Of a DNA stretch of 64,000 nt, positions 1 through 64,000 are shown one piece after another; the first letter of the stretch is position 1, and every line of letters starts with the position of its first letter. A model generated the notes under the pieces. It worked only from the letters and a program-made list of their open reading frames with translations. It made no database searches and was not told the DNA's origin. The translations under genes were made by a program, and so were the position numbers. Source of the DNA: Paucibacter sp. B2R-40 (lineage in GTDB: Bacteria > Pseudomonadota > Gammaproteobacteria > Burkholderiales > Burkholderiaceae_C); contig NZ_JAJIRP010000011.1 in the NCBI RefSeq assembly GCF_025717555.1, positions 1-64,000 of the forward strand. Direction: 5' to 3'.

Positions 1-18
1 CCACGCTTATCGGCTGTG

Positions 19-34
19 AATTATTAAAGAGCTC
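19..34 (-). promoter_or_regulatory. rRNA operon boxA antitermination element
   Basis: Read on the minus strand, this stretch gives GAGCTCTTTAATAATT, followed towards position 1 by CACAGCCGATAAGCGTGG. That is the boxA-type sequence (consensus near GCTCTTTAA) found in rRNA leaders and 16S-23S spacers of beta- and gammaproteobacteria. It implies that a ribosomal RNA operon transcribed leftwards begins just outside the window. No 16S sequence is inside the window, so the operon itself is inferred. Confidence 0.8.
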
Positions 35-68
35 AAGAGGCTTCAGCTTTCGCCGGTCATCTTGTTTT

Positions 69-104
69 GCTGCTAGCGCTTCGTTACCGAAGTTCGCTAG
101 CAGC
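69..104 (-). other. stem-loop in rRNA operon leader
   Basis: A perfect 10-bp inverted repeat, GCTGCTAGCG (69-78) with CGCTAGCAGC (95-104), encloses an inner CTTCG/CGAAG stem (79-83 and 88-92). It lies just downstream of the predicted rRNA promoter, so it would form a strong hairpin near the 5' end of the leader. A structural or RNA-processing role is possible; nothing in the sequence proves it. Confidence 0.6.
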
Positions 105-115
105 GCAGAAGCGGG

Positions 116-145
116 ATTATGACTGATTTTCTTCAAACCCGTCAA
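116..145 (-). promoter_or_regulatory. probable rRNA operon promoter
   Basis: On the minus strand TTGACG (140-145) and CATAAT (116-121) are separated by 18 bases, a close match to a sigma-70 promoter. A GC-rich discriminator (around 105-115) follows, as is usual for stringently controlled rRNA promoters. A run rich in A upstream (146-190) could act as an UP element. The hairpin and boxA follow in the expected order. The transcription start is not experimentally known. Confidence 0.7.
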
Positions 146-351
146 GTGCATCGAAATTTTCTTTTGCACTTCCTTTTTGCTACCTCTGCCGCTGCTATGG
201 CGTGAACCTCAGCAGCGAAGCCCACGACTGTAGCACAAGAAGTTCAAGCGCGATCTCCTTGCCGTTGAAAATGGGCAATTACTCGCCCCAACCCATGGCC
301 TCGCGTGCAGTGGCGTCGACACCAACCTGCATTTACCCGGTCGACAAAGAG

Positions 352-2136
352 CTACTGCAAGGTTCGCGCAGGCTTGTTGCGCGCGAAGGCTTGCTCCGCC
401 TCAAGTCGGGGGTCTTCACTGGCCATGATCTCTGGCATGAAAGTAGCCAAGCGCGCCGCATCGGCCCGCAGCACGCGCTGCTTGACCGAGGGGATTTGAG
501 AGGGATGCATGGAAAAGCTACGCAAACCCATCGCCAGCAAGAGGTCGGTGAACGCGGAGTCGCCGGCCATTTCGCCGCAGACGCTCACTGACTTGCCGGC
601 TGCTCGCGCCTGCCCAATCGAGCTTGCCAACAATTGCAATACCGCCGGATGCCACGGGTCATAGAGATGTGCCACTGCCTCATCTGCGCGATCAATCGCC
701 AGCGTGTATTGAATCAGGTCGTTGGTACCGATAGAGACGAAATCCACATGGCGCAGCAAAAGGGGCAGCATCACCGCTGCTGCCGGGATTTCAATCATCA
801 CACCCAGATCGACCTGGCTGTAGGCATGCCCCGCGTCGTTAAGTTGCTGTTGAACTTTTTTAATAGCTTCCAAAATTTGCCGAACTTCATGCAGATGAGC
901 CACCATCGGTATCAACAGCCGAACCTTGCCGAAGGCACTGGCACGGTAGATGGCCCGCAGTTGCTGGCGGAACATGCTTGGCTCGGCCAAGCTCCAACGA
1001 ATGGCCCGCAAACCCATCGCAGGGTTGAGCACATGCTCGTGGCGCAATTCACTCGCGCTCATGCGGTCCAGAGGTTTGTCTGCACCCACATCAACGGTGC
1101 GAATCGTCACCGGCATGCCTTGCATCGCCTCTACCGCCGAGCGGTAAGCCGCGAACTGCTCCTCCTCGCCGGGCAACTCGCCGTCTCGGTTCATGAACAG
1201 GAATTCGCTGCGGAACAATCCGACCCCGGTGGCGCCCGCCTCGATGGCGCCCAGCGCATCCAAAGGTAACTCGATATTCGCGTGCAACTCGATACGCTCA
1301 CCATCCAGCGTCACCGCCGGCGTATGCCTCAACCGCGCCAAGCGCGCCCGCTCAAGCTCGCTTTGGCGCTGCCGGAAGCGATATTCCTCCAGCATGATGG
1401 GAGACGGATTGACGATGACGGTGCCCGCATCACCATCGATGATGATCCAGTCATCTTGGCGAATCAGCCGAGAGGCCTCACGTGTGCCCACCACCGCTGG
1501 GATGTCCATGCTGCGGGCCACGATGGCCGTATGTGAGGTCTTTCCGCCAATATCGGTAATAAAGCCGTGGAAGACGCTGCGCTTGAATTGCATCATGTCG
1601 GCCGGCGCAATGTCGGCCGCCACCAGCAACAAAGGGTCTTCACCCGCAAAGTCACGCTGCACAACGCTGGCCGCGTCAGCCGGAATCAAGCCCTGCTCAC
1701 GCGCCAAAGCACTCAAAATGCGCTCGACCACCTGCTCAAGATCGGCCTTGCGTTCGCGCAGATAGTCGTCCTCCATCTCGTCAAACTGGCGCGCCAGCAC
1801 CTCAAGCTGAGCCGATAGCGCCCATTCCGCGTTGTAATGACGCTCGATGATCCATTGCGTGGCGGCGCCGATAAGCGCCTCATCGTGCAACAGCATCAAA
1901 TGCACATCCAGCAAGGCGGCCAGTTCTTGCGGCGTATCCCCACGCAAGTCCTGCTTGAGCGTTTCAAATTCGCGGGCGACGACGTCACGGGCTCGATAGG
2001 CGCGTTGGATCTCCGCCTCAACTTGCGACGACGCAACGAAATAGTGCGCAACGTCTACGCGGCTCGACGCCACCAAGACAGCGCGACCAATGGCCACGCC
2101 GCGCGAGACCGGGATGCCAAACACCTGAAAGCTCAT
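352..2136 (-). CDS. ptsI: PTS enzyme I (phosphoenolpyruvate-protein phosphotransferase)
   Basis: This 594-residue cytosolic protein has the normal length of enzyme I, which takes phosphate from phosphoenolpyruvate and passes it to HPr. The N-terminal helical HPr-binding region covers about residues 1-145. The swivelling domain carries GGKTSHTAIVAR with active-site His202. The PEP-binding barrel (about 255-570) includes GTNDLIQYTLAIDR and the catalytic cysteine in VCGEMAGD. The start lies 125 bases from the divergent acyltransferase gene. In relatives ptsI normally follows ptsH directly; here an opposing gene separates them, so ptsI probably needs its own promoter in 2137-2261. No sugar-specific IIBC is present, which suggests a regulatory PTS. 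Confidence 0.96.
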   Translation of the reverse strand: MSFQVFGIPVSRGVAIGRAVLVASSRVDVAHYFVASSQVEAEIQRAYRARDVVAREFETLKQDLRGDTPQELAALLDVHLMLLHDEALIGAATQWIIERHYNAEWALSAQLEVLARQFDEMEDDYLRERKADLEQVVERILSALAREQGLIPADAASVVQRDFAGEDPLLLVAADIAPADMMQFKRSVFHGFITDIGGKTSHTAIVARSMDIPAVVGTREASRLIRQDDWIIIDGDAGTVIVNPSPIMLEEYRFRQRQSELERARLARLRHTPAVTLDGERIELHANIELPLDALGAIEAGATGVGLFRSEFLFMNRDGELPGEEEQFAAYRSAVEAMQGMPVTIRTVDVGADKPLDRMSASELRHEHVLNPAMGLRAIRWSLAEPSMFRQQLRAIYRASAFGKVRLLIPMVAHLHEVRQILEAIKKVQQQLNDAGHAYSQVDLGVMIEIPAAAVMLPLLLRHVDFVSIGTNDLIQYTLAIDRADEAVAHLYDPWHPAVLQLLASSIGQARAAGKSVSVCGEMAGDSAFTDLLLAMGLRSFSMHPSQIPSVKQRVLRADAARLATFMPEIMASEDPRLEAEQAFARNKPARTLQ

Positions 2137-2170
2137 GCACCGACTTTAGCAGCCACTCAGCCCCGCCACA

Positions 2171-2210
2171 TCGTCATCGAATCGTCATTCATGCGTCATG
2201 GCAGCGTCAC
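2171..2210 (+). promoter_or_regulatory. PhoB-box-like 11-bp direct repeats upstream of olsB
   Basis: Four copies of CGTCA start at 2172, 2183, 2194 and 2205, exactly 11 bases apart; the first three extend to CGTCAT. PhoB boxes are 11-bp direct repeats of a (C)TGTCA-type core, so the geometry fits although the core has CG in place of TG. The array lies 51 bases before the olsB start. Phosphate-starvation control of ornithine-lipid synthesis is known in other proteobacteria. Binding by PhoB here is inference. Confidence 0.55.
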
Positions 2211-2261
2211 CGCAACAACCGAGCATCCGCCTGCCGACCAACGACCTAGACGAGGCCGCTC

Positions 2262-3092
2262 ATGAGGGATCTTCCGCTGTCCACCTTGCCCTATTCCGAA
2301 CTCCGCCCCTCCAGGCTGGAACACCCTCCCATGCAGCAGGCCGCTCGCGGGGTGGCACCGAGTCGTTTGGAAGTCAGCTGGGCCAAAACAGAGCAAGAAG
2401 TACGCGACGCACAACAGCTCCGCTTTCGTGTCTTTGCGGAAGAAATGGGCGCTCGCCTGACTCCGCCCAAAGGGTCACCAGCCGGGCACGACATCGATAG
2501 CTTCGATGCCTTCTGTGAACACCTGCTGGTGCGCGAAACCGACGCAGGTGGTCAATCAGGCCAAGTCGTCGGCACATATCGCGTGCTGACACCTGCTGCC
2601 GCCAAGCAAGCCGGCGGGCTTTACAGCGAAACAGAATTCGATCTGACCCGTCTACGCAGCTTGCGCGGCAATATGGTGGAGTTGGGGCGCTCCTGCATTG
2701 ACCCCGCACATCGCTCAGGCGGCGTCATCATGTTGCTGTGGGGCGCGCTGGCCGAGTTCATGATGAGAAACAAGCTCGACACCATGGTCGGCTGCGCCAG
2801 CATCAGCATGTGTGACGGCGGTCATTTTGCGGCCAGCCTCTGGAAACAGCTGGAGAAGACCCATCTGGCCGGCATTGAATGGCAGGTGCGGCCGCGTCTG
2901 CCGCTGCCCGTCGATGACTTGCGCCACGACCTCGCGGTCGAAGCGCCGCCGCTGATCAAGGGCTATTTGCGCTGCGGCGCCCGCATCCTCGGCGCGCCGG
3001 CCTGGGACCCGGACTTCAATATGGCCGATCTGCCGATGATGATGCGTTTGGCCGAACTGCCAGCCCGCTATCGGCGTCACTTCATCGAGTGA
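2262..3092 (+). CDS. olsB: OlsB-like ornithine-acyl-ACP N-acyltransferase (GNAT)
   Basis: This 276-residue protein belongs to the Acetyltransf_5/OlsB group, which N-acylates ornithine with 3-hydroxyacyl-ACP to give lyso-ornithine lipid, the first step of ornithine-lipid synthesis at the inner membrane. Family features include RFRVFAEEMG (about residues 53-62), VVGTYRVL and the ELGRSCIDPAHR segment around 146-157. The C-terminal region ends with a PALWDPDFN-like stretch (PAWDPDFN) typical of the family. GAGG lies six bases before the ATG. It runs opposite to the PTS genes, 15 bases from the end of ptsH, and is preceded by a PhoB-box-like array. The second enzyme, OlsA, is not in the window. 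Substrate assignment is by family only. Confidence 0.82.
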   Translation: MRDLPLSTLPYSELRPSRLEHPPMQQAARGVAPSRLEVSWAKTEQEVRDAQQLRFRVFAEEMGARLTPPKGSPAGHDIDSFDAFCEHLLVRETDAGGQSGQVVGTYRVLTPAAAKQAGGLYSETEFDLTRLRSLRGNMVELGRSCIDPAHRSGGVIMLLWGALAEFMMRNKLDTMVGCASISMCDGGHFAASLWKQLEKTHLAGIEWQVRPRLPLPVDDLRHDLAVEAPPLIKGYLRCGARILGAPAWDPDFNMADLPMMMRLAELPARYRRHFIE

Positions 3093-3107
3093 ATCGCAGG
3101 CGACCGC

Positions 3108-3377
3108 TCACTGGCCCTCGCCGAACTTATCGTTCACCAAGGCGGTGATGGCGTCCTGCGCTGCCTGCTCGTCTATTCCCTCGGTCTCAAGCTCGACCTC
3201 CGAGCCCATACCTGCTGCCAGCATCATCACCCCCATGATGCTTTTGGCATTGACGCGCCGGCTTTTGCGACTCATGAACACCTCGCACTGAAAACTTCCG
3301 GCCAGCTTGGTCAGCTTGGCCGATGCTCGGGCATGCAGGCCCAATTTATTGCTGATGGTGAGCGTTGACTTGATCAT
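3108..3377 (-). CDS. ptsH: HPr phosphocarrier protein
   Basis: This is an 89-residue HPr of normal length. His15 in GLHARASAK is the residue phosphorylated by enzyme I. Ser46 in NAKSIMGVMM corresponds to the HPr-kinase site used in many beta- and gammaproteobacterial regulatory PTS systems, although hprK is not in this window. The gene starts six bases after the EIIA gene, so the two are co-transcribed. It ends 15 bases from the converging olsB, with no visible terminator between them. Confidence 0.96.
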   Translation of the reverse strand: MIKSTLTISNKLGLHARASAKLTKLAGSFQCEVFMSRKSRRVNAKSIMGVMMLAAGMGSEVELETEGIDEQAAQDAITALVNDKFGEGQ

Positions 3378-3383
3378 TGAATC

Positions 3384-3788
3384 TCAGGTTTCCGAATGGG
3401 GGTTCACGGGAAGGTCATTCAACATGATGCCGGCCGCGCCGCCTTGAACAGCCCGCGTGATCAAGGACTCCAAGGGTTCGGCGATATAGCAAAGCGAACG
3501 CCAAAGCATAGGAACGTTGACACCGCTGACCACTCTTACCGTTGCGCTGTGCAAACGCTGGGCGCCATTGCAAGGCGTGGCGCCGAATACATCGGTCAGG
3601 ATCAAGGCTTCGTTGTGGCCGGCCCGCTGTAGCAGCGCCCGCCCGGCCTGCTCGACATCTTCCGCCGACATATCCGGGGTCACGTCCAAGACGGTCAATT
3701 GGGCCGCGCAATGCGGGAAAGTGTGCTCCGCCACCGCCTTCAAGGCAGTGGCAAGCGGGGCATGGGCAATCAAAAGCAAACCGGGCAT
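3384..3788 (-). CDS. PTS mannose-type EIIA component
   Basis: The 134-residue protein matches the EIIA domain of the mannose family. It starts MPGLLLIAHAPLA, with His9 as the predicted phosphorylation site, and contains the conserved TDVFGATPCN motif near residues 61-70. Such stand-alone EIIA proteins accept phosphate from HPr and are thought to have regulatory roles when no IIBCD is encoded nearby, as here. It is the first gene of an EIIA-ptsH unit. The partner it regulates cannot be told from the sequence. Confidence 0.92.
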   Translation of the reverse strand: MPGLLLIAHAPLATALKAVAEHTFPHCAAQLTVLDVTPDMSAEDVEQAGRALLQRAGHNEALILTDVFGATPCNGAQRLHSATVRVVSGVNVPMLWRSLCYIAEPLESLITRAVQGGAAGIMLNDLPVNPHSET

Positions 3789-3863
3789 GGCTTGATTATC
3801 AACGCAGCTTTTACCGCACGTCGCTGAATCGTCCGTCCCCTGCGACCGGCGACGCCAAAATGC

Positions 3864-4364
3864 TCACGGACCGAGCGTCAAGCCGGTGATGAAATTTTCC
3901 CATGCGCTCGAATTGTCTTGCGCGCCCAACATCAACACTTGATAGACCCTTAAACCATGCGAGAACACCGCCAGTCGCGCGCGCTGCTGATCGCCCTTCA
4001 AGACCAGCAACTGAGCGGCGGGATTGGGCGTCATGCCCCGCACGGCGAGGGCTTCGGTCGCTAACACTTGCGCGTTCAATTTGAGTGTCAGCGAGCGCTG
4101 CATCTCCGCCAACGCCGGCGCCACCAGGGCTGGATCGCCAAGATCAGCCCAGGCCAATGAGAAGTTCAATTCATCGGCCTTGCATTCGGCCAGGCCCATG
4201 GCCGCCGGTTCGGCGGCAGTCGCAGGCCGACTATTGACCACGGGCTTGCAAGGGAACATCGCCGTGATGCCTGCACCGTCTGGGTGAGTCACGCGCCAAT
4301 CCAATTTGGGCGAACAAGCCGCGAGGCTGAGAGCAAGGACAAAGGTAGGGAAGCGGACATTCAT
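3864..4364 (-). CDS. putative lipoprotein of unknown function
   Basis: I place the start at the ATG at 4364, giving a 166-residue protein whose first residues, MNVRFPTFVLALSLAAC, form a signal peptide with a lipobox ending at Cys17. A longer reading from 4418 would add 18 residues that hide the signal peptide. The mature part has conserved-looking cysteines (FPCKP and LAECKADE) and no motif I recognise. It is divergent from the CoA-transferase gene, with about 50 bases between the starts. Export as a lipoprotein is well supported; function is unknown. Confidence 0.75.
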   Translation of the reverse strand: MNVRFPTFVLALSLAACSPKLDWRVTHPDGAGITAMFPCKPVVNSRPATAAEPAAMGLAECKADELNFSLAWADLGDPALVAPALAEMQRSLTLKLNAQVLATEALAVRGMTPNPAAQLLVLKGDQQRARLAVFSHGLRVYQVLMLGAQDNSSAWENFITGLTLGP

Positions 4365-4416
4365 GGTCACATTATCCAAGCCCAGGCAAGCCAGACCCTG
4401 GCCGACAATCTCAGCC

Positions 4417-5697
4417 ATGCAAAATCACGACATCCAAAAAGCATCCTCCGATCCTGCCGGCCCGGCCGCCCTGCCTGCCATGGCACTGAGTGGCTTGCGC
4501 ATACTCGACCTGTCGCGCGTGCTGGCCGGGCCCTGGTGCACCCAAACCCTGGCCGACCTCGGCGCCGACGTGATCAAGGTTGAACGCCCAGGGAGCGGCG
4601 ACGACACCCGCGCCTGGGGGCCGCCCTATTTGAAAGACGCGCAAGGCCTGGATACCAGCGAAGCCGCCTATTACCTCGGCGCCAACCGCAACAAGCGCTC
4701 GATCGCGATCGACATCGCCAACTCGGCCGGCCAGGCCTTGATTCGGGAGTTGGCGAGCGGCGTCGACGTGTTGGTCGAGAACTTCAAGGTCGGTGATCTG
4801 GCCCGCTACGGTCTGGACGCGCAAAGCCTGCGCGAAGCCAACCCGGGTCTGATCGTGTGTTCAATCACCGGCTTCGGCCAGACCGGCCCCTATAAAGACC
4901 GGGCCGGCTATGACTACGCAGTGCAGGGCATAGGCGGTTTGATGAGCGTGACCGGCGAGCGCGACGGGCTGCCCGGCGGCGGGCCGCAAAAGGTCGGCGT
5001 AGCCGTAGCCGACCTCTTTACCGGCATGTATGCCGCTGTCGCCATCTTGGCCGCCTTGCGTCACCGCGACGCCACCGGCCAGGGTCAGGTCATCGACATG
5101 GCCTTGCTGGACACCCAACTGGCCATGCTGGCCAATTTGGGCGCCAACTTCCTGTGCACCGGCCAAGCCCCGGCCCGCATGGGTAATGCGCACCAGAACA
5201 TCGTGCCCTACCAAGTCTTCGAGGCCAGCGACGGACATTTGATCCTGGCGGTCGGCAATGACATCCAGTTCGCCAAGTTCTGTGCCATCGCGGGCTTCCC
5301 CGACTGGGCCCAAGACCCGCGCTTCAGCACCAACGCAGCGCGCGTCAGGCAGCGCGAGGTGCTGGTGCCGATGGTAGAAGCAATCATCAAAACCCGCCCC
5401 CGCAATGAATGGCTGGCCGCACTGGAAGCCGCCAAGGTCCCCTGCGGCGCCATCAACAATCTGGACCAAGCCTTTGCCGACCCGCAAGTCCAGGCCCGCG
5501 GCATGACAACAGCCATCAAGCACCCGCTCAGCCCGACATTGCGATTGGTGGCCAGCCCAATCAAACTGTCCGCAACGCCGGTGAGCTATCGCCATGCCCC
5601 ACCTTTATTGGGCCAGCACACCCGGGAGCTCTTGCTGGAAGCGGGCCGTACCGAGGCCGAAATTGCGGCATTAATGCAGGCCGGCGTGATCGCATAA
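4417..5697 (+). CDS. CaiB/BaiF (class III) CoA-transferase
   Basis: The 426-residue protein has the family III CoA-transferase layout, a knotted fold that moves CoA between acyl acids through an aspartyl-CoA intermediate. Visible signatures are LSGLRILDLSRVLAGPW near residues 24-40, LADLGADVIKVERPG near 45-59, NRNKRSIAIDI near 91-100 and AGYDYAVQG, whose Asp166 is the likely catalytic residue. I chose the ATG at 4417 because the family-conserved part begins 24 residues later; an upstream GTG/ATG would add an unconserved leader overlapping the lipoprotein promoter. The substrate (formyl, succinyl, carnitinyl or other) cannot be assigned, and no pathway genes lie beside it. Confidence 0.9.
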   Translation: MQNHDIQKASSDPAGPAALPAMALSGLRILDLSRVLAGPWCTQTLADLGADVIKVERPGSGDDTRAWGPPYLKDAQGLDTSEAAYYLGANRNKRSIAIDIANSAGQALIRELASGVDVLVENFKVGDLARYGLDAQSLREANPGLIVCSITGFGQTGPYKDRAGYDYAVQGIGGLMSVTGERDGLPGGGPQKVGVAVADLFTGMYAAVAILAALRHRDATGQGQVIDMALLDTQLAMLANLGANFLCTGQAPARMGNAHQNIVPYQVFEASDGHLILAVGNDIQFAKFCAIAGFPDWAQDPRFSTNAARVRQREVLVPMVEAIIKTRPRNEWLAALEAAKVPCGAINNLDQAFADPQVQARGMTTAIKHPLSPTLRLVASPIKLSATPVSYRHAPPLLGQHTRELLLEAGRTEAEIAALMQAGVIA

Positions 5698-5745
5698 GCT
5701 CGAATCAGCATCGTAAAGCGTGTGAAAGTGCTCAAAATTCGAGCT
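5697..5745. repeat. 9-bp inverted repeat after CoA-transferase
   Basis: AGCTCGAAT (5697-5705) and ATTCGAGCT (5737-5745) are exact inverted copies separated by 31 bases. The repeat begins at the stop codon of the CoA-transferase gene and lies 141 bases before the next start. It lacks a T-run and is therefore a weak terminator candidate; it could be a regulator site. Confidence 0.4.
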
Positions 5746-5885
5746 AGTTGCCATTTCGAGGCCAACTCCCCCGGATCAGGGGATGGACGCTGAGGGGCAT
5801 CGCGTTGACGATGGCGGCCGTTGCGGGATTTTTGCCCGGAAGCGAACCTAAAAGAACAACAGCCGCCCGATCCTTACGCTTGCCC

Positions 5886-7064
5886 ATGTCAATCCCGCCG
5901 TCCACTACAACTGTCTCCGCCAACTCGGCCGCCAATGATGTGGCCGGCGAGCCAAGCCCCGTGCAGTGGACCGAAATCGTCCAACAACTGGGCGCTGAGA
6001 TTGCCGGGCCGCTGAGTTCCGCCTTGGAGCGCATTCACGACTTGGTCAGCACCGGCCAAATCGACCGTCAGAATCTACGCGCGCTGCGCGAAAGCGTCAG
6101 CCAAGCCCGTGAAGCCGGCATGCTGGGCCAACAGCTCGCCCGCCTCGCCTCAGGGCGACTCAAGCTGAGCCGTGAACGCATGCATTTGACGCAGGTTTTG
6201 CGCGGCGTGCTGGCGCAACGCAGCCGCGAAACGCAGGCGCGTGGCATCCAGGTGCGTCAAATCCTCAAACCGGTTGAGATCATGGCCGACGGCTCGCTGC
6301 TGTTTGCGCTGCTGAACGCCTTGATGGACTGGGCGCTGGCCAGCACCCACAGCTCGATCGACTTGCGGCTGGACCTGACCCCCTGGCCTGCCAAAGCCAG
6401 GTTGGTGTGCCGCTTTGCCCACCGCTCGCTCGACCTGATCGATGACCCCCGCTTCAACGAGTTGCCCCTGGCCTTGAACTCCTTGGCATGGCGCTTGGTC
6501 GAGCAAACCGCTCTGACCATGAATGTCTTGCCCTTGCGCGAGGACGAAGCCGGCATCACGGTGCTGACACTCGAATTCCCGCAAACCATCGGGGATGAGC
6601 CTGGCGTAGCCACGGCGGACCAAGAACCCGGTCGGGAACAAAGTCAGAGCAGCGAGCGGGTGGCGGAATTTCAGCTCTCCAACAATTCCAAACCCTTGGC
6701 CGGCAGCCATGTGCTGATCATCTCCGAGCGACGCGAATTACGCGCTCAGATCCAGGCTGCCATGCAGCACATGGGCCTGATTATTGATTTGGCCGGCAGC
6801 ATGGCCGAGGCGGCCCAGTTCTGCCTGGAGGGCTTGCCGCACGGTATCGTGTTCGAAAGCGCCTTGCGCGGCGATGACTTTGACCAACTGTTTGCCGACG
6901 TGATGCGCGAAGTGCCCGACTTCTGCTTCATTGAAGTGCTGGACGAGCAACACCTGACCCAGCTCTCCACCGCCACCGCCGACGGCTTGGCGCGCATCTC
7001 GCGCCTGCATCTGAACGATGCGCTGTCGTCAGTGCTGATGTTCGAACTCTCCAAAGGGCTTTGA
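5886..7064 (+). CDS. degenerate histidine kinase/receiver-like protein
   Basis: The 392-residue soluble protein resembles a sensor kinase with a C-terminal receiver, but key residues are missing. A dimerisation-like segment (residues 30-90) contains AEIAGPL where kinases have HExxxPL, so the phospho-histidine position appears to be Ala37. The ATPase-like region (130-235) keeps an NA in a LLNALMDWAL stretch but has no DxGxG or GLGL box. The receiver-like part (about 265-385) has ISERRE for the acidic pocket and VFES for the phospho-aspartate site, an apparent D-to-E change. I chose the ATG at 5886, which begins a low-complexity leader; TTG or ATG starts at 5748 and 5811 are possible. It probably acts by protein contact instead of phosphotransfer. 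Confidence 0.65.
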   Translation: MSIPPSTTTVSANSAANDVAGEPSPVQWTEIVQQLGAEIAGPLSSALERIHDLVSTGQIDRQNLRALRESVSQAREAGMLGQQLARLASGRLKLSRERMHLTQVLRGVLAQRSRETQARGIQVRQILKPVEIMADGSLLFALLNALMDWALASTHSSIDLRLDLTPWPAKARLVCRFAHRSLDLIDDPRFNELPLALNSLAWRLVEQTALTMNVLPLREDEAGITVLTLEFPQTIGDEPGVATADQEPGREQSQSSERVAEFQLSNNSKPLAGSHVLIISERRELRAQIQAAMQHMGLIIDLAGSMAEAAQFCLEGLPHGIVFESALRGDDFDQLFADVMREVPDFCFIEVLDEQHLTQLSTATADGLARISRLHLNDALSSVLMFELSKGL

Positions 7065-7127
7065 ACGCGACTTTGGCAGATTGACCTTGGCCCCGCCCTC
7101 CGCGCAGAGCCACGCTAAACTGCCGTC

Positions 7128-7637
7128 ATGAAGCTGCAACGATTTCTTTTGCCTGTGCTGGTGGCGGCCCTGGCCGGTGGCGGATTCTTCGCCTATCAAA
7201 ACCTTGGCACGCGCGAGGCTGCGCCGGCCGTCAGCTATGTCTTGTTGGACGGCGCCAAGGTCGACTCCAACCAATGGGCCGGCAAGGTCATGCTGGTCAA
7301 CTTCTGGGCCACCAGCTGCACGACTTGCGTCAAAGAGATGCCGCAAATCATTGCCACCCATGAGAAATTCAAGGGTCGGGGTTTTGATACCCTGGCCGTT
7401 GCGATGAGCTACGACCCGCCCGCTTTTGTGTCGAATTTCGCCGAAAGCCGCAAGTTGCCGTTCGGCGTGGCGATCGACAACAACGGCAAGATCGCCCATC
7501 AGTTCGGCAAGATTCAGCTGACACCGACGACGTTTTTGATCAACAAGCGTGGCGAGATCGTCAAGCGTTATGTCGGCGAGCCGGACTTCCCCGCCCTGCA
7601 TGCCTTGGTCGAAAAACTGCTGGCCGAGTCGGCTTGA
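7128..7637 (+). CDS. TlpA/ResA-like thiol-disulfide oxidoreductase
   Basis: The 169-residue protein begins with an uncleaved signal anchor (residues 5-25), so the thioredoxin-fold domain sits in the periplasm tethered to the inner membrane. The redox motif is WATSCTTC with Cys64 and Cys67, and the cis-proline loop is LTPTTFL. Proteins of this group reduce disulfides, for example during cytochrome c or copper-centre maturation. No cytochrome genes are adjacent, so the client is unknown. The next gene starts 26 bases after the stop and may be co-transcribed. Confidence 0.9.
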   Translation: MKLQRFLLPVLVAALAGGGFFAYQNLGTREAAPAVSYVLLDGAKVDSNQWAGKVMLVNFWATSCTTCVKEMPQIIATHEKFKGRGFDTLAVAMSYDPPAFVSNFAESRKLPFGVAIDNNGKIAHQFGKIQLTPTTFLINKRGEIVKRYVGEPDFPALHALVEKLLAESA

Positions 7638-7663
7638 ATCAGCCCCTCAAACAACTCAAGCCC

Positions 7664-8470
7664 ATGTACGCCAACTGCCTGCGCTTTGGGATGTCGATGG
7701 CGATTTGCATGGCTCTCAGTGCCGGCGTGCGCGCCGAGACTCCCGCCAATAGCATTGACAAGAACACGCTGGTTTTGGCCGGCGAAGATGACTGGCCGCC
7801 CTATAGTGCGGCCGAAAAGCCCGGTGCCGACGCCGACACCAGCCCGGTCGGCTTCAGCGTCGACCTGGTGCGCGCGGTGTTTGCCAGCCAAGGCATACAG
7901 GTCAAGATCATCAACGTGCCGTTTGCACGCTGCATGCTCTACGCCAAGAACGGCCAAGTGGCGGGTTGCTTCAACGCCACCATCACCGACGACAACCGCG
8001 CTGACTATGTCTGGCACCAGCCGGCCATGTTTGAAGAAGAGCTGTCCATCTTCGCCCGCGCCGATAGCAAGGAGCCGGAACTCAGGCTCGCCGACTTGCG
8101 CGGCAAACGCGTGGCCTACACCAATGGCTATACCTACCCGAGCGAATTCATGCACGACAGCCGGATCAAGAAATCCGTGGCCGTCTCTGATGCCGCCCTG
8201 ATACGCATGCTCTTGGCCAAGCGAGTTGACTACATCTTGCTCAACCGCACCCCCGGCGGCATGCGCATCGACAACACGCCTGAATTCAAAGGCCAAGCCA
8301 AGCGCGTGGGCCTGCTCTCCATGGATGGTTTCTGGGTCGCTTTTTCCAAGCAACATCCGCAGGGCGAACGCTTGGCCCAAGCCTTCAGCGCCGGTCTGGC
8401 ACAGATGCGCCGCGACGGCAGCTATCAGCGCCTGCAAGACGAATTCCGCCGGCGGGTAAATTACCGCTGA
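7664..8470 (+). CDS. periplasmic solute-binding protein, family 3-like
   Basis: The 268-residue protein has a signal peptide (about residues 1-24, ending VRA before ETPAN). The mature part has the features of bacterial family 3 binding proteins: an early WPPYS motif, GFSVDLVRAVF, a central ADLRGKRVAYTNGYTYPS hinge-like segment, and a C-terminal GSYQRLQDEF. I chose the ATG at 7664 because it yields the signal peptide; a TTG at 7634 overlapping the previous stop is less likely. No ABC permease or ATPase genes are nearby, so it may serve a distant transporter or act as a sensor input. Confidence 0.8.
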   Translation: MYANCLRFGMSMAICMALSAGVRAETPANSIDKNTLVLAGEDDWPPYSAAEKPGADADTSPVGFSVDLVRAVFASQGIQVKIINVPFARCMLYAKNGQVAGCFNATITDDNRADYVWHQPAMFEEELSIFARADSKEPELRLADLRGKRVAYTNGYTYPSEFMHDSRIKKSVAVSDAALIRMLLAKRVDYILLNRTPGGMRIDNTPEFKGQAKRVGLLSMDGFWVAFSKQHPQGERLAQAFSAGLAQMRRDGSYQRLQDEFRRRVNYR

Positions 8471-8518
8471 TCGATCGGCATTCAAGCGTTCTGTTAAACC
8501 GTTATACAAAGGCCCAAG

Positions 8519-8812
8519 ATGATTCTCGAGATCGCTGAAATTCAAATTCCACCGGGCCAGCAGGCCGCCTTTGAAGCCGCCATTGCGCAGGGCATCAAGA
8601 CCGTGGTCTCGCAAGCTCAGGGCTTCATCAGCGCGCGTGTCCAGCATGGCATCGAATCTCCCGAACGCTATATCCTGCAAATCGAATGGGCCAGCCTGGA
8701 GGACCATACCGAAGGCTTTCGCGGCAGCCCGCTGTTTCCCGCTTGGCGCGCCATCGTCGGGCCTTTCTTTGCGCAGCCGCCCAGAGTCGAGCATTTCGAG
8801 TTCGTTATCTAG
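8519..8812 (+). CDS. antibiotic biosynthesis monooxygenase (ABM) family protein
   Basis: This 97-residue protein has the size and pattern of a dimeric ABM/YgiN-type alpha-beta barrel: an early strand MILEIAEIQIPPGQQAAFEAA, a central VQHGIESPERYILQIEWASLEDH and a final hydrophobic strand. Members act as small cofactor-free monooxygenases or as proteins of unknown role. It stands alone between the binding protein and the ligase fusion, and its substrate is unknown. Confidence 0.8.
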   Translation: MILEIAEIQIPPGQQAAFEAAIAQGIKTVVSQAQGFISARVQHGIESPERYILQIEWASLEDHTEGFRGSPLFPAWRAIVGPFFAQPPRVEHFEFVI

Positions 8813-8922
8813 GCGCGTATTGCAGGGCTTGGGCCTTGCGCTTGTCTCAAGTCAAGCCGATTTCGCGGCAACTGGCTAGACTGCCGTTGAGGTAGCCCCA
8901 TTGGGGGCAAATAAGCGACGCC

Positions 8923-11625
8923 ATGGACAAGCATTACCTGACCCCGCTCTTCACCCCCGAGTCAATTGTTGTTTTTGCGGGATCGCCGGACAGCAGCGAG
9001 GGGCAAAGTGCCCACGCCCTGGCCTTGCATCAAGCGCTGCAGGCCCAGCGCTTCAGCGGCAGCTTGCGCTTTCTGGACATTCAAAGCACCGGCACCCTGG
9101 CCGATTTGGCGCAGGCGCGGGCCGATCTGGCCATCATCGCGCTGCCGCCGCAAGACATTGCCGCAGCGCTGGAGGTGGCCGGGCGCATCACCTGCCGTGC
9201 CGCGCTGGTGATCTCCAGCGGCGTCAGCACCGAGCAGGCCGCTGCACTGAAGAAAATTGCGCGCCGCGAAGGCATGCTGCTGCTGGGCCCCAACAGCCTG
9301 GGCTTTCAACGCCCTGGCCTGCAGCTCAACGCCAGCGCAACCGGGCCGCTGGCCCAGGCTGGCTCCTTGGCCTTGGTCTCGCAGTCGGGCGCCTTGACCG
9401 CATCGATGCTGGACTGGGCGCGCAGCAACGCGGTGGGTTTTTCCTCGGTGGTCTCCTTGGGGCCTAACACCGGCGTCGATATCGCACAGGTCCTGGACTT
9501 TCTGGCCAATGACGCGCAGACGCAAAGCATCATCGTCTACCTCGAAGGCATAGGCAACGCGCGGCGTTTCATGAGCGCGCTGCGCTCGGCCGCTAACGCC
9601 AAGCCTGTGGTGATCCTGAAGGCCGGCCGCAAGCCTGCTGGCAACGCCGCCGCGCAGACGCACAGCGGCGCCATCGTCGGCAGCGATGATGTCTTCGACT
9701 CTGCCTTGCGACGCGCCGGCGCGGTCCGGGTGCGCTCCTTTGTCGAGTTATTTTCGGCCGCGAAATGTCTGGCCTCGCGCTACCGCCCGGTGGGCCGGCG
9801 CTTGGCCATCGTCACCAACGGCGGTGGTCCCGGCGTGCTGGCGGCCGACTGGATCAACGAAATCGGCTTGGAGCTTGGGCGCCTCAGCGCCGACTCGGCC
9901 GCAGCGCTCAAGCCCTTGCTGCCCGAGCTGGCCAGCCTGTCGGACCTGATCGACCTGTCGGAGGACGCCGAAGGGCCGCACTACCAAGCCGCAATCGAAG
10001 CGGCCGGCCGCGACAAGCAGATTGACGGCGTGCTGGCGATCTACTCCCCCAAGCTCGGAGCCGACACCACCGCCGTTGCCCGCGCGCTGGCGCAGATGAA
10101 GCGAGGCTTGAGCAAACCGCTGCTGGCCTGCTGGATGGGCGACGCATCGGTGGGCGCAGCCCGCAGCACGCTGAACGAGGCTTCGATTCCAAGTTTTCGT
10201 ACGCCCGAGGCGGCGGTGGGCGCCTTCGGCAATATCGCGTCCTTTTACCAAAACCAATTGCTCTTGCAGCAAACACCGGCGCCGTTGTCGACCTTGGCCA
10301 AGCCCGATATCGAGGCCGCCCGCCTGGTGATCGAAGGCGTTTTGTCCGAGCGGCGCAAGGTGCTGACCGAGATCGAGTCCAAGACCTTGCTGTCGGCCTT
10401 CCACATCCCCGTCACCCACACCATTCTGGCGCGCTCGGCCAACGAGGCGATGATGATCGCCACCCAGCTCGGCTATCCCGTCGCCCTGAAGATTGACTCG
10501 CCCGATATCACGCACAAGTCCGATGTGCAGGGCGTGATGCTGAATCTGCAGCACGGCGCTGCCGTCAAGGACGGGTATACCGACATGATGGAGCGCGTCG
10601 CCCGCTTGGCGCCGCAGGCCCGCATCAACGGCGTCACCGTACAGAAAATGGCGGCCGCCAAGCGGGGCCGTGAGATCTATATCGGTCTGGTCACCGATGA
10701 CCCGTTTGGCCCGGTGATCGTGTTTGGCGCCGGCGGCACCATGATCGAGTTGCTCAACGACCGCGCCATGGAACTGCCGCCGCTGAACCGCTACCTGGCC
10801 CACCGGCTGATCGAACGTTCGCGTGTGGCGGAGACCCTGGGTGATTGGCGCGGCGCCAGCGCCGTCGACATGGATGCGCTGGAGCAAGTGCTGCTGCGTG
10901 TGTCGGAGATGGTGTGCGAGTTGCCGCAACTGCGCGAGATGGACATCAATCCCATCATCGTGGACGAGTTCGGCGCCGTCGCGGTGGACGCGCGCATCGT
11001 CATCGACGGCGCTTCGGTGGCCGTCGTTTCGAGCGCCGGGCCGGGCTCCCAGCAATACGCCCATTTGGCCATCCTGCCCTACCCGGCGCGGCATGCACAG
11101 GTCTGGCCGATGCGCGGCGGCGGCGAATACACGCTGCGTCCGATTCGCCCGGATGACGCACAGATGCTGCAGCAACTCGTCCACAGCCTGTCGGCCGAGA
11201 GTCGCTATTTCCGCTTTGTTTCCTCGATGACGGAGTTGCCGCCGGCCATGTTGGCGCGCTTCAGCTTGATCGACTATGACCGTGAGATGGCGCTCGTGGC
11301 AGTCTCCAAGCAACGCAGCCTGGACGCTAACGGTGAAGCCCAAGAGACCGAGCGCATCATCGGCGTGTCACGCTATATCACCAACCCGGACCAATCGAGT
11401 TGCGAGTTCTCTTTGGTGGTGGCCGATGACTTCAGCGGCAAGGGCCTGGGCTCGCGCCTGATGGAAAGCATCATGGACGTGGCGCGCGAAAAGGGCCTGA
11501 GCGAAATCGAGGGCCTGGTATTGGCCAAGAATCCCGGCATGCTCAAGCTGATGAAAAGTCTGGGCTTCAGCATCAAGCCCTTTGCCGAAGACCCCGACTT
11601 CAAATGGGTGACGCACGCTCTATAG
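8923..11625 (+). CDS. NDP-forming acyl-CoA ligase/GNAT acetyltransferase fusion (Pat/PatZ-like)
   Basis: This 900-residue protein follows the layout of the protein acetyltransferases Pat/PatZ and related bifunctional proteins. A CoA-binding domain (about 10-125) is followed by succinyl-CoA-ligase-like domains (about 145-420) with QTHSGAIVG holding His247 at the phospho-histidine position. An ATP-grasp domain follows (about 465-700), with an LVIEGVLSERRKVLTEIESK start and FGAGGTMIELLNDRA. The C-terminal GNAT domain (about 735-900) has FSGKGLGSRL as its acetyl-CoA loop. In enteric Pat the ligase part is thought to be non-catalytic; His247 here leaves activity open. It ends nine bases from the converging kinase gene. 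Confidence 0.85.
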   Translation: MDKHYLTPLFTPESIVVFAGSPDSSEGQSAHALALHQALQAQRFSGSLRFLDIQSTGTLADLAQARADLAIIALPPQDIAAALEVAGRITCRAALVISSGVSTEQAAALKKIARREGMLLLGPNSLGFQRPGLQLNASATGPLAQAGSLALVSQSGALTASMLDWARSNAVGFSSVVSLGPNTGVDIAQVLDFLANDAQTQSIIVYLEGIGNARRFMSALRSAANAKPVVILKAGRKPAGNAAAQTHSGAIVGSDDVFDSALRRAGAVRVRSFVELFSAAKCLASRYRPVGRRLAIVTNGGGPGVLAADWINEIGLELGRLSADSAAALKPLLPELASLSDLIDLSEDAEGPHYQAAIEAAGRDKQIDGVLAIYSPKLGADTTAVARALAQMKRGLSKPLLACWMGDASVGAARSTLNEASIPSFRTPEAAVGAFGNIASFYQNQLLLQQTPAPLSTLAKPDIEAARLVIEGVLSERRKVLTEIESKTLLSAFHIPVTHTILARSANEAMMIATQLGYPVALKIDSPDITHKSDVQGVMLNLQHGAAVKDGYTDMMERVARLAPQARINGVTVQKMAAAKRGREIYIGLVTDDPFGPVIVFGAGGTMIELLNDRAMELPPLNRYLAHRLIERSRVAETLGDWRGASAVDMDALEQVLLRVSEMVCELPQLREMDINPIIVDEFGAVAVDARIVIDGASVAVVSSAGPGSQQYAHLAILPYPARHAQVWPMRGGGEYTLRPIRPDDAQMLQQLVHSLSAESRYFRFVSSMTELPPAMLARFSLIDYDREMALVAVSKQRSLDANGEAQETERIIGVSRYITNPDQSSCEFSLVVADDFSGKGLGSRLMESIMDVAREKGLSEIEGLVLAKNPGMLKLMKSLGFSIKPFAEDPDFKWVTHAL

Positions 11626-11634
11626 TCTGCGCCA

Positions 11635-14508
11635 TCAAAGCGCGTCGCTCATATCCGGCCCGGCCGGCGCCGCCATAGGCAGAAGAATCTCAAAGCGCGT
11701 GCCTTGGCCGAGGACGCTGCTCACCGTGATGCTGCCTCCGAGCAGATTGCGCACGATGTTGTAGCTGACGTGCAGGCCCAGGCCGCTGCCGCCCTGGCCC
11801 AGCCGGGTGGTGAAAAAGGGCTCGAAAATCTTGTCGAGATGCTCGGCCGCGATGCCCAGGCCATCGTCCTCGAAGCACAGCATGACCTGCTGAGCATTCC
11901 GCGCCTTGGCGCTCAGCCGCATGCGCCCGCCCTGCCTGCCGGCGAAGCCATGCAGGCCGGCATTGATGACCAGATTGCTGAGTACCTGAGCCAAAGGGCC
12001 GGGATAGCTGTCGAGCGCCAAATCCTCGGGCACATCAAGCGCCAAGCTATGCCCGGCCCGCACCAGCAAATGCGCCAGCGTCAGCGCCACTTCTTCGCAG
12101 GTCTGCCGAAGCAAGAAGGTGCGCCTGCGCTCGGAGGTCTGGTCAACCGCCAACTGCTTAAAGCCACTGACCAACTCGGCCGCCTTTTCAAGATTACGCA
12201 TCAACAAACCACTGGCGTCCTGTGTGCTGCGGCAAAACTGTTCAAGCTGCGATTTACGCAGATGCCCTTGACTGACCAGCGCCAAAAATTCCTCGCTGCC
12301 GTCGCGCAAGGTACTGGCCACCATCAGGCTGTTGCCGATGGGCGTGTTGAGTTCATGCGCGACACCCGCAACCAAGGAGCCCAGCGCCGCCAGCTTCTCG
12401 CGCTCGATCAAATCCCGCTGCATCTGGCGCAACTCCGTCAGGGCCGCGTGGGTCTGCTGCTGGGCAGATTCGGTCTGGGCATAGGCGGCCGCGTTGTCCA
12501 AGGCGATCGCGGCATAGGCGCACAGAGCCTTGAAGATGAAGCGTTCGCGGTCTCCGTAGGCATGTTGACGGCTTGATTGAATCGAGATCACACCCAGCAG
12601 CCTGTCGCCGGCCAACAAAGGGCCGAACAAGAGGCTGAGCGTCTCGAGCGTGCCTTGAATCAAGCGTGTGCCATCGCTTTGCTCGGGCTCAAGATTGATC
12701 AGCAGCTCCTCGCGTTCACGCGCACAGCGCGCGAACACCGAATTGCCCTGCAAGGCGAGGGTCTCGCTGGGCAACTTGCGTCCGTCCTCTGCCCCATAGG
12801 CCAGGACCAGCTGTTGGGGCGTGGCCGCTGCCGCCTGCGCGGGCTCCACCATAAAAACCACAAAGCTCGCCGCATCCAGCAACTGCTCAACATGCCGGTG
12901 CAGCGTCTGAAACACGCTCTCGGCCTGCAAGCTGGCGGTAATTTCTCGCCCCATCACACCCAGCACTTCCAAGGTCGCCGTGGTTTCCCGCAAGGCCTCG
13001 GCCGCCTGCTGATGCAATGCCGCCTGAGCCTGCGCATGTTCCAGTTCATGCCTGACTTGCATCGCCACCGCGCGGTTTTGGACGGCGGTCGTCTGCACCC
13101 GACGGAAAGCATTGTTGGCCGCAAGCCCATGCTCGTAGGCGGCCTTGTAATTGCCCGCCAGAGCCTCGGCTTGCGCCAGTTCTTGCCACAGTTCCGGCGT
13201 TGGCTCATAGCCGGTGATGGTGGCCGCCAGCGCCAGCGCTTGGCGCAAATAGTGAAGCGCCTGCGAAGGCGCTTGCGTGGCGGGCGGCAGTGGTGTGCCC
13301 GCATCCGGCGGCATTTGCGCCAGCACCTGCAAGGCCTTCACCTGGCCCAAGACATCGCCCAAGCTGGTGGCCAAATTCAACGCAGTGGCGGCCACCTTGG
13401 CGGCCGCCTGATGTTGGCCGACCTTCAAGAGCGCTGAGGCCCAACCACAATGCAAGAGCAGCAACAAGTCGGGCGCCAGTTTCAGCTCGCGCTGGGCCGC
13501 CAAGTCGCTGAAGGCCTGAACCGCCTCGGCGTGGCGGCCATCGGCAAGCTCCAGTTCAGCCAGATCAATCGCCACTTGAGCCTGCGAACGCGAGCCCGGC
13601 AAGCGCGCCATTTGTTTGGCGCCTTCGACCAGGAAGCCGCGCGCTTCGCCGTAGCGCCCCAATTGCCGCATCGCACTGCCTATCTTGGCCAGGCATAGGC
13701 CAAGGCAGGCAGGCCAGCCAACTTGCCGCGCCAGCAACAAGTCGCGTTCATGCATGGCCAAAGCAGTGTCCAAGTCACCCAAGCGCAGAAACGACTCGGC
13801 TGCGTTGCTGCCGGCCACCAGGGCCCGCCTCAGTTGGCCAATGTCCAGGCCGATCTCGTAGGCCCGCAAAAAATGTTTGATCGAGGCAGCCGGGTCGCCG
13901 GCCAATGCGGCCGCCAGCCCGCGCGCATTGCTGATCCAAAACGCCACCGGCAATGGCCGGGGTTGATCGCTCGGAAAACTCTGCTGGATGGCCACCGACG
14001 CCGCCACCGGTTCGTCAAACAAGGCCATCATCAAACTGCGAGCATGCAGGGCGCTGTACCGATCCTTGTCGCCCGCAGCCTCATACGCCGCCAGGGCTGC
14101 CTCCAAAATGCCTTTGGTCTGGCCCTGCTTGCCGCTATCCTCCAAGACCTGCGCGTGCAACCAATAGGCATCCCCGAGACCCACCAAATCGTGGCAAGAC
14201 TCAAACTGCGCAATCGCTGCGAGCACCATTTGCAGGGCCGTGCCGAGCTCGGCCGACAGCAAATTCAACTCGGCACGCACCAGCGTCAAGCGCGCTGCGA
14301 GGGGCGGAACTTCGCCCGCCTGGGTCTGAGCATCCAAGCCCTGCAAGCTGCGTTCGCCGGCTTCGACCCAGGCCAAAGCTTGCCGGCTATCGCTCTGGCG
14401 CCAATACCAAGCCAAAGCCACCAGGGTTTGCGCGCGCGCCAAGCCCGACTGCCCAAGCAAGCCTTGCTCCAGCGCGATCACTTCAACTTTGGGCAGGAAT
14501 ATTTCCAT
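11635..14508 (-). CDS. TPR-GAF sensor histidine kinase
   Basis: The 957-residue protein has no obvious membrane segment. The first 430 residues are alanine-rich helical repeats of TPR type (tandem LAAYEAAGD-like and LALAMHERDLL-like units). A coiled region leads into a GAF domain (about 520-665). The HisKA box VAGVAHELNTPIG follows near residue 713, then an HATPase domain with an N box (NLVINAGLHG), DDGLGIAAEH, and the GSGLGLHVSYNIV G2 box. It would autophosphorylate and signal to a separate response regulator, none of which is adjacent. The TPR part probably mediates protein contact. The input ligand is unknown. Confidence 0.88.
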   Translation of the reverse strand: MEIFLPKVEVIALEQGLLGQSGLARAQTLVALAWYWRQSDSRQALAWVEAGERSLQGLDAQTQAGEVPPLAARLTLVRAELNLLSAELGTALQMVLAAIAQFESCHDLVGLGDAYWLHAQVLEDSGKQGQTKGILEAALAAYEAAGDKDRYSALHARSLMMALFDEPVAASVAIQQSFPSDQPRPLPVAFWISNARGLAAALAGDPAASIKHFLRAYEIGLDIGQLRRALVAGSNAAESFLRLGDLDTALAMHERDLLLARQVGWPACLGLCLAKIGSAMRQLGRYGEARGFLVEGAKQMARLPGSRSQAQVAIDLAELELADGRHAEAVQAFSDLAAQRELKLAPDLLLLLHCGWASALLKVGQHQAAAKVAATALNLATSLGDVLGQVKALQVLAQMPPDAGTPLPPATQAPSQALHYLRQALALAATITGYEPTPELWQELAQAEALAGNYKAAYEHGLAANNAFRRVQTTAVQNRAVAMQVRHELEHAQAQAALHQQAAEALRETTATLEVLGVMGREITASLQAESVFQTLHRHVEQLLDAASFVVFMVEPAQAAAATPQQLVLAYGAEDGRKLPSETLALQGNSVFARCAREREELLINLEPEQSDGTRLIQGTLETLSLLFGPLLAGDRLLGVISIQSSRQHAYGDRERFIFKALCAYAAIALDNAAAYAQTESAQQQTHAALTELRQMQRDLIEREKLAALGSLVAGVAHELNTPIGNSLMVASTLRDGSEEFLALVSQGHLRKSQLEQFCRSTQDASGLLMRNLEKAAELVSGFKQLAVDQTSERRRTFLLRQTCEEVALTLAHLLVRAGHSLALDVPEDLALDSYPGPLAQVLSNLVINAGLHGFAGRQGGRMRLSAKARNAQQVMLCFEDDGLGIAAEHLDKIFEPFFTTRLGQGGSGLGLHVSYNIVRNLLGGSITVSSVLGQGTRFEILLPMAAPAGPDMSDAL

Positions 14509-14674
14509 CGCAGGGTCTATCGAGTTCTGTGCACTCTACGCCTGCTTCAGCAAATTGCCCGTCACATCGGTTACCGGGCTGGCCCTCAAATCGGCAAGAC
14601 TCGAGCCGGCCGTGACATCCGACACGGTCGCCGAATTTGCAGATGAGCGCCATCGATGAGCCGCTCGACTGGAG

Positions 14675-15787
14675 CTATCGCTTGTTTTCCCTCAGCATGA
14701 CCGCGCGGAAATGCTTGCCCTGCAGGGTCGGCTCGTAGTGCCAATCCTGGATCAGCTGCGGCGCCCAATCCGGGTCAAACACCCAAGCTACCCAACTGAC
14801 GCCTTTGCTGCTTAAGTAATTTGTTATGCGATTACCATAGCTGCCATCGTCGATAACAGGAATGTGGGCGCCTTTATCGGTCGCCAACTGGTAGCCGATT
14901 TCGGTGGCAATTACCGGGTACTTGTTGGCGACAAAACCCCAGTCACGCTCCCAGTTCTGCTCAAAAGGCGCAGCCACTTTCATCGGATAGGGGTGGCTGA
15001 CATAGGCCACGTTGCTGCGCTCGATCGGCTCTGTGGCTATCGGCGTGAGGTCATAGGCCCAGTTGAATCCGGCCACCAAGGAGATCGCATTCGGGTTGTG
15101 CGCCTGAATGATGGTAATCGCCTCTTCGTTGATGGCCTTCCAGTCGGCCCAGCTCAAGACACCTAATTGCCCGCCAAAAACGGTCGGCTCATTGAAGATC
15201 TCGAACATGGCGACCGCGTTGACGCCCTTGTAACGCGCCGCCACGGTGCGGAAAAAGTCGAATGTCTCCGCCTTGGTGGTGGCGTAGCTGCTGTTTTGAA
15301 ACAGCTCGGATTTGAGATTGCCGATGGAATGCCAATCGACAATCGCATACATGCCCAGTTCGTTGAGCCAGTGAACGGTCTGATCCAGAATTTCCAGATA
15401 GCCCTTCTTGCCGCGCCTCTGCCATGCCGAGGGGTGGACTGGAATGCGCACCACATTGGCGCCCCAGGCCTTGATGACCTCAAAGTGTTGGCGGCTGAAG
15501 TGGCCTTCTTTGACGAGCTTGTCCGGGTCGGAAATGTTCACGCCGCGAAACACAAGGGCGGCGCCCTGGTCATCCACGAACTGATTGCCCGCCACTTTCA
15601 CCTGTGGCAATTGCTGGGCGATGGCCGCCAAGTCGAAGCGCGGAATATCCGCGTCGCTGCTCCACCAGCCTTGGCCGTTTTGCCACGCCTGACCCTGCGA
15701 GGCGAGCAGGTCCGCGGCCAGGGCCTGGCCGCTGAGGCAACTTAAAAGCAGCCAGGCCCAAGGCTGCAGGCGAGTCATGGGCTTCAT
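14675..15787 (-). CDS. GH5 family secreted glucanase (cellulase-like)
   Basis: The 370-residue protein begins with a signal peptide ending QALA-AD (cleavage near residue 25), so it acts in the periplasm or outside. The TIM-barrel domain shows FRGVNIS, VVRIPVHPSAW, IVDWHS and the acid/base EIFNEP with Glu200; the nucleophile is Glu296 in VIATEIG. These are the hallmarks of glycoside hydrolase family 5, here most like endoglucanases. Its start overlaps the transporter stop by four bases (ATGA), so it is the last gene of the GH1-glucokinase-transporter operon and probably supplies cello-oligosaccharides. Mannan or xyloglucan as substrate cannot be excluded. Confidence 0.88.
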   Translation of the reverse strand: MKPMTRLQPWAWLLLSCLSGQALAADLLASQGQAWQNGQGWWSSDADIPRFDLAAIAQQLPQVKVAGNQFVDDQGAALVFRGVNISDPDKLVKEGHFSRQHFEVIKAWGANVVRIPVHPSAWQRRGKKGYLEILDQTVHWLNELGMYAIVDWHSIGNLKSELFQNSSYATTKAETFDFFRTVAARYKGVNAVAMFEIFNEPTVFGGQLGVLSWADWKAINEEAITIIQAHNPNAISLVAGFNWAYDLTPIATEPIERSNVAYVSHPYPMKVAAPFEQNWERDWGFVANKYPVIATEIGYQLATDKGAHIPVIDDGSYGNRITNYLSSKGVSWVAWVFDPDWAPQLIQDWHYEPTLQGKHFRAVMLRENKR

Positions 15788-17523
15788 GCAAAAGCGAGCC
15801 TATGGAGGCAAAAGATCAGCACGGCCAGCGAGACCGCCGCGCCGATCAGCGTCGCTATTTTTGCGCCCTGGGCATTGCCCAGATAGTGTTGTTCAGAGCT
15901 CGGGCTGGCCACCTGCGCGGCCTGGGCCGCAAGGCCAAAGGTCCGATGCGCGAAAAAGGCCTTGGGCAGCAGCAGCGCCAGCAGGAGCGAAAGCTGCGTC
16001 AGCCCACTGCCGGGCTCGGCGCCTTGCAGCGAGCCCAGCACCTTGGCGTCGCCGATCAAGACCAGCAAGATGCCCAGCATCGCAAACATCGACGCACGCC
16101 CGGCCAGGCCTTGCACGGCTTGTTCGACGACCGTCAAGCGCGCAGGGTCATCGACCGTCACTTGCACGCCGCCCGCACCGGCCGCAAAGATCGACGGGGC
16201 CTCGTCTTCCTGCTGCGGAAACGGCGCCCGCCAAGCCGCCAGCACCGAAGGCACCGAGGCGAACATCACGAGCAAGAAGAAGCTCGAAAAGCCCAACCAT
16301 TCCGCCAGCGGCCCGGAGATCATTGCGGTCGGCACCAAGACCAGGTTCATCAAGGCGGTGGCAAAAGCGTAATGGGTCATGGTCGAGCGGCCGGGTGCCA
16401 ACTGCTGCATCAGGTAGACCATATTGCCGACCATGCCGAAGCCATAGCCGAACTTTTCGATGCTGACCAAGCCCACCACGGCGCTGTAGTCCAGGCCATG
16501 GCCAGCGGCCGCGTAATGGCTCATCAGCACGAAGGTGAAATGCGGAATATTCAAGCTCAGGCCCAAGATCCAAAGCGAGCGCCGCAGGCCCAATTTGCCG
16601 GCGAAGGCGCCGCCCAGCAGGCCGCCCACGATGCTGGCGAGCGTGCCGTAGACCGCATCGATATCGCTGACTTGACCCGCACTCAGGCCCAAGCCGCCCT
16701 GCTCGGTGCTGCTCTGCAAGAACAGCTGGCCTTCCATCAGGATCAGCCCTTCGCCCAGGCGGTAGAGGAAGACAAAAGCAATCATGCCCCAGAAGGCCCG
16801 CTTATGAAAAAAGGTCGTTGCCGTGCCGCTGAAGTCACGCCAAACCTGAGCTGCGCCGCTCGGGCGCAGCGCCACGCTGCCGGTCGGCAAAACGAACAAG
16901 TGATACAGCGCCAGCAGACCCATCGCAGCGGCGCAGCTCAACATCACATGGCGCCACATCGCCTGATCGGACCAGCCTTGGCTGGCCTGCAGCTTGAACA
17001 ACACCGAAATCAACAGTCCTGTGGCCAAGACCTTGCCGAGCACCCAAAACGCACCTTGCATGCCGGCCAAGCGCGACTGCGCGGGTTTGTCGAGTGCGGT
17101 CAGGTAGATGCCATCGGCGCAGATGTCCTGGGTCGATGAGGCGAAGGCCGCCACCCACAACAAGGCAATGCTGATCTGGAAGAAGCCCGGCTCGCCGACC
17201 GACATCGCAATCGCCGCAAACAAGAAACCGCACAACAGCTCCATCGTCAGCACAAAGAAGCGCTTGGTCCGGTACATGTCCAGAAAGGCTGCCCACAGCG
17301 GCTTCAAGGACCAGGCAATGCCGATGCTGCCGACCGCGACGGTAATTTGGCTGTCGGCAAAGCCGAGCGACTTGAACATGCGCACCGAGGTGCCGTTGAT
17401 GACGTTGTAGGGAATGCCCATCGCCAAGTAGAGTGAGGCGACCCAAAAAACATTGCGCAGCGCCGAGAGTGGTGCTGCTTTGATCGGCGGTGTGGGCTTC
17501 ATTGAGCTCGTGATGTCCATCAT
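15784..17523 (-). CDS. MFS/PAT-family oligosaccharide transporter (AmpG-like)
   Basis: This 579-residue integral membrane protein has 12 or more hydrophobic segments. The N-terminal part (YLAMGIPYNVINGTSVRMF, LKPLWAAFLDMYRTKRFF) resembles the AmpG/PAT branch of the major facilitator superfamily. A C-terminal extension of roughly 100 residues adds further hydrophobic helices. AmpG imports anhydromuropeptides, but relatives within sugar loci are thought to import oligosaccharides. Its position, directly after glucokinase with no spacer and overlapping the GH5 gene, argues for inner-membrane import of cello-oligosaccharides. The substrate is inferred from context. Confidence 0.85.
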   Translation of the reverse strand: MMDITSSMKPTPPIKAAPLSALRNVFWVASLYLAMGIPYNVINGTSVRMFKSLGFADSQITVAVGSIGIAWSLKPLWAAFLDMYRTKRFFVLTMELLCGFLFAAIAMSVGEPGFFQISIALLWVAAFASSTQDICADGIYLTALDKPAQSRLAGMQGAFWVLGKVLATGLLISVLFKLQASQGWSDQAMWRHVMLSCAAAMGLLALYHLFVLPTGSVALRPSGAAQVWRDFSGTATTFFHKRAFWGMIAFVFLYRLGEGLILMEGQLFLQSSTEQGGLGLSAGQVSDIDAVYGTLASIVGGLLGGAFAGKLGLRRSLWILGLSLNIPHFTFVLMSHYAAAGHGLDYSAVVGLVSIEKFGYGFGMVGNMVYLMQQLAPGRSTMTHYAFATALMNLVLVPTAMISGPLAEWLGFSSFFLLVMFASVPSVLAAWRAPFPQQEDEAPSIFAAGAGGVQVTVDDPARLTVVEQAVQGLAGRASMFAMLGILLVLIGDAKVLGSLQGAEPGSGLTQLSLLLALLLPKAFFAHRTFGLAAQAAQVASPSSEQHYLGNAQGAKIATLIGAAVSLAVLIFCLHRLAFA

Positions 17524-18513
17524 TCAATGCGCCATATCAAGGTCCAGGGCGCGGCAAGCACCTTGCAAGGCCGCTTGCTCGCTGCAGCGTACGACAAAGC
17601 TCGGGATGTCACTCAAATAGGCCCGGAACCGTCCCTTGGCCTCAAAGCTGACGCGGAATTTTGACTCTGAAAATCGAGCGCCGAGTCGCGGCACGATGCC
17701 CCCGCCGATATACACACCGCCTCTTGCGCCCAAGGTCAGCGCCAAATTGCCAGCCACGCCGCCAAGCAAGCTGCAGAACATCTCCAGCGCTGCGTCGGCG
17801 ATCGCATCACTGCGTGCCAGCGCCGCCTGCGTCACCTGCTGTGCCGGCAAGGCCTCCACGCGCACACCACGCAGCTGCGCCAAGGCCATGTAGAGGTTTT
17901 CCAGCCCCGGCCCGGACAAGGCACGCTCGGCCGACGCATGGCCAAAGCGCTGCTGCAGGATGCCCAGCACCGCCTGCTCCTCGGGCTCGTAGGAGCTCAA
18001 GGTCACATGACCACCCTCGCCGCCCAGGGGCACCAAGCCCGCGCCGTAAGACGGCACCAGGCCCGACACACCCAGACCCGTGCCCGGCCCTATTAGCGCA
18101 ATCGGCGCGCCGGCTACCGCTTGGCCCGCACCAAGCTGGCATAGCGCATCGGCATGCAGCGTCGGCAGCGCCAGCGCCAGCGCCGAGAAGTCATTCAACA
18201 CCAGCAAGCGCTGCAGCCCCAAGGCCTCCTGCATGGCTTTGATCGAGAACGTCCACGCATGGTTGGTCATGCGGATATGGTCGCCGGTGACCGGCGTGGC
18301 GATGCCGATCGCGCTAGCGCGCGGCCGCTCCAGGCCCTCGCGCCAGAGGTGGTGGCAGATCGCGTCGCAAAGCGATTCAAAATCGGCGCAGGCATAGCTG
18401 CCGGTCTGCTGCAATGGGCCGTTGGCGCTGAACTGGCTGGCAAAGCGGACATTGGTGCCGCCGACATCGGCGAGCAAGCGCGGAAAGCCATGCGACTGAG
18501 CGGAGGGGTTCAT
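17524..18513 (-). CDS. glk: glucokinase
   Basis: The 329-residue protein matches the E. coli Glk type and not the ROK type. Features are the phosphate-binding LLADVGGTNVRFA near the N terminus, LNDFSALALALP, GPGTGLGVSGL and GGEGGHV, and a late GGVYIGGGI. It phosphorylates glucose with ATP to glucose 6-phosphate. I chose the ATG at 18513 because family homology begins about ten residues later; an upstream start at 18600 would run inside the GH1 gene. It lies 49 bases after GH1 and its stop touches the transporter start, which places it in the catabolic operon for glucose freed from cellobiose. Confidence 0.93.
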   Translation of the reverse strand: MNPSAQSHGFPRLLADVGGTNVRFASQFSANGPLQQTGSYACADFESLCDAICHHLWREGLERPRASAIGIATPVTGDHIRMTNHAWTFSIKAMQEALGLQRLLVLNDFSALALALPTLHADALCQLGAGQAVAGAPIALIGPGTGLGVSGLVPSYGAGLVPLGGEGGHVTLSSYEPEEQAVLGILQQRFGHASAERALSGPGLENLYMALAQLRGVRVEALPAQQVTQAALARSDAIADAALEMFCSLLGGVAGNLALTLGARGGVYIGGGIVPRLGARFSESKFRVSFEAKGRFRAYLSDIPSFVVRCSEQAALQGACRALDLDMAH

Positions 18514-18562
18514 GGGGCTCACTTTCGGGGCCGACTGGGCAGGCCGTGTCGGCGCGCTCGAC

Positions 18563-19933
18563 TCAGGCGCCGCCACGACTTGCGCTCCCAAAGGCCTCAA
18601 TCAGCGCCCGGTACCAATGTGCACTGGCCTTGGCCACGCGCTGCTGAGTGCTGTAGTCCACATGGAAGATGCCAAAGCGCTTCAGGTAGCCGGAATTCCA
18701 CTCGAAGTTATCGAGCAGACTCCAGTAGAAATAACCCCGCACATCCACCCCCAGGTCCATCGCCTGCGCCAAGGCGCTCAAATGGGCTTTCAGATAGGCA
18801 ATGCGTTCGACATCCATCACCTGCCCGTCCACCAGCTCATCGGCATTGGCCATGCCGTTTTCGGTGATGAAGATGGGCGGCGGCGAATACTCGCGGGTGA
18901 TGCGCACCAGATGCTGGGTCAGCGCCTTGGGGTAGATCTCCCAGCCCATATCGGTGAAGCCCATCTTGCCCGGTGCCGGCACGGCCGGCGTTTGCGTGCT
19001 GATGAAGCTGCGGGTGTAGAAGTTCACCCCCAGAAAGTCCAGCGGCTGCTGAATCAGGGTCAGGTCTTGCGCCTCGATCTGCGGGGCGTCGGTGCCCAGA
19101 TGTTCAATCACGTCGGCCGGATAGCTGCCCCTAAAAATGGGGTCCATATACCAGCGCACATTCAAGCCGTCATCGATACGGGCGGCTTGGCGATCGGCCT
19201 CGGTCGGCTCGGCCGCGAATGCCGGCGTGTGGTTCAAGACCACGCCGAGCTGAGTCTGCGTGAGCGGGCGCATCGCCAGAATTGCCGCGCCATGCGCCAT
19301 CATCAGATGATGCGAAACCTGCGCTGCTGTCTTGCGGCTGCGCAGGCCGGGGGCAAACTGGCCCGTTTCATAACCCAAGGTCGCCACGCACCAGGGTTCG
19401 TTCAAGGTCGCGATGCTGGCGACCTTGGCGCCAAAGCGCCGGGCGACTTCCGCCGCATAGGCTGCAAAGTGGGGCACGATATCGCGCGACATCCAGCCGC
19501 CGATACTGTCGTGCAAGGCTTGCGGCAAATCCCAGTGATACAGCGTCACATGGGGTTTGATGCCGGCTTCGATCAAAGCGTCGATCAATTGATCGTAGAA
19601 AGCGAAGCCGGCTTCGTTCCAGGCGCCCTCGCCCGATGCCTGCACGCGCGGCCAAGAGATCGAGAAACGGTAGGCCTCCAAGCCCAACCACTTCATACGC
19701 GCAATGTCTTCACGGAACAAGTGGTAATGGTCGCAAGCCAGATCGATGTGGGAGCCATCATTGATACGCCCGGGCTCGGCGCAAAAAGTATCCCAGATCG
19801 ATGCGCCCTTGCCGTCGAGCGCCGCTGCGCCTTCAATTTGGGCCGCGCTGGTGGCTGAGCCCCATTGAAAGCTGGCAGGAAATCGGCTCGCCAAAATGCT
19901 GTCTTCGGGCTTGAAAATATTGTTGGCAGTCAT
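18563..19933 (-). CDS. GH1 beta-glucosidase
   Basis: The 456-residue protein has full GH1 length and no signal peptide, so it acts in the cytosol. Signatures are FQWGSATSAAQIEG near residue 22, YRFSISWPR near 88, the acid/base ATLNEPW with Glu179, and the nucleophile ITENGMA with Glu358. It hydrolyses cellobiose and short beta-glucosides to glucose. It is the first gene of a leftward operon with glk, the transporter and GH5, expressed from the mirrored promoter at about 20090-20119. Confidence 0.95.
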   Translation of the reverse strand: MTANNIFKPEDSILASRFPASFQWGSATSAAQIEGAAALDGKGASIWDTFCAEPGRINDGSHIDLACDHYHLFREDIARMKWLGLEAYRFSISWPRVQASGEGAWNEAGFAFYDQLIDALIEAGIKPHVTLYHWDLPQALHDSIGGWMSRDIVPHFAAYAAEVARRFGAKVASIATLNEPWCVATLGYETGQFAPGLRSRKTAAQVSHHLMMAHGAAILAMRPLTQTQLGVVLNHTPAFAAEPTEADRQAARIDDGLNVRWYMDPIFRGSYPADVIEHLGTDAPQIEAQDLTLIQQPLDFLGVNFYTRSFISTQTPAVPAPGKMGFTDMGWEIYPKALTQHLVRITREYSPPPIFITENGMANADELVDGQVMDVERIAYLKAHLSALAQAMDLGVDVRGYFYWSLLDNFEWNSGYLKRFGIFHVDYSTQQRVAKASAHWYRALIEAFGSASRGGA

Positions 19934-20089
19934 GGGTTCACAGGTTCAAGATAATTCGGCAGTGGCGGGCTATGCCGAGAAGCAGGCTCTTCGAATAAGG
20001 CAGCCAAAACGGCGCTGAAACTTGTTGTCGGGGCAAAACACAGGGGTCACCCTCGCTGCTGCAAGGCATCGAAGCAATGCAGCGCGGCC

Positions 20090-20119
20090 ATGATAGAGAG
20101 CAAAAGACAACGTTGTCAA
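20090..20119 (-). promoter_or_regulatory. promoter of GH1-glk-transporter-GH5 operon
   Basis: On the minus strand TTGACA (20114-20119) is followed after 18 bases by TATCAT (20090-20095), or after 16 by TCTATC (20092-20097). The -35 hexamer lies inside the operator at 20106-20117, so a bound repressor would block polymerase. The plus-strand promoter at 20250-20279 is its mirror image. Confidence 0.65.
20106..20117. promoter_or_regulatory. operator copy 1 (GACAACGTTGTC)
   Basis: A perfect 12-bp palindrome with a central CG, as is usual for LacI-family sites. It overlaps the leftward -35 hexamer. The probable ligand-responsive repressor is the LacI-family protein encoded at 29297-30364. Confidence 0.7.
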
Positions 20120-20128
20120 CGAAAAATA

Positions 20129-20140
20129 GACAACGCTGTC
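20129..20140. promoter_or_regulatory. operator copy 2 (GACAACGCTGTC)
   Basis: One base from the perfect palindrome, centred 23 bases from copy 1, about two helical turns, so both could be bound on one DNA face. Confidence 0.65.
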
Positions 20141-20228
20141 GTTTACCCTGATGGGGTTACTTGGTGCGACCGGATCGAACGAAAGCCACCCGCTCAGAAG
20201 CTGTTGTTTTTTACGACTAGGGGAAAAC

Positions 20229-20240
20229 GACAACGCTGTC
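20229..20240. promoter_or_regulatory. operator copy 3 (GACAACGCTGTC)
   Basis: Identical in sequence to copy 2 on the plus strand and 23 bases before copy 4. It forms the inner site of the right arm. Confidence 0.65.
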
Positions 20241-20249
20241 ATTGGCTCG

Positions 20250-20279
20250 TTGACAACGTTGTCTTTTGCTCTTTATCAT
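20250..20279 (+). promoter_or_regulatory. promoter of TonB receptor operon
   Basis: TTGACA (20250-20255) is followed after 18 bases by TATCAT (20274-20279), or after 16 by TTTATC (20272-20277). The -35 hexamer overlaps operator copy 4. The transcript would have a leader of roughly 200 bases before the receptor start at 20483. Confidence 0.65.
20252..20263. promoter_or_regulatory. operator copy 4 (GACAACGTTGTC)
   Basis: A perfect palindrome identical to copy 1, overlapping the rightward -35 hexamer. Together the four sites make a symmetric GTT-GCT-GCT-GTT arrangement that should repress both arms equally. Confidence 0.7.
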
Positions 20280-20482
20280 CGCCAGACCTTGGCAAGGTGA
20301 GCACCGCACAGATGCCCGCCAGATCAAGGGACGAGGAACTCATAAAAGCGGCACGCATGGCATACGCCGTGCGCTAAACGAAACTGCATCCACCGTAGCA
20401 GATGGGTGCTTTGCTACCTCTCAATCAAGCCGGTGTGGATGCAAGTCCAACTCACGGTACCTAGCGCAGACATAGGAGACAT

Positions 20483-23400
20483 ATGAAAAGAGTTCAGATC
20501 CAACAACTTCAGAGTGACACCGCCCAGCGGCGAACCCTGAACATGAAGCCCGTTGCGAACGCCTGCGCGGCCTTGCTGACCTTGTTGGCCCCCGCCACGC
20601 AAGCCCAGCAGGCCGCCGGCACTGCGCCGGCGGCCTCATTGGGCGATACGCAGCGCCTTGATGCGGTGGTCGTCACCGGCATCCGCCGCTCGCTCGAATC
20701 CGCCGTTTCACTCAAGCGTGAAAACCACGGCGTGGTGGACGGCATCGTTGCGGAAGACATCGGCAAGTTCCCAGACACCAATCTGGCGGAATCGATGCAG
20801 CGCATCTCAGGCGTGTCCATCGAGCGCGGTCAAAGCGGCGAAGGTTCCCGCGTGACCGTGCGCGGCATCGGCGCCGACTTCAATATGGTGCTGTTGAACG
20901 GCCGCCAAATGCCCGGCGCCTTGCTCAACAGCGCGGAAGGCGGCAGCTCGGCCAACTCCTCGCGCGCTTTCGACTTCTCCAATCTCTCGTCCGACTCGGT
21001 GTCGGCGATCGAGGTGTTCAAAACCAGCCGCGCGGCCAAGCCGGCAGGCGGCATTGGCGCCACCATCAATATCAAGACCGCGCGCCCGCTCGACAGCAAG
21101 GAGCGCATCGCCAGCTTCTCCGTCAAGGCCAACCACGATGCGTCCAATGATCGCCTTCCGGAGATGTATCAAGGCAGCAGCATAACGCCTGATTTGTCCG
21201 GCATCTACAGCGACACCTTTGCCAATGGCACCATCGGCATCTCGATCAGCGGCAGCTTCTCGCGGCGCGATTCCGGCTCCAACAAGGCCTATACGCAAAA
21301 CGGCTGGCATCCTTTCCTCGGCGACGAGAGCGGTTGGGGTGCGATTCCGAAAAAGGGCGAGCCCGGTTACGACCAGATCACCAATCGCCCAGGCCCCAAC
21401 ACCCTGTACTCGACACCGGTGGACCTGCGCTATGCATTGACCGCCCTGGAGCGCGAACGCACCAACGGCCAGTTGGTGCTGCAATACGCGCCCAGCAAAG
21501 ACCTCAAGTTCACGCTCGACTACACGATCGCCGACAACACGGTCCACAAAAAGAATGTTCAAGTCGGCACCTGGTTCAACTTCCAGGGCGGCCCTTCGGC
21601 CTGGACCGACGGCCCCGTCGCCGGCCCAATTTCCTACTCGGCACTCTTCCCCGCCAACGACCATGACCTCGCCATCGACGGCGGCCAATATGGCGAGAAA
21701 GCCAAGAACCGCTCCACCGGCTTCAATGCGGAATGGAAGCTCAGCGAACAGCTCAGCGTGGAACTCGATGCGCATAGCTCCACTGCCAACACCTCACCAA
21801 ACAGCCCCTACGGCACCTATTCGGTGATCGGCTCGGGCATGTTCAGCCAGGGCGATGCCTTCGGCTATTACAGCAAGGATCTGCCCATCCTGAGCCTGCC
21901 CAACACGGTGTTCGACACCAACAAGATCCAGGTCGCCGGCACCCGTTTCGACAATGCCATGAGCGATCAGAAGATAGACCAGGCCCAGTTCCGCGGCGCC
22001 TACAAGCTCAGCAGCGACGACAAGCTGAACTTCGGCTTGTCCAGCACCAAGGTGAACAACCGCTCGGCCTCGGTTAACCACCAAAACGGCGATTGGGGTG
22101 GCGTGGGCAAGCAAGGCGATTACGCCGCCAATTTGTTCAATACCGAAAACCTGCCCAGCTATTTCGGCCAGGTCAAGGGCAGTGACGATCCGCGCCTGAT
22201 GCAGAAGTTCTACTCCTTTGACTTCAACACCATGCGCAACCGCGCGATTGAGATCGCGATGAAGTCGGGCACCTCCAGCCACCCGGCGCCATTGACGCGC
22301 GCAGAAGCGGAAGCCTACTTCTCGGCCTATACCGACTTCACCAAGGGCGTCGACCTGCGCACGACCGAAAAGTCGACCAGCGGCTTCTTGCAATACGACC
22401 ACAGCTTCGACACCGCCATTCCGATGAGCGTGTCGGTCGGCGTGCGGCGCGAATCCACCAAGGTCGACTCGAGCTCGCAAGTGCTGTCGCTGACGGGTGC
22501 CAGCTGGGGTTCTTTGAACGAGATCTCGGTGCAGTCCGGCGGCACGGCCTTCGGCTCATCCAGCGGCAAGTACAGCTACTGGCTGCCCAGCATTGACTGG
22601 GATGCAGACCTGACGGCCAATATGAAATTGCGCGCCAGCTATGGCGAGACCATCGGCCGCCCCGGTTGGGCTGCGCTTGCAGGCGGCGTGACGGTGGGCG
22701 ACACGGCCAACGCCGGCGGCGGCACCGGCTCCACCGGCAATGCCGCGCTGCTGCCGCTGCTGTCGAAGAACTGGGACACCTCGCTGGAGTACTACTACAG
22801 CAAGTCCAGCTATGTGGCGGCCGGTCTGTTCCGCAAGAACATCACCAACTTCATCTCTAGCACCACGGTCAGGCAACCGGTCGGTCAGGTGCACACGCCG
22901 ATCGGGGGCAAATACTACCTTGCGGCAATAGCCAGCGGCTGCTCGGCCACCGATCCCAAATGCCAGCGCAACTACATCTTCAACAACTTCGACGGCCAGC
23001 CGGGCGTGACCAAGACCGGCGTCAATGCGGCCGGTGAGATCCAGGGCACCATCGTCGGCCAAGCGACCGACCCCTTGCTGCAGTTTGCGGTCACCACGCC
23101 GTCGAATGCCAAGGGCGACAACCTGAGCGGCATCGAGCTGAACGCGCAACATCTGTTCGGCAACTCCGGCTTCGGCGTCGCGGGCAATTACACCCGGGTG
23201 TCTTCCGGCTTGTCCTACGACAACCACAGCACGGCGGCGCAGTCGGCGCTGGTCGGCGTGAGCAACTCCTACAACCTGGTCGGTTTCTATGAGGGCAGCG
23301 GTTTTTCGATTCGCGGCGCGTACAACTGGCGCGGCGAGTTCTTGGCGGCGACGACCGATGGCGCAGGCAACAACCCCATCTACACCGAACCCTACGGTCA

Positions 23401-23569
23401 GCTGGACATGACGATTGCCTACAAGATGACGAAAAACCTCACCTTCCAGGCTGACTTCCTCAACCTGAACGATGGGGTAATTCGCCAGCATGGCCGTACC
23501 AAGGAGCAGTTAGTATCGGTGACTCAAACGGGCCGCCGCTATTTGGTGGGGGCACGCTACTCGTTCTAA
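20483..23569 (+). CDS. TonB-dependent receptor (Xanthomonas/Caulobacter type)
   Basis: The 1028-residue outer-membrane protein has a signal peptide after a 20-residue leader (MKPVANACAALLTLLAPATQA). A plug domain (about 60-190) follows with VVVTGIRRSLESA, the likely TonB box region, then EDIGKFPDTNLAESMQRISGVSIERG, a signature of the TonB-Xanth-Caul subfamily. The beta-barrel ends in an aromatic residue (ARYSF), as expected for BAM recognition. AGGAGA precedes the ATG. Such receptors take up oligosaccharides; the divergent GH1/GH5 operon under the same operators points to cello-oligosaccharides. It heads the halogenase operon. Confidence 0.93.
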   Translation: MKRVQIQQLQSDTAQRRTLNMKPVANACAALLTLLAPATQAQQAAGTAPAASLGDTQRLDAVVVTGIRRSLESAVSLKRENHGVVDGIVAEDIGKFPDTNLAESMQRISGVSIERGQSGEGSRVTVRGIGADFNMVLLNGRQMPGALLNSAEGGSSANSSRAFDFSNLSSDSVSAIEVFKTSRAAKPAGGIGATINIKTARPLDSKERIASFSVKANHDASNDRLPEMYQGSSITPDLSGIYSDTFANGTIGISISGSFSRRDSGSNKAYTQNGWHPFLGDESGWGAIPKKGEPGYDQITNRPGPNTLYSTPVDLRYALTALERERTNGQLVLQYAPSKDLKFTLDYTIADNTVHKKNVQVGTWFNFQGGPSAWTDGPVAGPISYSALFPANDHDLAIDGGQYGEKAKNRSTGFNAEWKLSEQLSVELDAHSSTANTSPNSPYGTYSVIGSGMFSQGDAFGYYSKDLPILSLPNTVFDTNKIQVAGTRFDNAMSDQKIDQAQFRGAYKLSSDDKLNFGLSSTKVNNRSASVNHQNGDWGGVGKQGDYAANLFNTENLPSYFGQVKGSDDPRLMQKFYSFDFNTMRNRAIEIAMKSGTSSHPAPLTRAEAEAYFSAYTDFTKGVDLRTTEKSTSGFLQYDHSFDTAIPMSVSVGVRRESTKVDSSSQVLSLTGASWGSLNEISVQSGGTAFGSSSGKYSYWLPSIDWDADLTANMKLRASYGETIGRPGWAALAGGVTVGDTANAGGGTGSTGNAALLPLLSKNWDTSLEYYYSKSSYVAAGLFRKNITNFISSTTVRQPVGQVHTPIGGKYYLAAIASGCSATDPKCQRNYIFNNFDGQPGVTKTGVNAAGEIQGTIVGQATDPLLQFAVTTPSNAKGDNLSGIELNAQHLFGNSGFGVAGNYTRVSSGLSYDNHSTAAQSALVGVSNSYNLVGFYEGSGFSIRGAYNWRGEFLAATTDGAGNNPIYTEPYGQLDMTIAYKMTKNLTFQADFLNLNDGVIRQHGRTKEQLVSVTQTGRRYLVGARYSF

Positions 23570-23580
23570 ACGACCAGCAC

Positions 23581-23622
23581 ACCGAACCGGCAAAACCCCA
23601 ACCGGGGATCTGTCGGTTCGGT
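23581..23622 (+). other. stem-loop between TonB receptor and halogenase gene
   Basis: ACCGAACCG (23581-23589) pairs exactly with CGGTTCGGT (23614-23622), and an inner CCCC/GGGG pairing is possible. There is no T-run, so it is more likely an mRNA-stabilising or attenuating structure that keeps receptor expression above that of downstream genes than a full terminator. Confidence 0.5.
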
Positions 23623-23663
23623 CAGTACTGAAGCAGAGTCCTACAGTTATCGCGAGACTTGAT

Positions 23664-25211
23664 ATGACGCAAGCGGTGCGGCGCATCGTGGTGTTGGGGG
23701 GCGGCTCGGCGGGTTGGCTGACCGCAGCCTTGTTGGCCGCAGAACATGGTGGTTTGGACGCCGGAAAATTGCAGATCAGCCTGATCGAATCGCCCGACGC
23801 ACCCGCCATCGGCGTGGGCGAAGGCACCTGGCCCTCGATGCGCGAAACCCTGCAGCGCATCGGCCTGCGCGAGCTTGATCTGCTGCGTGACTGCGACGCA
23901 GCCTTCAAGCAGGGCTCACGTTTTGACGGCTGGGTGAATGGTCTCAAGACCGATCACTACTACCATCCCTTCTCGCTGCCGCAAGGTCATGGCGAGGCCG
24001 ACGTGGTCGGCGCCTGGCTGCGCGCCGGCGCCGACCAAGGCTTTGCGGAATGCGTCAGCCCCCAGCCCCATGTTTGCAATGCGAGCCTGGCCCCCAAGCA
24101 AGTCACGACGCCGGAATTTGGCGGCGCAATCAATTACGGCTACCACTTTGATGCCGTCAAGATGGGCCTGTTGCTGCGCAAGCACGCGACCGAGAAGCTG
24201 GGCGTCAGACATGTGGCGGACGAAGTCACCCAGGTGCTCGCCCATGAAAATGGCGACATCGCAGCATTGCGGACCCGTAGCCACGGCGACATTGAGGGCG
24301 ATCTCTTCATCGACTGCTCGGGCCTCAAGTCATTGCTCATTGGCCAACATTACGGCGTGCCGCTGCGGTCGCAGCAGCACGTGCTCTTCAACGACAGCGC
24401 CTTGGCCTTGCAAGTACCCTATACCGACCAATATGGCCCGCTGGCCTCCGTCACGATCGCGACGGCCCATTCACAGGGCTGGACTTGGGACATTGGGCTG
24501 CCCAGCCGGCGTGGCGTCGGCCTGGTCTATTCCAGCGCCCACACCAGCGTCGAGGCAGCCGAACAGGGGCTGCGTCAACATATCGAGCGCAGCGGCGGCC
24601 CGGCAGCGGCCGACCTTGCCACGCCGCGCCACATCCCTTTCACACCCGGCTACCGCGAGCGTTTCTGGCAACGCAACTGCGTCGCGGTAGGTCTGTCCTC
24701 GGGTTTCATAGAGCCGCTGGAAGCCTCAGCACTCGCGCTGGTCGAGTTGTCGGCCGCGATGATCCGCGACGAGTTGCCCGCCAATCGCGCCGACATGGAC
24801 ATCGTGGCCAAGCGTTTCAACGACGCCTTCAGCTACCGCTGGGCCCGCATCATCGATTTCCTCAAGCTGCATTACGCGCTCAACCAACGCGATGATTCCG
24901 ACTATTGGCGTGAGCACCGCCAAGCCGATTCCATGCCCGAAGGCCTGGGCGAACTGCTGCAGCTCTGGCGTCACCGGGCGCCCTTGCGGAGCGATCTGTT
25001 CCGCGTCGACGAAGTGTTCCCCGCCGCGAGCTACCAATATGTGCTCTATGGCATGGGCTTCAAACCGAACTTGGCCGCACCCCAAGCCGCGCGACTCGCG
25101 CAAGCGCAGGCGTGCTTCCAGCAGGTCACGACGGCCACCAAGCGCTTGCTCGGCGGCTTGCCGCGCCACCGCGATTTGATCCGTCACATCCATGCGCATG
25201 GCATGGCTTAA
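23664..25211 (+). CDS. flavin-dependent tryptophan-halogenase-like protein (first copy)
   Basis: The 515-residue protein has the FAD motif VVLGGGSAGWLTAALL at the start, GVGEGTWPSM near residue 50, and the catalytic lysine of PrnA/RebH-type halogenases as Lys82 in AAFKQGSRF. The WxWxIP signature is altered to WTWDIGLP, and the PLES motif is PLEAS, keeping the glutamate but losing the adjacent serine. Halogenases oxidise halide with FADH2 and oxygen; the true substrate of sugar-locus members is not established. It is the second gene of the receptor operon, 94 bases after it with a stem-loop between. A separate flavin reductase is not in the operon. Confidence 0.85.
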   Translation: MTQAVRRIVVLGGGSAGWLTAALLAAEHGGLDAGKLQISLIESPDAPAIGVGEGTWPSMRETLQRIGLRELDLLRDCDAAFKQGSRFDGWVNGLKTDHYYHPFSLPQGHGEADVVGAWLRAGADQGFAECVSPQPHVCNASLAPKQVTTPEFGGAINYGYHFDAVKMGLLLRKHATEKLGVRHVADEVTQVLAHENGDIAALRTRSHGDIEGDLFIDCSGLKSLLIGQHYGVPLRSQQHVLFNDSALALQVPYTDQYGPLASVTIATAHSQGWTWDIGLPSRRGVGLVYSSAHTSVEAAEQGLRQHIERSGGPAAADLATPRHIPFTPGYRERFWQRNCVAVGLSSGFIEPLEASALALVELSAAMIRDELPANRADMDIVAKRFNDAFSYRWARIIDFLKLHYALNQRDDSDYWREHRQADSMPEGLGELLQLWRHRAPLRSDLFRVDEVFPAASYQYVLYGMGFKPNLAAPQAARLAQAQACFQQVTTATKRLLGGLPRHRDLIRHIHAHGMA

Positions 25212-25251
25212 ATTCAATTGACTCGTCAACTTCAGACTGAACTCACACCTC

Positions 25252-25953
25252 ATGCAAAACCCAGTCCTGCTCGACAACATCACGCACAAAGATCTGCGCA
25301 TCATCACCCGGCGCGGCGCCGAATGGGGCGATGCGCGGATGTCCTGCCTGGCAACGCCGGACGAGTTCCGCCGTCTGCAAGTGCATTACCCGATCGTGTT
25401 CCAGAAGAACTCGGACGGACAGATGCAGCCGCTCGCCCTGCTCGGTCTGCAAGAAGGCCAGAACCTCTTCCTAGGACCCGACGGCTGGACCGTGCCTTAC
25501 CTGCCCTTGGCCATGCAGCGCGAACCCTTCATGATTGGCGTCAACGAGGATGAGCTCAGGATGCTGGTGGACATGGCCAGCCCGCGCATCAGCCAAGGCG
25601 CCGAAGGTGAGGCCGTGTTCTTGCCTCAAGGCGGCACCAGCGAATTCCTGGAACATGCCAACTCGGTGTTGAAATCCCTGCACGAGGGCTTGCAAGCCAC
25701 ACCCGCCTTCGTCGAAGCCTTGCTCGCACATGACTTGCTGGAGCCCTTTGTCTTGGATGTCGAGCGCCCCGACGGCACCCATGCCCGCCTGGTCGGCCTG
25801 CACACCATCCACGAAGAACGCCTCGCGGCGCTGGACGAAAAGACGGTCGGCCTGCTGCACCAGGCCGACTATCTGCTGCCCATCTATATGGCCATTGCCT
25901 CGATGTCCAATCTGCACAACCTGATCCGCCTGCAGCTCGCGCGGGAGGCTTGA
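25252..25953 (+). CDS. SapC family protein
   Basis: The 233-residue protein resembles the SapC family, first noted near a Campylobacter surface-layer locus and common in TonB/halogenase operons. Recognisable parts are the start NPVLLDNITHKDLRI, HYPIVFQKN, LALLGLQEGQNLFL and the end LLPIYMAIASMSNLHNLIR. There is no signal peptide, so it is cytosolic. Molecular function is unknown. It lies 40 bases after the halogenase gene and four before the cupin gene, so these are clearly one transcript. Confidence 0.82.
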   Translation: MQNPVLLDNITHKDLRIITRRGAEWGDARMSCLATPDEFRRLQVHYPIVFQKNSDGQMQPLALLGLQEGQNLFLGPDGWTVPYLPLAMQREPFMIGVNEDELRMLVDMASPRISQGAEGEAVFLPQGGTSEFLEHANSVLKSLHEGLQATPAFVEALLAHDLLEPFVLDVERPDGTHARLVGLHTIHEERLAALDEKTVGLLHQADYLLPIYMAIASMSNLHNLIRLQLAREA

Positions 25954-25957
25954 GGCC

Positions 25958-26971
25958 ATGGGCAAGCCCATGCTGGAGCGCAGCGACGTCCATGCCGACG
26001 CCTTGCCCGCCGACTTGCTGCAAAGCACCGAGCCGGTGCTGCTGCGGGGCCTGGTGCGTCATTGGCCGCTGGTGCAGGCGGCGCGGCAATCCGATCAGCA
26101 TTTTTGCGACTATCTGCGCGGCTTTGGCGCCGCTGGCGCCGCGACCAAAGTCGGCCTGTGGCGCGGTGCGCCCGAGATTGAAGGTCGTTTTTTCTACAAC
26201 GCCGACTTCAGTGGCTTCAACTATCAGCGCGAGATTGCCGGCTTTGGCGCACTGCTGGATGAATTGCTGGCGCAGGCCGCAGCGCCCAAACCGCCTGCGC
26301 TTTATCTCGGCTCCACCGAACTCGACGGTTCCTTCCCCGGCCTGCGCCAAGCCAATGACTTGCCACTGAAGGTGGCGGACCCCTTGGTCAGCCTGTGGCT
26401 GGGCAACCTGGTGCGCGTGGCCGCGCACTTTGACCTGCCGGACAATATCGCCTGTGTCGTCGCGGGACGGCGCCGCTTCACGCTGTTCCCGCCCGAGCAG
26501 GTCAGCAATCTCTACATCGGCCCGCTGGATCTGACGCCGGCCGGGCAAGCCATCAGCTTGGTCGATATGGCCAAGCCAGATTTCGCGCGCTTCCCGCGCT
26601 ATGCCCAGGCGCTAGCGCAAGCACAAACGGTGGAGTTGGCGCCAGGTGACGCGGTCTTCATCCCCAGCCTGTGGTGGCATGCGGTGGAGGCGCTGGAGCC
26701 GATCAGCGCGCTGGTAAATTTCTGGTGGCGGCAAAGCCCGGCCTTCATGGATTCACCGATGAACACCTTGATGCTGGCCTTGATGACACTGCGCGACCTG
26801 CCGCCGGCCCAGCGCCAAGCTTGGGGCGCCCTGTTCGACCACTATGTTTTCAATGCGGATGCGCAAACCGCCGCCCATATCCCGCCGAGCGCCCAAGGCG
26901 TGCTGGCTCCCATCACGTCGGACCGCGCCCGCCATCTGCGCTCGGTGCTGCTGAACCGTCTGAACCGTTAG
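25958..26971 (+). CDS. JmjC/cupin-8-like Fe(II)/2-oxoglutarate oxygenase candidate
   Basis: The 337-residue cytosolic protein has the cupin-like domain of FIH/JmjC hydroxylases. The iron triad is visible as His157 and Asp159 in VAAHFDLPDN and His241 in IPSLWWHAVEAL, with RRRFTLFPPEQ between them. Such enzymes hydroxylate protein or peptide side chains using oxygen and 2-oxoglutarate. GGGAGG before the ATG lies within the SapC coding end, indicating coupled translation. Its target is unknown; proteins in the same operon are the obvious candidates. Confidence 0.85.
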   Translation: MGKPMLERSDVHADALPADLLQSTEPVLLRGLVRHWPLVQAARQSDQHFCDYLRGFGAAGAATKVGLWRGAPEIEGRFFYNADFSGFNYQREIAGFGALLDELLAQAAAPKPPALYLGSTELDGSFPGLRQANDLPLKVADPLVSLWLGNLVRVAAHFDLPDNIACVVAGRRRFTLFPPEQVSNLYIGPLDLTPAGQAISLVDMAKPDFARFPRYAQALAQAQTVELAPGDAVFIPSLWWHAVEALEPISALVNFWWRQSPAFMDSPMNTLMLALMTLRDLPPAQRQAWGALFDHYVFNADAQTAAHIPPSAQGVLAPITSDRARHLRSVLLNRLNR

Positions 26972-26984
26972 TCAGGATTTGCCC

Positions 26985-29279
26985 ATGAACACAATGGCAT
27001 CAAGCCCATTCGAAAGCGCGGCCCCGTACGCATCCAAGCCGGTGCGCCGCATCGTCATCGCCGGCGGCGGCACCGCCGGCTGGATGGTGGCGGCCGGCCT
27101 GTCCAAGAGCTTAGGGAAGCTGTACGACATCCGCCTGATCGAGTCGGAAGAAATCGGCACCATAGGCGTCGGCGAAGCGACCATCCCGACCCTGCATTTC
27201 TTTCACGAAATTCTCGGTATCGATGAGCGCGAGTTCATGGCCGCCACGCAAGCGACCTTCAAGCTGGGCATCAGTTTCGAGAACTGGCGCAATGTCGGCG
27301 AGGACTATTTCCACTCCTTCGGCACCACCGGCAAACCGCATTGGACGGCCGGCTTCCAGCACTTCTGGCTGGAGGGCCGCAAGCGCGGCCTGGCCAGCGA
27401 CTACGGCGACTATTGCCTGGAGTTGCGCGCGGCGATGGACAAGCGCTTTGCCCATCTGCCCAACACCGGCCTGAACTATGCCTACCACCTCGACGCCACG
27501 CTCTATGCCCAGTATTTGCGCCGTTTCTCCGAGGCCTTGGGCGTGCAGCGCATCGAGGGCAAGATCGTCAAGGTGCACAGCGACCTCAGCGGCGAGGCGA
27601 GCCATGGCGGCATCACCGGGCTGACTTTGGATGACGGCGCCTTGATCGAAGGCGATCTGTTCATCGACTGCACCGGCATGCGCTCGCTGCTGCTGGGTGA
27701 AACCTTGGGCGTGGCCTATCAGGACTGGTCGCAATGGTTGCACTGCGACAGCGCCGTGGCCGTGCAGACCGCGTCCGTGGGCGAGGCCGTACCCTATACC
27801 CGCTCGATCGCCCACCCCTGGGGCTGGCAATGGCAGATCCCCTTGCAGCACCGGGTCGGCAATGGCCTGGTGTTCAGCAGCAAGCACCTGGACGACGAGG
27901 CCGCCAAGGCCGCACTTTTAGCCAACGTCAAGGGCGAGGTGATGCGCCCACCGCGCGTCATCAAATTCACGCCGGGCCAGCGTGAGCTGGTGTGGCAGCG
28001 CAATTGTGTCGCCATCGGCCTGTCCAGCGGGTTTCTGGAACCGATTGAGTCCACCAGCATTCACCTGATTCAACGCGGCCTGACGCGCTTGATTCAGATG
28101 TTCCCGGCCGATGGCATTTGCCAGAGCGATATCGACGAGTACAACGATCAGTCGCGCCGCGCCATCGAGACCATTCGTGATTTCATCATCCTGCATTACC
28201 ACGTCAACAATCGCAGCGACGCTCAGTTCTGGCGTGAGTGCCGTGAAATGGCGGTCCCGAAGTTGCTGGCGCACCGCATCCAGCTGTTCAAGGATTCGGC
28301 CCGCGTCTGCCTCGATTCCGACGAGCTGTTTCGCGATAACTCCTGGATTCAGGTGATGATGGGCCAGGGCATCAGCCCCACCGGCCACCACCCGGTGACA
28401 CGCCGCATGAGCGACGCGGACCTGAGCGAGTTTCTCGGCGATATCCGCAAAGAAGCGGCGCGCAGCTTGATCAAACTGCCCAAGCACCAGGACTATGTCA
28501 CCCGCCTGTTTGGCGCGCCCAAGGCCAGCGCCGTCGGCAGCGTCCCCGCCTCTGCGCCCGGTATGCCTGCCTTGCGCCTCAACCCGAACCCAAGCATTCA
28601 GACCATTGCGCTGAGCAACGGCCAAGAGGTCTTTGTGATTGATGAGTTCGTGCAAGACCCGGATGGCCTGGTGCGCTTGGCGCAGTCCGTCTCGAATCAA
28701 TTCCATATTCCTGCCGGCCATCCCTATCCCGGCCCACAGCTGGATTTGCCCACCGAAATGGCTGTGCAACTGGATGATTACTTCCGCCACCATCTGCGCG
28801 CCCGGCTGCAAGCCGGCCCACCGCTGGGCATGTATGGACGCTTTTCGCGCGTCACCCAAGACAGCTCGACACTGGATGCCCGCCAACGCACCTGCCACCG
28901 TGACGACTCAGGGCTGGAGCCCGGGGAGATGATGTGCGCACTGGTTCACTATTTGTTCGGTGACGAACAGCTCGGCGGCACCGTGCTGTTCCGCTCGCTG
29001 ATGTCAGAGCGGGACACGCAAAGCTTCTTGGCCGATGCCAGAACCATGAGCGGCAGCGCATTTGGCAGCAAGTACGGCATTCCGGCAGCCTATATGACCC
29101 AGAGCAACCGCTACTTCGAGGTGATAGGCCGCGTGCCCGCCAAATGGAACCGCGCGGTTTTTTACGACGGCAGCATCTTCCATTCCGGTGACATCCAAGC
29201 CGCGCCCGCGGCGTATCAGGCCGGCCTGGGGCGCTTGACCGTCAACGCGTTTTTCAAGAGCGCCAAGTTGGCGGCCTGA
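26985..29279 (+). CDS. flavin-dependent halogenase fused to DUF6445-like oxygenase domain
   Basis: The 764-residue protein is longer than usual halogenases (about 500-540). Residues 1-520 form a canonical halogenase: IVIAGGGTAGWMVAAGL, GVGEATIPTL, Lys93 in ATFKLGISF, WQWQIPL for WxWxIP, and LEPIESTSI with the catalytic glutamate and serine. Residues about 545-764 look like the separately encoded DUF6445 family and show a possible iron triad, His638 and Asp640 in CHRDDS and His733 in IFHSGD, with Arg750 placed to bind 2-oxoglutarate. I chose the ATG at 26985, with AGGA before it; a TTG at 26979 is in frame. It is the last gene of the receptor operon. Substrate is unknown. Confidence 0.82.
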   Translation: MNTMASSPFESAAPYASKPVRRIVIAGGGTAGWMVAAGLSKSLGKLYDIRLIESEEIGTIGVGEATIPTLHFFHEILGIDEREFMAATQATFKLGISFENWRNVGEDYFHSFGTTGKPHWTAGFQHFWLEGRKRGLASDYGDYCLELRAAMDKRFAHLPNTGLNYAYHLDATLYAQYLRRFSEALGVQRIEGKIVKVHSDLSGEASHGGITGLTLDDGALIEGDLFIDCTGMRSLLLGETLGVAYQDWSQWLHCDSAVAVQTASVGEAVPYTRSIAHPWGWQWQIPLQHRVGNGLVFSSKHLDDEAAKAALLANVKGEVMRPPRVIKFTPGQRELVWQRNCVAIGLSSGFLEPIESTSIHLIQRGLTRLIQMFPADGICQSDIDEYNDQSRRAIETIRDFIILHYHVNNRSDAQFWRECREMAVPKLLAHRIQLFKDSARVCLDSDELFRDNSWIQVMMGQGISPTGHHPVTRRMSDADLSEFLGDIRKEAARSLIKLPKHQDYVTRLFGAPKASAVGSVPASAPGMPALRLNPNPSIQTIALSNGQEVFVIDEFVQDPDGLVRLAQSVSNQFHIPAGHPYPGPQLDLPTEMAVQLDDYFRHHLRARLQAGPPLGMYGRFSRVTQDSSTLDARQRTCHRDDSGLEPGEMMCALVHYLFGDEQLGGTVLFRSLMSERDTQSFLADARTMSGSAFGSKYGIPAAYMTQSNRYFEVIGRVPAKWNRAVFYDGSIFHSGDIQAAPAAYQAGLGRLTVNAFFKSAKLAA

Positions 29280-29296
29280 GGTCGAGTCCTGCCGGC

Positions 29297-30364
29297 TCAG
29301 GCCTTTTTCTTGGGCGCGGGGTTGGCGTGCAAGGCACGGCTTGAATCGCGAACCAGCAATTGGTGCGGCAGCACCCGGTGCGAACTCTGCGGCGTCGCCG
29401 CCTCGGCGTCATTGCCCTTGGCGGCGATCAGCATCTCCACCGCCACGCTGGCCATTTCATGGGTGGGCTGGCGCACGGTGGTCAACGGCGGCCACACCAG
29501 GCTGGCCGCGCTGGAATCATCGAAACCGGCGATCGACAAGTCACTCGGCACATTCAAGCCCAGCCTCTGCGCCGCCGCCAGCACGCCCAGAGCCATATCG
29601 TCATTGCTGGCGAACACCGCCGTTGGCCGCACGCCTCGGCTCAGCAGCTTGTGCGCGCCTTCCACGCCACTCGGGAAGGTGAAGTCGCCTTCCCAAACCA
29701 AGCTCTCTTCGACGGGCAGTTCATGCGCCTGCATGGCCCGCACAAAACCTCGGTAGCGCAACTCCGAGGCCGCTTGATCGGGTGCGCCCTTGATGAAGCC
29801 GATGTGCTCGTGGCCCAGGCTGATCAGCAGGTTCGTCACCTCTTCGGCGGCCAGTTCGTCGTCCATGCGAACGCTGAACTGATCATTCGGCTGCCGGCCC
29901 GGCGAGAGCAGCACAAACGGCGTTTCGTTGTCGCGCAGTGCCTGCAGAACCTTGGGGTTATCACATAGCGGCGGCGTCAGAATCATGCCGTCCGGGCGCA
30001 GCGCGGAGACCATCCTGTCGACTTGGTTGTAGATGTCAGGCGCATCATTGTGCAAGGACTCCACCACCAAGTGATAGCCCGACTCGCGGCAGCGCAGCGT
30101 CGCACCCTGCTGCACCCCGCCGACAAAGGCCGCGCTAGGGTCGTAATAAAGCAGGCCGATCAAAAAGGAACGCCCGCCGCCCATGCTGCGCGCGGCCAGC
30201 TTGGGCCGGTACTTCAGGGCCGCCACCACCTTGAGCACTTGCTCGCGGGTCTTCTCCTGCACCCCGGCTTCTTTATTGAGCACGCGGGAGACCGTCTTGA
30301 TCGACACGCCGGCCTGTTCGGCCACATCCACAATCGTCGGGCTAGACCCTACTCTGCTTGCCAC
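29297..30364 (-). CDS. LacI-family transcriptional repressor
   Basis: The 355-residue protein has an N-terminal LacI helix-turn-helix (TIVDVAEQAGVSIKTVSRVLNK, about residues 9-30), the hinge YRPKLAARSM, and a periplasmic-binding-protein-like effector domain (about 66-345) with GFIKGAP and SIAGFDDSSAA. It converges on the end of the halogenase operon with 17 bases between. It is the only plausible regulator for the four GACAACGYTGTC operators at 20106-20263, which would be relieved by a cello-oligosaccharide or beta-glucoside. I found no copy of that operator before its own gene. Confidence 0.93.
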   Translation of the reverse strand: MASRVGSSPTIVDVAEQAGVSIKTVSRVLNKEAGVQEKTREQVLKVVAALKYRPKLAARSMGGGRSFLIGLLYYDPSAAFVGGVQQGATLRCRESGYHLVVESLHNDAPDIYNQVDRMVSALRPDGMILTPPLCDNPKVLQALRDNETPFVLLSPGRQPNDQFSVRMDDELAAEEVTNLLISLGHEHIGFIKGAPDQAASELRYRGFVRAMQAHELPVEESLVWEGDFTFPSGVEGAHKLLSRGVRPTAVFASNDDMALGVLAAAQRLGLNVPSDLSIAGFDDSSAASLVWPPLTTVRQPTHEMASVAVEMLIAAKGNDAEAATPQSSHRVLPHQLLVRDSSRALHANPAPKKKA

Positions 30365-30417
30365 TGGTCCCGTCCTTGCTCAGCCTCGAAGCCCGCACTG
30401 TGCCACAGCGGCGCCAT

Positions 30418-30453
30418 AAAAAACGGCCGGGCACCTACAAAGGTGCTCGGCCG
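30418..30453 (-). terminator. rho-independent terminator of the HU gene
   Basis: A 13-bp stem (30424-30436 with 30441-30453, one G/T-type mismatch) with an ACAA/TTGT loop is followed on the minus strand by six T (A-run 30418-30423). It lies about 50 bases after the HU stop and before the lacI-type gene. Confidence 0.85.
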
Positions 30454-30504
30454 CTATTTGACTGCTTTTGCCTGATGACATCAGCGAGCCGCTGCGCTAG
30501 CAGA

Positions 30505-30879
30505 TTACTTCTTGGCCTTCTTCACGGCAGCCTTCACGGCTGGCTTGGCGGCTGCAGCCTTGGCTGGAGCGGCGGCGACCTTGGCGGCCTTGCGGGCAGC
30601 GGCCTTCGGGTCAACAGCGGCCTTGAAACCGGCGCCGGGCGTGAACTTGGGCAGCTTGGCGGCTGCAATCTTGATCTTGTCGCCGGTGCTGGGGTTCACG
30701 CCGGTGCGCGCTGCGCGGGCATGTTGCTTGAAGGAGCCAAAGCCGGGGATAGCCACGGCGCCGCCCTTTTTCACGGTGCTAACCACGGCTTCAAGCAGGG
30801 TCTCAAGGATGCGGCCGGCTTCGGCCTTGGTCAGCTCATGCTTGGCGGCCAGGTGTGCAATCAGTTCGGTTTTGTTCAT
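30505..30879 (-). CDS. HU-family histone-like protein with basic tail
   Basis: The first 90 residues of this 124-residue protein are a normal HU/IHF DNA-bending domain (MNKTELIAHLAAKHELTKAEA, GFGSFKQHARAARTGVNPSTG). The last 35 or so residues are a lysine/alanine/proline tail resembling eukaryotic histone H1 and the tails of other Burkholderiales HU-like proteins. It should bind DNA as a dimer and help compact the nucleoid. Its leader carries a small GCCCGA/TCGGGC stem (30904-30920), and it is followed by a strong terminator. Confidence 0.93.
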   Translation of the reverse strand: MNKTELIAHLAAKHELTKAEAGRILETLLEAVVSTVKKGGAVAIPGFGSFKQHARAARTGVNPSTGDKIKIAAAKLPKFTPGAGFKAAVDPKAAARKAAKVAAAPAKAAAAKPAVKAAVKKAKK

Positions 30880-31085
30880 TCCAGAATCTCATCTCAAGGT
30901 GGAGCCCGACGATCTCGGGCGACCATATTTTCACCCAAACAGCGCGATTGCCGATGGCAAGCCGCATGAAAGACGGTCGCAAGTTGGATTTTTTCATCCG
31001 GATACATCCGTTAAGCACTTTGGCAGACCCAGTTGACGGTAATCAAGTAAGCTGCAGCAGTGGACGGATTCACACAGCGGGACCG

Positions 31086-33269
31086 ATGAAACTCGACGTC
31101 AAAGCAGATTTGCCGCAAGAGCAGGCCGCGATGCCATCGGTCGAAGCCGGCTTGGCGCAGCTCGGCTGGCCGGCAGACGAGTTGCTGGACGCCCTGCCAA
31201 GCTTGACCTGGGTGCTGGACGAGCAGCTCAATGCCCGCTTCGCCTCGACCGCTCTGCTGCGTTATGCGGGGCTGTCCTGGCCCGAGTTGCAAGGCCTGGG
31301 CTGGCAAGCCCTCGTTCACCCGCATGATTGGCCGGGCTTTGAGCAGGCCTGCCGCCAATACCTGAACAGCCAGCCGACCCAAGCGCAAGCACAGACGCCA
31401 ACGCCGGCCCTGGCGCGCGACTACCGACTGCGCGCTGCGGATGGAAGCTATCGCTGGCAACTGCTGCAAGCCAGTGCGCTGCCGGCCAACTCCGCCCAAA
31501 GCGAAACCCTGCTGCTGGGCTTGCACAGCGATATCGACGAGCGCAAACGGGTCGAGTCGCAGCTTCAAGATGCCGATGATCTATGGAAACTGGCCTTGGA
31601 GAGCAATGGCGACGGTGTCTGGGATTGGTATGTGCAAAGTGGCGTCGAGCTGTACTCGTCTCGCTACCTGCAGATTTACGGTTATGCGGAGAGCGACGTC
31701 AGGCCCACCCCGGCCGAATTCGATGCTCGCACCCACCCCGACGACCTGGCGCAGATGCAGGCCGACCGCGACGCCCACTTTTGCGGCCACACCGGCAGTT
31801 ACAGCAACGAGCACCGAGTACTCTGCAAAGACGGCAATTGGAAGTGGATACACAGCCGCGGCATGGTCATCAGCCGCGATGCGCAGGGCCGGCCGCTGCG
31901 CATGGTGGGTACGCACACCGACATCACGCAGCGCAAGGCCGCCGAAGCGCTGATCTGGCAACAAGCTCATTTCGACCCGCTGACGGGCCTGCCCAATCGG
32001 CGCAGCCTGCGCGAGCGCCTGGAGTTGGGCTTGAGCGAAGCTCGGCAGCAGGCGGGCGCGCTGGCTCTGCTTTTTATTGATCTTGACCACTTCAAAGAGG
32101 TCAACGACACGCTTGGCCACGATATGGGTGACCGCTTGCTGATCGAGGCCGGCGCACGCATTCAGGCTTGCCTGCGGCCCGGCGACACCGTTGCGCGCAT
32201 GGGGGGAGATGAATTCACCGTGCTGCTGCGCGCCGATGCCGCCGCACCGCAGATCGAGACGACGGCGCGCGAAACGGCGCTGCAAATCATTGCCGCTCTG
32301 TCCACGGCCTTTCATCTGGCCACCGAGCGGGTGTTCGTATCGGCCAGCATTGGCATCAGCCACTTCCCGCAAGACGGTCAAGAGATCGAGAGCTTGTTCA
32401 AGCATGCCGACCAAGCGCTCTACGCGGCCAAGGCGGCCGGACGCAATCGCCTGGGCTACTTCACCCCTGAGCTACAGCAAGCCGCGTTGCTGCGCATGCG
32501 CTTGAGCAATGATCTGCGGGAGGCCTTGGCCCGGCAGCAACTGTTTGTCGAATACCAGGCCATCGTTGACCTGCGCAGTGGTGAGGTACACAAAGCCGAG
32601 GCCTTGCTGCGTTGGCAGCATCCCAGCCAAGGTGTGATCGGGCCGGCCGTCTTCATTCCTCTGGCCGAGGCCAGCGGATTGATACTCGAAATCGGCGCCT
32701 GGGTGTTTGGCCAAGCTGCTCAGCAGGTCAAACTTTGGCGCCAGCACTTTGACGCGACATTCCAGATCAGTGTCAACAAATCCCCGGTCCAGTTCCGCAG
32801 CGAAGCCGACACGGCGCCAGCCAGCGAGAGCTGGGCCGAGGTGCTGCGCATGCTCGAATTGGCGGGCGAAGCGCTGACGATAGAGATCACCGAGGGCTTG
32901 TTGCTGGAGGCGGATAGCGAAGTGGAATCCCACCTGGCGGCCTTGCATGCGGCCGGTTTTCAGGTCTCACTCGACGACTTCGGCACCGGCTTTTCTTCCC
33001 TCGCCTATTTGCAAAAGTACGCGATCGATCTGCTCAAGATAGATCAACGCTTTGTGCGCAACTTGCGCGCCGGAGCCAAAGACTTGGCGCTGTGTACGGC
33101 CATCATCACCATGGCTCACGCGCTCGGCATGAAGGTCGTGGCAGAGGGTGTTGAGACCGCCGAGCAAGCTGATTTGCTGCTGGCTGCTGGTTGCGACTAC
33201 GCTCAAGGCTATCTGTTCGGCCGGCCCATGCCGGCCGAAGACTTCGAGCAACTATTCGGCAAGGATTGA
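31086..33269 (+). CDS. PAS-GGDEF-EAL cyclic di-GMP protein
   Basis: The 727-residue soluble protein has two PAS-like domains (about 30-150 and 165-290), each followed by a PAC-like end (LLGLHSDIDERK, VGTHTDITQRK). The GGDEF domain has an intact ARMGGDEF motif near residue 372 and an RxxD inhibition site (RPGD) five residues before it. The EAL domain has KAEALLRW near 503 and DDFGTGFSSL, suggesting intact metal binding. Both synthesis and breakdown of c-di-GMP are therefore possible. I chose the ATG at 31086; a longer frame from 30855 would overlap the HU start region. Confidence 0.9.
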   Translation: MKLDVKADLPQEQAAMPSVEAGLAQLGWPADELLDALPSLTWVLDEQLNARFASTALLRYAGLSWPELQGLGWQALVHPHDWPGFEQACRQYLNSQPTQAQAQTPTPALARDYRLRAADGSYRWQLLQASALPANSAQSETLLLGLHSDIDERKRVESQLQDADDLWKLALESNGDGVWDWYVQSGVELYSSRYLQIYGYAESDVRPTPAEFDARTHPDDLAQMQADRDAHFCGHTGSYSNEHRVLCKDGNWKWIHSRGMVISRDAQGRPLRMVGTHTDITQRKAAEALIWQQAHFDPLTGLPNRRSLRERLELGLSEARQQAGALALLFIDLDHFKEVNDTLGHDMGDRLLIEAGARIQACLRPGDTVARMGGDEFTVLLRADAAAPQIETTARETALQIIAALSTAFHLATERVFVSASIGISHFPQDGQEIESLFKHADQALYAAKAAGRNRLGYFTPELQQAALLRMRLSNDLREALARQQLFVEYQAIVDLRSGEVHKAEALLRWQHPSQGVIGPAVFIPLAEASGLILEIGAWVFGQAAQQVKLWRQHFDATFQISVNKSPVQFRSEADTAPASESWAEVLRMLELAGEALTIEITEGLLLEADSEVESHLAALHAAGFQVSLDDFGTGFSSLAYLQKYAIDLLKIDQRFVRNLRAGAKDLALCTAIITMAHALGMKVVAEGVETAEQADLLLAAGCDYAQGYLFGRPMPAEDFEQLFGKD

Positions 33270-33289
33270 CCCAGGAAGTTCTAGACTAG

Positions 33290-33346
33290 AAACGCAAAAG
33301 GCCAGCATTTGCATGCTGGCCTTTCTTGTTTGGTGCCCAGGAGAGG
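33290..33346. repeat. 57-bp direct repeat, copy 1 (terminator plus tRNA 3' end fragment)
   Basis: Identical to 33440-33496, 150 bases upstream. It contains the hairpin AAAGGCCAGC...GCTGGCCTTT and then TGGTGCCCAGGAGAGG, the last 16 bases (as reverse complement) of tRNA-Leu including CCA. The rest of the tRNA is absent after this copy. It also offers a terminator for the GGDEF-EAL gene, whose stop is 20 bases away. Confidence 0.9.
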
Positions 33347-33439
33347 CTCGGTCACGTCCCGCGACCCCGGCGCCGCAAGCATGCGGACGCCATTCTCGTC
33401 CCCACGCAAGGCCCGCAGGGGCCTTGCTTCCTGCGCCCC

Positions 33440-33480
33440 AAACGCAAAAGGCCAGCATTTGCATGCTGGCCTTTCTTGTT

Positions 33481-33496
<16 letters not shown>
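33440..33496. repeat. 57-bp direct repeat, copy 2 (true tRNA-Leu 3' end and terminator)
   Basis: Second copy of the repeat. Its right 16 bases are the 3' end of the functional tRNA-Leu gene, and its hairpin (about 33446-33474) followed on the minus strand by TTTT serves as the tRNA terminator. Confidence 0.9.
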
Positions 33497-33565
<69 letters not shown>

Positions 33566-33675
33566 AAGGTGTCTTCCTAAGAAGAGGCCGGACTTTAGCA
33601 TTGAATTTCAGGCATTTCGGCCGAGACTGAAAATACTTTGAAATTTCAGGCCTCAACAGCAGGCAAGACCTGACC

Positions 33676-35712
33676 CTATTTCAGCAAGGTTTGCTGCATG
33701 AACATGATGGTGGCGTAGAACAGATAGTCCTGGTTCTCCTTGCGGGCGAAACCATGGCCTTCGTTGTCGGCGCGCAAATACCAGACCGGCGTGCCCTGCT
33801 CGCGCACCTTGGCGACGATTTGCTCGGCCTCCGTATAGGGCACGCGCGGGTCGTTCTTGCCCTGCACGACGAACAATGGCGCCTTGATCTTGGCGCTATT
33901 GCTCAGCGGCGAGATCTTTTCCAGATGGGCCTTCATGGCCGGACCGCGCTCGTCACCATACTCAACCCGGCGCAGATCACGCCGATAGCTTTCGGTGTTA
34001 TTCAAGAAGGTGACAAAGTGGGAAATGCCGACCACATCGAGCGCTCCGACGATGCGCTCGGGGTAGTTGGTGGCGACGGCCAAGGTCATGTAGCCGCCAT
34101 AGCTGCCGCCGGTCACCAGCACGCGCGAGGCGTCCAGGTTCGGTTGCGTGGCGATCCAGTCCAATAAGGCGCCGATGTCCTTGACCGAGTCCTCGCGCTT
34201 GAAACCATTATCCAGATCCAGATAGGTCTTGCCAAAGCCGGAGGAGCCGCGCACATTGGGCTGAATGAAAGCAACGCCGAGTTCTTGCAGATAGTAGTTG
34301 TTGCGCCCCAGGAAGCCGACGGTCGCCTGCCCTTCCGGCCCGCCATGAATGCTGATGACGACCGGCCGCTTGCCGCTGAACTTGGCCGGCGGCAGGGTCA
34401 GCAGACCAGAAATCTCGCGCCCATCAAAGCTCTTCCAGCGCACCACCTGCTGATCGGTGAACTGGCGGTTGTCGATGCCGGGCGGCACATAGGCTTGGGT
34501 CCAAGGCTGCACCTCGCCTTTGCCATTCAAGCTGTAGAGCTGGCTCGGGCCCTGGGCACCGTTGATGCTGAACGCCAGCTCACCGCGCTGGCGATCGAAA
34601 TGGGCACTGCCGATGCTGCCGGCGGGCAGCTTGGGCGCTGGCAGCGGCTTGAAGCTGTGCGCGTCATAGAAGCGCAATTCATCGCGTCCGTCGATATTGA
34701 ACTGCAGCGCCAGGCGCTTGCCGTCCTCGGTCTGCGTGATGCCGCTGACGTCCCAGGGAATATCAGTGGCAATGCGCTCCAATTTGGCATCTGCCAGCTT
34801 GAATCGGGCCGGCTCGACGAATTCGCCGAAACGGTTGCTGAGCACCAGCAGGGACTTGTTGTCGCGCGTGAAGGCCGCCGGGAAATGCGTGGCGCGCAAT
34901 TGCTCGCCAGGAGCGGGCAAGACCTGGCGCTTCGCGCCGCTGGCCAGATCCATCAGCCAGATGCGTGATTCGTTGGCCGAGATGTACTCGGTCAAAGCCA
35001 CATGCTTGTCGTCCCAGGAGACCGAGCCGACGCCCCAACCGCCGCCCGGCAGCTCCGCAAGCTTGCGTTTGTCGGCGGGCTTTTCGGGGTCCATCAGCCA
35101 CAGCTGCGTCATCACCTGGCCGCGGCTGCCGCCTTGGGCTGTGCGGTCCAGAGGCACCGAGGTGAACAGCAGCTGACTGCTCTTGTGCAGCCAGCCATTC
35201 ATCGCATGGCGTTCATCCGGGCTGGTCAGCAGCACGGGCTCTTTGCCTTGGCCATCCAGGCGATAAAGCTGCGCTACTTCGTTGCCACCACTGGCGCGGG
35301 CAAACACAATGTAGCGGCCCTTGCGCGGCTCGTAACTTGCGCTATTGACTGGATCGGCCGCGTCGGTGAGTTGTTCCAGCTCGCCCATCGGCTTGCTCAG
35401 GCGGTACAGCTGGCTGGTGTTGGCGCCGGCCTTGCGGTGCGTGACCAGCATCTCGCGCTGAGTCGGATGCCAATCCACAAAGCCATGGCCGCGGAAGTCG
35501 TTGTAGCGGCCCACGGCGTCGGCCAGGCTCTGCGGCACGGCCGGTATGCCTTGCACCAGCAGATTAGAGTTAGGCGCCAGGACGGCTTGACCGGCCGGCG
35601 CGGAACCAGCGCCCGGTGGCGCCTGCAACTGCGCCAAGGCGGGGGCCGACAAGACCATCAAGATGCAAACCATGCGGGCGCACAAGGGCCGACGCAAATT
35701 AGACATATTCAT
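33676..35712 (-). CDS. S9-family prolyl oligopeptidase-like peptidase
   Basis: The 678-residue protein has a signal peptide after a short basic start (VCILMVLSAPALA), so it is exported. A beta-propeller-like region (about 60-420) precedes an alpha/beta-hydrolase domain. The catalytic serine sits in VTGGSYGGYM near residue 538, the aspartate in NDPRVPY near 621 and the histidine in EGHGF near 650. S9 peptidases cleave short proline-containing peptides or act as acylaminoacyl peptidases. I chose the ATG at 35712, with AGGAG ten bases before it; an ATG six bases later is equally possible. The dehydrogenase gene upstream is 80 bases away and may share the transcript. Confidence 0.9.
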   Translation of the reverse strand: MNMSNLRRPLCARMVCILMVLSAPALAQLQAPPGAGSAPAGQAVLAPNSNLLVQGIPAVPQSLADAVGRYNDFRGHGFVDWHPTQREMLVTHRKAGANTSQLYRLSKPMGELEQLTDAADPVNSASYEPRKGRYIVFARASGGNEVAQLYRLDGQGKEPVLLTSPDERHAMNGWLHKSSQLLFTSVPLDRTAQGGSRGQVMTQLWLMDPEKPADKRKLAELPGGGWGVGSVSWDDKHVALTEYISANESRIWLMDLASGAKRQVLPAPGEQLRATHFPAAFTRDNKSLLVLSNRFGEFVEPARFKLADAKLERIATDIPWDVSGITQTEDGKRLALQFNIDGRDELRFYDAHSFKPLPAPKLPAGSIGSAHFDRQRGELAFSINGAQGPSQLYSLNGKGEVQPWTQAYVPPGIDNRQFTDQQVVRWKSFDGREISGLLTLPPAKFSGKRPVVISIHGGPEGQATVGFLGRNNYYLQELGVAFIQPNVRGSSGFGKTYLDLDNGFKREDSVKDIGALLDWIATQPNLDASRVLVTGGSYGGYMTLAVATNYPERIVGALDVVGISHFVTFLNNTESYRRDLRRVEYGDERGPAMKAHLEKISPLSNSAKIKAPLFVVQGKNDPRVPYTEAEQIVAKVREQGTPVWYLRADNEGHGFARKENQDYLFYATIMFMQQTLLK

Positions 35713-35792
35713 GCGGAGGATGCTCCTGGAATTCGAGGCCTGCATTCTGACCCGAAACAGCAGCCGTCCTCGATCCGCTTGGCGCTCAGCGG

Positions 35793-37295
35793 CTAGACGT
35801 CGAACCTAACTCCTTGCGCCAAGGGCAAGTCGCGCGAGTAGTTGATGGTGTTGGTGCTGCGGCGCATATAGCCTTTCCAAGCATCGGAGCCGGACTCGCG
35901 GCCGCCGCCGGTTTCCTTTTCGCCACCAAAAGCGCCGCCGATCTCGGCACCCGAGGTGCCGATATTGACGTTGGCAATGCCGCAGTCAGAGCCGCCCGCC
36001 GCCATAAAGGTTTCGGCCTCGCGCAAGTCATTGGTGAAGATGGCCGAGGACAGGCCCTGCGGCACATCGTTTTGCAAGCCGATCGCCTCATCGAGGCTTT
36101 GGTACTTCAATACATACAGAATCGGCGCAAAGGTTTCTTGCTTGACCACCGCCGTTTGCGCGGGCATCGCCACCAGTGCCGGCTGGGCATACCAGGCGTT
36201 CGGATAGACCTGGGCCAGAGCGCGCCCACCCCCTTGCACCACGCCGCCCTGTTCTCGCGCAACGGCAAGGGCGGCCTCCATCGCGTCAAAGGCGGCGCGG
36301 TCGATCAAGGGACCGATCAAGGTGCCGGCCTCAAGCGGATTCCCGACACCCAATGAAGCCCGCGCCCGCTCCAGCCTTGCCAGCAGTTCGGCGTGGATGC
36401 TCTCGTGGATGATGACGCGCCGCGTCGTCGTACAGCGCTGGCCGGCCGTGCCATAGGCACCGAACAAAATGCCGCGCAGCGCCAGGTCCAGATCGGCCGA
36501 AGGGCTGACGATGATGGCGTTGTTGCCGCCCAACTCCAATAAACAACGGCCAAAACGTGCCGCCACGCGCGGGGCCACTGCGCGACCCATGCGGGTCGAG
36601 CCCGTGGCCGACACCAGCGCCACGCGAGCATCGTCGACCATCGCCTCGCCCAGCGCCGCGCCGCCGTTCAACACCTGCGATAGATGGGCCGGCGCATCAC
36701 CGAACTGCAGCAAAGCGCGCTCGAATAGAGCCTGCGTCGCCAAGGCCGTCAATGGCGTCTTCTCGCTCGGCTTCCAGACGCAGCTATTGCCACACACCAG
36801 CGCCAGCGCGGCATTCCAGGCCCATACCGCGACGGGGAAGTTGAAGGCCGAGATGATGCCAACGACACCCAGCGGCAGCCACTGCTCCATCATGCGGTGG
36901 CCGGGCCGCTCGGAAGCGATGGTCAAGCCATGCAGCTGACGGCTCAAACCGACGGCAAAGTCGCAGATGTCAATCATCTCCTGCACCTCGCCTGCGCCCT
37001 CGCTGCTGACCTTGCCCGCCTCGATCGCCACCAAGGCGGCCAGTTCGGACTTATGACGGCGCAGTTCTGCACCGAATAGGCGCAGCAATTCACCACGGCG
37101 GGGCGCCGGCACGTGGCGCCACTCGGTATGGGCTTGCTGAGCGCGCCCGACTGCAGCGCGCATCTCGTCCGCGCTGGCTTGATGCACGGCGCCGATTTGG
37201 GCCCCGTCGATGGGCGAATGCACGAGCAAGCCGCCACCGGCATAAGCGGCGGGGTCAAGTCCAAGTGCGGGCAATAGGTGTTGAATTTCAATCAT
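35793..37295 (-). CDS. ALDH7-type aldehyde dehydrogenase (aminoadipate-semialdehyde type)
   Basis: The 500-residue cytosolic enzyme has the NAD-dependent aldehyde dehydrogenase fold. Catalytic residues are Asn152 in SAFNFPVAVW, Glu254 in LLELGGNN and Cys288 in GTAGQRCTTTRR. The wording around the cysteine and ELGGNNAIIV is typical of the ALDH7/antiquitin group, whose bacterial members oxidise alpha-aminoadipate semialdehyde in lysine breakdown. No other lysine-catabolic gene is in the window, so the substrate is suggested by family alone. Confidence 0.9.
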   Translation of the reverse strand: MIEIQHLLPALGLDPAAYAGGGLLVHSPIDGAQIGAVHQASADEMRAAVGRAQQAHTEWRHVPAPRRGELLRLFGAELRRHKSELAALVAIEAGKVSSEGAGEVQEMIDICDFAVGLSRQLHGLTIASERPGHRMMEQWLPLGVVGIISAFNFPVAVWAWNAALALVCGNSCVWKPSEKTPLTALATQALFERALLQFGDAPAHLSQVLNGGAALGEAMVDDARVALVSATGSTRMGRAVAPRVAARFGRCLLELGGNNAIIVSPSADLDLALRGILFGAYGTAGQRCTTTRRVIIHESIHAELLARLERARASLGVGNPLEAGTLIGPLIDRAAFDAMEAALAVAREQGGVVQGGGRALAQVYPNAWYAQPALVAMPAQTAVVKQETFAPILYVLKYQSLDEAIGLQNDVPQGLSSAIFTNDLREAETFMAAGGSDCGIANVNIGTSGAEIGGAFGGEKETGGGRESGSDAWKGYMRRSTNTINYSRDLPLAQGVRFDV

Positions 37296-37376
37296 GGCGG
37301 CGATTCTCCCGCATCCTCATTGGCACGGCTCTTGCGTCGGATTCTGCGTTCCCCTCAACCTTTGCCAGGAGCAGCC

Positions 37377-37511
37377 ATGAAACTGATCGCCCATCCAAAG
37401 CGCGCCAAGAATGCGACGCTGGCCCTCAAAGCATTGCTTTTGGTCGCCCTGGTTTGGGGCGTCATCTATCCCGGCCTGCTGTGGAGCTTGGGCAGCCTGG
37501 TACAGCTTTAA
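37377..37511 (+). CDS. 44-residue single-pass membrane peptide
   Basis: A good ribosome site (AGGAG, five bases before the ATG) precedes a 44-codon frame. It encodes a basic start (MKLIAHPKRAKN) and one membrane helix (about residues 16-38). The stretch LLLVALVWGVIYPGLLW resembles the N-terminal helix of the potassium-ATPase subunit KdpC, but the rest of KdpC is absent. It is divergent from the ALDH gene. It could be a real small protein or a remnant; its function is unknown. Confidence 0.5.
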   Translation: MKLIAHPKRAKNATLALKALLLVALVWGVIYPGLLWSLGSLVQL

Positions 37512-37914
37512 ACAGGCTGAACAGTTGCAAAGCTGCCAAGCTGCCTGGGCAGCCTTGAGATAATTGGCTACTTCAACGGCATTTGGCGCCAGCCAAAGCC
37601 TGCAAACATCGGCCTTGCGCTCCCTTGCGGCGCAGGGCCTGCTCTTGTTGCGGCCGCAAAGATGCGGGTCTGCCGGGCTGCCAGCACAAGCTCGACTTAC
37701 TTTTTCCGCTCAGGCCTACGCGTCGAATCCGGGCGCCGCTGCGCCTGTCGGTGCAGCATCCGCTCGCTCATGCACCACTTGCGAGCAGCTGACTCGGCCG
37801 ACAGCAAAAAAAAGCCCCAGGCACAAGGCCTGAGGCTTAAATCCATCCAGGGGCGATGGAGGAGACAACTGAAGATATGTAGGTTTAGCAGTTTCCGTGC
37901 CAGGTTTGCATCAA
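37512..37914. other. 403-base stretch without a convincing gene
   Basis: Short open frames here lack ribosome sites and family resemblance. The only clear element is the leftward terminator at 37806-37838. The rest (37512-37800) has no structure I can name. Confidence 0.6.
37806..37838 (-). terminator. rho-independent terminator of the M24 peptidase gene
   Basis: On the minus strand an 11-bp stem, AAGCCTCAGGC with GCCTGGGGCTT (37812-37838, one U-G pair), is followed by eight T (37806-37813 on the plus strand are A). It lies 77 bases after the peptidase stop. Confidence 0.82.
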
Positions 37915-39126
37915 TCAGGCCTGCAAACCAAACGGGTCATCGACCGAATGCGCCGGCTGGCTGAACCAGCGGGGCCCGCTGGCAGTCATATAGACATGGT
38001 CCTCGTGCCGGATGCCAAATTCGCCCGGCACACAAATCATCGGCTCATTGCTGAAACACATGCCCACGGCCAGCGGCGTTTCGTCGTTGTCAACGAGATA
38101 GGGCCACTCGTGAATATCCAGGCCGCAGCCGTGACCGGTGCGGTGCGGCAGACCCGGCAATTGATAGCCCGGCCCCAAGCCTGCGGCCGCAATGACGGCG
38201 CGCGCGGCGCGGTCAACATCGCGGCAAGGCGTGCCCAGCTGGGCCGCAGCAAAGGCCGCCGCCTGCGCGGCCTTCTCCAGGTTCCAGATCTCGCGCTGGC
38301 GCGGGCTGGGCTCGCCGTACACATAGGTTCGCGTGATGTCGGACATATAGCCATGCACCAGGCAGCCGGTGTCGATCAAGACCACATCGCCCTCGCGCAG
38401 CAGCTGCGCCTCCTTGACCCCATGCGGGAAGGAGCTGGCCACGCCAAACAGCACGATGCAAAAGTAGGAGCCAGTGGCGCCGACCTTGCGATGCGCGGCC
38501 GCGATGAAGGCCTCGACCTCGGTGCTGCTGATGCCGGGCCGCAGCATGCTGGCGGCAGCCCGGTGCACGGCCATGGTCATGTCGTGGGCGCGCTGCATCA
38601 GCGCGATCTCGGCTGGGGACTTGTGCATGCGGCAGGCAGCGGTGACCGGCTTGGCGTTGACCCAGACAATCCCCTCGCGCTGCAGGCCGTCGATCACGAA
38701 CAGCGGCGTGTCCTCGCTGACGGCCAGCCGCGCCGAGCTGCTCACGCCCGCCCGCGCCAGCACCTGCCGGCACAGCGCATAGGGGCTCTCATGTTCCTGC
38801 CAGACATGCAAGTCGCCGGGCAACTGCATGTACTCGCGCAGGGTGCCCTCCTCAAAGGCCGGCGCCACATATTGCGGCTCGCCCTCGGCCGGGATGATCA
38901 GGCCGACCAAGCGCTCGCTGGGGTGCCAGACCGTGCCGCTGAAGTAACGCATATTGGTGCCGGCATGGGCGTACAAGGCACCCAAACCCAGTTCACGCAA
39001 CAGCGCCTGCGCCGCGCCGACGCGGGCGCGGTATTCGGCCAAGCCAATCGGCTCGGCGCCGGCCATCATCTGGCTCAAGCCCGCCAAGGCTTGCTCGGCG
39101 GTCTTGCCGCCCACACCTATCGTCAT
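37915..39126 (-). CDS. M24-family Xaa-Pro-type metallopeptidase
   Basis: The 403-residue cytosolic protein has an N-terminal creatinase-like domain (about 1-170) and a pita-bread catalytic domain. Metal ligands are seen in DVVLIDTG, GYMSDITRT, RTGHGCGLDIHEWP, FSNEPMI and IRHEDHV, the expected D-D-H-E-E set. Such enzymes release N-terminal residues before proline or hydrolyse creatine-like amides. The exact substrate is not clear. It reads as a single-gene unit with its own terminator. Confidence 0.9.
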   Translation of the reverse strand: MTIGVGGKTAEQALAGLSQMMAGAEPIGLAEYRARVGAAQALLRELGLGALYAHAGTNMRYFSGTVWHPSERLVGLIIPAEGEPQYVAPAFEEGTLREYMQLPGDLHVWQEHESPYALCRQVLARAGVSSSARLAVSEDTPLFVIDGLQREGIVWVNAKPVTAACRMHKSPAEIALMQRAHDMTMAVHRAAASMLRPGISSTEVEAFIAAAHRKVGATGSYFCIVLFGVASSFPHGVKEAQLLREGDVVLIDTGCLVHGYMSDITRTYVYGEPSPRQREIWNLEKAAQAAAFAAAQLGTPCRDVDRAARAVIAAAGLGPGYQLPGLPHRTGHGCGLDIHEWPYLVDNDETPLAVGMCFSNEPMICVPGEFGIRHEDHVYMTASGPRWFSQPAHSVDDPFGLQA

Positions 39127-39137
39127 CGCGCGACTCC

Positions 39138-39153
39138 TTTAAATATATTTAAA
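39138..39153. repeat. 16-bp AT-only palindrome TTTAAATATATTTAAA
   Basis: A perfect palindrome of A and T only, in GC-rich surroundings, placed 12 bases upstream of the M24 peptidase start and 75 bases upstream of the nnrU-like gene. It could be a regulator site or the -10 region of the divergent promoters. Confidence 0.6.
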
Positions 39154-39228
39154 CAATATCTTAATCGATGAGCACTTCATCGCGTACAAAGCGAGCCTGC
39201 GGCAGCGTCGTCGCTTGGAGATACTTTG

Positions 39229-39804
39229 ATGCTTGAATTGGTCTTGGGTTTGCTGATTTTTCTGGGCGTGCATTCGGTGCGCATAGTTGCCAATGACTGG
39301 CGCAGCGCGCAGATGCAGCAGCGCGGCGAAGCGGCCTGGAAGCTGGGCTACACGGCGCTGTCACTGCTGGGCTTTGGCTTGATTGTCTGGGGCTTCGGCC
39401 AAGCGCGCCAAAACCCGCAAATCCTGTGGACCACACCCAAGGGCATGAATCACCTGGCCGCGCTCTTGACCCTGGTCGCTTTCGTGCTGCTGGCCGCCGC
39501 CTATGTGCCGCGCAACGCGATCAAAGCCCGGCTGCGCCACCCGATGGTGCTTGGCGTCAAGGTCTGGGCCCTCGCGCATCTGCTGGCCAATAACAGTCTG
39601 GCCGACCTGCTGCTGTTCGGCAGCTTTTTGATCTGGGCCGTCTTGAGCTTTCGCGCCGCCCGCCAACGTGATCGCCTGAACCCACCGGCCGCGCTGACGG
39701 CCAGCGCCAGCGGCACCGCACTGACAGTCCTGATCGGCGCCGCTGCGTGGGCCGGCTTTGCCTTCTGGGGGCATGTGGCTTTGATTGGCGTGAGCCCGCT
39801 CTAG
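39229..39804 (+). CDS. NnrU-family membrane protein
   Basis: The 191-residue protein has five or six membrane helices and the NnrU pattern: GLLIFLGVHSVRI at the start, KLGYTALSLLGFGLIVWGFG, and RHPMVLGVKVWALAHLLANNSLADLLLFG. NnrU was named from denitrification clusters where it affects nitrite/nitric-oxide reduction, and homologs occur in many bacteria without that pathway. No denitrification gene is nearby. GGAG lies seven bases before the ATG at 39229. Confidence 0.88.
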   Translation: MLELVLGLLIFLGVHSVRIVANDWRSAQMQQRGEAAWKLGYTALSLLGFGLIVWGFGQARQNPQILWTTPKGMNHLAALLTLVAFVLLAAAYVPRNAIKARLRHPMVLGVKVWALAHLLANNSLADLLLFGSFLIWAVLSFRAARQRDRLNPPAALTASASGTALTVLIGAAAWAGFAFWGHVALIGVSPL

Positions 39805-39818
39805 GGCGCGTGGGATGG

Positions 39819-39834
39819 CGTACGCTGGCGCACA
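39819..39834. promoter_or_regulatory. palindromic motif upstream of RcnB-like gene
   Basis: CGTACGCTGGCGCACA; its reverse complement fits the shared form TGTGCGYCAGCGYACR seen also at 43704 and 57454. It lies 72 bases before the RcnB-like start. The binding protein is unknown. Confidence 0.45.
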
Positions 39835-39905
39835 GTCGGCGCGCGCCGCTTGCTCTAGGCTGCACAACACGGGCGCTCGCTCCGAGCCGCCACGAGGAGT
39901 TCCCT

Positions 39906-40397
39906 ATGAGCAAGAAGCAACAATGCCTGAGCGGCCTGCTGGTGATGAGCCTGCTGCTGGGCGGCGGGGTGCAGGCACAACCGCGCGAGAAGAACGACAA
40001 CAGCGAACGCGGCGCTCGCAATGAGCGTGAGCAGCAGCCACCACCGCAGCGCGATGACAGGCGCGGGGATCCGCATCAAGCACAGCATCAAGCACAGCGT
40101 CAGGACCAGCGTCAGGACCAGCGCCGAAACCCGCGCTATGAGCAGCGCAGCGACGGCCGCTACGACAGCCGCCAGGGCGGCCACTACGAGGGACGCGGCG
40201 CCGGGCCGGATTTCAACTACTACCGCGGTCAGCGCCTGCCGCCGCAATACCGGCACCACCAATATGTAGTGGATGACTGGCGCGCTCACCAGCTCTATGC
40301 GCCGCCGCGCGGCTACCACTGGGTGCAATCAGGGGGCGACTATTTGCTGGTGGCGATAGCGACCGGCGTGATCCTGCAGCTGATGCTGAGCCACTGA
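39906..40397 (+). CDS. RcnB-family periplasmic protein
   Basis: The 163-residue protein has a signal peptide (MSKKQQCLSGLLVMSLLLGGGVQA), a hydrophilic Gln/Arg/Asp-rich middle, and the C-terminal RcnB core: YYRGQRLPPQYR, VVDDW, LYAPPRGYHWVQSGGDYLLVAIATG. E. coli RcnB helps nickel/cobalt homeostasis, but most homologs have no known role. The low-complexity middle is encoded by four 12-bp units (40074-40121). GAGGAG precedes the ATG by seven bases. Confidence 0.88.
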   Translation: MSKKQQCLSGLLVMSLLLGGGVQAQPREKNDNSERGARNEREQQPPPQRDDRRGDPHQAQHQAQRQDQRQDQRRNPRYEQRSDGRYDSRQGGHYEGRGAGPDFNYYRGQRLPPQYRHHQYVVDDWRAHQLYAPPRGYHWVQSGGDYLLVAIATGVILQLMLSH

Positions 40398-40426
40398 GCG
40401 GCGGGCCCGCCAGGATGGAGCCTTCG

Positions 40427-41365
40427 TCAAACCTCTGCCTGCCCCACGAGCAATCCCACGGTCTGCCCAAGGTTCGGTGGGCTGGGTCGCGGCGCAGGCG
40501 GCGCCTGGATCGGCATCAACAACAGCGACTGTTTAAAGTCCCTGCAGGCCTCGATCAAGACTTCGCAGCCAATGCCGCGGTAACCGACAAAACCGGACCG
40601 CTGGTCGAACATCGGTTCACCGCTGACCCGGTATTTGTGCTCGACACCATCGGCGCCAATGCGGCTGAAGCTGAAGTCCAGGAACGGCCGGCGCGCCGCG
40701 ATAGCCGCTTGCACTTGGGCCCGCTCCACCTCGTTCCAGCCGCTGATGGCGCCCTTGTTTGCGTGGCCTAAAAAAGCCCCCAGGCCCAGGCCCAACAGCT
40801 CCTGCACCGGGCCGGACACGGTGGTGAAGTCGCCGCTCTCGTTTTGCTCCCAATACCAATCGGCGGCCAACTCGGTCAAGCGACGAAAGCGGTTTTCGCT
40901 CTCGCTCAGTTCGGCGGTTCGCTCGGCCACCGTGCGCTCCAAGAGCTGGTTGAAGTTAGCCAGCTTTTTGTACAAGAGCCGCACTTCCAGCATATTGTGG
41001 ATCCGCGTTCTGACCTCCAGCAGATCAAACGGTTTGCTGATGAAGTCCTTGGCGCCCGCCTGCAGCGCGCGCAGCTTGTGAGCCGGCTGGGCGGTCAACA
41101 CGATCACCGGCAAGTAGCCGTCGGCGTTCAGCGGCTGCAGCGCCGCCATCACCTCGAAGCCATCCATACCGGGCATCTGCAGGTCCAGCAAGATCAGATC
41201 AAAGTCATGCAGTTGGTGCAAGGCGCAAACCTCGGTCGGCCGCGTGGTCGACCAGACTTGCGTGTAGCCGGCGTCGTGCAGCAGTCGCTCGAACAACTGC
41301 AAATTGGCATCCAGATCGTCAACGACCAAGATGCGCGCTTGAAGAATTCTTGCCTCATCACTCAT
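40427..41365 (-). CDS. response regulator with PAS-like C-terminal domain
   Basis: The 312-residue protein has an N-terminal receiver (about 10-130) with RILVVDDLDAN and the phospho-aspartate in LILLDLQMPGMDG. A coiled linker (NQLLERTVAERTAELSESENRFRRL) leads to a PAS domain (about 165-285). There is no DNA-binding, GGDEF or kinase output, so it probably relays signal through PAS-mediated contact. The ATG at 41365 overlaps the kinase stop as TGATG and has GGAGA seven bases before it; an in-frame GTG at 41368 is the alternative. It forms one transcript with the hybrid kinase. Confidence 0.88.
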   Translation of the reverse strand: MSDEARILQARILVVDDLDANLQLFERLLHDAGYTQVWSTTRPTEVCALHQLHDFDLILLDLQMPGMDGFEVMAALQPLNADGYLPVIVLTAQPAHKLRALQAGAKDFISKPFDLLEVRTRIHNMLEVRLLYKKLANFNQLLERTVAERTAELSESENRFRRLTELAADWYWEQNESGDFTTVSGPVQELLGLGLGAFLGHANKGAISGWNEVERAQVQAAIAARRPFLDFSFSRIGADGVEHKYRVSGEPMFDQRSGFVGYRGIGCEVLIEACRDFKQSLLLMPIQAPPAPRPSPPNLGQTVGLLVGQAEV

Positions 41366-43542
41366 CACGAACTCTCCTTCTCAAGCGCTGGTCTTGTGGC
41401 GTCGCCCAGTTGGCGCTCCTGCAAGGCCAGCGCCAACGTAGCGAACAATTCATCGACCCGAATCGGTTTGGTCAGGTAGCGGAAGAAACCCGCCTCCAGG
41501 CCCTTGGCAATGTCGCGCGGCATCGCGTTGGCGCTCAACGCAATCACTGGAATAGCCGCGGTCAAGGCATTGGCGCGCAGCACTTGCAAGGCTTGAAAGC
41601 CATTGATGCCGGGCAGATTGATGTCCATCAGAATGACCTCGGGCAAGGCCGTCAATGCCAGCTCCAAGCCTTGACGCCCATCGCGCGCCTTCAGCAGGCG
41701 CAAGTCGGCACGCCTTGCCAAGAGCCTTTCAATCAAGAGCATATTGGCCGGGTTGTCCTCCACATACAGCAAGGTGGCCACACCCGCCGGCGCCTGCTCA
41801 GGCGCCCCGGGCGGACTTGCCAGGTGGTTGGTGACGGCGTCCAACTGCGGGGCATCGGCTTGCTGCAACTCGATCCAGAACACGCTGCCAACCCCCGGCT
41901 GGCTGCGCACGCCGATCTCGCCGCCCATCAGTTCCATCAGGCGCTTGCTGACGACCAGACCGATGCCGGTTCCTTCGGTCGCGCCGCCTTCTTGGCCGAG
42001 GCGGTTGAAGGGTTGAAACAATTGTTCGATCGCCGCCGCGCTCAGCCCTTCGCCATCGTCTTCGACGCTCAGGCGCAAACGCCCGCCCACTGCGCCAAGG
42101 GCCGGCATGCATTTCACCCGCACCTCACCGCCGCTGCGGTTGTACTTGATCGCGTTGGAGAGCAGATTGATCAGCACCTGCTTGACCCGGGTGCGGTCGG
42201 CGGTGATGAAGGCCGGGCCCTCGGGTGCGGTGAAGTTCATCCTGATGCCGGCGCGCTGCGCCTGCGCTTCCATCATCGCCTGGCAATCCAGCAAGACCTC
42301 GGCCAGCGACATCGGTTCGGGCGACAGCGACAGCTTGCCCGACTCGATCAAGGCCAGGTCAAGAATCTCGTTGATCAGCTCCAGCAAGTACCAGCCGGCC
42401 TGCAGAATCTGATCGATGCTGGCCTGCTGGCTGGGCGCGGGCAGCGGCTCGCCGGTCTCCATCAGCTGTGCAAAGCCCAGAATCGCATTCAGCGGCGAGC
42501 GCAGCTCGTGGCTCATGCTGGAGAGGAAATCTGATTTGGCCTGATTGGCCTTTTCCGCCACCACCTTGGCGCTGCCCAGCGCCACATTGACATCCTGCAA
42601 CACCAGATCGAGCGCCTTGCGCTCGGTGATGTCGCGCGCGGCGGCAAACACGCCTTGCAGATTGCGGTCGCGGTCGTAGAAGGTCGTGGCGTTATAGGAC
42701 ACGACGGTTTGCTTGCCGTCGCGCGCCAGCGCGGTCAGCTCGTAATTGGTGACCTTGTTCTCGGCCAGCACCCGCTTGATGCCGGCCTCGGCGCGCAGCG
42801 GGTCAGTGAAATAGTTTTTGAACGGCGCGCCGATCAGCTCATCGCGGGTGCAGCCGGTCAGCGCCTCCATCTGCTTGTTGACGTCGGAGATGATGCCGGC
42901 CGGGTCGGTGGTCATGATCGCGTCGATGTTCGCTTCGATCAAAGAGCGGGTGTAGAACTGCTGGTCGCGCAGGCGTTGATCGAGCTTTTTGCGCTCTTCC
43001 TCGATCTGCTTGCGCGCGGTGTTGTCGGTGCCGATCAGCAGATAGCCAATGATGGCGCCGGCCGCGTCGCGCAGCGCCGTCACCGACACCACGGCCGGGA
43101 AGCGGCTGCCGTCCTTGCGGATGTAGGTCAGCTCATAGATATCTTCGATGCCGCGCGAGGCCTTGAACACCAGCGCCTCAAAGCCCGGCGTGATGGTGGT
43201 GCCCAGCTCCTGGCTGAGTGCTTCGGCACGCGCAATCACTTCGAGCGGATCGGAGATGTCGGCCGGGGTGATTTTGTTCATCACATCGGCGGCGGCAAAG
43301 CCCAGCATGCGTTCGGCGCCGACATTGAAGAGCTGGATCACGCCTTTCTCGTCGGTCGCGATGCTGGAGAAATTGGCGCTGTTGAGGATGGCGTTTTGCA
43401 GCGCGCCGGTCTTGAGCAGGGCGGCCTGGCGACGCTGCTCGGCGCTCAGGGCCGAGCCGATCCCGACACCGGCATCGCCGTCATCTTCGGCATCGGCAAA
43501 ATCCTGCGCCGCTGGCGCAAGGGGTAAGACAGCGTCGAACAT
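41365..43542 (-). CDS. PAS-PAS hybrid histidine kinase
   Basis: The 725-residue protein has no membrane segment. Two PAS/PAC domains (about 45-185 and 195-310) precede a HisKA domain with FLSSMSHELRSPLNAILGF. An HATPase domain follows, with NLLSNAIKYNRSGG, DDGEGLSAAAIEQLF and TGIGLVVSKRL. A C-terminal receiver has LLYVEDNPANM and VILMDINLPGING. It would sense a cytosolic redox or small-molecule cue through PAS and pass phosphate to its own receiver and perhaps to the next gene product. Its leader holds a 16-bp palindrome and two CATCGGTCGA copies. Confidence 0.92.
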   Translation of the reverse strand: MFDAVLPLAPAAQDFADAEDDGDAGVGIGSALSAEQRRQAALLKTGALQNAILNSANFSSIATDEKGVIQLFNVGAERMLGFAAADVMNKITPADISDPLEVIARAEALSQELGTTITPGFEALVFKASRGIEDIYELTYIRKDGSRFPAVVSVTALRDAAGAIIGYLLIGTDNTARKQIEEERKKLDQRLRDQQFYTRSLIEANIDAIMTTDPAGIISDVNKQMEALTGCTRDELIGAPFKNYFTDPLRAEAGIKRVLAENKVTNYELTALARDGKQTVVSYNATTFYDRDRNLQGVFAAARDITERKALDLVLQDVNVALGSAKVVAEKANQAKSDFLSSMSHELRSPLNAILGFAQLMETGEPLPAPSQQASIDQILQAGWYLLELINEILDLALIESGKLSLSPEPMSLAEVLLDCQAMMEAQAQRAGIRMNFTAPEGPAFITADRTRVKQVLINLLSNAIKYNRSGGEVRVKCMPALGAVGGRLRLSVEDDGEGLSAAAIEQLFQPFNRLGQEGGATEGTGIGLVVSKRLMELMGGEIGVRSQPGVGSVFWIELQQADAPQLDAVTNHLASPPGAPEQAPAGVATLLYVEDNPANMLLIERLLARRADLRLLKARDGRQGLELALTALPEVILMDINLPGINGFQALQVLRANALTAAIPVIALSANAMPRDIAKGLEAGFFRYLTKPIRVDELFATLALALQERQLGDATRPALEKESS

Positions 43543-43570
43543 GGTGGCAATCCTCGAAAAGCGTACACAA

Positions 43571-43586
43571 AGCCCGGATCCGGGCT
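43571..43586. repeat. palindrome AGCCCGGATCCGGGCT
   Basis: A perfect 16-bp palindrome 29 bases upstream of the hybrid kinase start. In RNA it would form a hairpin in the leader. It is followed upstream by direct repeats CATCGGTCGA at 43593-43602 and 43609-43618, 16 bases apart, which could be regulator sites. Confidence 0.5.
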
Positions 43587-43703
43587 AACGCTCATCGGTC
43601 GACCCAGCCATCGGTCGAACGAACAAGGCGGCAAACGAAAACAAGCGCCCGACCCCTTTTGAAGTCGAGCGCCTGCATATTCGCCTGCGATGGTTCGGCC
43701 GTC

Positions 43704-43719
43704 TGTACGCTGACGCACA
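43704..43719. promoter_or_regulatory. palindromic motif between hybrid kinase and CsbD genes
   Basis: TGTACGCTGACGCACA, whose reverse complement TGTGCGTCAGCGTACA matches the shared motif exactly. It is 162 bases upstream of the hybrid kinase start and 28 bases past the CsbD stop, so the kinase operon is the likely target. Confidence 0.45.
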
Positions 43720-43746
43720 TAGGCCGGCAATCGCCAAAATAACTGT

Positions 43747-43971
43747 CTACTTAGCCGGCGTGAACCAGTCTTCGGTGGCGGAACGCTCCCAAGCACCGAT
43801 CTGGGCCTCGGCCTCATCCTTGGCCACGCCGTAACGCTCCTGGATCTTGCCGGCCAAGATTTCGCGCCGACCGGCGACGACATCAAAGTCATCCTTGCTC
43901 AGCTTGCCCCATTGCTCGGTGGCGCGGCCACTGAGCTGTTTCCAATTGCCTTCGATGCGATCCCAATTCAT
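43747..43971 (-). CDS. CsbD-family stress protein
   Basis: The 74-residue protein begins MNWDRIEGNWKQLSGRATEQWGKL, the typical CsbD opening, and continues with repeats rich in charged residues and glycine. CsbD proteins are small, abundant general-stress proteins of unknown mechanism, probably largely disordered in solution. It is the last of three small leftward stress genes (ferritin-like, BON, CsbD) with short gaps between them. Confidence 0.92.
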   Translation of the reverse strand: MNWDRIEGNWKQLSGRATEQWGKLSKDDFDVVAGRREILAGKIQERYGVAKDEAEAQIGAWERSATEDWFTPAK

Positions 43972-44004
43972 GGCTGACTCCCTAACAATTGTCGATTTGA
44001 AACT

Positions 44005-44328
44005 TCAAGGACGAACCGTGATTTCGTTCTTGACGGCCTTCACGCCATTGACCTTCCAGGTCAGGCTTTGGGCCGTGTCTTTTTCTTTCTGGTTCTTGGC
44101 GAAGCCGGACAGCATCACTGTGCCCTTCATCGTTTCAACGCTGATGGCGGCGGCGTCGACTTCGGTGTTTTCCACGAAGCGGGCCTTGACGGCGGTGGTG
44201 ATCGCGCTGTCATCGATATAGGCGCCGACCGGCTCCTGGCCGCGCGTAACGGCGCAGCCGGTGGCCGACAACAGGGCGACGGCGGCAACGATGCTAGCCA
44301 GCGTGTTGCGAAGATTGAGTGTGTTCAT
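44005..44328 (-). CDS. BON-domain lipoprotein
   Basis: The 107-residue protein has a signal peptide with lipobox LSATGC (Cys26) and one BON domain (about 38-105) with the usual pattern DSAITTAVKARF, VETMKGTVMLSGFA and VKNEI. BON proteins such as OsmY and DolP bind phospholipid or stabilise the envelope under stress. It lies between the ferritin-like and CsbD genes. Outer-membrane anchoring is likely because residue 2 of the mature protein is alanine and not aspartate. Confidence 0.92.
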   Translation of the reverse strand: MNTLNLRNTLASIVAAVALLSATGCAVTRGQEPVGAYIDDSAITTAVKARFVENTEVDAAAISVETMKGTVMLSGFAKNQKEKDTAQSLTWKVNGVKAVKNEITVRP

Positions 44329-44378
44329 GATGGTGAGTCTCCGGTACGGGTTGATAAATAGACAGACTGCGACTGGCC

Positions 44379-44936
44379 TTAAGCGGCCAACCAGTCCTTG
44401 AGTTCCTCGGCATGATCCTGCTCATCGCTGAGGATGCTTTCGAGCAGACGACGGGTGGTGCTGTCCTTGTCACCGATCAGCTGGATCAGCTGGCTGTAAC
44501 ACTCGATCGCAACCCGCTCGGCGATCAAGTTAGCGCGGATCATGTCCTTCAGATCGCTGGACTGGTCGTAGGCGGCGTGGCTGCGCTCGGTCAGCGTGGC
44601 GGGCGAGAAGTCGGGCGCACCGCCAAGCTGCACGATGCGCTGGGCCAGCCGGTCGGCGTGGCCTGACTCTGCATTCGCATGCACCAAAAACTCCTCGGCG
44701 ATCTTCGGCGAAGCCAGGCCCTGCGCTGTGAAATGGTGGCGTTTGTAGCGCAGCACGCAGACCAACTCGGTGGCCAGCGAGTCGTTCAAGAGCTTGACGA
44801 TCTCGCCCGCCCAAGGGCCGTAACTGGGCGTCACCGCGCCTTGATCGAGGCTGTGTTTGGCGGCCTCAACGGCCGCCATATCCAAGTGCATCGCAGGCTT
44901 CTGTTCTGCTCTATCGTGATCTTTGTGATGCGTCAT
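44379..44936 (-). CDS. bacterioferritin-like ferritin-domain protein
   Basis: The 185-residue four-helix protein has likely iron ligands in LVHANAESGHADRL, in IAERVAIECY and in LSDEQDHAEEL, as in bacterioferritin-type proteins. Such proteins store iron or detoxify peroxide. It is the first gene of the ferritin-like/BON/CsbD group. Three tandem 10-bp repeats (44951-44982) lie just before it. Confidence 0.85.
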   Translation of the reverse strand: MTHHKDHDRAEQKPAMHLDMAAVEAAKHSLDQGAVTPSYGPWAGEIVKLLNDSLATELVCVLRYKRHHFTAQGLASPKIAEEFLVHANAESGHADRLAQRIVQLGGAPDFSPATLTERSHAAYDQSSDLKDMIRANLIAERVAIECYSQLIQLIGDKDSTTRRLLESILSDEQDHAEELKDWLAA

Positions 44937-44950
44937 GGCACTGTCCTGGT

Positions 44951-44982
44951 TGAACTTGGATTAACTTGGATTGACTTGGATT
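44951..44982. repeat. three tandem 10-bp repeats (TKAACTTGGAT type)
   Basis: The unit ACTTGGATT recurs at 44953, 44963 and 44973 with a strict 10-base period, one helical turn. The array lies 15-46 bases upstream of the ferritin-like start and downstream of the glucan synthase region, so it falls in the promoter or leader of the stress genes. Confidence 0.7.
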
Positions 44983-45030
44983 AGCCCCAAGCGATAAGGC
45001 CACTTTAAGAAAATGCGTGCCGCGGGGACA

Positions 45031-48000
45031 TCAGCGCGCTTCGCCTGCCGCTGTAGGAAGAAGCCGCGCTGGGCTGTGGGCAGGCAGGCCGGCGGGTGCC
45101 GGCAAGAGCGGAATCACAAAGCTGCTGTAGGCGGGCAGCTCCGGCCAGACCAGGCTCTGGCCCGGCAGCAAGAGTTGGCCCGGCGTGGCCAGGGCCTCAG
45201 CTGGCGTCACGCGCAGCAAAACAAAATGCATCTCCCGGCCCTGGCGTTTGAGCGTCAGCTCGACGCGCGGCCAATGACTGGGCAAATAAGGCCTGAAGGA
45301 CAGTTGTAGCGCTTCCAAGCGCAGCCCGCAGATGGACTCTAGCGCCGCGCGGTGCAACCAGGCCGCCGCTCCGGTGTACCAGCTCCAGCCACCCCGCCCG
45401 ACATAGGGCGGCTGGCTGTAGACATCGCCGGCCAGCACATAGGGCTCGATCCTGTACACCGGGCCATGTACCGGATGGGCGGCCCGGTGCGCCGGGCTCA
45501 GATAGCTGAAGTAGCGGTACACCGCGTCACCGGCTGACTCGCCCGTGTCGGGCTCGGCGCTGACTTGCGCCAGCTGCGCTCTGGCCATCAAGGCCCAAAC
45601 GCCGGCATGCGAATACTGGCCGCCGTTCTCACGCACGCCGGGCGGGTAGGCCTGGATATAGCCGGCACTCGGCAGCGCATTGACCAGCGGCGGGTCCAGC
45701 AAGCGCAAGAGGCCGGCATCGGCATCGATCAGATGGGTTTGAGCGGCCGTCATGGCCATGCGCTGCAGGGCCGTCGGCGCCGCGCCCGACAGCACGCTCC
45801 AGGCCTGCGCGATCAAATCGATGCGGGCTTCTGCATTCTGGCCGCTGCCCAGCGGCTCGCCGTCGTCAAAGAAGGCGCGCTTGAACCATTGACCGTCCCA
45901 GGCTGGCCCGATCAGTGCCGAGCGCCAGCCCGCAGCGGCCGACTCCCAAGTGGCAGCACGGAAAGTCTCGCCGCGCGCCCGCGCCAGCGGCGCAAAATCA
46001 GCCACCACCCGGCATAAAAACCAGCCCAGCCAAACCGATTCACCGCGCCCCTCGATGCCGACCCGGTTCATGCCGTCGTTCCAGTCGCCGCTGCCCATCA
46101 GCGGCAGGCCATGCACGCCGACGCGCAAGCTGCGGTCCAGCGTGCGCGCCGCATGCTCATAGACCGAGGCGGCCTCAAGGCTTTCGGTCGGCGTGTAGTA
46201 AGCATCCTCGGCGCCGAGCGAAATCGGCGCGCCATCCAGAAAAGGCACGCTTTGATCGAGCAGGCCGGCGTCGCCGCTGCTGCGCAGGTAATGCGCGCAG
46301 GCCAGTGGCAACCACAGCAGATCGTCCGAGAAATGCGTGCGCACGCCGGCGCCCATGGGGCTGTGCCACCAATGCTGGACATCCCCTTCAACGAATTGAC
46401 GCGAGGCGCACAGCACGATTTGCTGGCGCAGCATGGCCGGTGCGGCCCAGGCCAGCGCCATCGCGTCTTGCAGTTGATCGCGAAAGCCGGTGGCGCCGCC
46501 GGCTTGGTAAAAGCCCGCCTTGGCCCAGAGCCGGCAGGCCAGGGTTTGATACAGCAACCAGCGGTTCACCATCGCATCAAACAGGGGGTCAGGTGTTGAT
46601 AACTGGGTCGCGCCCAGCAAGTCATCCCAGCTGGCTTGCGTGGCGGCCAGGCGCTGCGCGGCAGACACGGCAGCGGCCTGTTCGGCCAGTTGCAGCGCGG
46701 CGGCCGGGCTGGCGCCATAGCCGAGCAAAAACACCCGGCGCGCACTGGCGCCCGGCGCCAGCTGCAACGCGGTCGACAGGGCCGCACAAGGGTCCAGGCC
46801 GGCGCCCTCGCGCTTGCCGAAAAAATCGGGCAAGACCAAACGGCCGCGCGCATCGAAGAACTCGCGCCGATCGCAGGTCCAGTCCACGCTTTCGGCGTTG
46901 TGGCCTGCTTTGGCATGCGACTCCGTCGGCGCGGCCAGGGCGAGGAAGGCGGTACCCGCGCCAAAGCCCTGCGCTTGCTCGGCTTGCGTCGCCAGCAAAG
47001 TGTTCAGGCGCCTATCGCCGGCCCGTGTCGGCTTGGCCGTCGTCAGCAAGCTGCTGCGGTCCGCGCGGTTGGCGCCGAGCAGCCATTCCGCCATGCCGAC
47101 CACGCGCAGCGACAAGTTGCGGCTGCCATGGTTGACGAAGGCCAGTTCGATCTGCTTGACCGAAGTCAGCGCATCGGTGCACCAGGTCGCCGTCACTGCC
47201 AGATCGCCGTGCCTGTGCTTGATCACGCTGAAGCCCTGGCCATGCGTCACTTCGTAACTGACGTCGACCGCCCCCCAGGCGCCCGGCGCCACGCTCCAGG
47301 CCGCCTGCGTGCTCAAGTCCTGCAGCAAAAACCACTCGCCCGGCAGGTCAGCGACCGCATCATTCGACCAAGGCGTGAGCTGGTTCATGCGGCTGTTCAA
47401 GGCCCAGCTATAGCCGCCGCCGGCCTCGGAGATATGGGCCCCGAAGTCGCGGTTGGCCAGCACATTGATCCAGGGCCGCAGCGGCCTGCGAAGCGCGTCG
47501 ATCTTGAACTTGAACTCACCTTGTTCAGGCGAGCCCTGCGCGCCAAATTGACCTTGGAACTGCGGCAAGTCCGGCGCCATATTGCTGCCATGCTCGGGGC
47601 CGACCGCCGTCATCGAGCCCTCAAGCCGCGCGTCCAGCGCTTGCTCATGCTGCTCCAGCCAGTCCGCAATATGGTGTGGCAGCGGTCGGCCGTCGGCGTG
47701 CAGCCGCAAGCAGGCCAGCGTACGCAAGCTGCTCAACTCGGCGTCCGTCAGTTCATCAGCGCGCAGCACATGCAAGCCGCACAAGCCCTGAGCGGCCGAT
47801 TCGCCGGCCTGGTTCTCGGCCAAATGACGTTCACGCAACGCCATCAGCTCGCGCTGCAAGGCCATCAAGTAGGAGGCCGGCTCGGCATTGATGATCACCA
47901 GATCACAGGCAACGCCGCCCCAGGACCACAGCCGCAGCGCCTTGGCCAGCGTGCGCAGCAGGCCCAGGCCCTGCAGCACGCCGGCCGAGACCAGAATCAG

Positions 48001-51000
48001 CGGCTTGTCGCCCGAGATGCCGAAGCGCCACAGCTGGCGGCGGTCACAGCTCGGCGTGGCCGCCGGCAGCGCTGCGCCCGGGTCGAGAGGCAAGGCACTC
48101 TGCGGCCGCGTCAAGGTCAGCACCAGCGCGGTCGTCACCGACTGCAGCGCGGCCAAGTTCTCGGCGCTCAGGCCCAACGCGCGCAGCCGAATGCCGGTCA
48201 GCGTGGCCGACATCAGCGTGGCCCGCTGCACATGGCTGGGCTGGCGGTATTTGTCGATGATGGCGTCCAGCCTGGCGCGGCTGTCGCAAGCGGCAGTGGC
48301 GAAGGTCAGCACCACCTTGGCCTGCGGGCCGACGCGCACCCTTGCGGCCAGCGCGCAGACCGGATCCAGGCCGGTGTCCTGGTGCGCCCGCATACCCGGC
48401 TCGGCGGTGGCCGGCGTCTCGAAATCAGCCAGCGGCTGGCCGGCCTGGCGGTTGCGGCCCAGCCACTGCTGGCGGTCGGTCTGGCAGCGCAGGCCCAAGA
48501 GATGGGGCCCGCCATCGGCCAGAAAATGCGCCGCCAGCAGACCCTGCTCGCTGGCCAGGCGCGGCTTGCGCTCGAACAGCAGCGCTTGGTCCTCGGCCTG
48601 CCATTCGGCGCGCAGGAACAGGTTTGAGAAGGCGGGATGCGCTTCGTCGGCGCGTGGCTCGGCCAGCGTCACCTCAAAGGCCGAGATCAACTCGAACTCC
48701 AAGCTGCGCTCGCTCAAGTTTCGCAACTCGACCTGGCGAAACTCGATGTCGTCCTCGGGGCTGACCCAGACCGTGGTTTGGACCTGCAGTTGCGGCCAGA
48801 CAGCCTCGAAGCACACGGTGTCAGCGTGAAAGGTGCTGCGGTACTGGGCGGCCGGATCGGGCGCCGGATGCTGGGTGATGGACACCAGCCCGGCACGGCC
48901 GCCCGTCGTCGCCAAGCCGCGCAGATAGAAAAAGCTGCCCAGCGTATCGCGCAAGGCGTCATCGCGCCAGCGGCTGATGCCGATCCGGCCCCAGCGGCTC
49001 CAACCCGCGCCATTGGCGCGCAGTGACACGCTGTAGCGCCCGTTGGACAACAGATGGGTGGGCGCCACGGCGGTCTCCCCCGGCAGCACCTCGCGCAAGA
49101 GGCTGGGCGCGCGCACCTCGCGGGGCTGCTGCACCCAGCCCTGCGGTGGTTCAAACAGCGCCGAGACCTCGCGTGGCGCGCGCTCATGCAGCAGCGAGGC
49201 CACCGCTTCGATAGGTGCCGGCGCCATGCCCCAGCGCTGCGCCACGCCGCCCAGCAAGACATTGGCCAGCGCCACGAGGCTCATGCCTTGGTGGTGGGCC
49301 ATCAAGGTGCTGACTGCGGTAAAGCGGGCGCTGCCGCTCTGGCGCGCGGGTGTGTAGTCGAGTGCTTCGATGAAGCCGTAGCGACCACGCACGCGCCCCA
49401 AGGACTCCAGCATGGCGAAATTGCGGCAGGCGGCCTGCGGCGCTATCTGCGCGGCCAGCGCGGTCGCATAGGGCGCGATCACCAGCTCCTCGGCCGGCGT
49501 GCGGCGTAGCGCCAACCGGGGCACCCCTTGCGGCGCGTACTGGTAGGCCAGCGTGTAGTCGCGCCCGGCATAGGCCGACTCGGAAATCCCCCAGGGCGTT
49601 TGATTCAGCTCGGCGTAGCGGATCTGCTCCAGCAATGCCGCCAGACAGGCCTCGCGCAAGACGCTGCCATGCGGTTCGTCCAGCACCAGGCTGGGCATCA
49701 GATATTCGAACATCGAGCCCGACCACGAGCGCAGGCCGGCCGCCGTCGCCACGGCGAAAAACGGCCGCCCCAGCGCCCCCCAATGGCGCACCGGCACATC
49801 GCCCTTGGCGACCGCAAACAGGCTGGTCAGGCGCGATTCCGAGGCCAGCAAATCGTAAAAACCCGAGTCCAGCTGCTGCTCGGCGACGCGGTAACCAATA
49901 TGGAACAGGTGGCGCTTGGGGTGGTAGAGAAATTTGAAATCGGCCTCGCCGGCCAGGCGCTCAAAGGCCTCGGCCAGCGCCAGCAAACGCTGTGCGGCAA
50001 GCGGCCGGTCGGTCGCGCGCAAGTCCAGGGTGGTCGAGTGACGCGTGGCCCGCAGATCGGCCAAGCACCAGCGCAGCTGCAGGCGCAGCGAGGCCGCGCC
50101 GCCGCAGCGCCCGGCCAGCAATGGCCTGAGCCGATTCTGCGCAGCCTGCAGCGCGCGCGCGCTCGCCTGGCCATCAAACGGGGCCTTCGCCAGCGCGCGG
50201 CAGGCTTGGGCCGCAGCAAATAAATGACCGCAGAGATTGCCGCTGTCCACGGTGGACACATATCTGGGCAGCAGCGCTGCGCCACGCTCGGTGTCATACC
50301 AATTCAAAAAATGACCGTGGTAGCGCTCCAACTCGCCCATGCTGGACAGCGTCGCCTCCAGCCGGCTCAGCAGGTCCTGCGTGCCAATCCAGCCGAACTC
50401 GCGTGCGCAGGCCGTCGCCAGCAGGTACAGGCCGATATTGGTCGGCGAGGTACGGTGCGCCAGCATGTCTTGCGGGTCCAGCTGCAGATTGTCGGGCGGC
50501 AGGTAGCGGTCGCCGGGACCTATGCAGCGCTCGAAAAACCGCCAGGTGTCGCGCGCAATGCCCTGCAGGTAAATTTGTTCGGCCAACAAGAGCTCAGGCT
50601 GCTCACATGCCAGATTAGGTCGACTGACCCACCAACTGACGAGCGGTGCGGCGAACCAGGCCAGGCAGAACAGTCCCGCCAGGTAGGGATGAATATTGCC
50701 GACCATCGCCAAGCCAGCCCACAAGCACAGCGCCAGCAAGGGGGCCCGCCAATGCTGGCGCAGCACCGCCGGCAGACTCGTTTTGGCGGCGGCCTGCGCG
50801 CTCGCGGCAGTGGTCCATTGCAGCAGCAGGCGGCGGCTGAAGAGCATGCGGTAAAGCGCCCTGATGACGGCGTCCAAGGCCATCAAGGCATGCTGCAGCA
50901 ACTGGCCCAGCAACCACAGGCCGCTGAACAGCGCGCGCAGCAGGTCGGTCGCCGCACGGGCGTAGAAATGGCGCAGTGCGAGATCATCCCGACTCGGCGC

Positions 51001-53658
51001 AAAACCGGCCAGCGCGCCCAGCAGGGGCCCAGCCGCCAGCGCCGCCCAGACCAAGCCCAAGGCGACCCAAGGCGCTATGGCCATGCCGGCCAGCGACAAA
51101 ACCAACAGCAGCAAGGATGCCGGCGCGACCAAAGAACGGCGCAGATTGTCAAACATCTTCCAGCGACTGACCGCGCGAAACGGGTAGCGCCAGGGATTCA
51201 ACAGGATGGGCAATAACTGCCAGTCGCCGCGGGTCCAGCGGTGCACGCGCGAGGCCGCCACATCGGCATGGAATGGCGCGTCCTCGACCACCGTGATGTC
51301 GCTGACCGCTGCACAGCGCGCCAGCGCACCTTCCAGCAAGTCATGGCTCAAGACCTGACCCTCGGGCAAGCGCGCATGCAGCACCGCATGCAGGGCCTGC
51401 ACATGCAGCAGACCCTTGCCGCTGAAGCTGCCCTCCTGGAACAGGTCCTGATAGACCTCGGAGCTGGCCGCGCTATAGGGGTCGATGCCGCATTGGCCGG
51501 CAAAAAACCAGTGGTAGAGGGTGAAATCCTTGGGCGCTGGCAGCGGCGTCACCACGCGTGGCTGCAAGATGCCATAGCCCTGGGCAATATAGCGTCCGCT
51601 AGGGTCCAGATGCGGCTGGTTATGCGGGTGGGCGGCAACGCCGACCAGCTCGCGCAGGCGCCCGGGCGGCAGCTGGGTGTCGCTGTCCAGCGTGACGATG
51701 TAGCGCGTGGCGCGCTGCGGCGTCGACAACTCGCCCAAGTCGATAAAGGCCGCTTCAGTGCGCTCCCAAGGCGGCGGCTTCTCAGCGGCCGGATCGACGT
51801 TTGCTTGGCGGGCCGGATCGACCAGGAGATTGACCAACTGCTCCAGCTTGCCGCGCTTGCGCTCCCAGCCTATCCAGGCCTGCTCGGTGCGGCTGAAGCT
51901 GCGCCGCCGGTGCAACAACAAAAAGCGCGCCACCGGCAACTCTCCCGGCAGCGCGGCGGCCGCTGGATGGCGCAAATTGAGTTCGCGCAGTTGCGCGCAG
52001 GCCAGTTCGAGCAGAGCCGCATCGGCGGCCAGCTCGGGCGTGGGCGCGTCCAGCCAGTCGCTCAGCAATGCGAACTGCGCCTGCGCCTCGGGGTTGGCCA
52101 GATAGTGCAGATGCAGGCGGTGCACCAGCTCGCCGACGGCAGCAGCGCTGCTCAACATCGCCGGTACCACCACCATCACCCGGTGCTCCGGCGGTATGCC
52201 TTGCGCCAGCGCCAAGCGCGGCAAATGGCTGGGCCGGGCCGACTCACTGACCAGGCGGTTGATCACCGCCACCACGGCCTCGGACGCGGGGAACAACATC
52301 AGCAGCGCTGCCAGCGTCCACACGCCCTGCGGCGGGAGCAGCCAAGCCACCAGGCCCAAGCTGAAACAGCCCAGGGCCGCAAGGTAAATCGGCAAGGCCA
52401 GCCGGCGGCCGGCGCGCCGCGCGAGCTCGCTCAGCCATTCCAGGCTGCGCTGATGCACATTGCCAGGCAGACCGAGTGCCGCCAACAAGGCTGGCCGGCC
52501 GGCGCCGGCCAGCCAATAGCAGGCGTCCGCTTCGTTTTGATCCAGCTGATCGCGCTTATCGCCCATCAGCGCCAGCAAGGCCTGCGCCACCGCCACCTCG
52601 CTGCGGCCGCTGCGTCGCGCCAGCCGCTCGATCGCATGCAGGCTTTGGTCGCGGGTGACCATATGCTCGGCCGCGAACACCGGCGCGCTCATCATCAAAT
52701 GCATCAAGCTACTGCTGTGCGCGACGATGTCGGGCCAGTCGGCGTCCCCAATCGCGCGCAAGCTGGTCAGCGCATTGCTGACGCTGAGGTTGTCGGCGGT
52801 CTGATCGGCGGTCTGCTGCAGCTGCGCGGCGGCCAGATCGGGCAAGGCTTCGCTCAGCCAACGCGCCCGCCTTGAATCACTTTGGCGCTCGCCGGTCATG
52901 CGCTGATCCTGCAGGCGCTGCGCCATCTGGGCCAAAAAGACCCGGCCGACGCCGCGCTGATTCAGCAGCGCCAGCAAGTCGTCCAGCGCGGCGGTGGTGA
53001 AGCTGTCCAGGCGGTCAAAACAGAGATTGGCAACCTCGCGCGCTGCCTTGTTGGTCGCCACCCGCTCGGCCAAGCGGCGCAGGTTTTCCACCAGCACCAC
53101 CCGCAGCGTGGTCGGCAAGGCCCAGATCTCGCGCAGGCTGAGCTCGCGCGTTTCCTGGTAGGCGGCCAGAAACTGCAACAGCAAGTCCTCATCGAAGGCG
53201 CCATCGGTATGCGCGACAAAGGCCCAGGCCACGCCGTAGATGCGCGGCAGACCGGCCAGCGGCTCGGCCAGCAAGACCGGCAAGGCGCGGAAATAGCCAC
53301 GCGGCAAGCCCTCGTGAACCTCTTTGAGCTGGGCCTCGATCAGATGGAAGTTATCAAGCAGCCATTCGGCCGCCGGGCTGATGTCATAGCCACTTTTGGC
53401 GCGCTCGCCGATATAGCGGTGGGCTTGGCGCAGCGCCTCAATATTGCTGCGCAGGCGGGGGAAAAAGCTCGCCGCAAACGCGCTCGAGCGCTCGGCGCTG
53501 TGGGTGGCGCCGAGGCTGCGGCCATGTTGCGCAAAGCGCTGCGGGCCGAAAATTTCGGCCCGTATCGGCGCTTGTAAGGCGCCGCGCTCGCCGCCCAGGA
53601 TCTCACACAACAGGGCCGAGGCCTCGGGCAGCAGGCGCTGCAATTCCCGCGTGGCCAT
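45031..53658 (-). CDS. ndvB: cyclic beta-1,2-glucan synthase (NdvB/ChvB-like)
   Basis: The 2875-residue protein matches rhizobial NdvB/ChvB in length and order. An N-terminal region (1-400) is followed by hydrophobic segments (about 405-470) and a GT84 glucosyltransferase domain with DSDTQLPPGRL (Asp658 and Asp660). More membrane helices follow (about 845-1035), then a glycoamylase-like domain (around 1300-1500, SGSMFEYLMPSLVL). The C-terminal GH94 phosphorylase module has GSGDWNDGMNRVG with Asp2528 at the general-acid position. It uses UDP-glucose at the inner membrane to make cyclic beta-1,2-glucan, exported to the periplasm for osmotic adaptation and host interaction. It ends a four-gene leftward operon starting at 55297. 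An exporter (NdvA) is not in the window. Confidence 0.93.
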   Translation of the reverse strand: MATRELQRLLPEASALLCEILGGERGALQAPIRAEIFGPQRFAQHGRSLGATHSAERSSAFAASFFPRLRSNIEALRQAHRYIGERAKSGYDISPAAEWLLDNFHLIEAQLKEVHEGLPRGYFRALPVLLAEPLAGLPRIYGVAWAFVAHTDGAFDEDLLLQFLAAYQETRELSLREIWALPTTLRVVLVENLRRLAERVATNKAAREVANLCFDRLDSFTTAALDDLLALLNQRGVGRVFLAQMAQRLQDQRMTGERQSDSRRARWLSEALPDLAAAQLQQTADQTADNLSVSNALTSLRAIGDADWPDIVAHSSSLMHLMMSAPVFAAEHMVTRDQSLHAIERLARRSGRSEVAVAQALLALMGDKRDQLDQNEADACYWLAGAGRPALLAALGLPGNVHQRSLEWLSELARRAGRRLALPIYLAALGCFSLGLVAWLLPPQGVWTLAALLMLFPASEAVVAVINRLVSESARPSHLPRLALAQGIPPEHRVMVVVPAMLSSAAAVGELVHRLHLHYLANPEAQAQFALLSDWLDAPTPELAADAALLELACAQLRELNLRHPAAAALPGELPVARFLLLHRRRSFSRTEQAWIGWERKRGKLEQLVNLLVDPARQANVDPAAEKPPPWERTEAAFIDLGELSTPQRATRYIVTLDSDTQLPPGRLRELVGVAAHPHNQPHLDPSGRYIAQGYGILQPRVVTPLPAPKDFTLYHWFFAGQCGIDPYSAASSEVYQDLFQEGSFSGKGLLHVQALHAVLHARLPEGQVLSHDLLEGALARCAAVSDITVVEDAPFHADVAASRVHRWTRGDWQLLPILLNPWRYPFRAVSRWKMFDNLRRSLVAPASLLLLVLSLAGMAIAPWVALGLVWAALAAGPLLGALAGFAPSRDDLALRHFYARAATDLLRALFSGLWLLGQLLQHALMALDAVIRALYRMLFSRRLLLQWTTAASAQAAAKTSLPAVLRQHWRAPLLALCLWAGLAMVGNIHPYLAGLFCLAWFAAPLVSWWVSRPNLACEQPELLLAEQIYLQGIARDTWRFFERCIGPGDRYLPPDNLQLDPQDMLAHRTSPTNIGLYLLATACAREFGWIGTQDLLSRLEATLSSMGELERYHGHFLNWYDTERGAALLPRYVSTVDSGNLCGHLFAAAQACRALAKAPFDGQASARALQAAQNRLRPLLAGRCGGAASLRLQLRWCLADLRATRHSTTLDLRATDRPLAAQRLLALAEAFERLAGEADFKFLYHPKRHLFHIGYRVAEQQLDSGFYDLLASESRLTSLFAVAKGDVPVRHWGALGRPFFAVATAAGLRSWSGSMFEYLMPSLVLDEPHGSVLREACLAALLEQIRYAELNQTPWGISESAYAGRDYTLAYQYAPQGVPRLALRRTPAEELVIAPYATALAAQIAPQAACRNFAMLESLGRVRGRYGFIEALDYTPARQSGSARFTAVSTLMAHHQGMSLVALANVLLGGVAQRWGMAPAPIEAVASLLHERAPREVSALFEPPQGWVQQPREVRAPSLLREVLPGETAVAPTHLLSNGRYSVSLRANGAGWSRWGRIGISRWRDDALRDTLGSFFYLRGLATTGGRAGLVSITQHPAPDPAAQYRSTFHADTVCFEAVWPQLQVQTTVWVSPEDDIEFRQVELRNLSERSLEFELISAFEVTLAEPRADEAHPAFSNLFLRAEWQAEDQALLFERKPRLASEQGLLAAHFLADGGPHLLGLRCQTDRQQWLGRNRQAGQPLADFETPATAEPGMRAHQDTGLDPVCALAARVRVGPQAKVVLTFATAACDSRARLDAIIDKYRQPSHVQRATLMSATLTGIRLRALGLSAENLAALQSVTTALVLTLTRPQSALPLDPGAALPAATPSCDRRQLWRFGISGDKPLILVSAGVLQGLGLLRTLAKALRLWSWGGVACDLVIINAEPASYLMALQRELMALRERHLAENQAGESAAQGLCGLHVLRADELTDAELSSLRTLACLRLHADGRPLPHHIADWLEQHEQALDARLEGSMTAVGPEHGSNMAPDLPQFQGQFGAQGSPEQGEFKFKIDALRRPLRPWINVLANRDFGAHISEAGGGYSWALNSRMNQLTPWSNDAVADLPGEWFLLQDLSTQAAWSVAPGAWGAVDVSYEVTHGQGFSVIKHRHGDLAVTATWCTDALTSVKQIELAFVNHGSRNLSLRVVGMAEWLLGANRADRSSLLTTAKPTRAGDRRLNTLLATQAEQAQGFGAGTAFLALAAPTESHAKAGHNAESVDWTCDRREFFDARGRLVLPDFFGKREGAGLDPCAALSTALQLAPGASARRVFLLGYGASPAAALQLAEQAAAVSAAQRLAATQASWDDLLGATQLSTPDPLFDAMVNRWLLYQTLACRLWAKAGFYQAGGATGFRDQLQDAMALAWAAPAMLRQQIVLCASRQFVEGDVQHWWHSPMGAGVRTHFSDDLLWLPLACAHYLRSSGDAGLLDQSVPFLDGAPISLGAEDAYYTPTESLEAASVYEHAARTLDRSLRVGVHGLPLMGSGDWNDGMNRVGIEGRGESVWLGWFLCRVVADFAPLARARGETFRAATWESAAAGWRSALIGPAWDGQWFKRAFFDDGEPLGSGQNAEARIDLIAQAWSVLSGAAPTALQRMAMTAAQTHLIDADAGLLRLLDPPLVNALPSAGYIQAYPPGVRENGGQYSHAGVWALMARAQLAQVSAEPDTGESAGDAVYRYFSYLSPAHRAAHPVHGPVYRIEPYVLAGDVYSQPPYVGRGGWSWYTGAAAWLHRAALESICGLRLEALQLSFRPYLPSHWPRVELTLKRQGREMHFVLLRVTPAEALATPGQLLLPGQSLVWPELPAYSSFVIPLLPAPAGLPAHSPARLLPTAAGEAR

Positions 53659-53661
53659 CGC

Positions 53662-53910
53662 TCAGCCAAGCAAGGCGCTGCCAAGCACCAACAGCAGCAA
53701 GGCCAGCACCAGACTGGTGACGAAACGTGGTGCCACAAAGCCATGCAAGGTCTCGGCCGCACAGCGCAAGCGAAAGATGCCGCCGCTGTTGGCCCGGCAC
53801 AAGCCCAGGTGCTCGCCCATGGCTTTGAGCTCACCGGGTGACGTGTCGGCGCTGTCGCCGAACGATGAGGTGCTCCAGGTGCTGCCGGAGCCTGCGTTGT
53901 TGTGCCTCAT
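53662..53910 (-). CDS. small membrane protein of unknown function
   Basis: The 82-residue protein has a Ser/Thr-rich start and one C-terminal membrane helix (VTSLVLALLLLVLGSALL, about residues 62-80), as in tail-anchored proteins. I chose the ATG at 53910, with GAGGGG six bases before it; TTG 53925 and ATG 53916 are in frame. It sits 11 bases after the OmpA gene and three before the glucan synthase, so it is translated with them. It might assist the synthase, but nothing in the sequence shows this. Confidence 0.7.
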   Translation of the reverse strand: MRHNNAGSGSTWSTSSFGDSADTSPGELKAMGEHLGLCRANSGGIFRLRCAAETLHGFVAPRFVTSLVLALLLLVLGSALLG

Positions 53911-53921
53911 AGTCATCCCCC

Positions 53922-54854
53922 TCAACGCCGAGGACGCACGGGCTGCTCATTCTCCGAGACGTAGATCTCGACCCGGCGGTTCAGCGCCCGGTTGCTGGCA
54001 CTTGCGTTGTCAACCACTGGAAAGCTCTCGCCATGGCCGACCGTCGCGATACGCGTCGCCGCCAAGCCATTGCCCGCAGCCAGCAGCGCCGCCTTGACCG
54101 CATCGGCGCGGCGCAGCGACAAGGCCTCATTCAGGGCCGTGCCGCCACTGCTGTCGGTATGGCCTTCGATCAACACTTGCCGATTCGGATACTGCTGCAA
54201 AAACTCGGCCAGCTTGCGCAGCGACTGCTGGGCAGCCGGCTTGACTTCGGCACGGTTCAACTCGAATAACACGTCACCCAAGGTCACCAGCATGCCGCGC
54301 TCGGTCTTTTGCGCCTGCAATGCGGCCAACTCAGCCTGCTGAGCCTGCAGCTGCGTCTGTGCTTGCGCCGTCTGGGCCTGTGCGCTGACCGCGGCGGCCA
54401 CAGCCACCCCGCTCGCTTGCTCGGCGGCGGCGGCTTGACGCTGCGCAATGCCGGTCTGATTTCGCGAACGCTGTAGTTCAGCGGTGCGCTGATCAGCGCG
54501 CGCACGCTCGCGTTCGGCTTCGCTGCCGGTAAGGGCCGCGTCATTGCTCTTGGCCAGCGCCACCGCGACCGCTCGACGCGCTTGGCTGTTGGCCACATAG
54601 GCCGAACTGTCCAGCTCCGCACCGGCGTCGCCCTTGGCCAGCAGCGCGTTGGCGCGGCTGAGCGAGTCGGTGGCCGTCTTCAACTCCAATGGCGCATGTG
54701 TGCGCACCATGGGGTCTGCCTCGGCATTCAGCACGGCCTGGCGCGCTTCCACCAAGGCGGGCGGCGCTGCCGGTGGCGTGCTGGCGCAAGCGCCCAGCAG
54801 CAAGCTGCTGAGCAGCAAGGAGGATGTCTTGGGGGTAAAGGCAAATGATTTCAT
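53922..54854 (-). CDS. OmpA-family lipoprotein with DUF4398 region
   Basis: The 310-residue protein has a lipoprotein signal (SSLLLGAC). A helical DUF4398-like part (about 25-105) and a Gln/Ala-rich coiled region (about 105-185) lead to an OmpA peptidoglycan-binding domain (about 190-305). The last contains EGHTDSSGGTALNEALSLRRADAV and NRALNRRVEI. It would anchor the outer membrane to the wall. I chose the ATG at 54854 so that the signal is N-terminal. It lies between another DUF4398 lipoprotein and the small membrane protein in the glucan synthase operon. Confidence 0.9.
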   Translation of the reverse strand: MKSFAFTPKTSSLLLSSLLLGACASTPPAAPPALVEARQAVLNAEADPMVRTHAPLELKTATDSLSRANALLAKGDAGAELDSSAYVANSQARRAVAVALAKSNDAALTGSEAERERARADQRTAELQRSRNQTGIAQRQAAAAEQASGVAVAAAVSAQAQTAQAQTQLQAQQAELAALQAQKTERGMLVTLGDVLFELNRAEVKPAAQQSLRKLAEFLQQYPNRQVLIEGHTDSSGGTALNEALSLRRADAVKAALLAAGNGLAATRIATVGHGESFPVVDNASASNRALNRRVEIYVSENEQPVRPRR

Positions 54855-54898
54855 GGGGCGGTTTTCCTGGTGCTGACGGGGCTGAGTTGTGTTGGACA

Positions 54899-55297
54899 TC
54901 ACTTGCGCGACATCTCATCGCGCAGCTGGCGTATGCCCTCGCGCACCTCCGCCAGCGCACGGGCCGAGCGAACCGAACGGGCCTGACTCTCGGCCAGCGC
55001 GGCGTCGGCCTCGGCCTGCTCGGCCAAGCGCCGCGCCAGCTCAAAATCCTTGTTGGCAAAGGCCGCATTGGCCAGACTGAGTTTTTGGCGTGCGGCCGCC
55101 ACTTCCACCGGCGCGTCCACTGCAGCCGAGGTGTCGGCTCGCTCGACCGCCGCTTTGCTGACCGCCATTTGCGCCGTTGGCGGCGTGCTGGAACACGCTG
55201 ACAATGCTGCGATCAAAACCAGGCTGACAAAGGGCAGCGCAACTCGCGGATGTTGCTGTCGCTGTTGCTGTTGGGGTGTTAGGGCAAGGTATTTCAT
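54899..55297 (-). CDS. DUF4398 lipoprotein
   Basis: The 132-residue protein has a Gln-rich leader, a hydrophobic segment and the lipobox AALSAC. The mature helical part (VEVAAARQKLSLANAAFANKDFELARRLAEQAEADA) matches the DUF4398 pattern. GGAG precedes the ATG at 55297 by five bases; an upstream frame from 55318 is less likely. It is the first gene of the glucan synthase operon. DUF4398 proteins have no known activity. Confidence 0.85.
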   Translation of the reverse strand: MKYLALTPQQQQRQQHPRVALPFVSLVLIAALSACSSTPPTAQMAVSKAAVERADTSAAVDAPVEVAAARQKLSLANAAFANKDFELARRLAEQAEADAALAESQARSVRSARALAEVREGIRQLRDEMSRK

Positions 55298-55413
55298 GGC
55301 TTCTCCAAAGGTCTGCATGTCTTGTTGCCATGATGCTGAGCCAGCCCCGCTATCGCCATCAGCCGAGCCCGCAAGCGGCTGTCAGACAGGGACTACAGCG
55401 CTGCGCCAAGGGC

Positions 55414-55965
55414 TCAGTCGGCGTGCTGTTTGAGCCAGGCCAGGTAATGCTCGACCCAGCTCTGCATCAAGCCCTTGACGCCAGCGCCGAAGCCGCCATC
55501 GGCATCAAAGAAGCCTTCCTTGGCCTGCAAAAAGGCCTCGGGCACACCCATCGCGGGCACATCCAGGCAGGCCAGCACATTGCGCAAATGTTGCTGCGCC
55601 AGCGCGGTGCCGATGACGCCCACCGATATGCCCAATAGGCCCGCTGGCTTGCCCGCCCAGACGCTTTGCCCATAGGGGCGCGAACCATGGTCGATGGCGT
55701 TCTTGAGCACGCCGGGGATGGAGCGGTTGTATTCGGGCGACACAAACAGCAAGCCCTGCGAGGCCAGCACATCGGCCCGCAGGCGCTGCACGGGCGCGCT
55801 GGGGGTGGCGTCGTCGTCTTGGTTGTAGAGCGGCAAGTCCCCGATCTCGATGGCTTTGAAGCTGATCCAATCGGGCGCCAAGCGCATCACGGCGCCGGCC
55901 AACTGCCGGTTGAAGGACTCGCGGCGTAGGCTGCCGACGATCACCGCCACTTGATAGTTCTGCAT
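55414..55965 (-). CDS. NADPH-dependent FMN reductase
   Basis: The 183-residue flavodoxin-like protein has the FMN phosphate loop VGSLRRESFNRQLA at the start and SPEYNRSIPGVLKNAIDHGSRPYG in the middle, as in the NADPH-dependent FMN reductase/azoreductase family. It reduces flavins, quinones or azo compounds in the cytosol. GGAG lies seven bases before the ATG at 55965. It could supply reduced flavin to flavoenzymes such as the halogenases 27 kb away, but there is no linkage to support that. Confidence 0.9.
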   Translation of the reverse strand: MQNYQVAVIVGSLRRESFNRQLAGAVMRLAPDWISFKAIEIGDLPLYNQDDDATPSAPVQRLRADVLASQGLLFVSPEYNRSIPGVLKNAIDHGSRPYGQSVWAGKPAGLLGISVGVIGTALAQQHLRNVLACLDVPAMGVPEAFLQAKEGFFDADGGFGAGVKGLMQSWVEHYLAWLKQHAD

Positions 55966-56019
55966 AAGAAGTCTCCGCAAAAAGGAGACTCGAACTTACG
56001 CAAGCTGATCTGACTGGTC

Positions 56020-56035
56020 TGTGCGTTAGGCCACG
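56020..56035. promoter_or_regulatory. weak copy of the shared palindromic motif
   Basis: TGTGCGTTAGGCCACG keeps the left half-site and part of the right. It lies 55 bases upstream of the FMN reductase start and just past the cbpM stop. Confidence 0.25.
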
Positions 56036-56039
56036 TTCG

Positions 56040-56363
56040 TTAGCAGCCGGCGCGACTCAGGCGGCGCTTGAGTTGATCGATTTCTTCCAGCAAGTCCAGC
56101 ACCAGGGCGGTGCCATGTGGGGCCAGATCCAGCTCGCGCTGCAGGCGCAGCGCCAGGCGCGCGCGGCGCAGCGCAGCGCCCTCGAACAGCCATTGCCCCA
56201 TGTCTTCGCCCATCACGCCGAACACCCCCTCGTGCACCAACTCGGCCACTTGCAAGGCATCCACCTGGCAGGCCTGGCTGAGCCCGCTCAGCGTGAATTG
56301 CCACTCGCGTTCGACCACGATCGCCGGCTCTGCCCCTTGCTGCTGCACCAAATTCATGGCCAT
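56040..56363 (-). CDS. cbpM: CbpM-like chaperone modulator
   Basis: The 107-residue protein has the MerR_2/CbpM pattern: an N-terminal strand pair with REWQFTLSGLSQACQVDALQVAELVHEGV and a C-terminal helix LALVLDLLEEIDQLKRRLSR-like end. In E. coli CbpM binds the J domain of CbpA and inhibits it. AGGAG lies seven bases before the ATG at 56363, and cbpA ends 11 bases upstream, the usual order cbpA-cbpM. Confidence 0.88.
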   Translation of the reverse strand: MAMNLVQQQGAEPAIVVEREWQFTLSGLSQACQVDALQVAELVHEGVFGVMGEDMGQWLFEGAALRRARLALRLQRELDLAPHGTALVLDLLEEIDQLKRRLSRAGC

Positions 56364-56374
56364 CTTGAAACTCC

Positions 56375-57358
56375 TCAAGCTTGCACCGAAACGCGTGGGT
56401 TGAAACTGCTGAACTGCGCCGCCATGCTGCGGTAGGCGTCTTCGGCCGCCTGCGTGTCGGCCGGCGGCAGCTGCACTTGCAAAACCGCATAGAGATCGCC
56501 GGCGGCACCGGCATTGAAGGCCGGCAAGCCGCGCCCTTTGAGCCTGAGCTTGCGCCCGCTTTTGGACGCCGGCGGCACCGTCAGGGCCAGCTCGCCGTCG
56601 GGCGTTTGCAAGCTCACCGTCGCACCCAGGGCCGCCTCCCAAGGCGCTACAGGCAGGTCCATATAGACATCCCCGGCCTCGACACGAAAGCGCGCATTGG
56701 GCAAAAACGCAATCTCCAGATAGAGATCACCGGGGGGCGCACCGCCATGCCCCATTTGCCCCTGCCCCGCCAAGCGCAGATGCTGACCGGCCTGTATGCC
56801 TTTGGGAATGCTGACTTGGATGCGCTTGTTTTGCATCTGTGCAGCACCGGCCGCGTCACGCTGAGGCACATGCAAAGTGATCGTGCGCTGCGCCCCCCGG
56901 TAGGCGTCGAGTAAATCAATGCTGACCTTCGCATGCTGATCTGCGCCCGCGCGTTGCGAGAATTCATGCGCCGAGCCCCGGCCATTGCCGCGCCCTGCCT
57001 GGCGACCAAACAAGGCCTCAAAGAAGCTGCTGTGGGCGCCGCCCGCGCCGTCCGCGCCATTTGGCGCACCCGCAAACTCGCCGCCGTTGAAGGCAAAGCC
57101 ATCGCTCCAACCGGGCGCCGGCTTGAACGCCGAGCCGCCCTGCGCCTCTTTGTCGATGGCGTCATAGGCGGCGCGCCGCTCCACATCACAAAGCGCTTCA
57201 TGCGCCTCCGCGATGTCTTTGAAACGCGCCTCCGCGTCAGGCTCTTTGCTGACATCCGGGTGGTACTTGCGCGCCAGCTTGCGATAGGCGCGCTTGATTT
57301 GATCGGCGGTGGCGCTGCGCTCAAGCCCTAGCGTGCGGTAATAGTCCTTGAACTCCAT
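56375..57358 (-). CDS. cbpA: CbpA-like DnaJ-family co-chaperone
   Basis: The 327-residue protein begins with a J domain (residues 1-70, FKDYYRTLGL and HPDVS, that is the HPD motif). A Gly-rich linker follows and then two DnaJ C-terminal substrate-binding domains (about 130-310); there is no zinc finger, which marks the CbpA class. It stimulates DnaK and can bind curved DNA. I chose the ATG at 57358, where the J domain starts. A palindromic motif lies 96 bases upstream. Confidence 0.92.
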   Translation of the reverse strand: MEFKDYYRTLGLERSATADQIKRAYRKLARKYHPDVSKEPDAEARFKDIAEAHEALCDVERRAAYDAIDKEAQGGSAFKPAPGWSDGFAFNGGEFAGAPNGADGAGGAHSSFFEALFGRQAGRGNGRGSAHEFSQRAGADQHAKVSIDLLDAYRGAQRTITLHVPQRDAAGAAQMQNKRIQVSIPKGIQAGQHLRLAGQGQMGHGGAPPGDLYLEIAFLPNARFRVEAGDVYMDLPVAPWEAALGATVSLQTPDGELALTVPPASKSGRKLRLKGRGLPAFNAGAAGDLYAVLQVQLPPADTQAAEDAYRSMAAQFSSFNPRVSVQA

Positions 57359-57662
57359 GGCTTGAGGCTTCCCGCTGTGTGTGAATGCGCGGCGCTGGCC
57401 ATCAGGGCCGCGCTCGCTGCCCCGCATTTGGCCGGGCGGCAACACAGCCTGTCTGTGCGCCAGCGCACACAAGCGGCGGCAATTCGAGCCTGCGTTGCGC
57501 CAACGCAAGTCGTTCGCCGGCAAGCCCCCCTAACTTCATCGCCGCGTCCGTTTCAAGCACCGTAGCGGTCTACACTGCCGGTTCAACCTGACCAGGCCCC
57601 TCCACCGCAAGCTTTTGCCGTTATTGGCGCTATTCGCCAATATTCGCCGCTTGGAGTTTTAA
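57359..57662. other. divergent promoter region of cbpA and first Crp/Fnr gene
   Basis: About 300 bases without a gene. It holds the perfect palindrome TGTGCGCCAGCGCACA (57454-57469). Just before the Crp-like start it also holds ATTGGCG-ctatt-CGCCAAT (57623-57641) with a second TATTCGCC at 57641-57648, which could be an autoregulatory site. Confidence 0.6.
57454..57469. promoter_or_regulatory. perfect palindromic motif TGTGCGCCAGCGCACA
   Basis: Best copy of the motif also seen at 39819 and 43704 (14 of 16 positions shared among the three after orientation). It sits between cbpA and the first Crp/Fnr-family gene and could serve either. Confidence 0.5.
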
Positions 57663-58382
57663 ATGGCCGCCCCTTCCAGCCTTCGCAAGAATCACCTGCT
57701 CGACGCGCTGCCCGAGCCGGAATGGCAGCGCCTGCTGCCCCATCTTGAGAGCGTCGACATGCCGCTGGGCTTGGTGCTGTACGAGCCGGGCAGCACGCTC
57801 AGCCATGTCTATTTCCCCACCAGCGCGATCGTGTCTTTGCTCTACGTAATGCAAAACGGCGCTTCGGCCGAGATCGCCGTGGTGGGCTTTGAAGGCCTGC
57901 TGGGCATCTCCTTGTTCATGGGTGGTGACTCCACGCCCAGCCGCGCGGTAGTCCAGAGTGCGGGCCAGGGTCTGCGGATGACGGCGCAGGCCATCAAGGA
58001 GGAGTTCAAGCGCTCCGGCCCGGTGATGCATCTGCTGCTGCGCTACACGCAGGCGTTGATCACGCAGATGTCGCAGACTGCGGTCTGCAACCGCCACCAC
58101 TCGCTCGACCAGCAGCTCTGCCGCTGGCTGCTGCTCAGCCTGGACCGGCTGCGCAGCCATGACTTGGTGATGACGCAGGAGCTGATCGCCAATATGCTGG
58201 GCGTGCGCCGCGAGGGCGTGACCGAGAGTGCGCTCAAGCTCAGCCAAGCGGGCCTGATCCGCTATGCGCGCGGTCACATCACCGTGCTGGACCGCCCCGG
58301 CCTGGAGCGGCGTAGCTGCGAATGCTATGCGGTGGTCAAGAAAGAATATGAGCGCTTGCTGCCCAAGGCCATGGCAGTTTGA
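57663..58382 (+). CDS. Crp/Fnr-family regulator, paralog 1
   Basis: The 239-residue protein has an N-terminal cyclic-nucleotide-binding-type fold (about 25-120) and a C-terminal winged helix (about 150-215) with MTQELIANMLGVRREGVTESALKLSQAGLI. The phosphate-binding GE...RxA set of CRP is not recognisable (GISLFMGGDSTPSRAV), so cAMP is unlikely, and there is no cysteine cluster for an iron-sulfur centre. A C-terminal CxCY motif (SCECYAVVKKEY) follows the DNA-binding part. It is the first of three tandem paralogs on the same strand. Confidence 0.9.
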   Translation: MAAPSSLRKNHLLDALPEPEWQRLLPHLESVDMPLGLVLYEPGSTLSHVYFPTSAIVSLLYVMQNGASAEIAVVGFEGLLGISLFMGGDSTPSRAVVQSAGQGLRMTAQAIKEEFKRSGPVMHLLLRYTQALITQMSQTAVCNRHHSLDQQLCRWLLLSLDRLRSHDLVMTQELIANMLGVRREGVTESALKLSQAGLIRYARGHITVLDRPGLERRSCECYAVVKKEYERLLPKAMAV

Positions 58383-58413
58383 GAGCGCCCCTGTAGGACA
58401 GAGTTGACAGCAG

Positions 58414-58432
58414 CATCAGCCCTCGGCTGATG
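58414..58432 (+). other. stem-loop between Crp-like paralogs 1 and 2
   Basis: CATCAGCC (58414-58421) and GGCTGATG (58425-58432) form a perfect 8-bp stem with a CTC loop, 32 bases after the first paralog. No T-run follows, so termination would be weak; it may instead be a binding palindrome. Confidence 0.45.
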
Positions 58433-58488
58433 GTCAGGCCAGGGACGCGAGGCAAAGATGGGCACTCCAAAACGCATCGGAGCCCGTC

Positions 58489-59214
58489 ATGAAACCAAGC
58501 CCAAGCCTGAGCTGCGAGCCGCGCCAAAACCTGCTGCTGGCCGAGTTGCCCGACGAGGACCTGGCACTTTGGGCCGGCTCTCTGGAGCCGGTGGCGCTGA
58601 GCCTGGGCCAAGTGCTGTGCGAATCGGGCAGCACTGCCGCGTTTGTGTACTTCCCCACCACCGCCATCGTCTCCCTGCTCTATCTGACCCAGGACGGCGA
58701 ATCGACCGAGATCGCGGTGGTTGGCCGCGACGGCGTGGTCGGCATTTCGCTCTTCATGGGTGGCAACGGCACACCCAGCCGCTCGGTGGTGCAAAGCGCC
58801 GGTCAGGGCCTGCGCCTGCCGGCCCACCTGGTCAAGCAAGAGATAGCCCGCGCTGGCACCATCCAGGCCATGCTCTTGCGCTATACCCAAAGCTTGATGG
58901 CGCAGGTAGCGCAAACCGCCGCCTGCAATCGCTACCACTCGATCGACCAGTTGCTGTGCCGCCGCCTGCTGATGGGCCTGGACCGGCTGCCTTCCGAGGC
59001 GCTGATGATGACGCAGGAGTTGCTGGCCAATTTGCTCGGCGTGCGCCGCGAAGGCGTCACCGCTGCCGCGCTCAAACTCAGCCAGGCCGGCTTGATCAGC
59101 TACAGCCGAGGCCGCATCGCGGTGCTGGACCGCGCCAGGCTGGAGCAGCGCATGGGCAGCCCGGCCTTGATCGTCAAACCGCGCCGGGCCACCCAAGTGC
59201 CAGTGGCGGCATGA
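58489..59214 (+). CDS. Crp/Fnr-family regulator, paralog 2
   Basis: The 241-residue protein is clearly a duplicate of paralog 1: shared stretches include FPTTAIVSLLY, TEIAVVG, GISLFMGG, VQSAGQGLR and LLGVRREGVT. The C terminus differs, ending in a basic KPRRATQVPVAA tail in place of the CxCY motif. The winged helix (about 165-220) is intact. Gene order and spacing (106 bases) suggest recent tandem duplication with divergence. Its ligand is unknown. Confidence 0.9.
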   Translation: MKPSPSLSCEPRQNLLLAELPDEDLALWAGSLEPVALSLGQVLCESGSTAAFVYFPTTAIVSLLYLTQDGESTEIAVVGRDGVVGISLFMGGNGTPSRSVVQSAGQGLRLPAHLVKQEIARAGTIQAMLLRYTQSLMAQVAQTAACNRYHSIDQLLCRRLLMGLDRLPSEALMMTQELLANLLGVRREGVTAAALKLSQAGLISYSRGRIAVLDRARLEQRMGSPALIVKPRRATQVPVAA

Positions 59215-59359
59215 ACGCCGCCGCACCTCACCGGCACGGAACACCGACGCAAAAAAAACGGCGAACACGCGGCGGGAATGCAGTGGCAATGCTCCGGCAA
59301 AGCGGCTTGAAGAAGCGTGAACATCCCGCGCAATAGCCCCAAACTTCGGGAGCGTCATC

Positions 59360-60052
59360 TTGACCCAGGCCGACAACCACCTGATTGAGTTGCTGCCCAA
59401 TGCCTCGAAAGAGCGCCTGCTGGCCTTGTGCGAGCCGGCGCATTTATGCCTGTCTGAACGGCTCAGCGAGCCCGCCCAGCGGACCCAGCATGTCTACTTC
59501 CCGGTCGACGCCTTTGTGTCCCGGGTCGCCTTGATTGATGGTCATCCCGGCTTGGAAGTGGGCATGGTCGGCCGCGAGGGTATGGTGGGCGCGCACTTGG
59601 TGCTGGGCGTGGACCACTCGCCGCTGCTGGCCCTGGTGCAAGGGCCCGGCCGCGCTTGGCGCATTGAGGCCGCAAGCTTTCGAGCCGAGTTGGCGCGCAG
59701 CCCAGAGTTGCGCAGCATGCTGAACCGCTACCTCTATGTTTTGATGGCGCAGATGGCGCGCTCCGCGACTTGCTTGCGCTTTCATTTGGTTTTGCCGCGG
59801 CTGGCCCGCTGGCTCTTGATGAGCCAAGACCGGGCGCATGCCGATGACTTTCAGGTCACCCATGAGTTTCTTGCTTATATGTTGGGCGTGCGCCGCGTTG
59901 GTGTCACCTTGGGGGCCGGCCACTTGCAGCGTCAGGGCTTGATTGCCTACCACCGCGGCCATGTCTCGGTGTTGAACCGAGCCGGACTGGAGGCCGTCGC
60001 TTGCGGCTGCTATGCCAAGGACAAGCTGATTTATGCCACCAACATGGTTTGA
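59360..60052 (+). CDS. Crp/Fnr-family regulator, paralog 3
   Basis: The 230-residue protein is the most divergent of the three. It keeps HVYFPVDAFVSRV, EVGMVGREGMVG, the winged-helix core FLAYMLGVRRVGVTLGAGHL and the C-terminal CGCY motif. The effector part (about 20-120) differs from the other two. The start appears to be TTG at 59360, with GGAG nine bases before it; no ATG is available nearby. It is followed by a strong bidirectional terminator. Confidence 0.88.
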   Translation: MTQADNHLIELLPNASKERLLALCEPAHLCLSERLSEPAQRTQHVYFPVDAFVSRVALIDGHPGLEVGMVGREGMVGAHLVLGVDHSPLLALVQGPGRAWRIEAASFRAELARSPELRSMLNRYLYVLMAQMARSATCLRFHLVLPRLARWLLMSQDRAHADDFQVTHEFLAYMLGVRRVGVTLGAGHLQRQGLIAYHRGHVSVLNRAGLEAVACGCYAKDKLIYATNMV

Positions 60053-60099
60053 AGTCTGGCGCCCTGCAGGCTCGACCCCAGCATAAAGTCCGAACAACA

Positions 60100-60137
60100 A
60101 AGAGCGGCCGCACATTGCTGTGCGGCCGCTCTTTTCA
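60100..60137. terminator. bidirectional rho-independent terminator
   Basis: A perfect 14-bp stem, AAGAGCGGCCGCAC (60100-60113) with GTGCGGCCGCTCTT (60120-60133), is followed by T on the plus strand, and has A-rich sequence before it for the minus strand. It sits between the converging Crp-like paralog 3 and PEP-CTERM genes. Confidence 0.88.
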
Positions 60138-60151
60138 GATCAAGGCAAAGC

Positions 60152-60961
60152 TCAAGGCTTGGTGCTGCGGCGGCGCGCCACAAAGGCCATTGCTGCCAAG
60201 CCCGCCAACATCAACATATAGCTCTCCGGCTCCGGTACGGCGGCCGCGAAGTTGATCGACCCGCCACCTTGGCTGATCAAAAACCCACCATTCACCGGCA
60301 GCACCTGCGAACTGGTGTTGGTGAAGGCCGTGATCGCCTGACCGTAGAACGGCGACGGCGACTGGAAGAACCCAGCTTGGCCGGCATCCACATTGAAGGT
60401 CAAATTGGCGGCGGCCGAAGGCGTGAAATGCACACCGTCACCACTCGGAATCGTCACCACGGCACCCGAAATCAAGCTGCCCGTTGCCAGCACCACTTCG
60501 CCGGTCGCGGTCTCGGTCGGGGTACTGCCACTGAAGCCGAAGCTGGCCGTGCCGTTGTAGCCGTACAGCGTGTAGTTGAGCGAGGTGAAGGTGCCGAAGG
60601 TGACGCCCGTGGCCGGATTGCCGGCAGAAGACATCCCCGTGCCCGTGAAGGCAACATACAGGCCGTAGGTCTCATTCAAGCCGGTCGGGCTGAAGGTGGA
60701 TCCACCCAATTGCATGGCACCGAAAGACAGATAGCCACTTTCCGTGAAGCTGCCGCCAGGCCCCGACAACACAGATGAGTAGTTGGAGATCAGGATATTG
60801 TCCCCAGTGAATGAAGTACCTGCCAATCCAGCCGCGGCCGGGTCAAAGGTGAACTGCGGCAAAGGCGCGGCCATTGCGCTGGCGCAGACGGTCGTCAATG
60901 CCAAAGTCATGGCGCTACGCTGCAGCAGCGGCTTGCAGAAGGACGTGAAAGTCGTTTTCAT
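60152..60961 (-). CDS. PEP-CTERM sorting-domain protein
   Basis: The 269-residue exported protein has a signal peptide (to about residue 31, ending SAMA-AP) and a long Gly/Ser/Thr-rich beta-type region. It ends in the PEP-CTERM anchor: VPEPESYMLMLAGLAAMAFVARRR, with PEP near residue 243, a membrane helix and a basic end. Such proteins are processed by exosortase (EpsH/XrtA), usually with exopolysaccharide. No exosortase gene is in the window. The body shows no other domain I recognise. Confidence 0.92.
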   Translation of the reverse strand: MKTTFTSFCKPLLQRSAMTLALTTVCASAMAAPLPQFTFDPAAAGLAGTSFTGDNILISNYSSVLSGPGGSFTESGYLSFGAMQLGGSTFSPTGLNETYGLYVAFTGTGMSSAGNPATGVTFGTFTSLNYTLYGYNGTASFGFSGSTPTETATGEVVLATGSLISGAVVTIPSGDGVHFTPSAAANLTFNVDAGQAGFFQSPSPFYGQAITAFTNTSSQVLPVNGGFLISQGGGSINFAAAVPEPESYMLMLAGLAAMAFVARRRSTKP

Positions 60962-61102
60962 TGTGGAACTCCAGGGTACTGGTGAACACCGAACAGGATG
61001 TTCGATGCCTTTCTAAGTTCATGGTGTGAGCGCCGGGCAATGAACGAGGCGCGCAAACCAAGAACGAAGACCTGAAGAATAGAAACCCCGCGGCCGCATC
61101 TC

Positions 61103-61118
61103 TGTGCGCTGGCCCACG
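61103..61118. promoter_or_regulatory. weak copy of the shared palindromic motif
   Basis: TGTGCGCTGGCCCACG, 142 bases upstream of the PEP-CTERM start and just past the FeeM-like stop. The right half-site is degenerate. Confidence 0.25.
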
Positions 61119-61146
61119 CAGCGAGCAACAAAACTTCGGAAGCCCC

Positions 61147-61980
61147 TCAAAGCGGTGGCAAAGCAAGTTTGGACGCACCCTCTACCACTGAGGCATTGGC
61201 TTGAACCAGCGGTACATGTGCGAAGGCAGCATCGGGCTGCGTGCGTTTGAGACGTCCGACAATGCTGGCCTCCTCGGCCACTGAGAACATATAGGGATAC
61301 AGCGACCTGGCCTGCAGGCTCAACTCGGGTCGCCCGCCATAGAGCCCAATTTGCCGCTGAATGTCGTCAAAGTCCACACTCATCAGCACTGCGGGCGCAT
61401 TCACACGCGGATTCAAGCGCTCCAGGCCCAGCACCTTGAAGCCCAGCATGCCTTCGTAAAAGCGCACATGCCGGGGGTTAACCTCGATCAGCAGACTGTC
61501 AAAGCCCATCATCCGGTGGGCAAAGATATAGGCCACGTGAAACAGCGAAGCCAATACGCGCTTTGAGCGCACCACGCTGTCAACGGCGAGCTGGGTGAAC
61601 TCGCACAGCTTGAGCCCGCGCGCACGCAACTCGGCGGTCTCAAGCGCAAAGGGGTCATCCGCACTCAGGCCAGCGGGCGAATCAAAACCTATGGTGATGG
61701 TGCCGATCGTGAGCTCCTCTTCGCTGGCCAACAAGGTGATGCGTAGCGGCAGCTCTTTGGCACTCACCGGCGCGGTGTTGTAGCCGCGCCAGGCATACAT
61801 GCGGTTCACCAAAATGCTGGCCGAGCTGCGCTGCCCGTCCGAGTCGGCGCTGCGGATCTTGAACAGGCGCTGGTTCAAGTTTGATGGCAGCGGCACTGCA
61901 GGCTCGAACGCTTGCTGCAGCAGGGATCGCAAAGGCTTGGCAGCCTCGAAGGGCAGGCCAATGATGGTGTCAGCGTTCAT
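61147..61980 (-). CDS. FeeM-like N-acyl amino acid synthase domain protein
   Basis: The 277-residue protein resembles FeeM-type N-acyltransferases, a GNAT/LuxI-related fold that joins fatty-acyl-ACP to amino acids. Indicators are FKIRSADSDGQRS and LVNRMYAWRGYN near residues 40-70, ITIGFDSPAGLSADDPFALE, and the core LCEFTQLAVD with LASLFHVAYIFAHRMMGFDSLLIEVNPRHVRFYEGMLGF. Related acyltransferases occur with PEP-CTERM/exosortase systems, and a PEP-CTERM gene is the next gene here. AGGAG lies five bases before the ATG at 61980. The product would be a signalling or surface lipid; this is inference. Confidence 0.8.
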   Translation of the reverse strand: MNADTIIGLPFEAAKPLRSLLQQAFEPAVPLPSNLNQRLFKIRSADSDGQRSSASILVNRMYAWRGYNTAPVSAKELPLRITLLASEEELTIGTITIGFDSPAGLSADDPFALETAELRARGLKLCEFTQLAVDSVVRSKRVLASLFHVAYIFAHRMMGFDSLLIEVNPRHVRFYEGMLGFKVLGLERLNPRVNAPAVLMSVDFDDIQRQIGLYGGRPELSLQARSLYPYMFSVAEEASIVGRLKRTQPDAAFAHVPLVQANASVVEGASKLALPPL

Positions 61981-62047
61981 GTCTCTCCTTGACTGCCGGC
62001 GCAAGCACGCCGCTGTGCGCATTGGGCCCGGGGCGGCCTCATCTGTC

Positions 62048-62063
62048 GGTGCGACGGCGCACG
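62048..62063. promoter_or_regulatory. weak copy of the shared palindromic motif
   Basis: GGTGCGACGGCGCACG, a GTGCG-N4-CGCAC palindrome between the FeeM-like gene (68 bases from its start) and arcD (115 bases from its start). It departs from the consensus at three positions. Confidence 0.3.
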
Positions 62064-62177
62064 CTGATGCCCAGACATAGATGGCCATCTGTGCGGTATC
62101 CAACAGTCGAAGACCGCATGCCGCATGAAGATGGCGTTGCACTCAGCCGGACGCGCTGTGTCTGAACTGGAGCCTTC

Positions 62178-63587
62178 ATGTCACCTCTTGATGCAAGACC
62201 CTCGGCCAAACTGGGGCTGCGCCTGCTGACCGCGCTGGTGATTGGCTCCATGCTGGGCAGTGGCATCTTCGGCCTGCCGCAAAACATGGCCGGCGGTGCC
62301 GGTGCGGGTGCCATCCTGATCGGCTGGACCATCAGCGGGCTGGGCATGCTGATGCTGGCCCTGTGCTACCAGATGCTGGCCATGCGCAAGCCCGAACTCG
62401 ACAACGGCGTCTATGCCTATGCGCGCGAGCTGGGCGGCGACTATGTCGGCTTCAACGCCGCCTGGGGCTATTGGGTCAGCGCCTGGATTGGCAATGTCGG
62501 CTATCTGGTCGCTGCCTTCGGGGCGTTGAGCTACTTCTACCCCCTCTTCGGCGAAGGCAACACGCCGGCCGCCATCCTCGGCGCCTCCGGCCTGTTGTGG
62601 CTGGTGCACGCCATGGTGCTGCGCGGCATCAAGGGCGCCGCCATGCTCAATGGCGTCGTGACCCTGGCCAAGCTGCTGCCGCTGCTGCTCTTCATTGTGC
62701 TGGTGGCCCTGTCGTTTCAGCTCAAGGTCTTCGAGCTCGATTTCTGGGGTGGCCCCGAGCTGGGTTCGGTGCTTGCGCAAGTGAAGAGCACCATGCTGGT
62801 GACGGTCTGGGTCTTCATCGGCATCGAGGGTGCCAGCGTCTATTCGGCCCGCGCGGCGCGGCGCGTTGATGTCGGCCGCGCCACCGTGATCGGCTTTCTC
62901 GTCACGCTGGCGCTCTTGATGGCGGTGTCACTGCTGTCGCTGGGCCTGCTGACGCAGGCGGAGCTGGCGGGCCTGAAGAATCCGTCCATGGCCGGCGTGC
63001 TGGAGCGGGCGGTCGGCTCCTGGGGTGCGGTGCTGATCTATCTGGGGCTGATCGTGTCGGTGGGCGGCGGCTTCCTGGCCTGGACCTTGCTCGCTGCCGA
63101 GTCACTGTTCACGCCGGCCAATGCGGGTGTAATGCCCGCCTGGCTGGGGCGGCAAAACAGTGCCGGTGTGCCGGCCAATGCGCTCTGGCTCAGCAGCGCC
63201 ATGGTGCAGGCCTTTTTGCTGCTGACGCTGTTCTCCAAAGCCTCTTACCTGGCCTTGATCTCGCTGTCGACGGCGATGATTTTGCTGCCCTATTTGTTCA
63301 GCGCTTTCTACGGCGCTCTGCTGGTGCGCCGCGATGCCAAGCCCGCCCTGCGCATCGTCACAGCGCTGGCCGTCGCCTACTGCTTGTGGCTGCTCTATGC
63401 CGCCGGGCTCAAGTACCTCTTGCTCAGTGCCCTGCTCTATGCGCCCGGTGCGGCGCTGTATTTCTGGGCCAAGCGCGAACGAGGTGAGCCGGCCTTCAAG
63501 CGCCATGAAGGGCTGCTGCTGGCTGGCTTGCTGGGCTTGGCGCTGCTTGCCGCATGGATGCTCAGCTCGGGTCGGCTGGGTCTGTAA
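62178..63587 (+). CDS. arcD: arginine/ornithine antiporter (APC family)
   Basis: The 469-residue inner-membrane protein has 12 or 13 helices and the basic amino acid/polyamine antiporter pattern: LVIGSMLGSGIFGLPQNMA at the first helix and VWVFIGIEGASVYSARA near residue 210. It would import arginine in exchange for ornithine. GGAG lies six bases before the ATG. The arginine deiminase gene begins 27 bases after its stop, which confirms the ArcD role by context. Confidence 0.9.
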   Translation: MSPLDARPSAKLGLRLLTALVIGSMLGSGIFGLPQNMAGGAGAGAILIGWTISGLGMLMLALCYQMLAMRKPELDNGVYAYARELGGDYVGFNAAWGYWVSAWIGNVGYLVAAFGALSYFYPLFGEGNTPAAILGASGLLWLVHAMVLRGIKGAAMLNGVVTLAKLLPLLLFIVLVALSFQLKVFELDFWGGPELGSVLAQVKSTMLVTVWVFIGIEGASVYSARAARRVDVGRATVIGFLVTLALLMAVSLLSLGLLTQAELAGLKNPSMAGVLERAVGSWGAVLIYLGLIVSVGGGFLAWTLLAAESLFTPANAGVMPAWLGRQNSAGVPANALWLSSAMVQAFLLLTLFSKASYLALISLSTAMILLPYLFSAFYGALLVRRDAKPALRIVTALAVAYCLWLLYAAGLKYLLLSALLYAPGAALYFWAKRERGEPAFKRHEGLLLAGLLGLALLAAWMLSSGRLGL

Positions 63588-63614
63588 GTCAATCGTTATT
63601 TGAAGGGGTATCTG

Positions 63615-64000
63615 ATGACACCAGGACTGAATTCCGAAGTCGGTCGACTGCGCCAGGTGCTGGTCTGCCGGCCCGGTCTGGCGCAAAAACGCCTGACGCC
63701 GGCCAACTGCCACGAGCTGCTGTTCGATGACGTGCTGTGGGTGGCGCGCGCGCAGAGCGACCATGACGCCTTCACCTCGATGATGACCGAGCGCGGCGTC
63801 GAAGTGCTGGAGCTGCTTGACCTGCTGAGCGCGACGCTGGGCGACCCGCTCGCTCGCGCCTGGCTGCTGGATCGCAAGCTGGGGCCCAACTTCTACGACC
63901 CGGCCGGGGCCGAACAGCTGCGCCCCTGGCTCGAAGCCCTCCCCCCCCTACAGCTGGCCAATTATTTGATCGGCGGCCTGGCCCGCAGCGATCTGCCCTT
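63615..64000 (+). CDS. arcA: arginine deiminase (N-terminal part, cut by window end)
   Basis: The first 128 codons are present. They match arginine deiminase: [44 protein letters not shown] and a [12 protein letters not shown] end. The enzyme converts arginine to citrulline and ammonia, the first step of the ADI pathway that yields ATP and counters acid. The catalytic cysteine and histidine lie beyond the window. A run of eight C near 63941-63948 is read in frame (LPPLQL), so there is no frameshift. AGGGG precedes the ATG. Confidence 0.93.

Follow-up and report, generated by a model that had tools for sequence, protein, structure and literature searches.

A sugar-receptor operon of Paucibacter carrying a possible receptor-modification module

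Operon layout and sugar control

Why should the operon of a sugar receptor encode halogenase-like and hydroxylase-like enzymes? This question is raised by positions 20483–29279 of the window, the whole 64,000-nucleotide stretch of Paucibacter sp. B2R-40 DNA that was analyzed. Five genes lie here on the plus strand, separated by gaps of 94, 40, 4, and 7 bp: a TonB-dependent receptor of 1028 aa (20483..23569), a protein of the Trp_halogenase family, named HalA (23664..25211), a SapC family protein of a halogenase-associated group (25252..25953), a Cupin_8/JmjC protein (25958..26971), and a second halogenase-like protein, HalB, fused at its C-terminus to a DUF6445 domain (26979..29279, starting at TTG 26979 or ATG 26985; domain at 28584..29255). 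The genes are probably co-transcribed. All components that an earlier note had listed for this operon were recovered with strong family scores. The receptor matches TonB plug and barrel families and belongs to the oligosaccharide-type family TIGR01782 (598.4 bits, curated cut-off 310); the two PF04820 proteins score 395 and 610 bits, SapC 217.5 bits (PF07277, cut-off 28.9), the cupin 231 bits, and DUF6445 206 bits.

A divergent operon on the minus strand encodes a GH1 beta-glucosidase (18563..19933), a glucokinase (17524..18600), an MFS transporter (15784..17523), and a GH5 endoglucanase-like protein (14675..15787). Between the two operons lie four LacI-type GACAACGYTGTC sites, at 20106, 20129, 20229, and 20252. 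The outer two (20106..20117 and 20252..20263) read GACAACGTTGTC, are perfect palindromes, and overlap promoter-like sites on the minus strand (20119–20090) and the plus strand (20250–20279), respectively, and the inner two (20129..20140 and 20229..20240) read GACAACGCTGTC. When both strands of the whole window were searched for GACAACGYTGTC with at most one mismatch, 8 matches were found against 0.55 expected, a number reached in none of 100 shuffles. A LacI-family regulator encoded on the minus strand (29297..30364), a candidate ligand-responsive repressor, presumably binds these operators. The four sites and the regulator gene back the earlier claim of shared operators and sugar-controlled expression. 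The label "cello-oligosaccharide" had as its basis the GH5, GH1, and glucokinase neighbors only, and cellobiose is a presumed ligand.

The region thus unites a TonB receptor, a regulator with shared operators, a transporter, and glycoside hydrolases, as is typical of carbohydrate-utilization (CUT) loci. It shares the TIGR01782 receptor, LacI regulator, sugar transporter, and glycoside hydrolases with the CUT loci of Xanthomonas and Caulobacter, but adds the oxidative enzyme set; the main text of the CUT paper makes no mention of a halogenase, SapC, or cupin (PMC1790865).

Sequence features of the enzymes and SapC

HalB (WxWxIP, K95, E357) carries the GxGxxG motif, the catalytic Lys, and the WxWxIP signature of flavin-dependent tryptophan halogenases. 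Its active-site Lys, EST loop, and loop Glu are invariant in 79/79 aligned relatives, and WxWxIP is present in 78 and GxGxxG in 67 of them (the latter by regular expression within the first 120 residues). The closest solved structure is Xcc4156 (6y1w, 2.6e-203), and BrvH (6frl, 6e-137) ranks third. Both share WxWxIP, the Lys, and the EST loop with HalB, which differs in its fused DUF6445 domain. According to the accessible portion of PMC7336383, Xcc4156 and BrvH are orphan halogenases that ignore free tryptophan and whose native substrate is unknown; Xcc4156, which has an open active site, is inactive on free Trp, and a peptide substrate was suggested. The brvH gene is accompanied by a second halogenase gene upstream (PMC5945002, available part).

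HalA departs from this pattern. Its active-site Lys and loop Glu are kept in all 69 aligned relatives, but WxWxIP is found in none of them; all 69 read WxWDI, followed by G in 67 (WTWDIG in the window), and the presumed halide loop reads EAS in place of EST, again in 69/69. Because WxWxIP is absent and EAS replaces EST, HalA may, judging from these motifs, not be a halogenase. The earlier description of two flavin halogenase-like proteins therefore holds for family membership, and HalA as a true halogenase is doubtful. Its closest solved relative is 2pyx (2.4e-166), a "tryptophan halogenase" of the Joint Center for Structural Genomics, which has WxWDIG and EPLEASA in common with HalA. Another halogenase-like flavoenzyme is QhpG, the peptidyl-tryptophan hydroxylase of the Qhp system, which has a halogenase-like fold and hydroxylates protein Trp in the cytoplasm (PMC7876137, part of the text). 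HalA is unlike QhpG in scoring only 36.8 bits against the profile of these peptidyl-Trp monooxygenases (NF049967, cut-off 240), and no QhpC-like partner was identified at the window locus.

Two further components resemble Fe(II) enzymes. The HxD...H set of the cupin (H157, D159, H241), described as intact in the earlier note, was confirmed as the metal triad of Fe(II) hydroxylases and is kept in 79/79 relatives. Its closest solved relatives are the protein hydroxylases FIH (7e-17) and JMJD5 (1e-14), with matches that include the HxD...H core and span this core only. The DUF6445 domain has an H120-x-D122...H215...R232 set (numbering of the 246-aa piece), which is present in 13/13 aligned sequences and is by motif that of a 2OG/Fe(II) oxygenase. 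Comparison of the DUF6445 profile with solved structures gave nothing usable, and a further weak Pfam match to this domain (G074) was not recovered by our own profile (L212).

The family name of SapC points to a putative surface-layer role. Where SapC occurs without a halogenase, an ORF of 1300 aa or more on the same strand lies within 2.5 kb in 22/41 loci, compared with 2/55 enzyme-less receptors taken as controls; the counts were again 22 and 2 with flanks trimmed to 6 kb (p 1.4e-8), and 19/41 with 5.5 kb. Pfam analysis of seven giant ORFs adjoining SapC revealed a TPS domain in L221, DUF5649 repeats in L176, and no domain in the other five. Some of the giant ORFs linked to SapC are secreted surface proteins. 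The other recurrent SapC neighbors are metabolic (aconitase, alcohol dehydrogenase, and malic enzyme types) and thus lend no support to a surface-protein role. Of 73 SapC matches, 55 were read in wide stretches; plasmid records were read for 7/14 with receptor matches and 5/31 with SapC matches. No SapC relative was found in viral contigs, and comparison with solved structures yielded nothing meaningful for the SapC profile and no match for the receptor profile.

Association of the cassette with a receptor lineage

The conservation of the cassette was followed in the best 80 of 343 SapC relatives, a sample biased to close relatives. A receptor is present in 68/68 of these loci having 5 kb upstream, and the order receptor-HalA-SapC-Cupin_8-HalB is retained in 59/80, with one enzyme or another sometimes missing from the cassettes. 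In 7/80 loci no receptor is in view, all with less than 3.4 kb upstream; at L163 a GH1 gene lies directly upstream of HalA. The L128 receptor is split into two overlapping ORFs, of which the longer one alone was used.

Conversely, 88 TIGR01782 receptors from 12 genomes were classified by their neighbors: 80 of 83 collected receptors (leaving out that of L236, which was read separately, G352:C5, and G167:C70) and 8 from the window's genome. Eighteen are accompanied by SapC (within 2.5 kb, same strand) and a halogenase, 13 by a halogenase within 6 kb but no SapC of this kind, 2 by another part, and 55 by none. Seventeen of the 18 receptors with SapC and halogenase group in a single clade (support 1.00) that also contains one enzyme-less receptor; enzyme-less receptors in or near the clade are L316, L236, and 4/7 of the plasmid-borne receptors read. 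In the window's genome, 7/9 strong halogenases are encoded no farther than 8.5 kb from one of the 8 TIGR01782 receptors (approximately 5e-10 by a rough binomial, for a distance picked afterwards and operon pairs that are not independent). The cassette-borne relatives of BrvH and Xcc4156 go with a single lineage of receptors that is found in Beta-, Gamma-, and Alphaproteobacteria.

The glycan-related neighbors vary, comprising GH1, GH3, pullulanase-type, GH16, GH43/GH95, and agarase genes, and span beta-glucan, laminarin, xylan, agar, and pullulan types; the constant partner of the cassette is therefore the receptor. GH1-type genes are found within 10 kb in 22/82 loci and pullulanase-type genes in 8/82, all Oxalobacteraceae (Pfam-confirmed in L097 only). 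An agarase adjoins a receptor-HalA-SapC cassette, and GH16/GH3 loci also hold related cassettes. The substrates of the pullulanase-type, agarase, and GH16/GH3 enzymes are sugars without linked plant aromatics, and because similar cassettes accompany them, the earlier proposal that the enzymes act on aromatics freed with plant polysaccharide is disfavored. No clear aromatic-degradation or scaffold enzyme was seen among 38 annotated neighbor proteins of related loci (two more, annotated together with them, belong to the C10 locus). One of the 38 is a pirin (L118), of a family reported to include quercetinases. The proteins scanned in 14675–30364 include no scaffold synthase and do not form a halogenated natural-product cluster.

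Candidate target residues were sought in the receptors. Between 12 receptors with HalA absent at the locus and 61 with HalA, no conserved Trp, Tyr, or His was consistently lost, and only Phe/Tyr exchanges were seen. W364, considered as a residue tracking SapC and halogenase, proved to be clade-bound: across the 88 receptors it is present in 17/17 of the main clade, 0/13 with halogenase only, and 2/55 without enzymes, and in an alignment including plasmid-borne receptors (L280 and L292 left out) in 21/21 enzyme-linked clade receptors and also in 5/6 without enzymes nearby. It is absent from L307, an independent receptor accompanied by SapC and a pair of HalA-type genes. Position 679 is Asn in 16/16 HalB-linked receptors, 0/5 enzyme-linked receptors without HalB, and 1/6 without enzymes nearby, a pattern for which roughly a single change on the tree would suffice. 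Asn is retained in L157, which has neither halogenase in its locus, and Thr stands at this position in L347, even though a SapC-halogenase set (L350) is encoded on its plasmid. The cupin was at first suspected of targeting N679, since the L316 receptor has Ser and its genome, G348, holds only a 21-bit piece and no Cupin_8 over the cut-off. This reading was rejected, as the residue is Thr in L343 despite a cupin gene and L350 has Asn without a cupin nearby. N679 appears to follow HalB rather than the cupin and is a lead only. No receptor residue was found to follow the enzymes independently of phylogeny.

Possible roles of the module

We tentatively favor, as a real possibility, a sugar-induced glycan-uptake unit in which an oxidative module for protein modification is made alongside the TonB receptor and acts on it before export. 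Sugar would induce the receptor and the module together, and SapC would associate with the receptor chain while this is still unfolded, or keep it near the enzymes. HalB and HalA could then halogenate or hydroxylate an indole or phenol side chain of the receptor, and the two Fe(II)-type enzymes (the cupin and the HalB-fused DUF6445) could hydroxylate a residue, for example Asn or Asp, all in the cytoplasm and prior to Sec export. The enzymes are presumed to be cytoplasmic; by hydropathy HalA and HalB are not cleanly set apart from exported proteins. The receptor as substrate and the chemistry are likewise putative, as is the benefit, which may consist in adjusting how the extracellular face binds ligands or how stable it is, or in hiding the receptor from phages or bacteriocins. 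Receptor modification is favored because the cassette tracks a receptor clade across varied glycan neighbors, and because the cupin resembles protein hydroxylases, a peptide substrate was suggested for Xcc4156, and QhpG acts on protein Trp. It is weakened by the enzyme-less receptors within the clade and by the lack of a phylogeny-independent residue. The earlier hypothesis of a modified receptor or co-expressed surface component is thus favored by the comparative evidence, the modification itself being presumptive. A broader version, in which a cytoplasmic SapC-flavoenzyme-Fe(II) module halogenates or hydroxylates many proteobacterial sugar receptors on extracellular loops, with W364 and N679 as first candidates, and in which this is the native role of BrvH and Xcc4156, appears rather unlikely.

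Other substrates have to be weighed against the receptor. Flavin halogenases usually serve natural products, and the enzymes could convert a small indole or phenol, either imported or derived from tryptophan, into a sugar-triggered signal or inhibitor, with the receptor sharing regulation only. In line with this, BrvH brominates indole at a low rate (PMC5945002), and Xcc4156 and its kin accept indole derivatives (PMC7336383), as stated in the parts available. We consider such a role unlikely, as no scaffold synthase was found among the scanned window proteins or the 38 neighbors, the association is with a receptor clade that spans several sugars, and SapC would be left without a role. That SapC also adjoins other kinds of exported proteins, and that clade receptors without enzymes retain W364, would suit a module acting on a different surface or periplasmic protein, such as a TonB/ExbD partner, a glycan-binding protein, or a shared surface layer. 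This also seems unlikely, given the co-inheritance with the receptor clade and the fact that the window cassette encodes no evident exported protein besides the receptor.

Action on the imported oligosaccharide or an aglycone (aryl glycosides) appears very improbable: the GH1-type genes near 22/82 loci could free aglycones, but pullulanase-type, agarase, and GH16 genes are found with related cassettes, too, and we know of no member of the four enzyme families that acts on plain sugars. Equally improbable is that the flavoenzymes no longer halogenate and are oxidases or redox-defense proteins carried along with sugar loci. HalA, without WxWxIP and the EST loop, would fit such a loss, but the active-site Lys and loop Glu are invariant in both proteins, and HalB keeps the EST loop in all relatives and WxWxIP in all but one.

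Among the matches listed in a literature search of papers other than subscription ones, no title or beginning of an abstract describes a receptor-halogenase-SapC association. The parts available of PMC8269204 do not mention TonB or SapC, and those of the main text of PMC2996990 contain no halogenase or SapC. Halogenase genes are expressed in Colwellia and phages, for which the authors guess a role in virus-host receptor interactions; the portion available describes no halogenase locus (PMC11337851). If true, receptor modification would establish a novel category of modification among bacterial outer-membrane proteins, perhaps one that governs the uptake of nutrients or the access of phages, and SapC, DUF6445, and this bacterial Cupin_8 group would be united by a common role.

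Gene content and operators of the receptor operon

The operon at 20483-29279 encodes a TIGR01782 TonB receptor, the flavin halogenase-like protein HalA, SapC, a Cupin_8 protein and a fusion of the second halogenase-like protein, HalB, to DUF6445, which confirms the claim of the earlier note that oxidative tailoring genes stand beside a sugar receptor. Genes for GH1, glucokinase, MFS and GH5 proteins are divergent from this operon, and a LacI gene (29297-30364) lies downstream of it in convergent orientation. Among the best 80 of 343 relatives, the closest named SapC to the window copy is that of Paucibacter oligotrophus (95% identity), and the source is, by sequence, a Paucibacter/Roseateles-like bacterium.

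The intergenic region of the two divergent operons contains four operators in two pairs, with a spacing of 23 bp inside each pair. In both pairs, a promoter-like site with 11 of 12 consensus bases overlaps the outer operator, and one such site faces each operon. Since the two promoter-like sites found in the operator region are not above chance (mean 1.8), only their overlap and symmetry are of interest. In the whole genome, the exact operator motif recurs in only two other places, one of them close to another halogenase on contig C10. Because of the paired operators, the overlap and symmetry, and the rarity of the motif, divergent expression under sugar control is well supported, with the LacI protein (29297-30364) as the probable binder.

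The C10 locus (G000:C10:1-4000; L049:90-3974) carries a HalA-type halogenase gene with a small upstream gene pair that resembles a toxin-antitoxin system by eye, and its operator copy (2506-2517) is located directly ahead of a Na/H exchanger gene. Elsewhere in the window, a protein of 2875 aa that combines GH94-type with glucoamylase-like domains (45031-53658, minus strand) is probably a cyclic beta-glucan synthase, and a protein bearing a PEP-CTERM motif (60152-60961, minus strand) hints at exosortase-type protein sorting.

Distribution of the cassette and receptor lineage

One scan of genome contigs with SapC yielded 343 relatives. Among the best 80, the receptor adjoins the cassette in all 68 loci whose upstream sequence reaches 5 kb; where the sequence extends far enough to show them, 66 of 78 loci have HalA, and 76 of 77 have the cupin and likewise 76 of 77 HalB. 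The gene order of the window is the most frequent (59/80). Across 369 genomes of the class, SapC was found in 53 and DUF6445 in 7; 55 SapC loci of these genomes were read in wide stretches, 14 with a halogenase and 41 without. Searching 300 genomes of the order with the receptor gave eight strong matches in six genomes, seven of them adjoining the cassette; the eighth (L236) has none beside it, and its genome carries a cassette elsewhere.

The same kind of cassette occurs on plasmid records of Sphingobium, Sphingomonas, Novosphingobium and Catenovulum. The order on the Sphingobium RAC03 plasmid is receptor-SapC-cupin-halogenase-GH16-LacI-MFS-GH3, and Catenovulum plasmid records show receptor-halogenase-SapC adjoining an agarase as well as receptor-halogenase with a convergent DUF6445 gene. 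Four of the seven plasmid-borne receptors read have none of the enzymes nearby. Separate DUF6445 genes adjoining HalB (L169, L342) fit the HalB-DUF6445 fusion of the window and L088-L092. The receptor-enzyme association is much more general than the window.

Among 88 TIGR01782 receptors from 12 genomes, 18 are accompanied by SapC and a halogenase, 13 by just a halogenase and 2 by another part of the set, and 55 have nothing of it within 6 kb. In the receptor tree, 17 of the 18 receptors with SapC and halogenase form one supported clade together with one enzyme-less member, and halogenase-only receptors form several further clades. Near three TIGR01782 receptors (L303, L295, L318) lie two or three HalB-type ORFs and no SapC, one of the three ORFs being weak in both L303 and L295; these receptors may represent a second kind of receptor-halogenase coupling. 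Sugar-enzyme genes in the fetched flanks of 82 loci, which may hold several each, comprise GH1 (22), GH3 (20) and the pullulanase type (8, all in Oxalobacteraceae and so possibly one event), and 37 of the 82 contain none of the seven probed proteins; GH16, GH43 and GH95 are further neighbors elsewhere. As the enzyme set tracks the receptor lineage across chemically different glycans, it most likely serves the receptor.

Motifs, location and precedents of the enzymes

The cupin, whose H157-D159-H241 set is unchanged in 79 of 79 sequences, has as its nearest solved relatives the protein hydroxylases FIH and JMJD5. The HxD...H...R set of DUF6445 is likewise unchanged (13/13). The loops of HalA and HalB were assigned to the halide site by alignment, guided by the residues described in BrvH and Xcc4156. 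HalB conserves Lys95 (79/79), the EST loop (79/79) and WxWxIP (78/79). In HalA, Lys82 and the Glu of the loop are retained, and all 69 sequences have WxWDI where WxWxIP is expected and EAS where EST is expected. WxWxIP is proposed to stop such enzymes working as monooxygenases (PMC5945002); with this motif replaced, HalA could be a hydroxylase.

Free Trp is not a substrate of Xcc4156 or BrvH, and a peptide has been suggested in its place on the model of MibH (PMC7336383, PMC5945002). QhpG, a halogenase-like flavoenzyme with weak sequence similarity to HalA, carries out cytoplasmic dihydroxylation of a protein Trp (PMC7876137). Hydropathy revealed no hydrophobic N-terminal stretch in SapC or the cupin. 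The N-terminal hydrophobic stretches of HalA and HalB fall on the FAD-binding GxGxxG segment but reach scores similar to that of the GH5 stretch, so that we infer a cytoplasmic location from the families, not from hydropathy.

SapC and the candidate substrate

At SapC loci without a halogenase (L168-L227), a giant ORF adjoins on the same strand in 22 of 41 cases versus 2 of 55 control receptors, counts that are unchanged with equal 6-kb flanks (Fisher p 1.4e-8) and become 19/41 versus 2/55 with 5.5-kb flanks; the giant ORF is on the opposite strand in 3 of 41. A scan of seven giant ORFs identified a two-partner secretion domain in one and DUF5649 repeats in another, and three others (L223, L224, L225) look TpsA-like by eye. 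Other SapC neighbors include ShlB, HlyD, OEP and SecA-like proteins, and also metabolic enzymes; in Azospirillum, a SapC gene follows a 15.4-kb gene. Going by these giant ORFs and secretion-type neighbors, SapC often accompanies large surface proteins, at least some of which are exported, and this agrees with an enzyme set that serves the receptor. On a 37-kb plasmid of Pseudomonas canadensis (L351:4762-5828), a SapC gene lies directly 3' of a DUF6447 gene, and the 10.7 kb read around it contain no receptor.

A modified receptor residue was sought in three ways, which yielded only the clade-bound candidates W364 and N679, both placed in putative extracellular loops by the strand pattern. W364 is present in enzyme-less receptors within the clade (L316, L344-L346) and missing from L307 despite SapC and two HalA-type enzymes. 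N679 tracks HalB (16/16 receptors with HalB, 0/5 enzyme-linked receptors without it, 1/6 with no enzymes nearby), a pattern that amounts to about one evolutionary change and with which L157 and L347 are not simply in line.

The best explanation, which we hold tentatively, is that the receptor is modified before export: the enzyme set would act on the receptor chain, and the TonB receptor would be the large surface-protein partner of SapC in the halogenase cassette. Its main rivals are that the enzymes modify another surface protein, or that they make a small aromatic product. Judged by sequence, the operon belongs to a known type of sugar locus and carries a conserved, putative modification module, and the SapC neighborhoods suggest that SapC serves exported surface proteins more widely.
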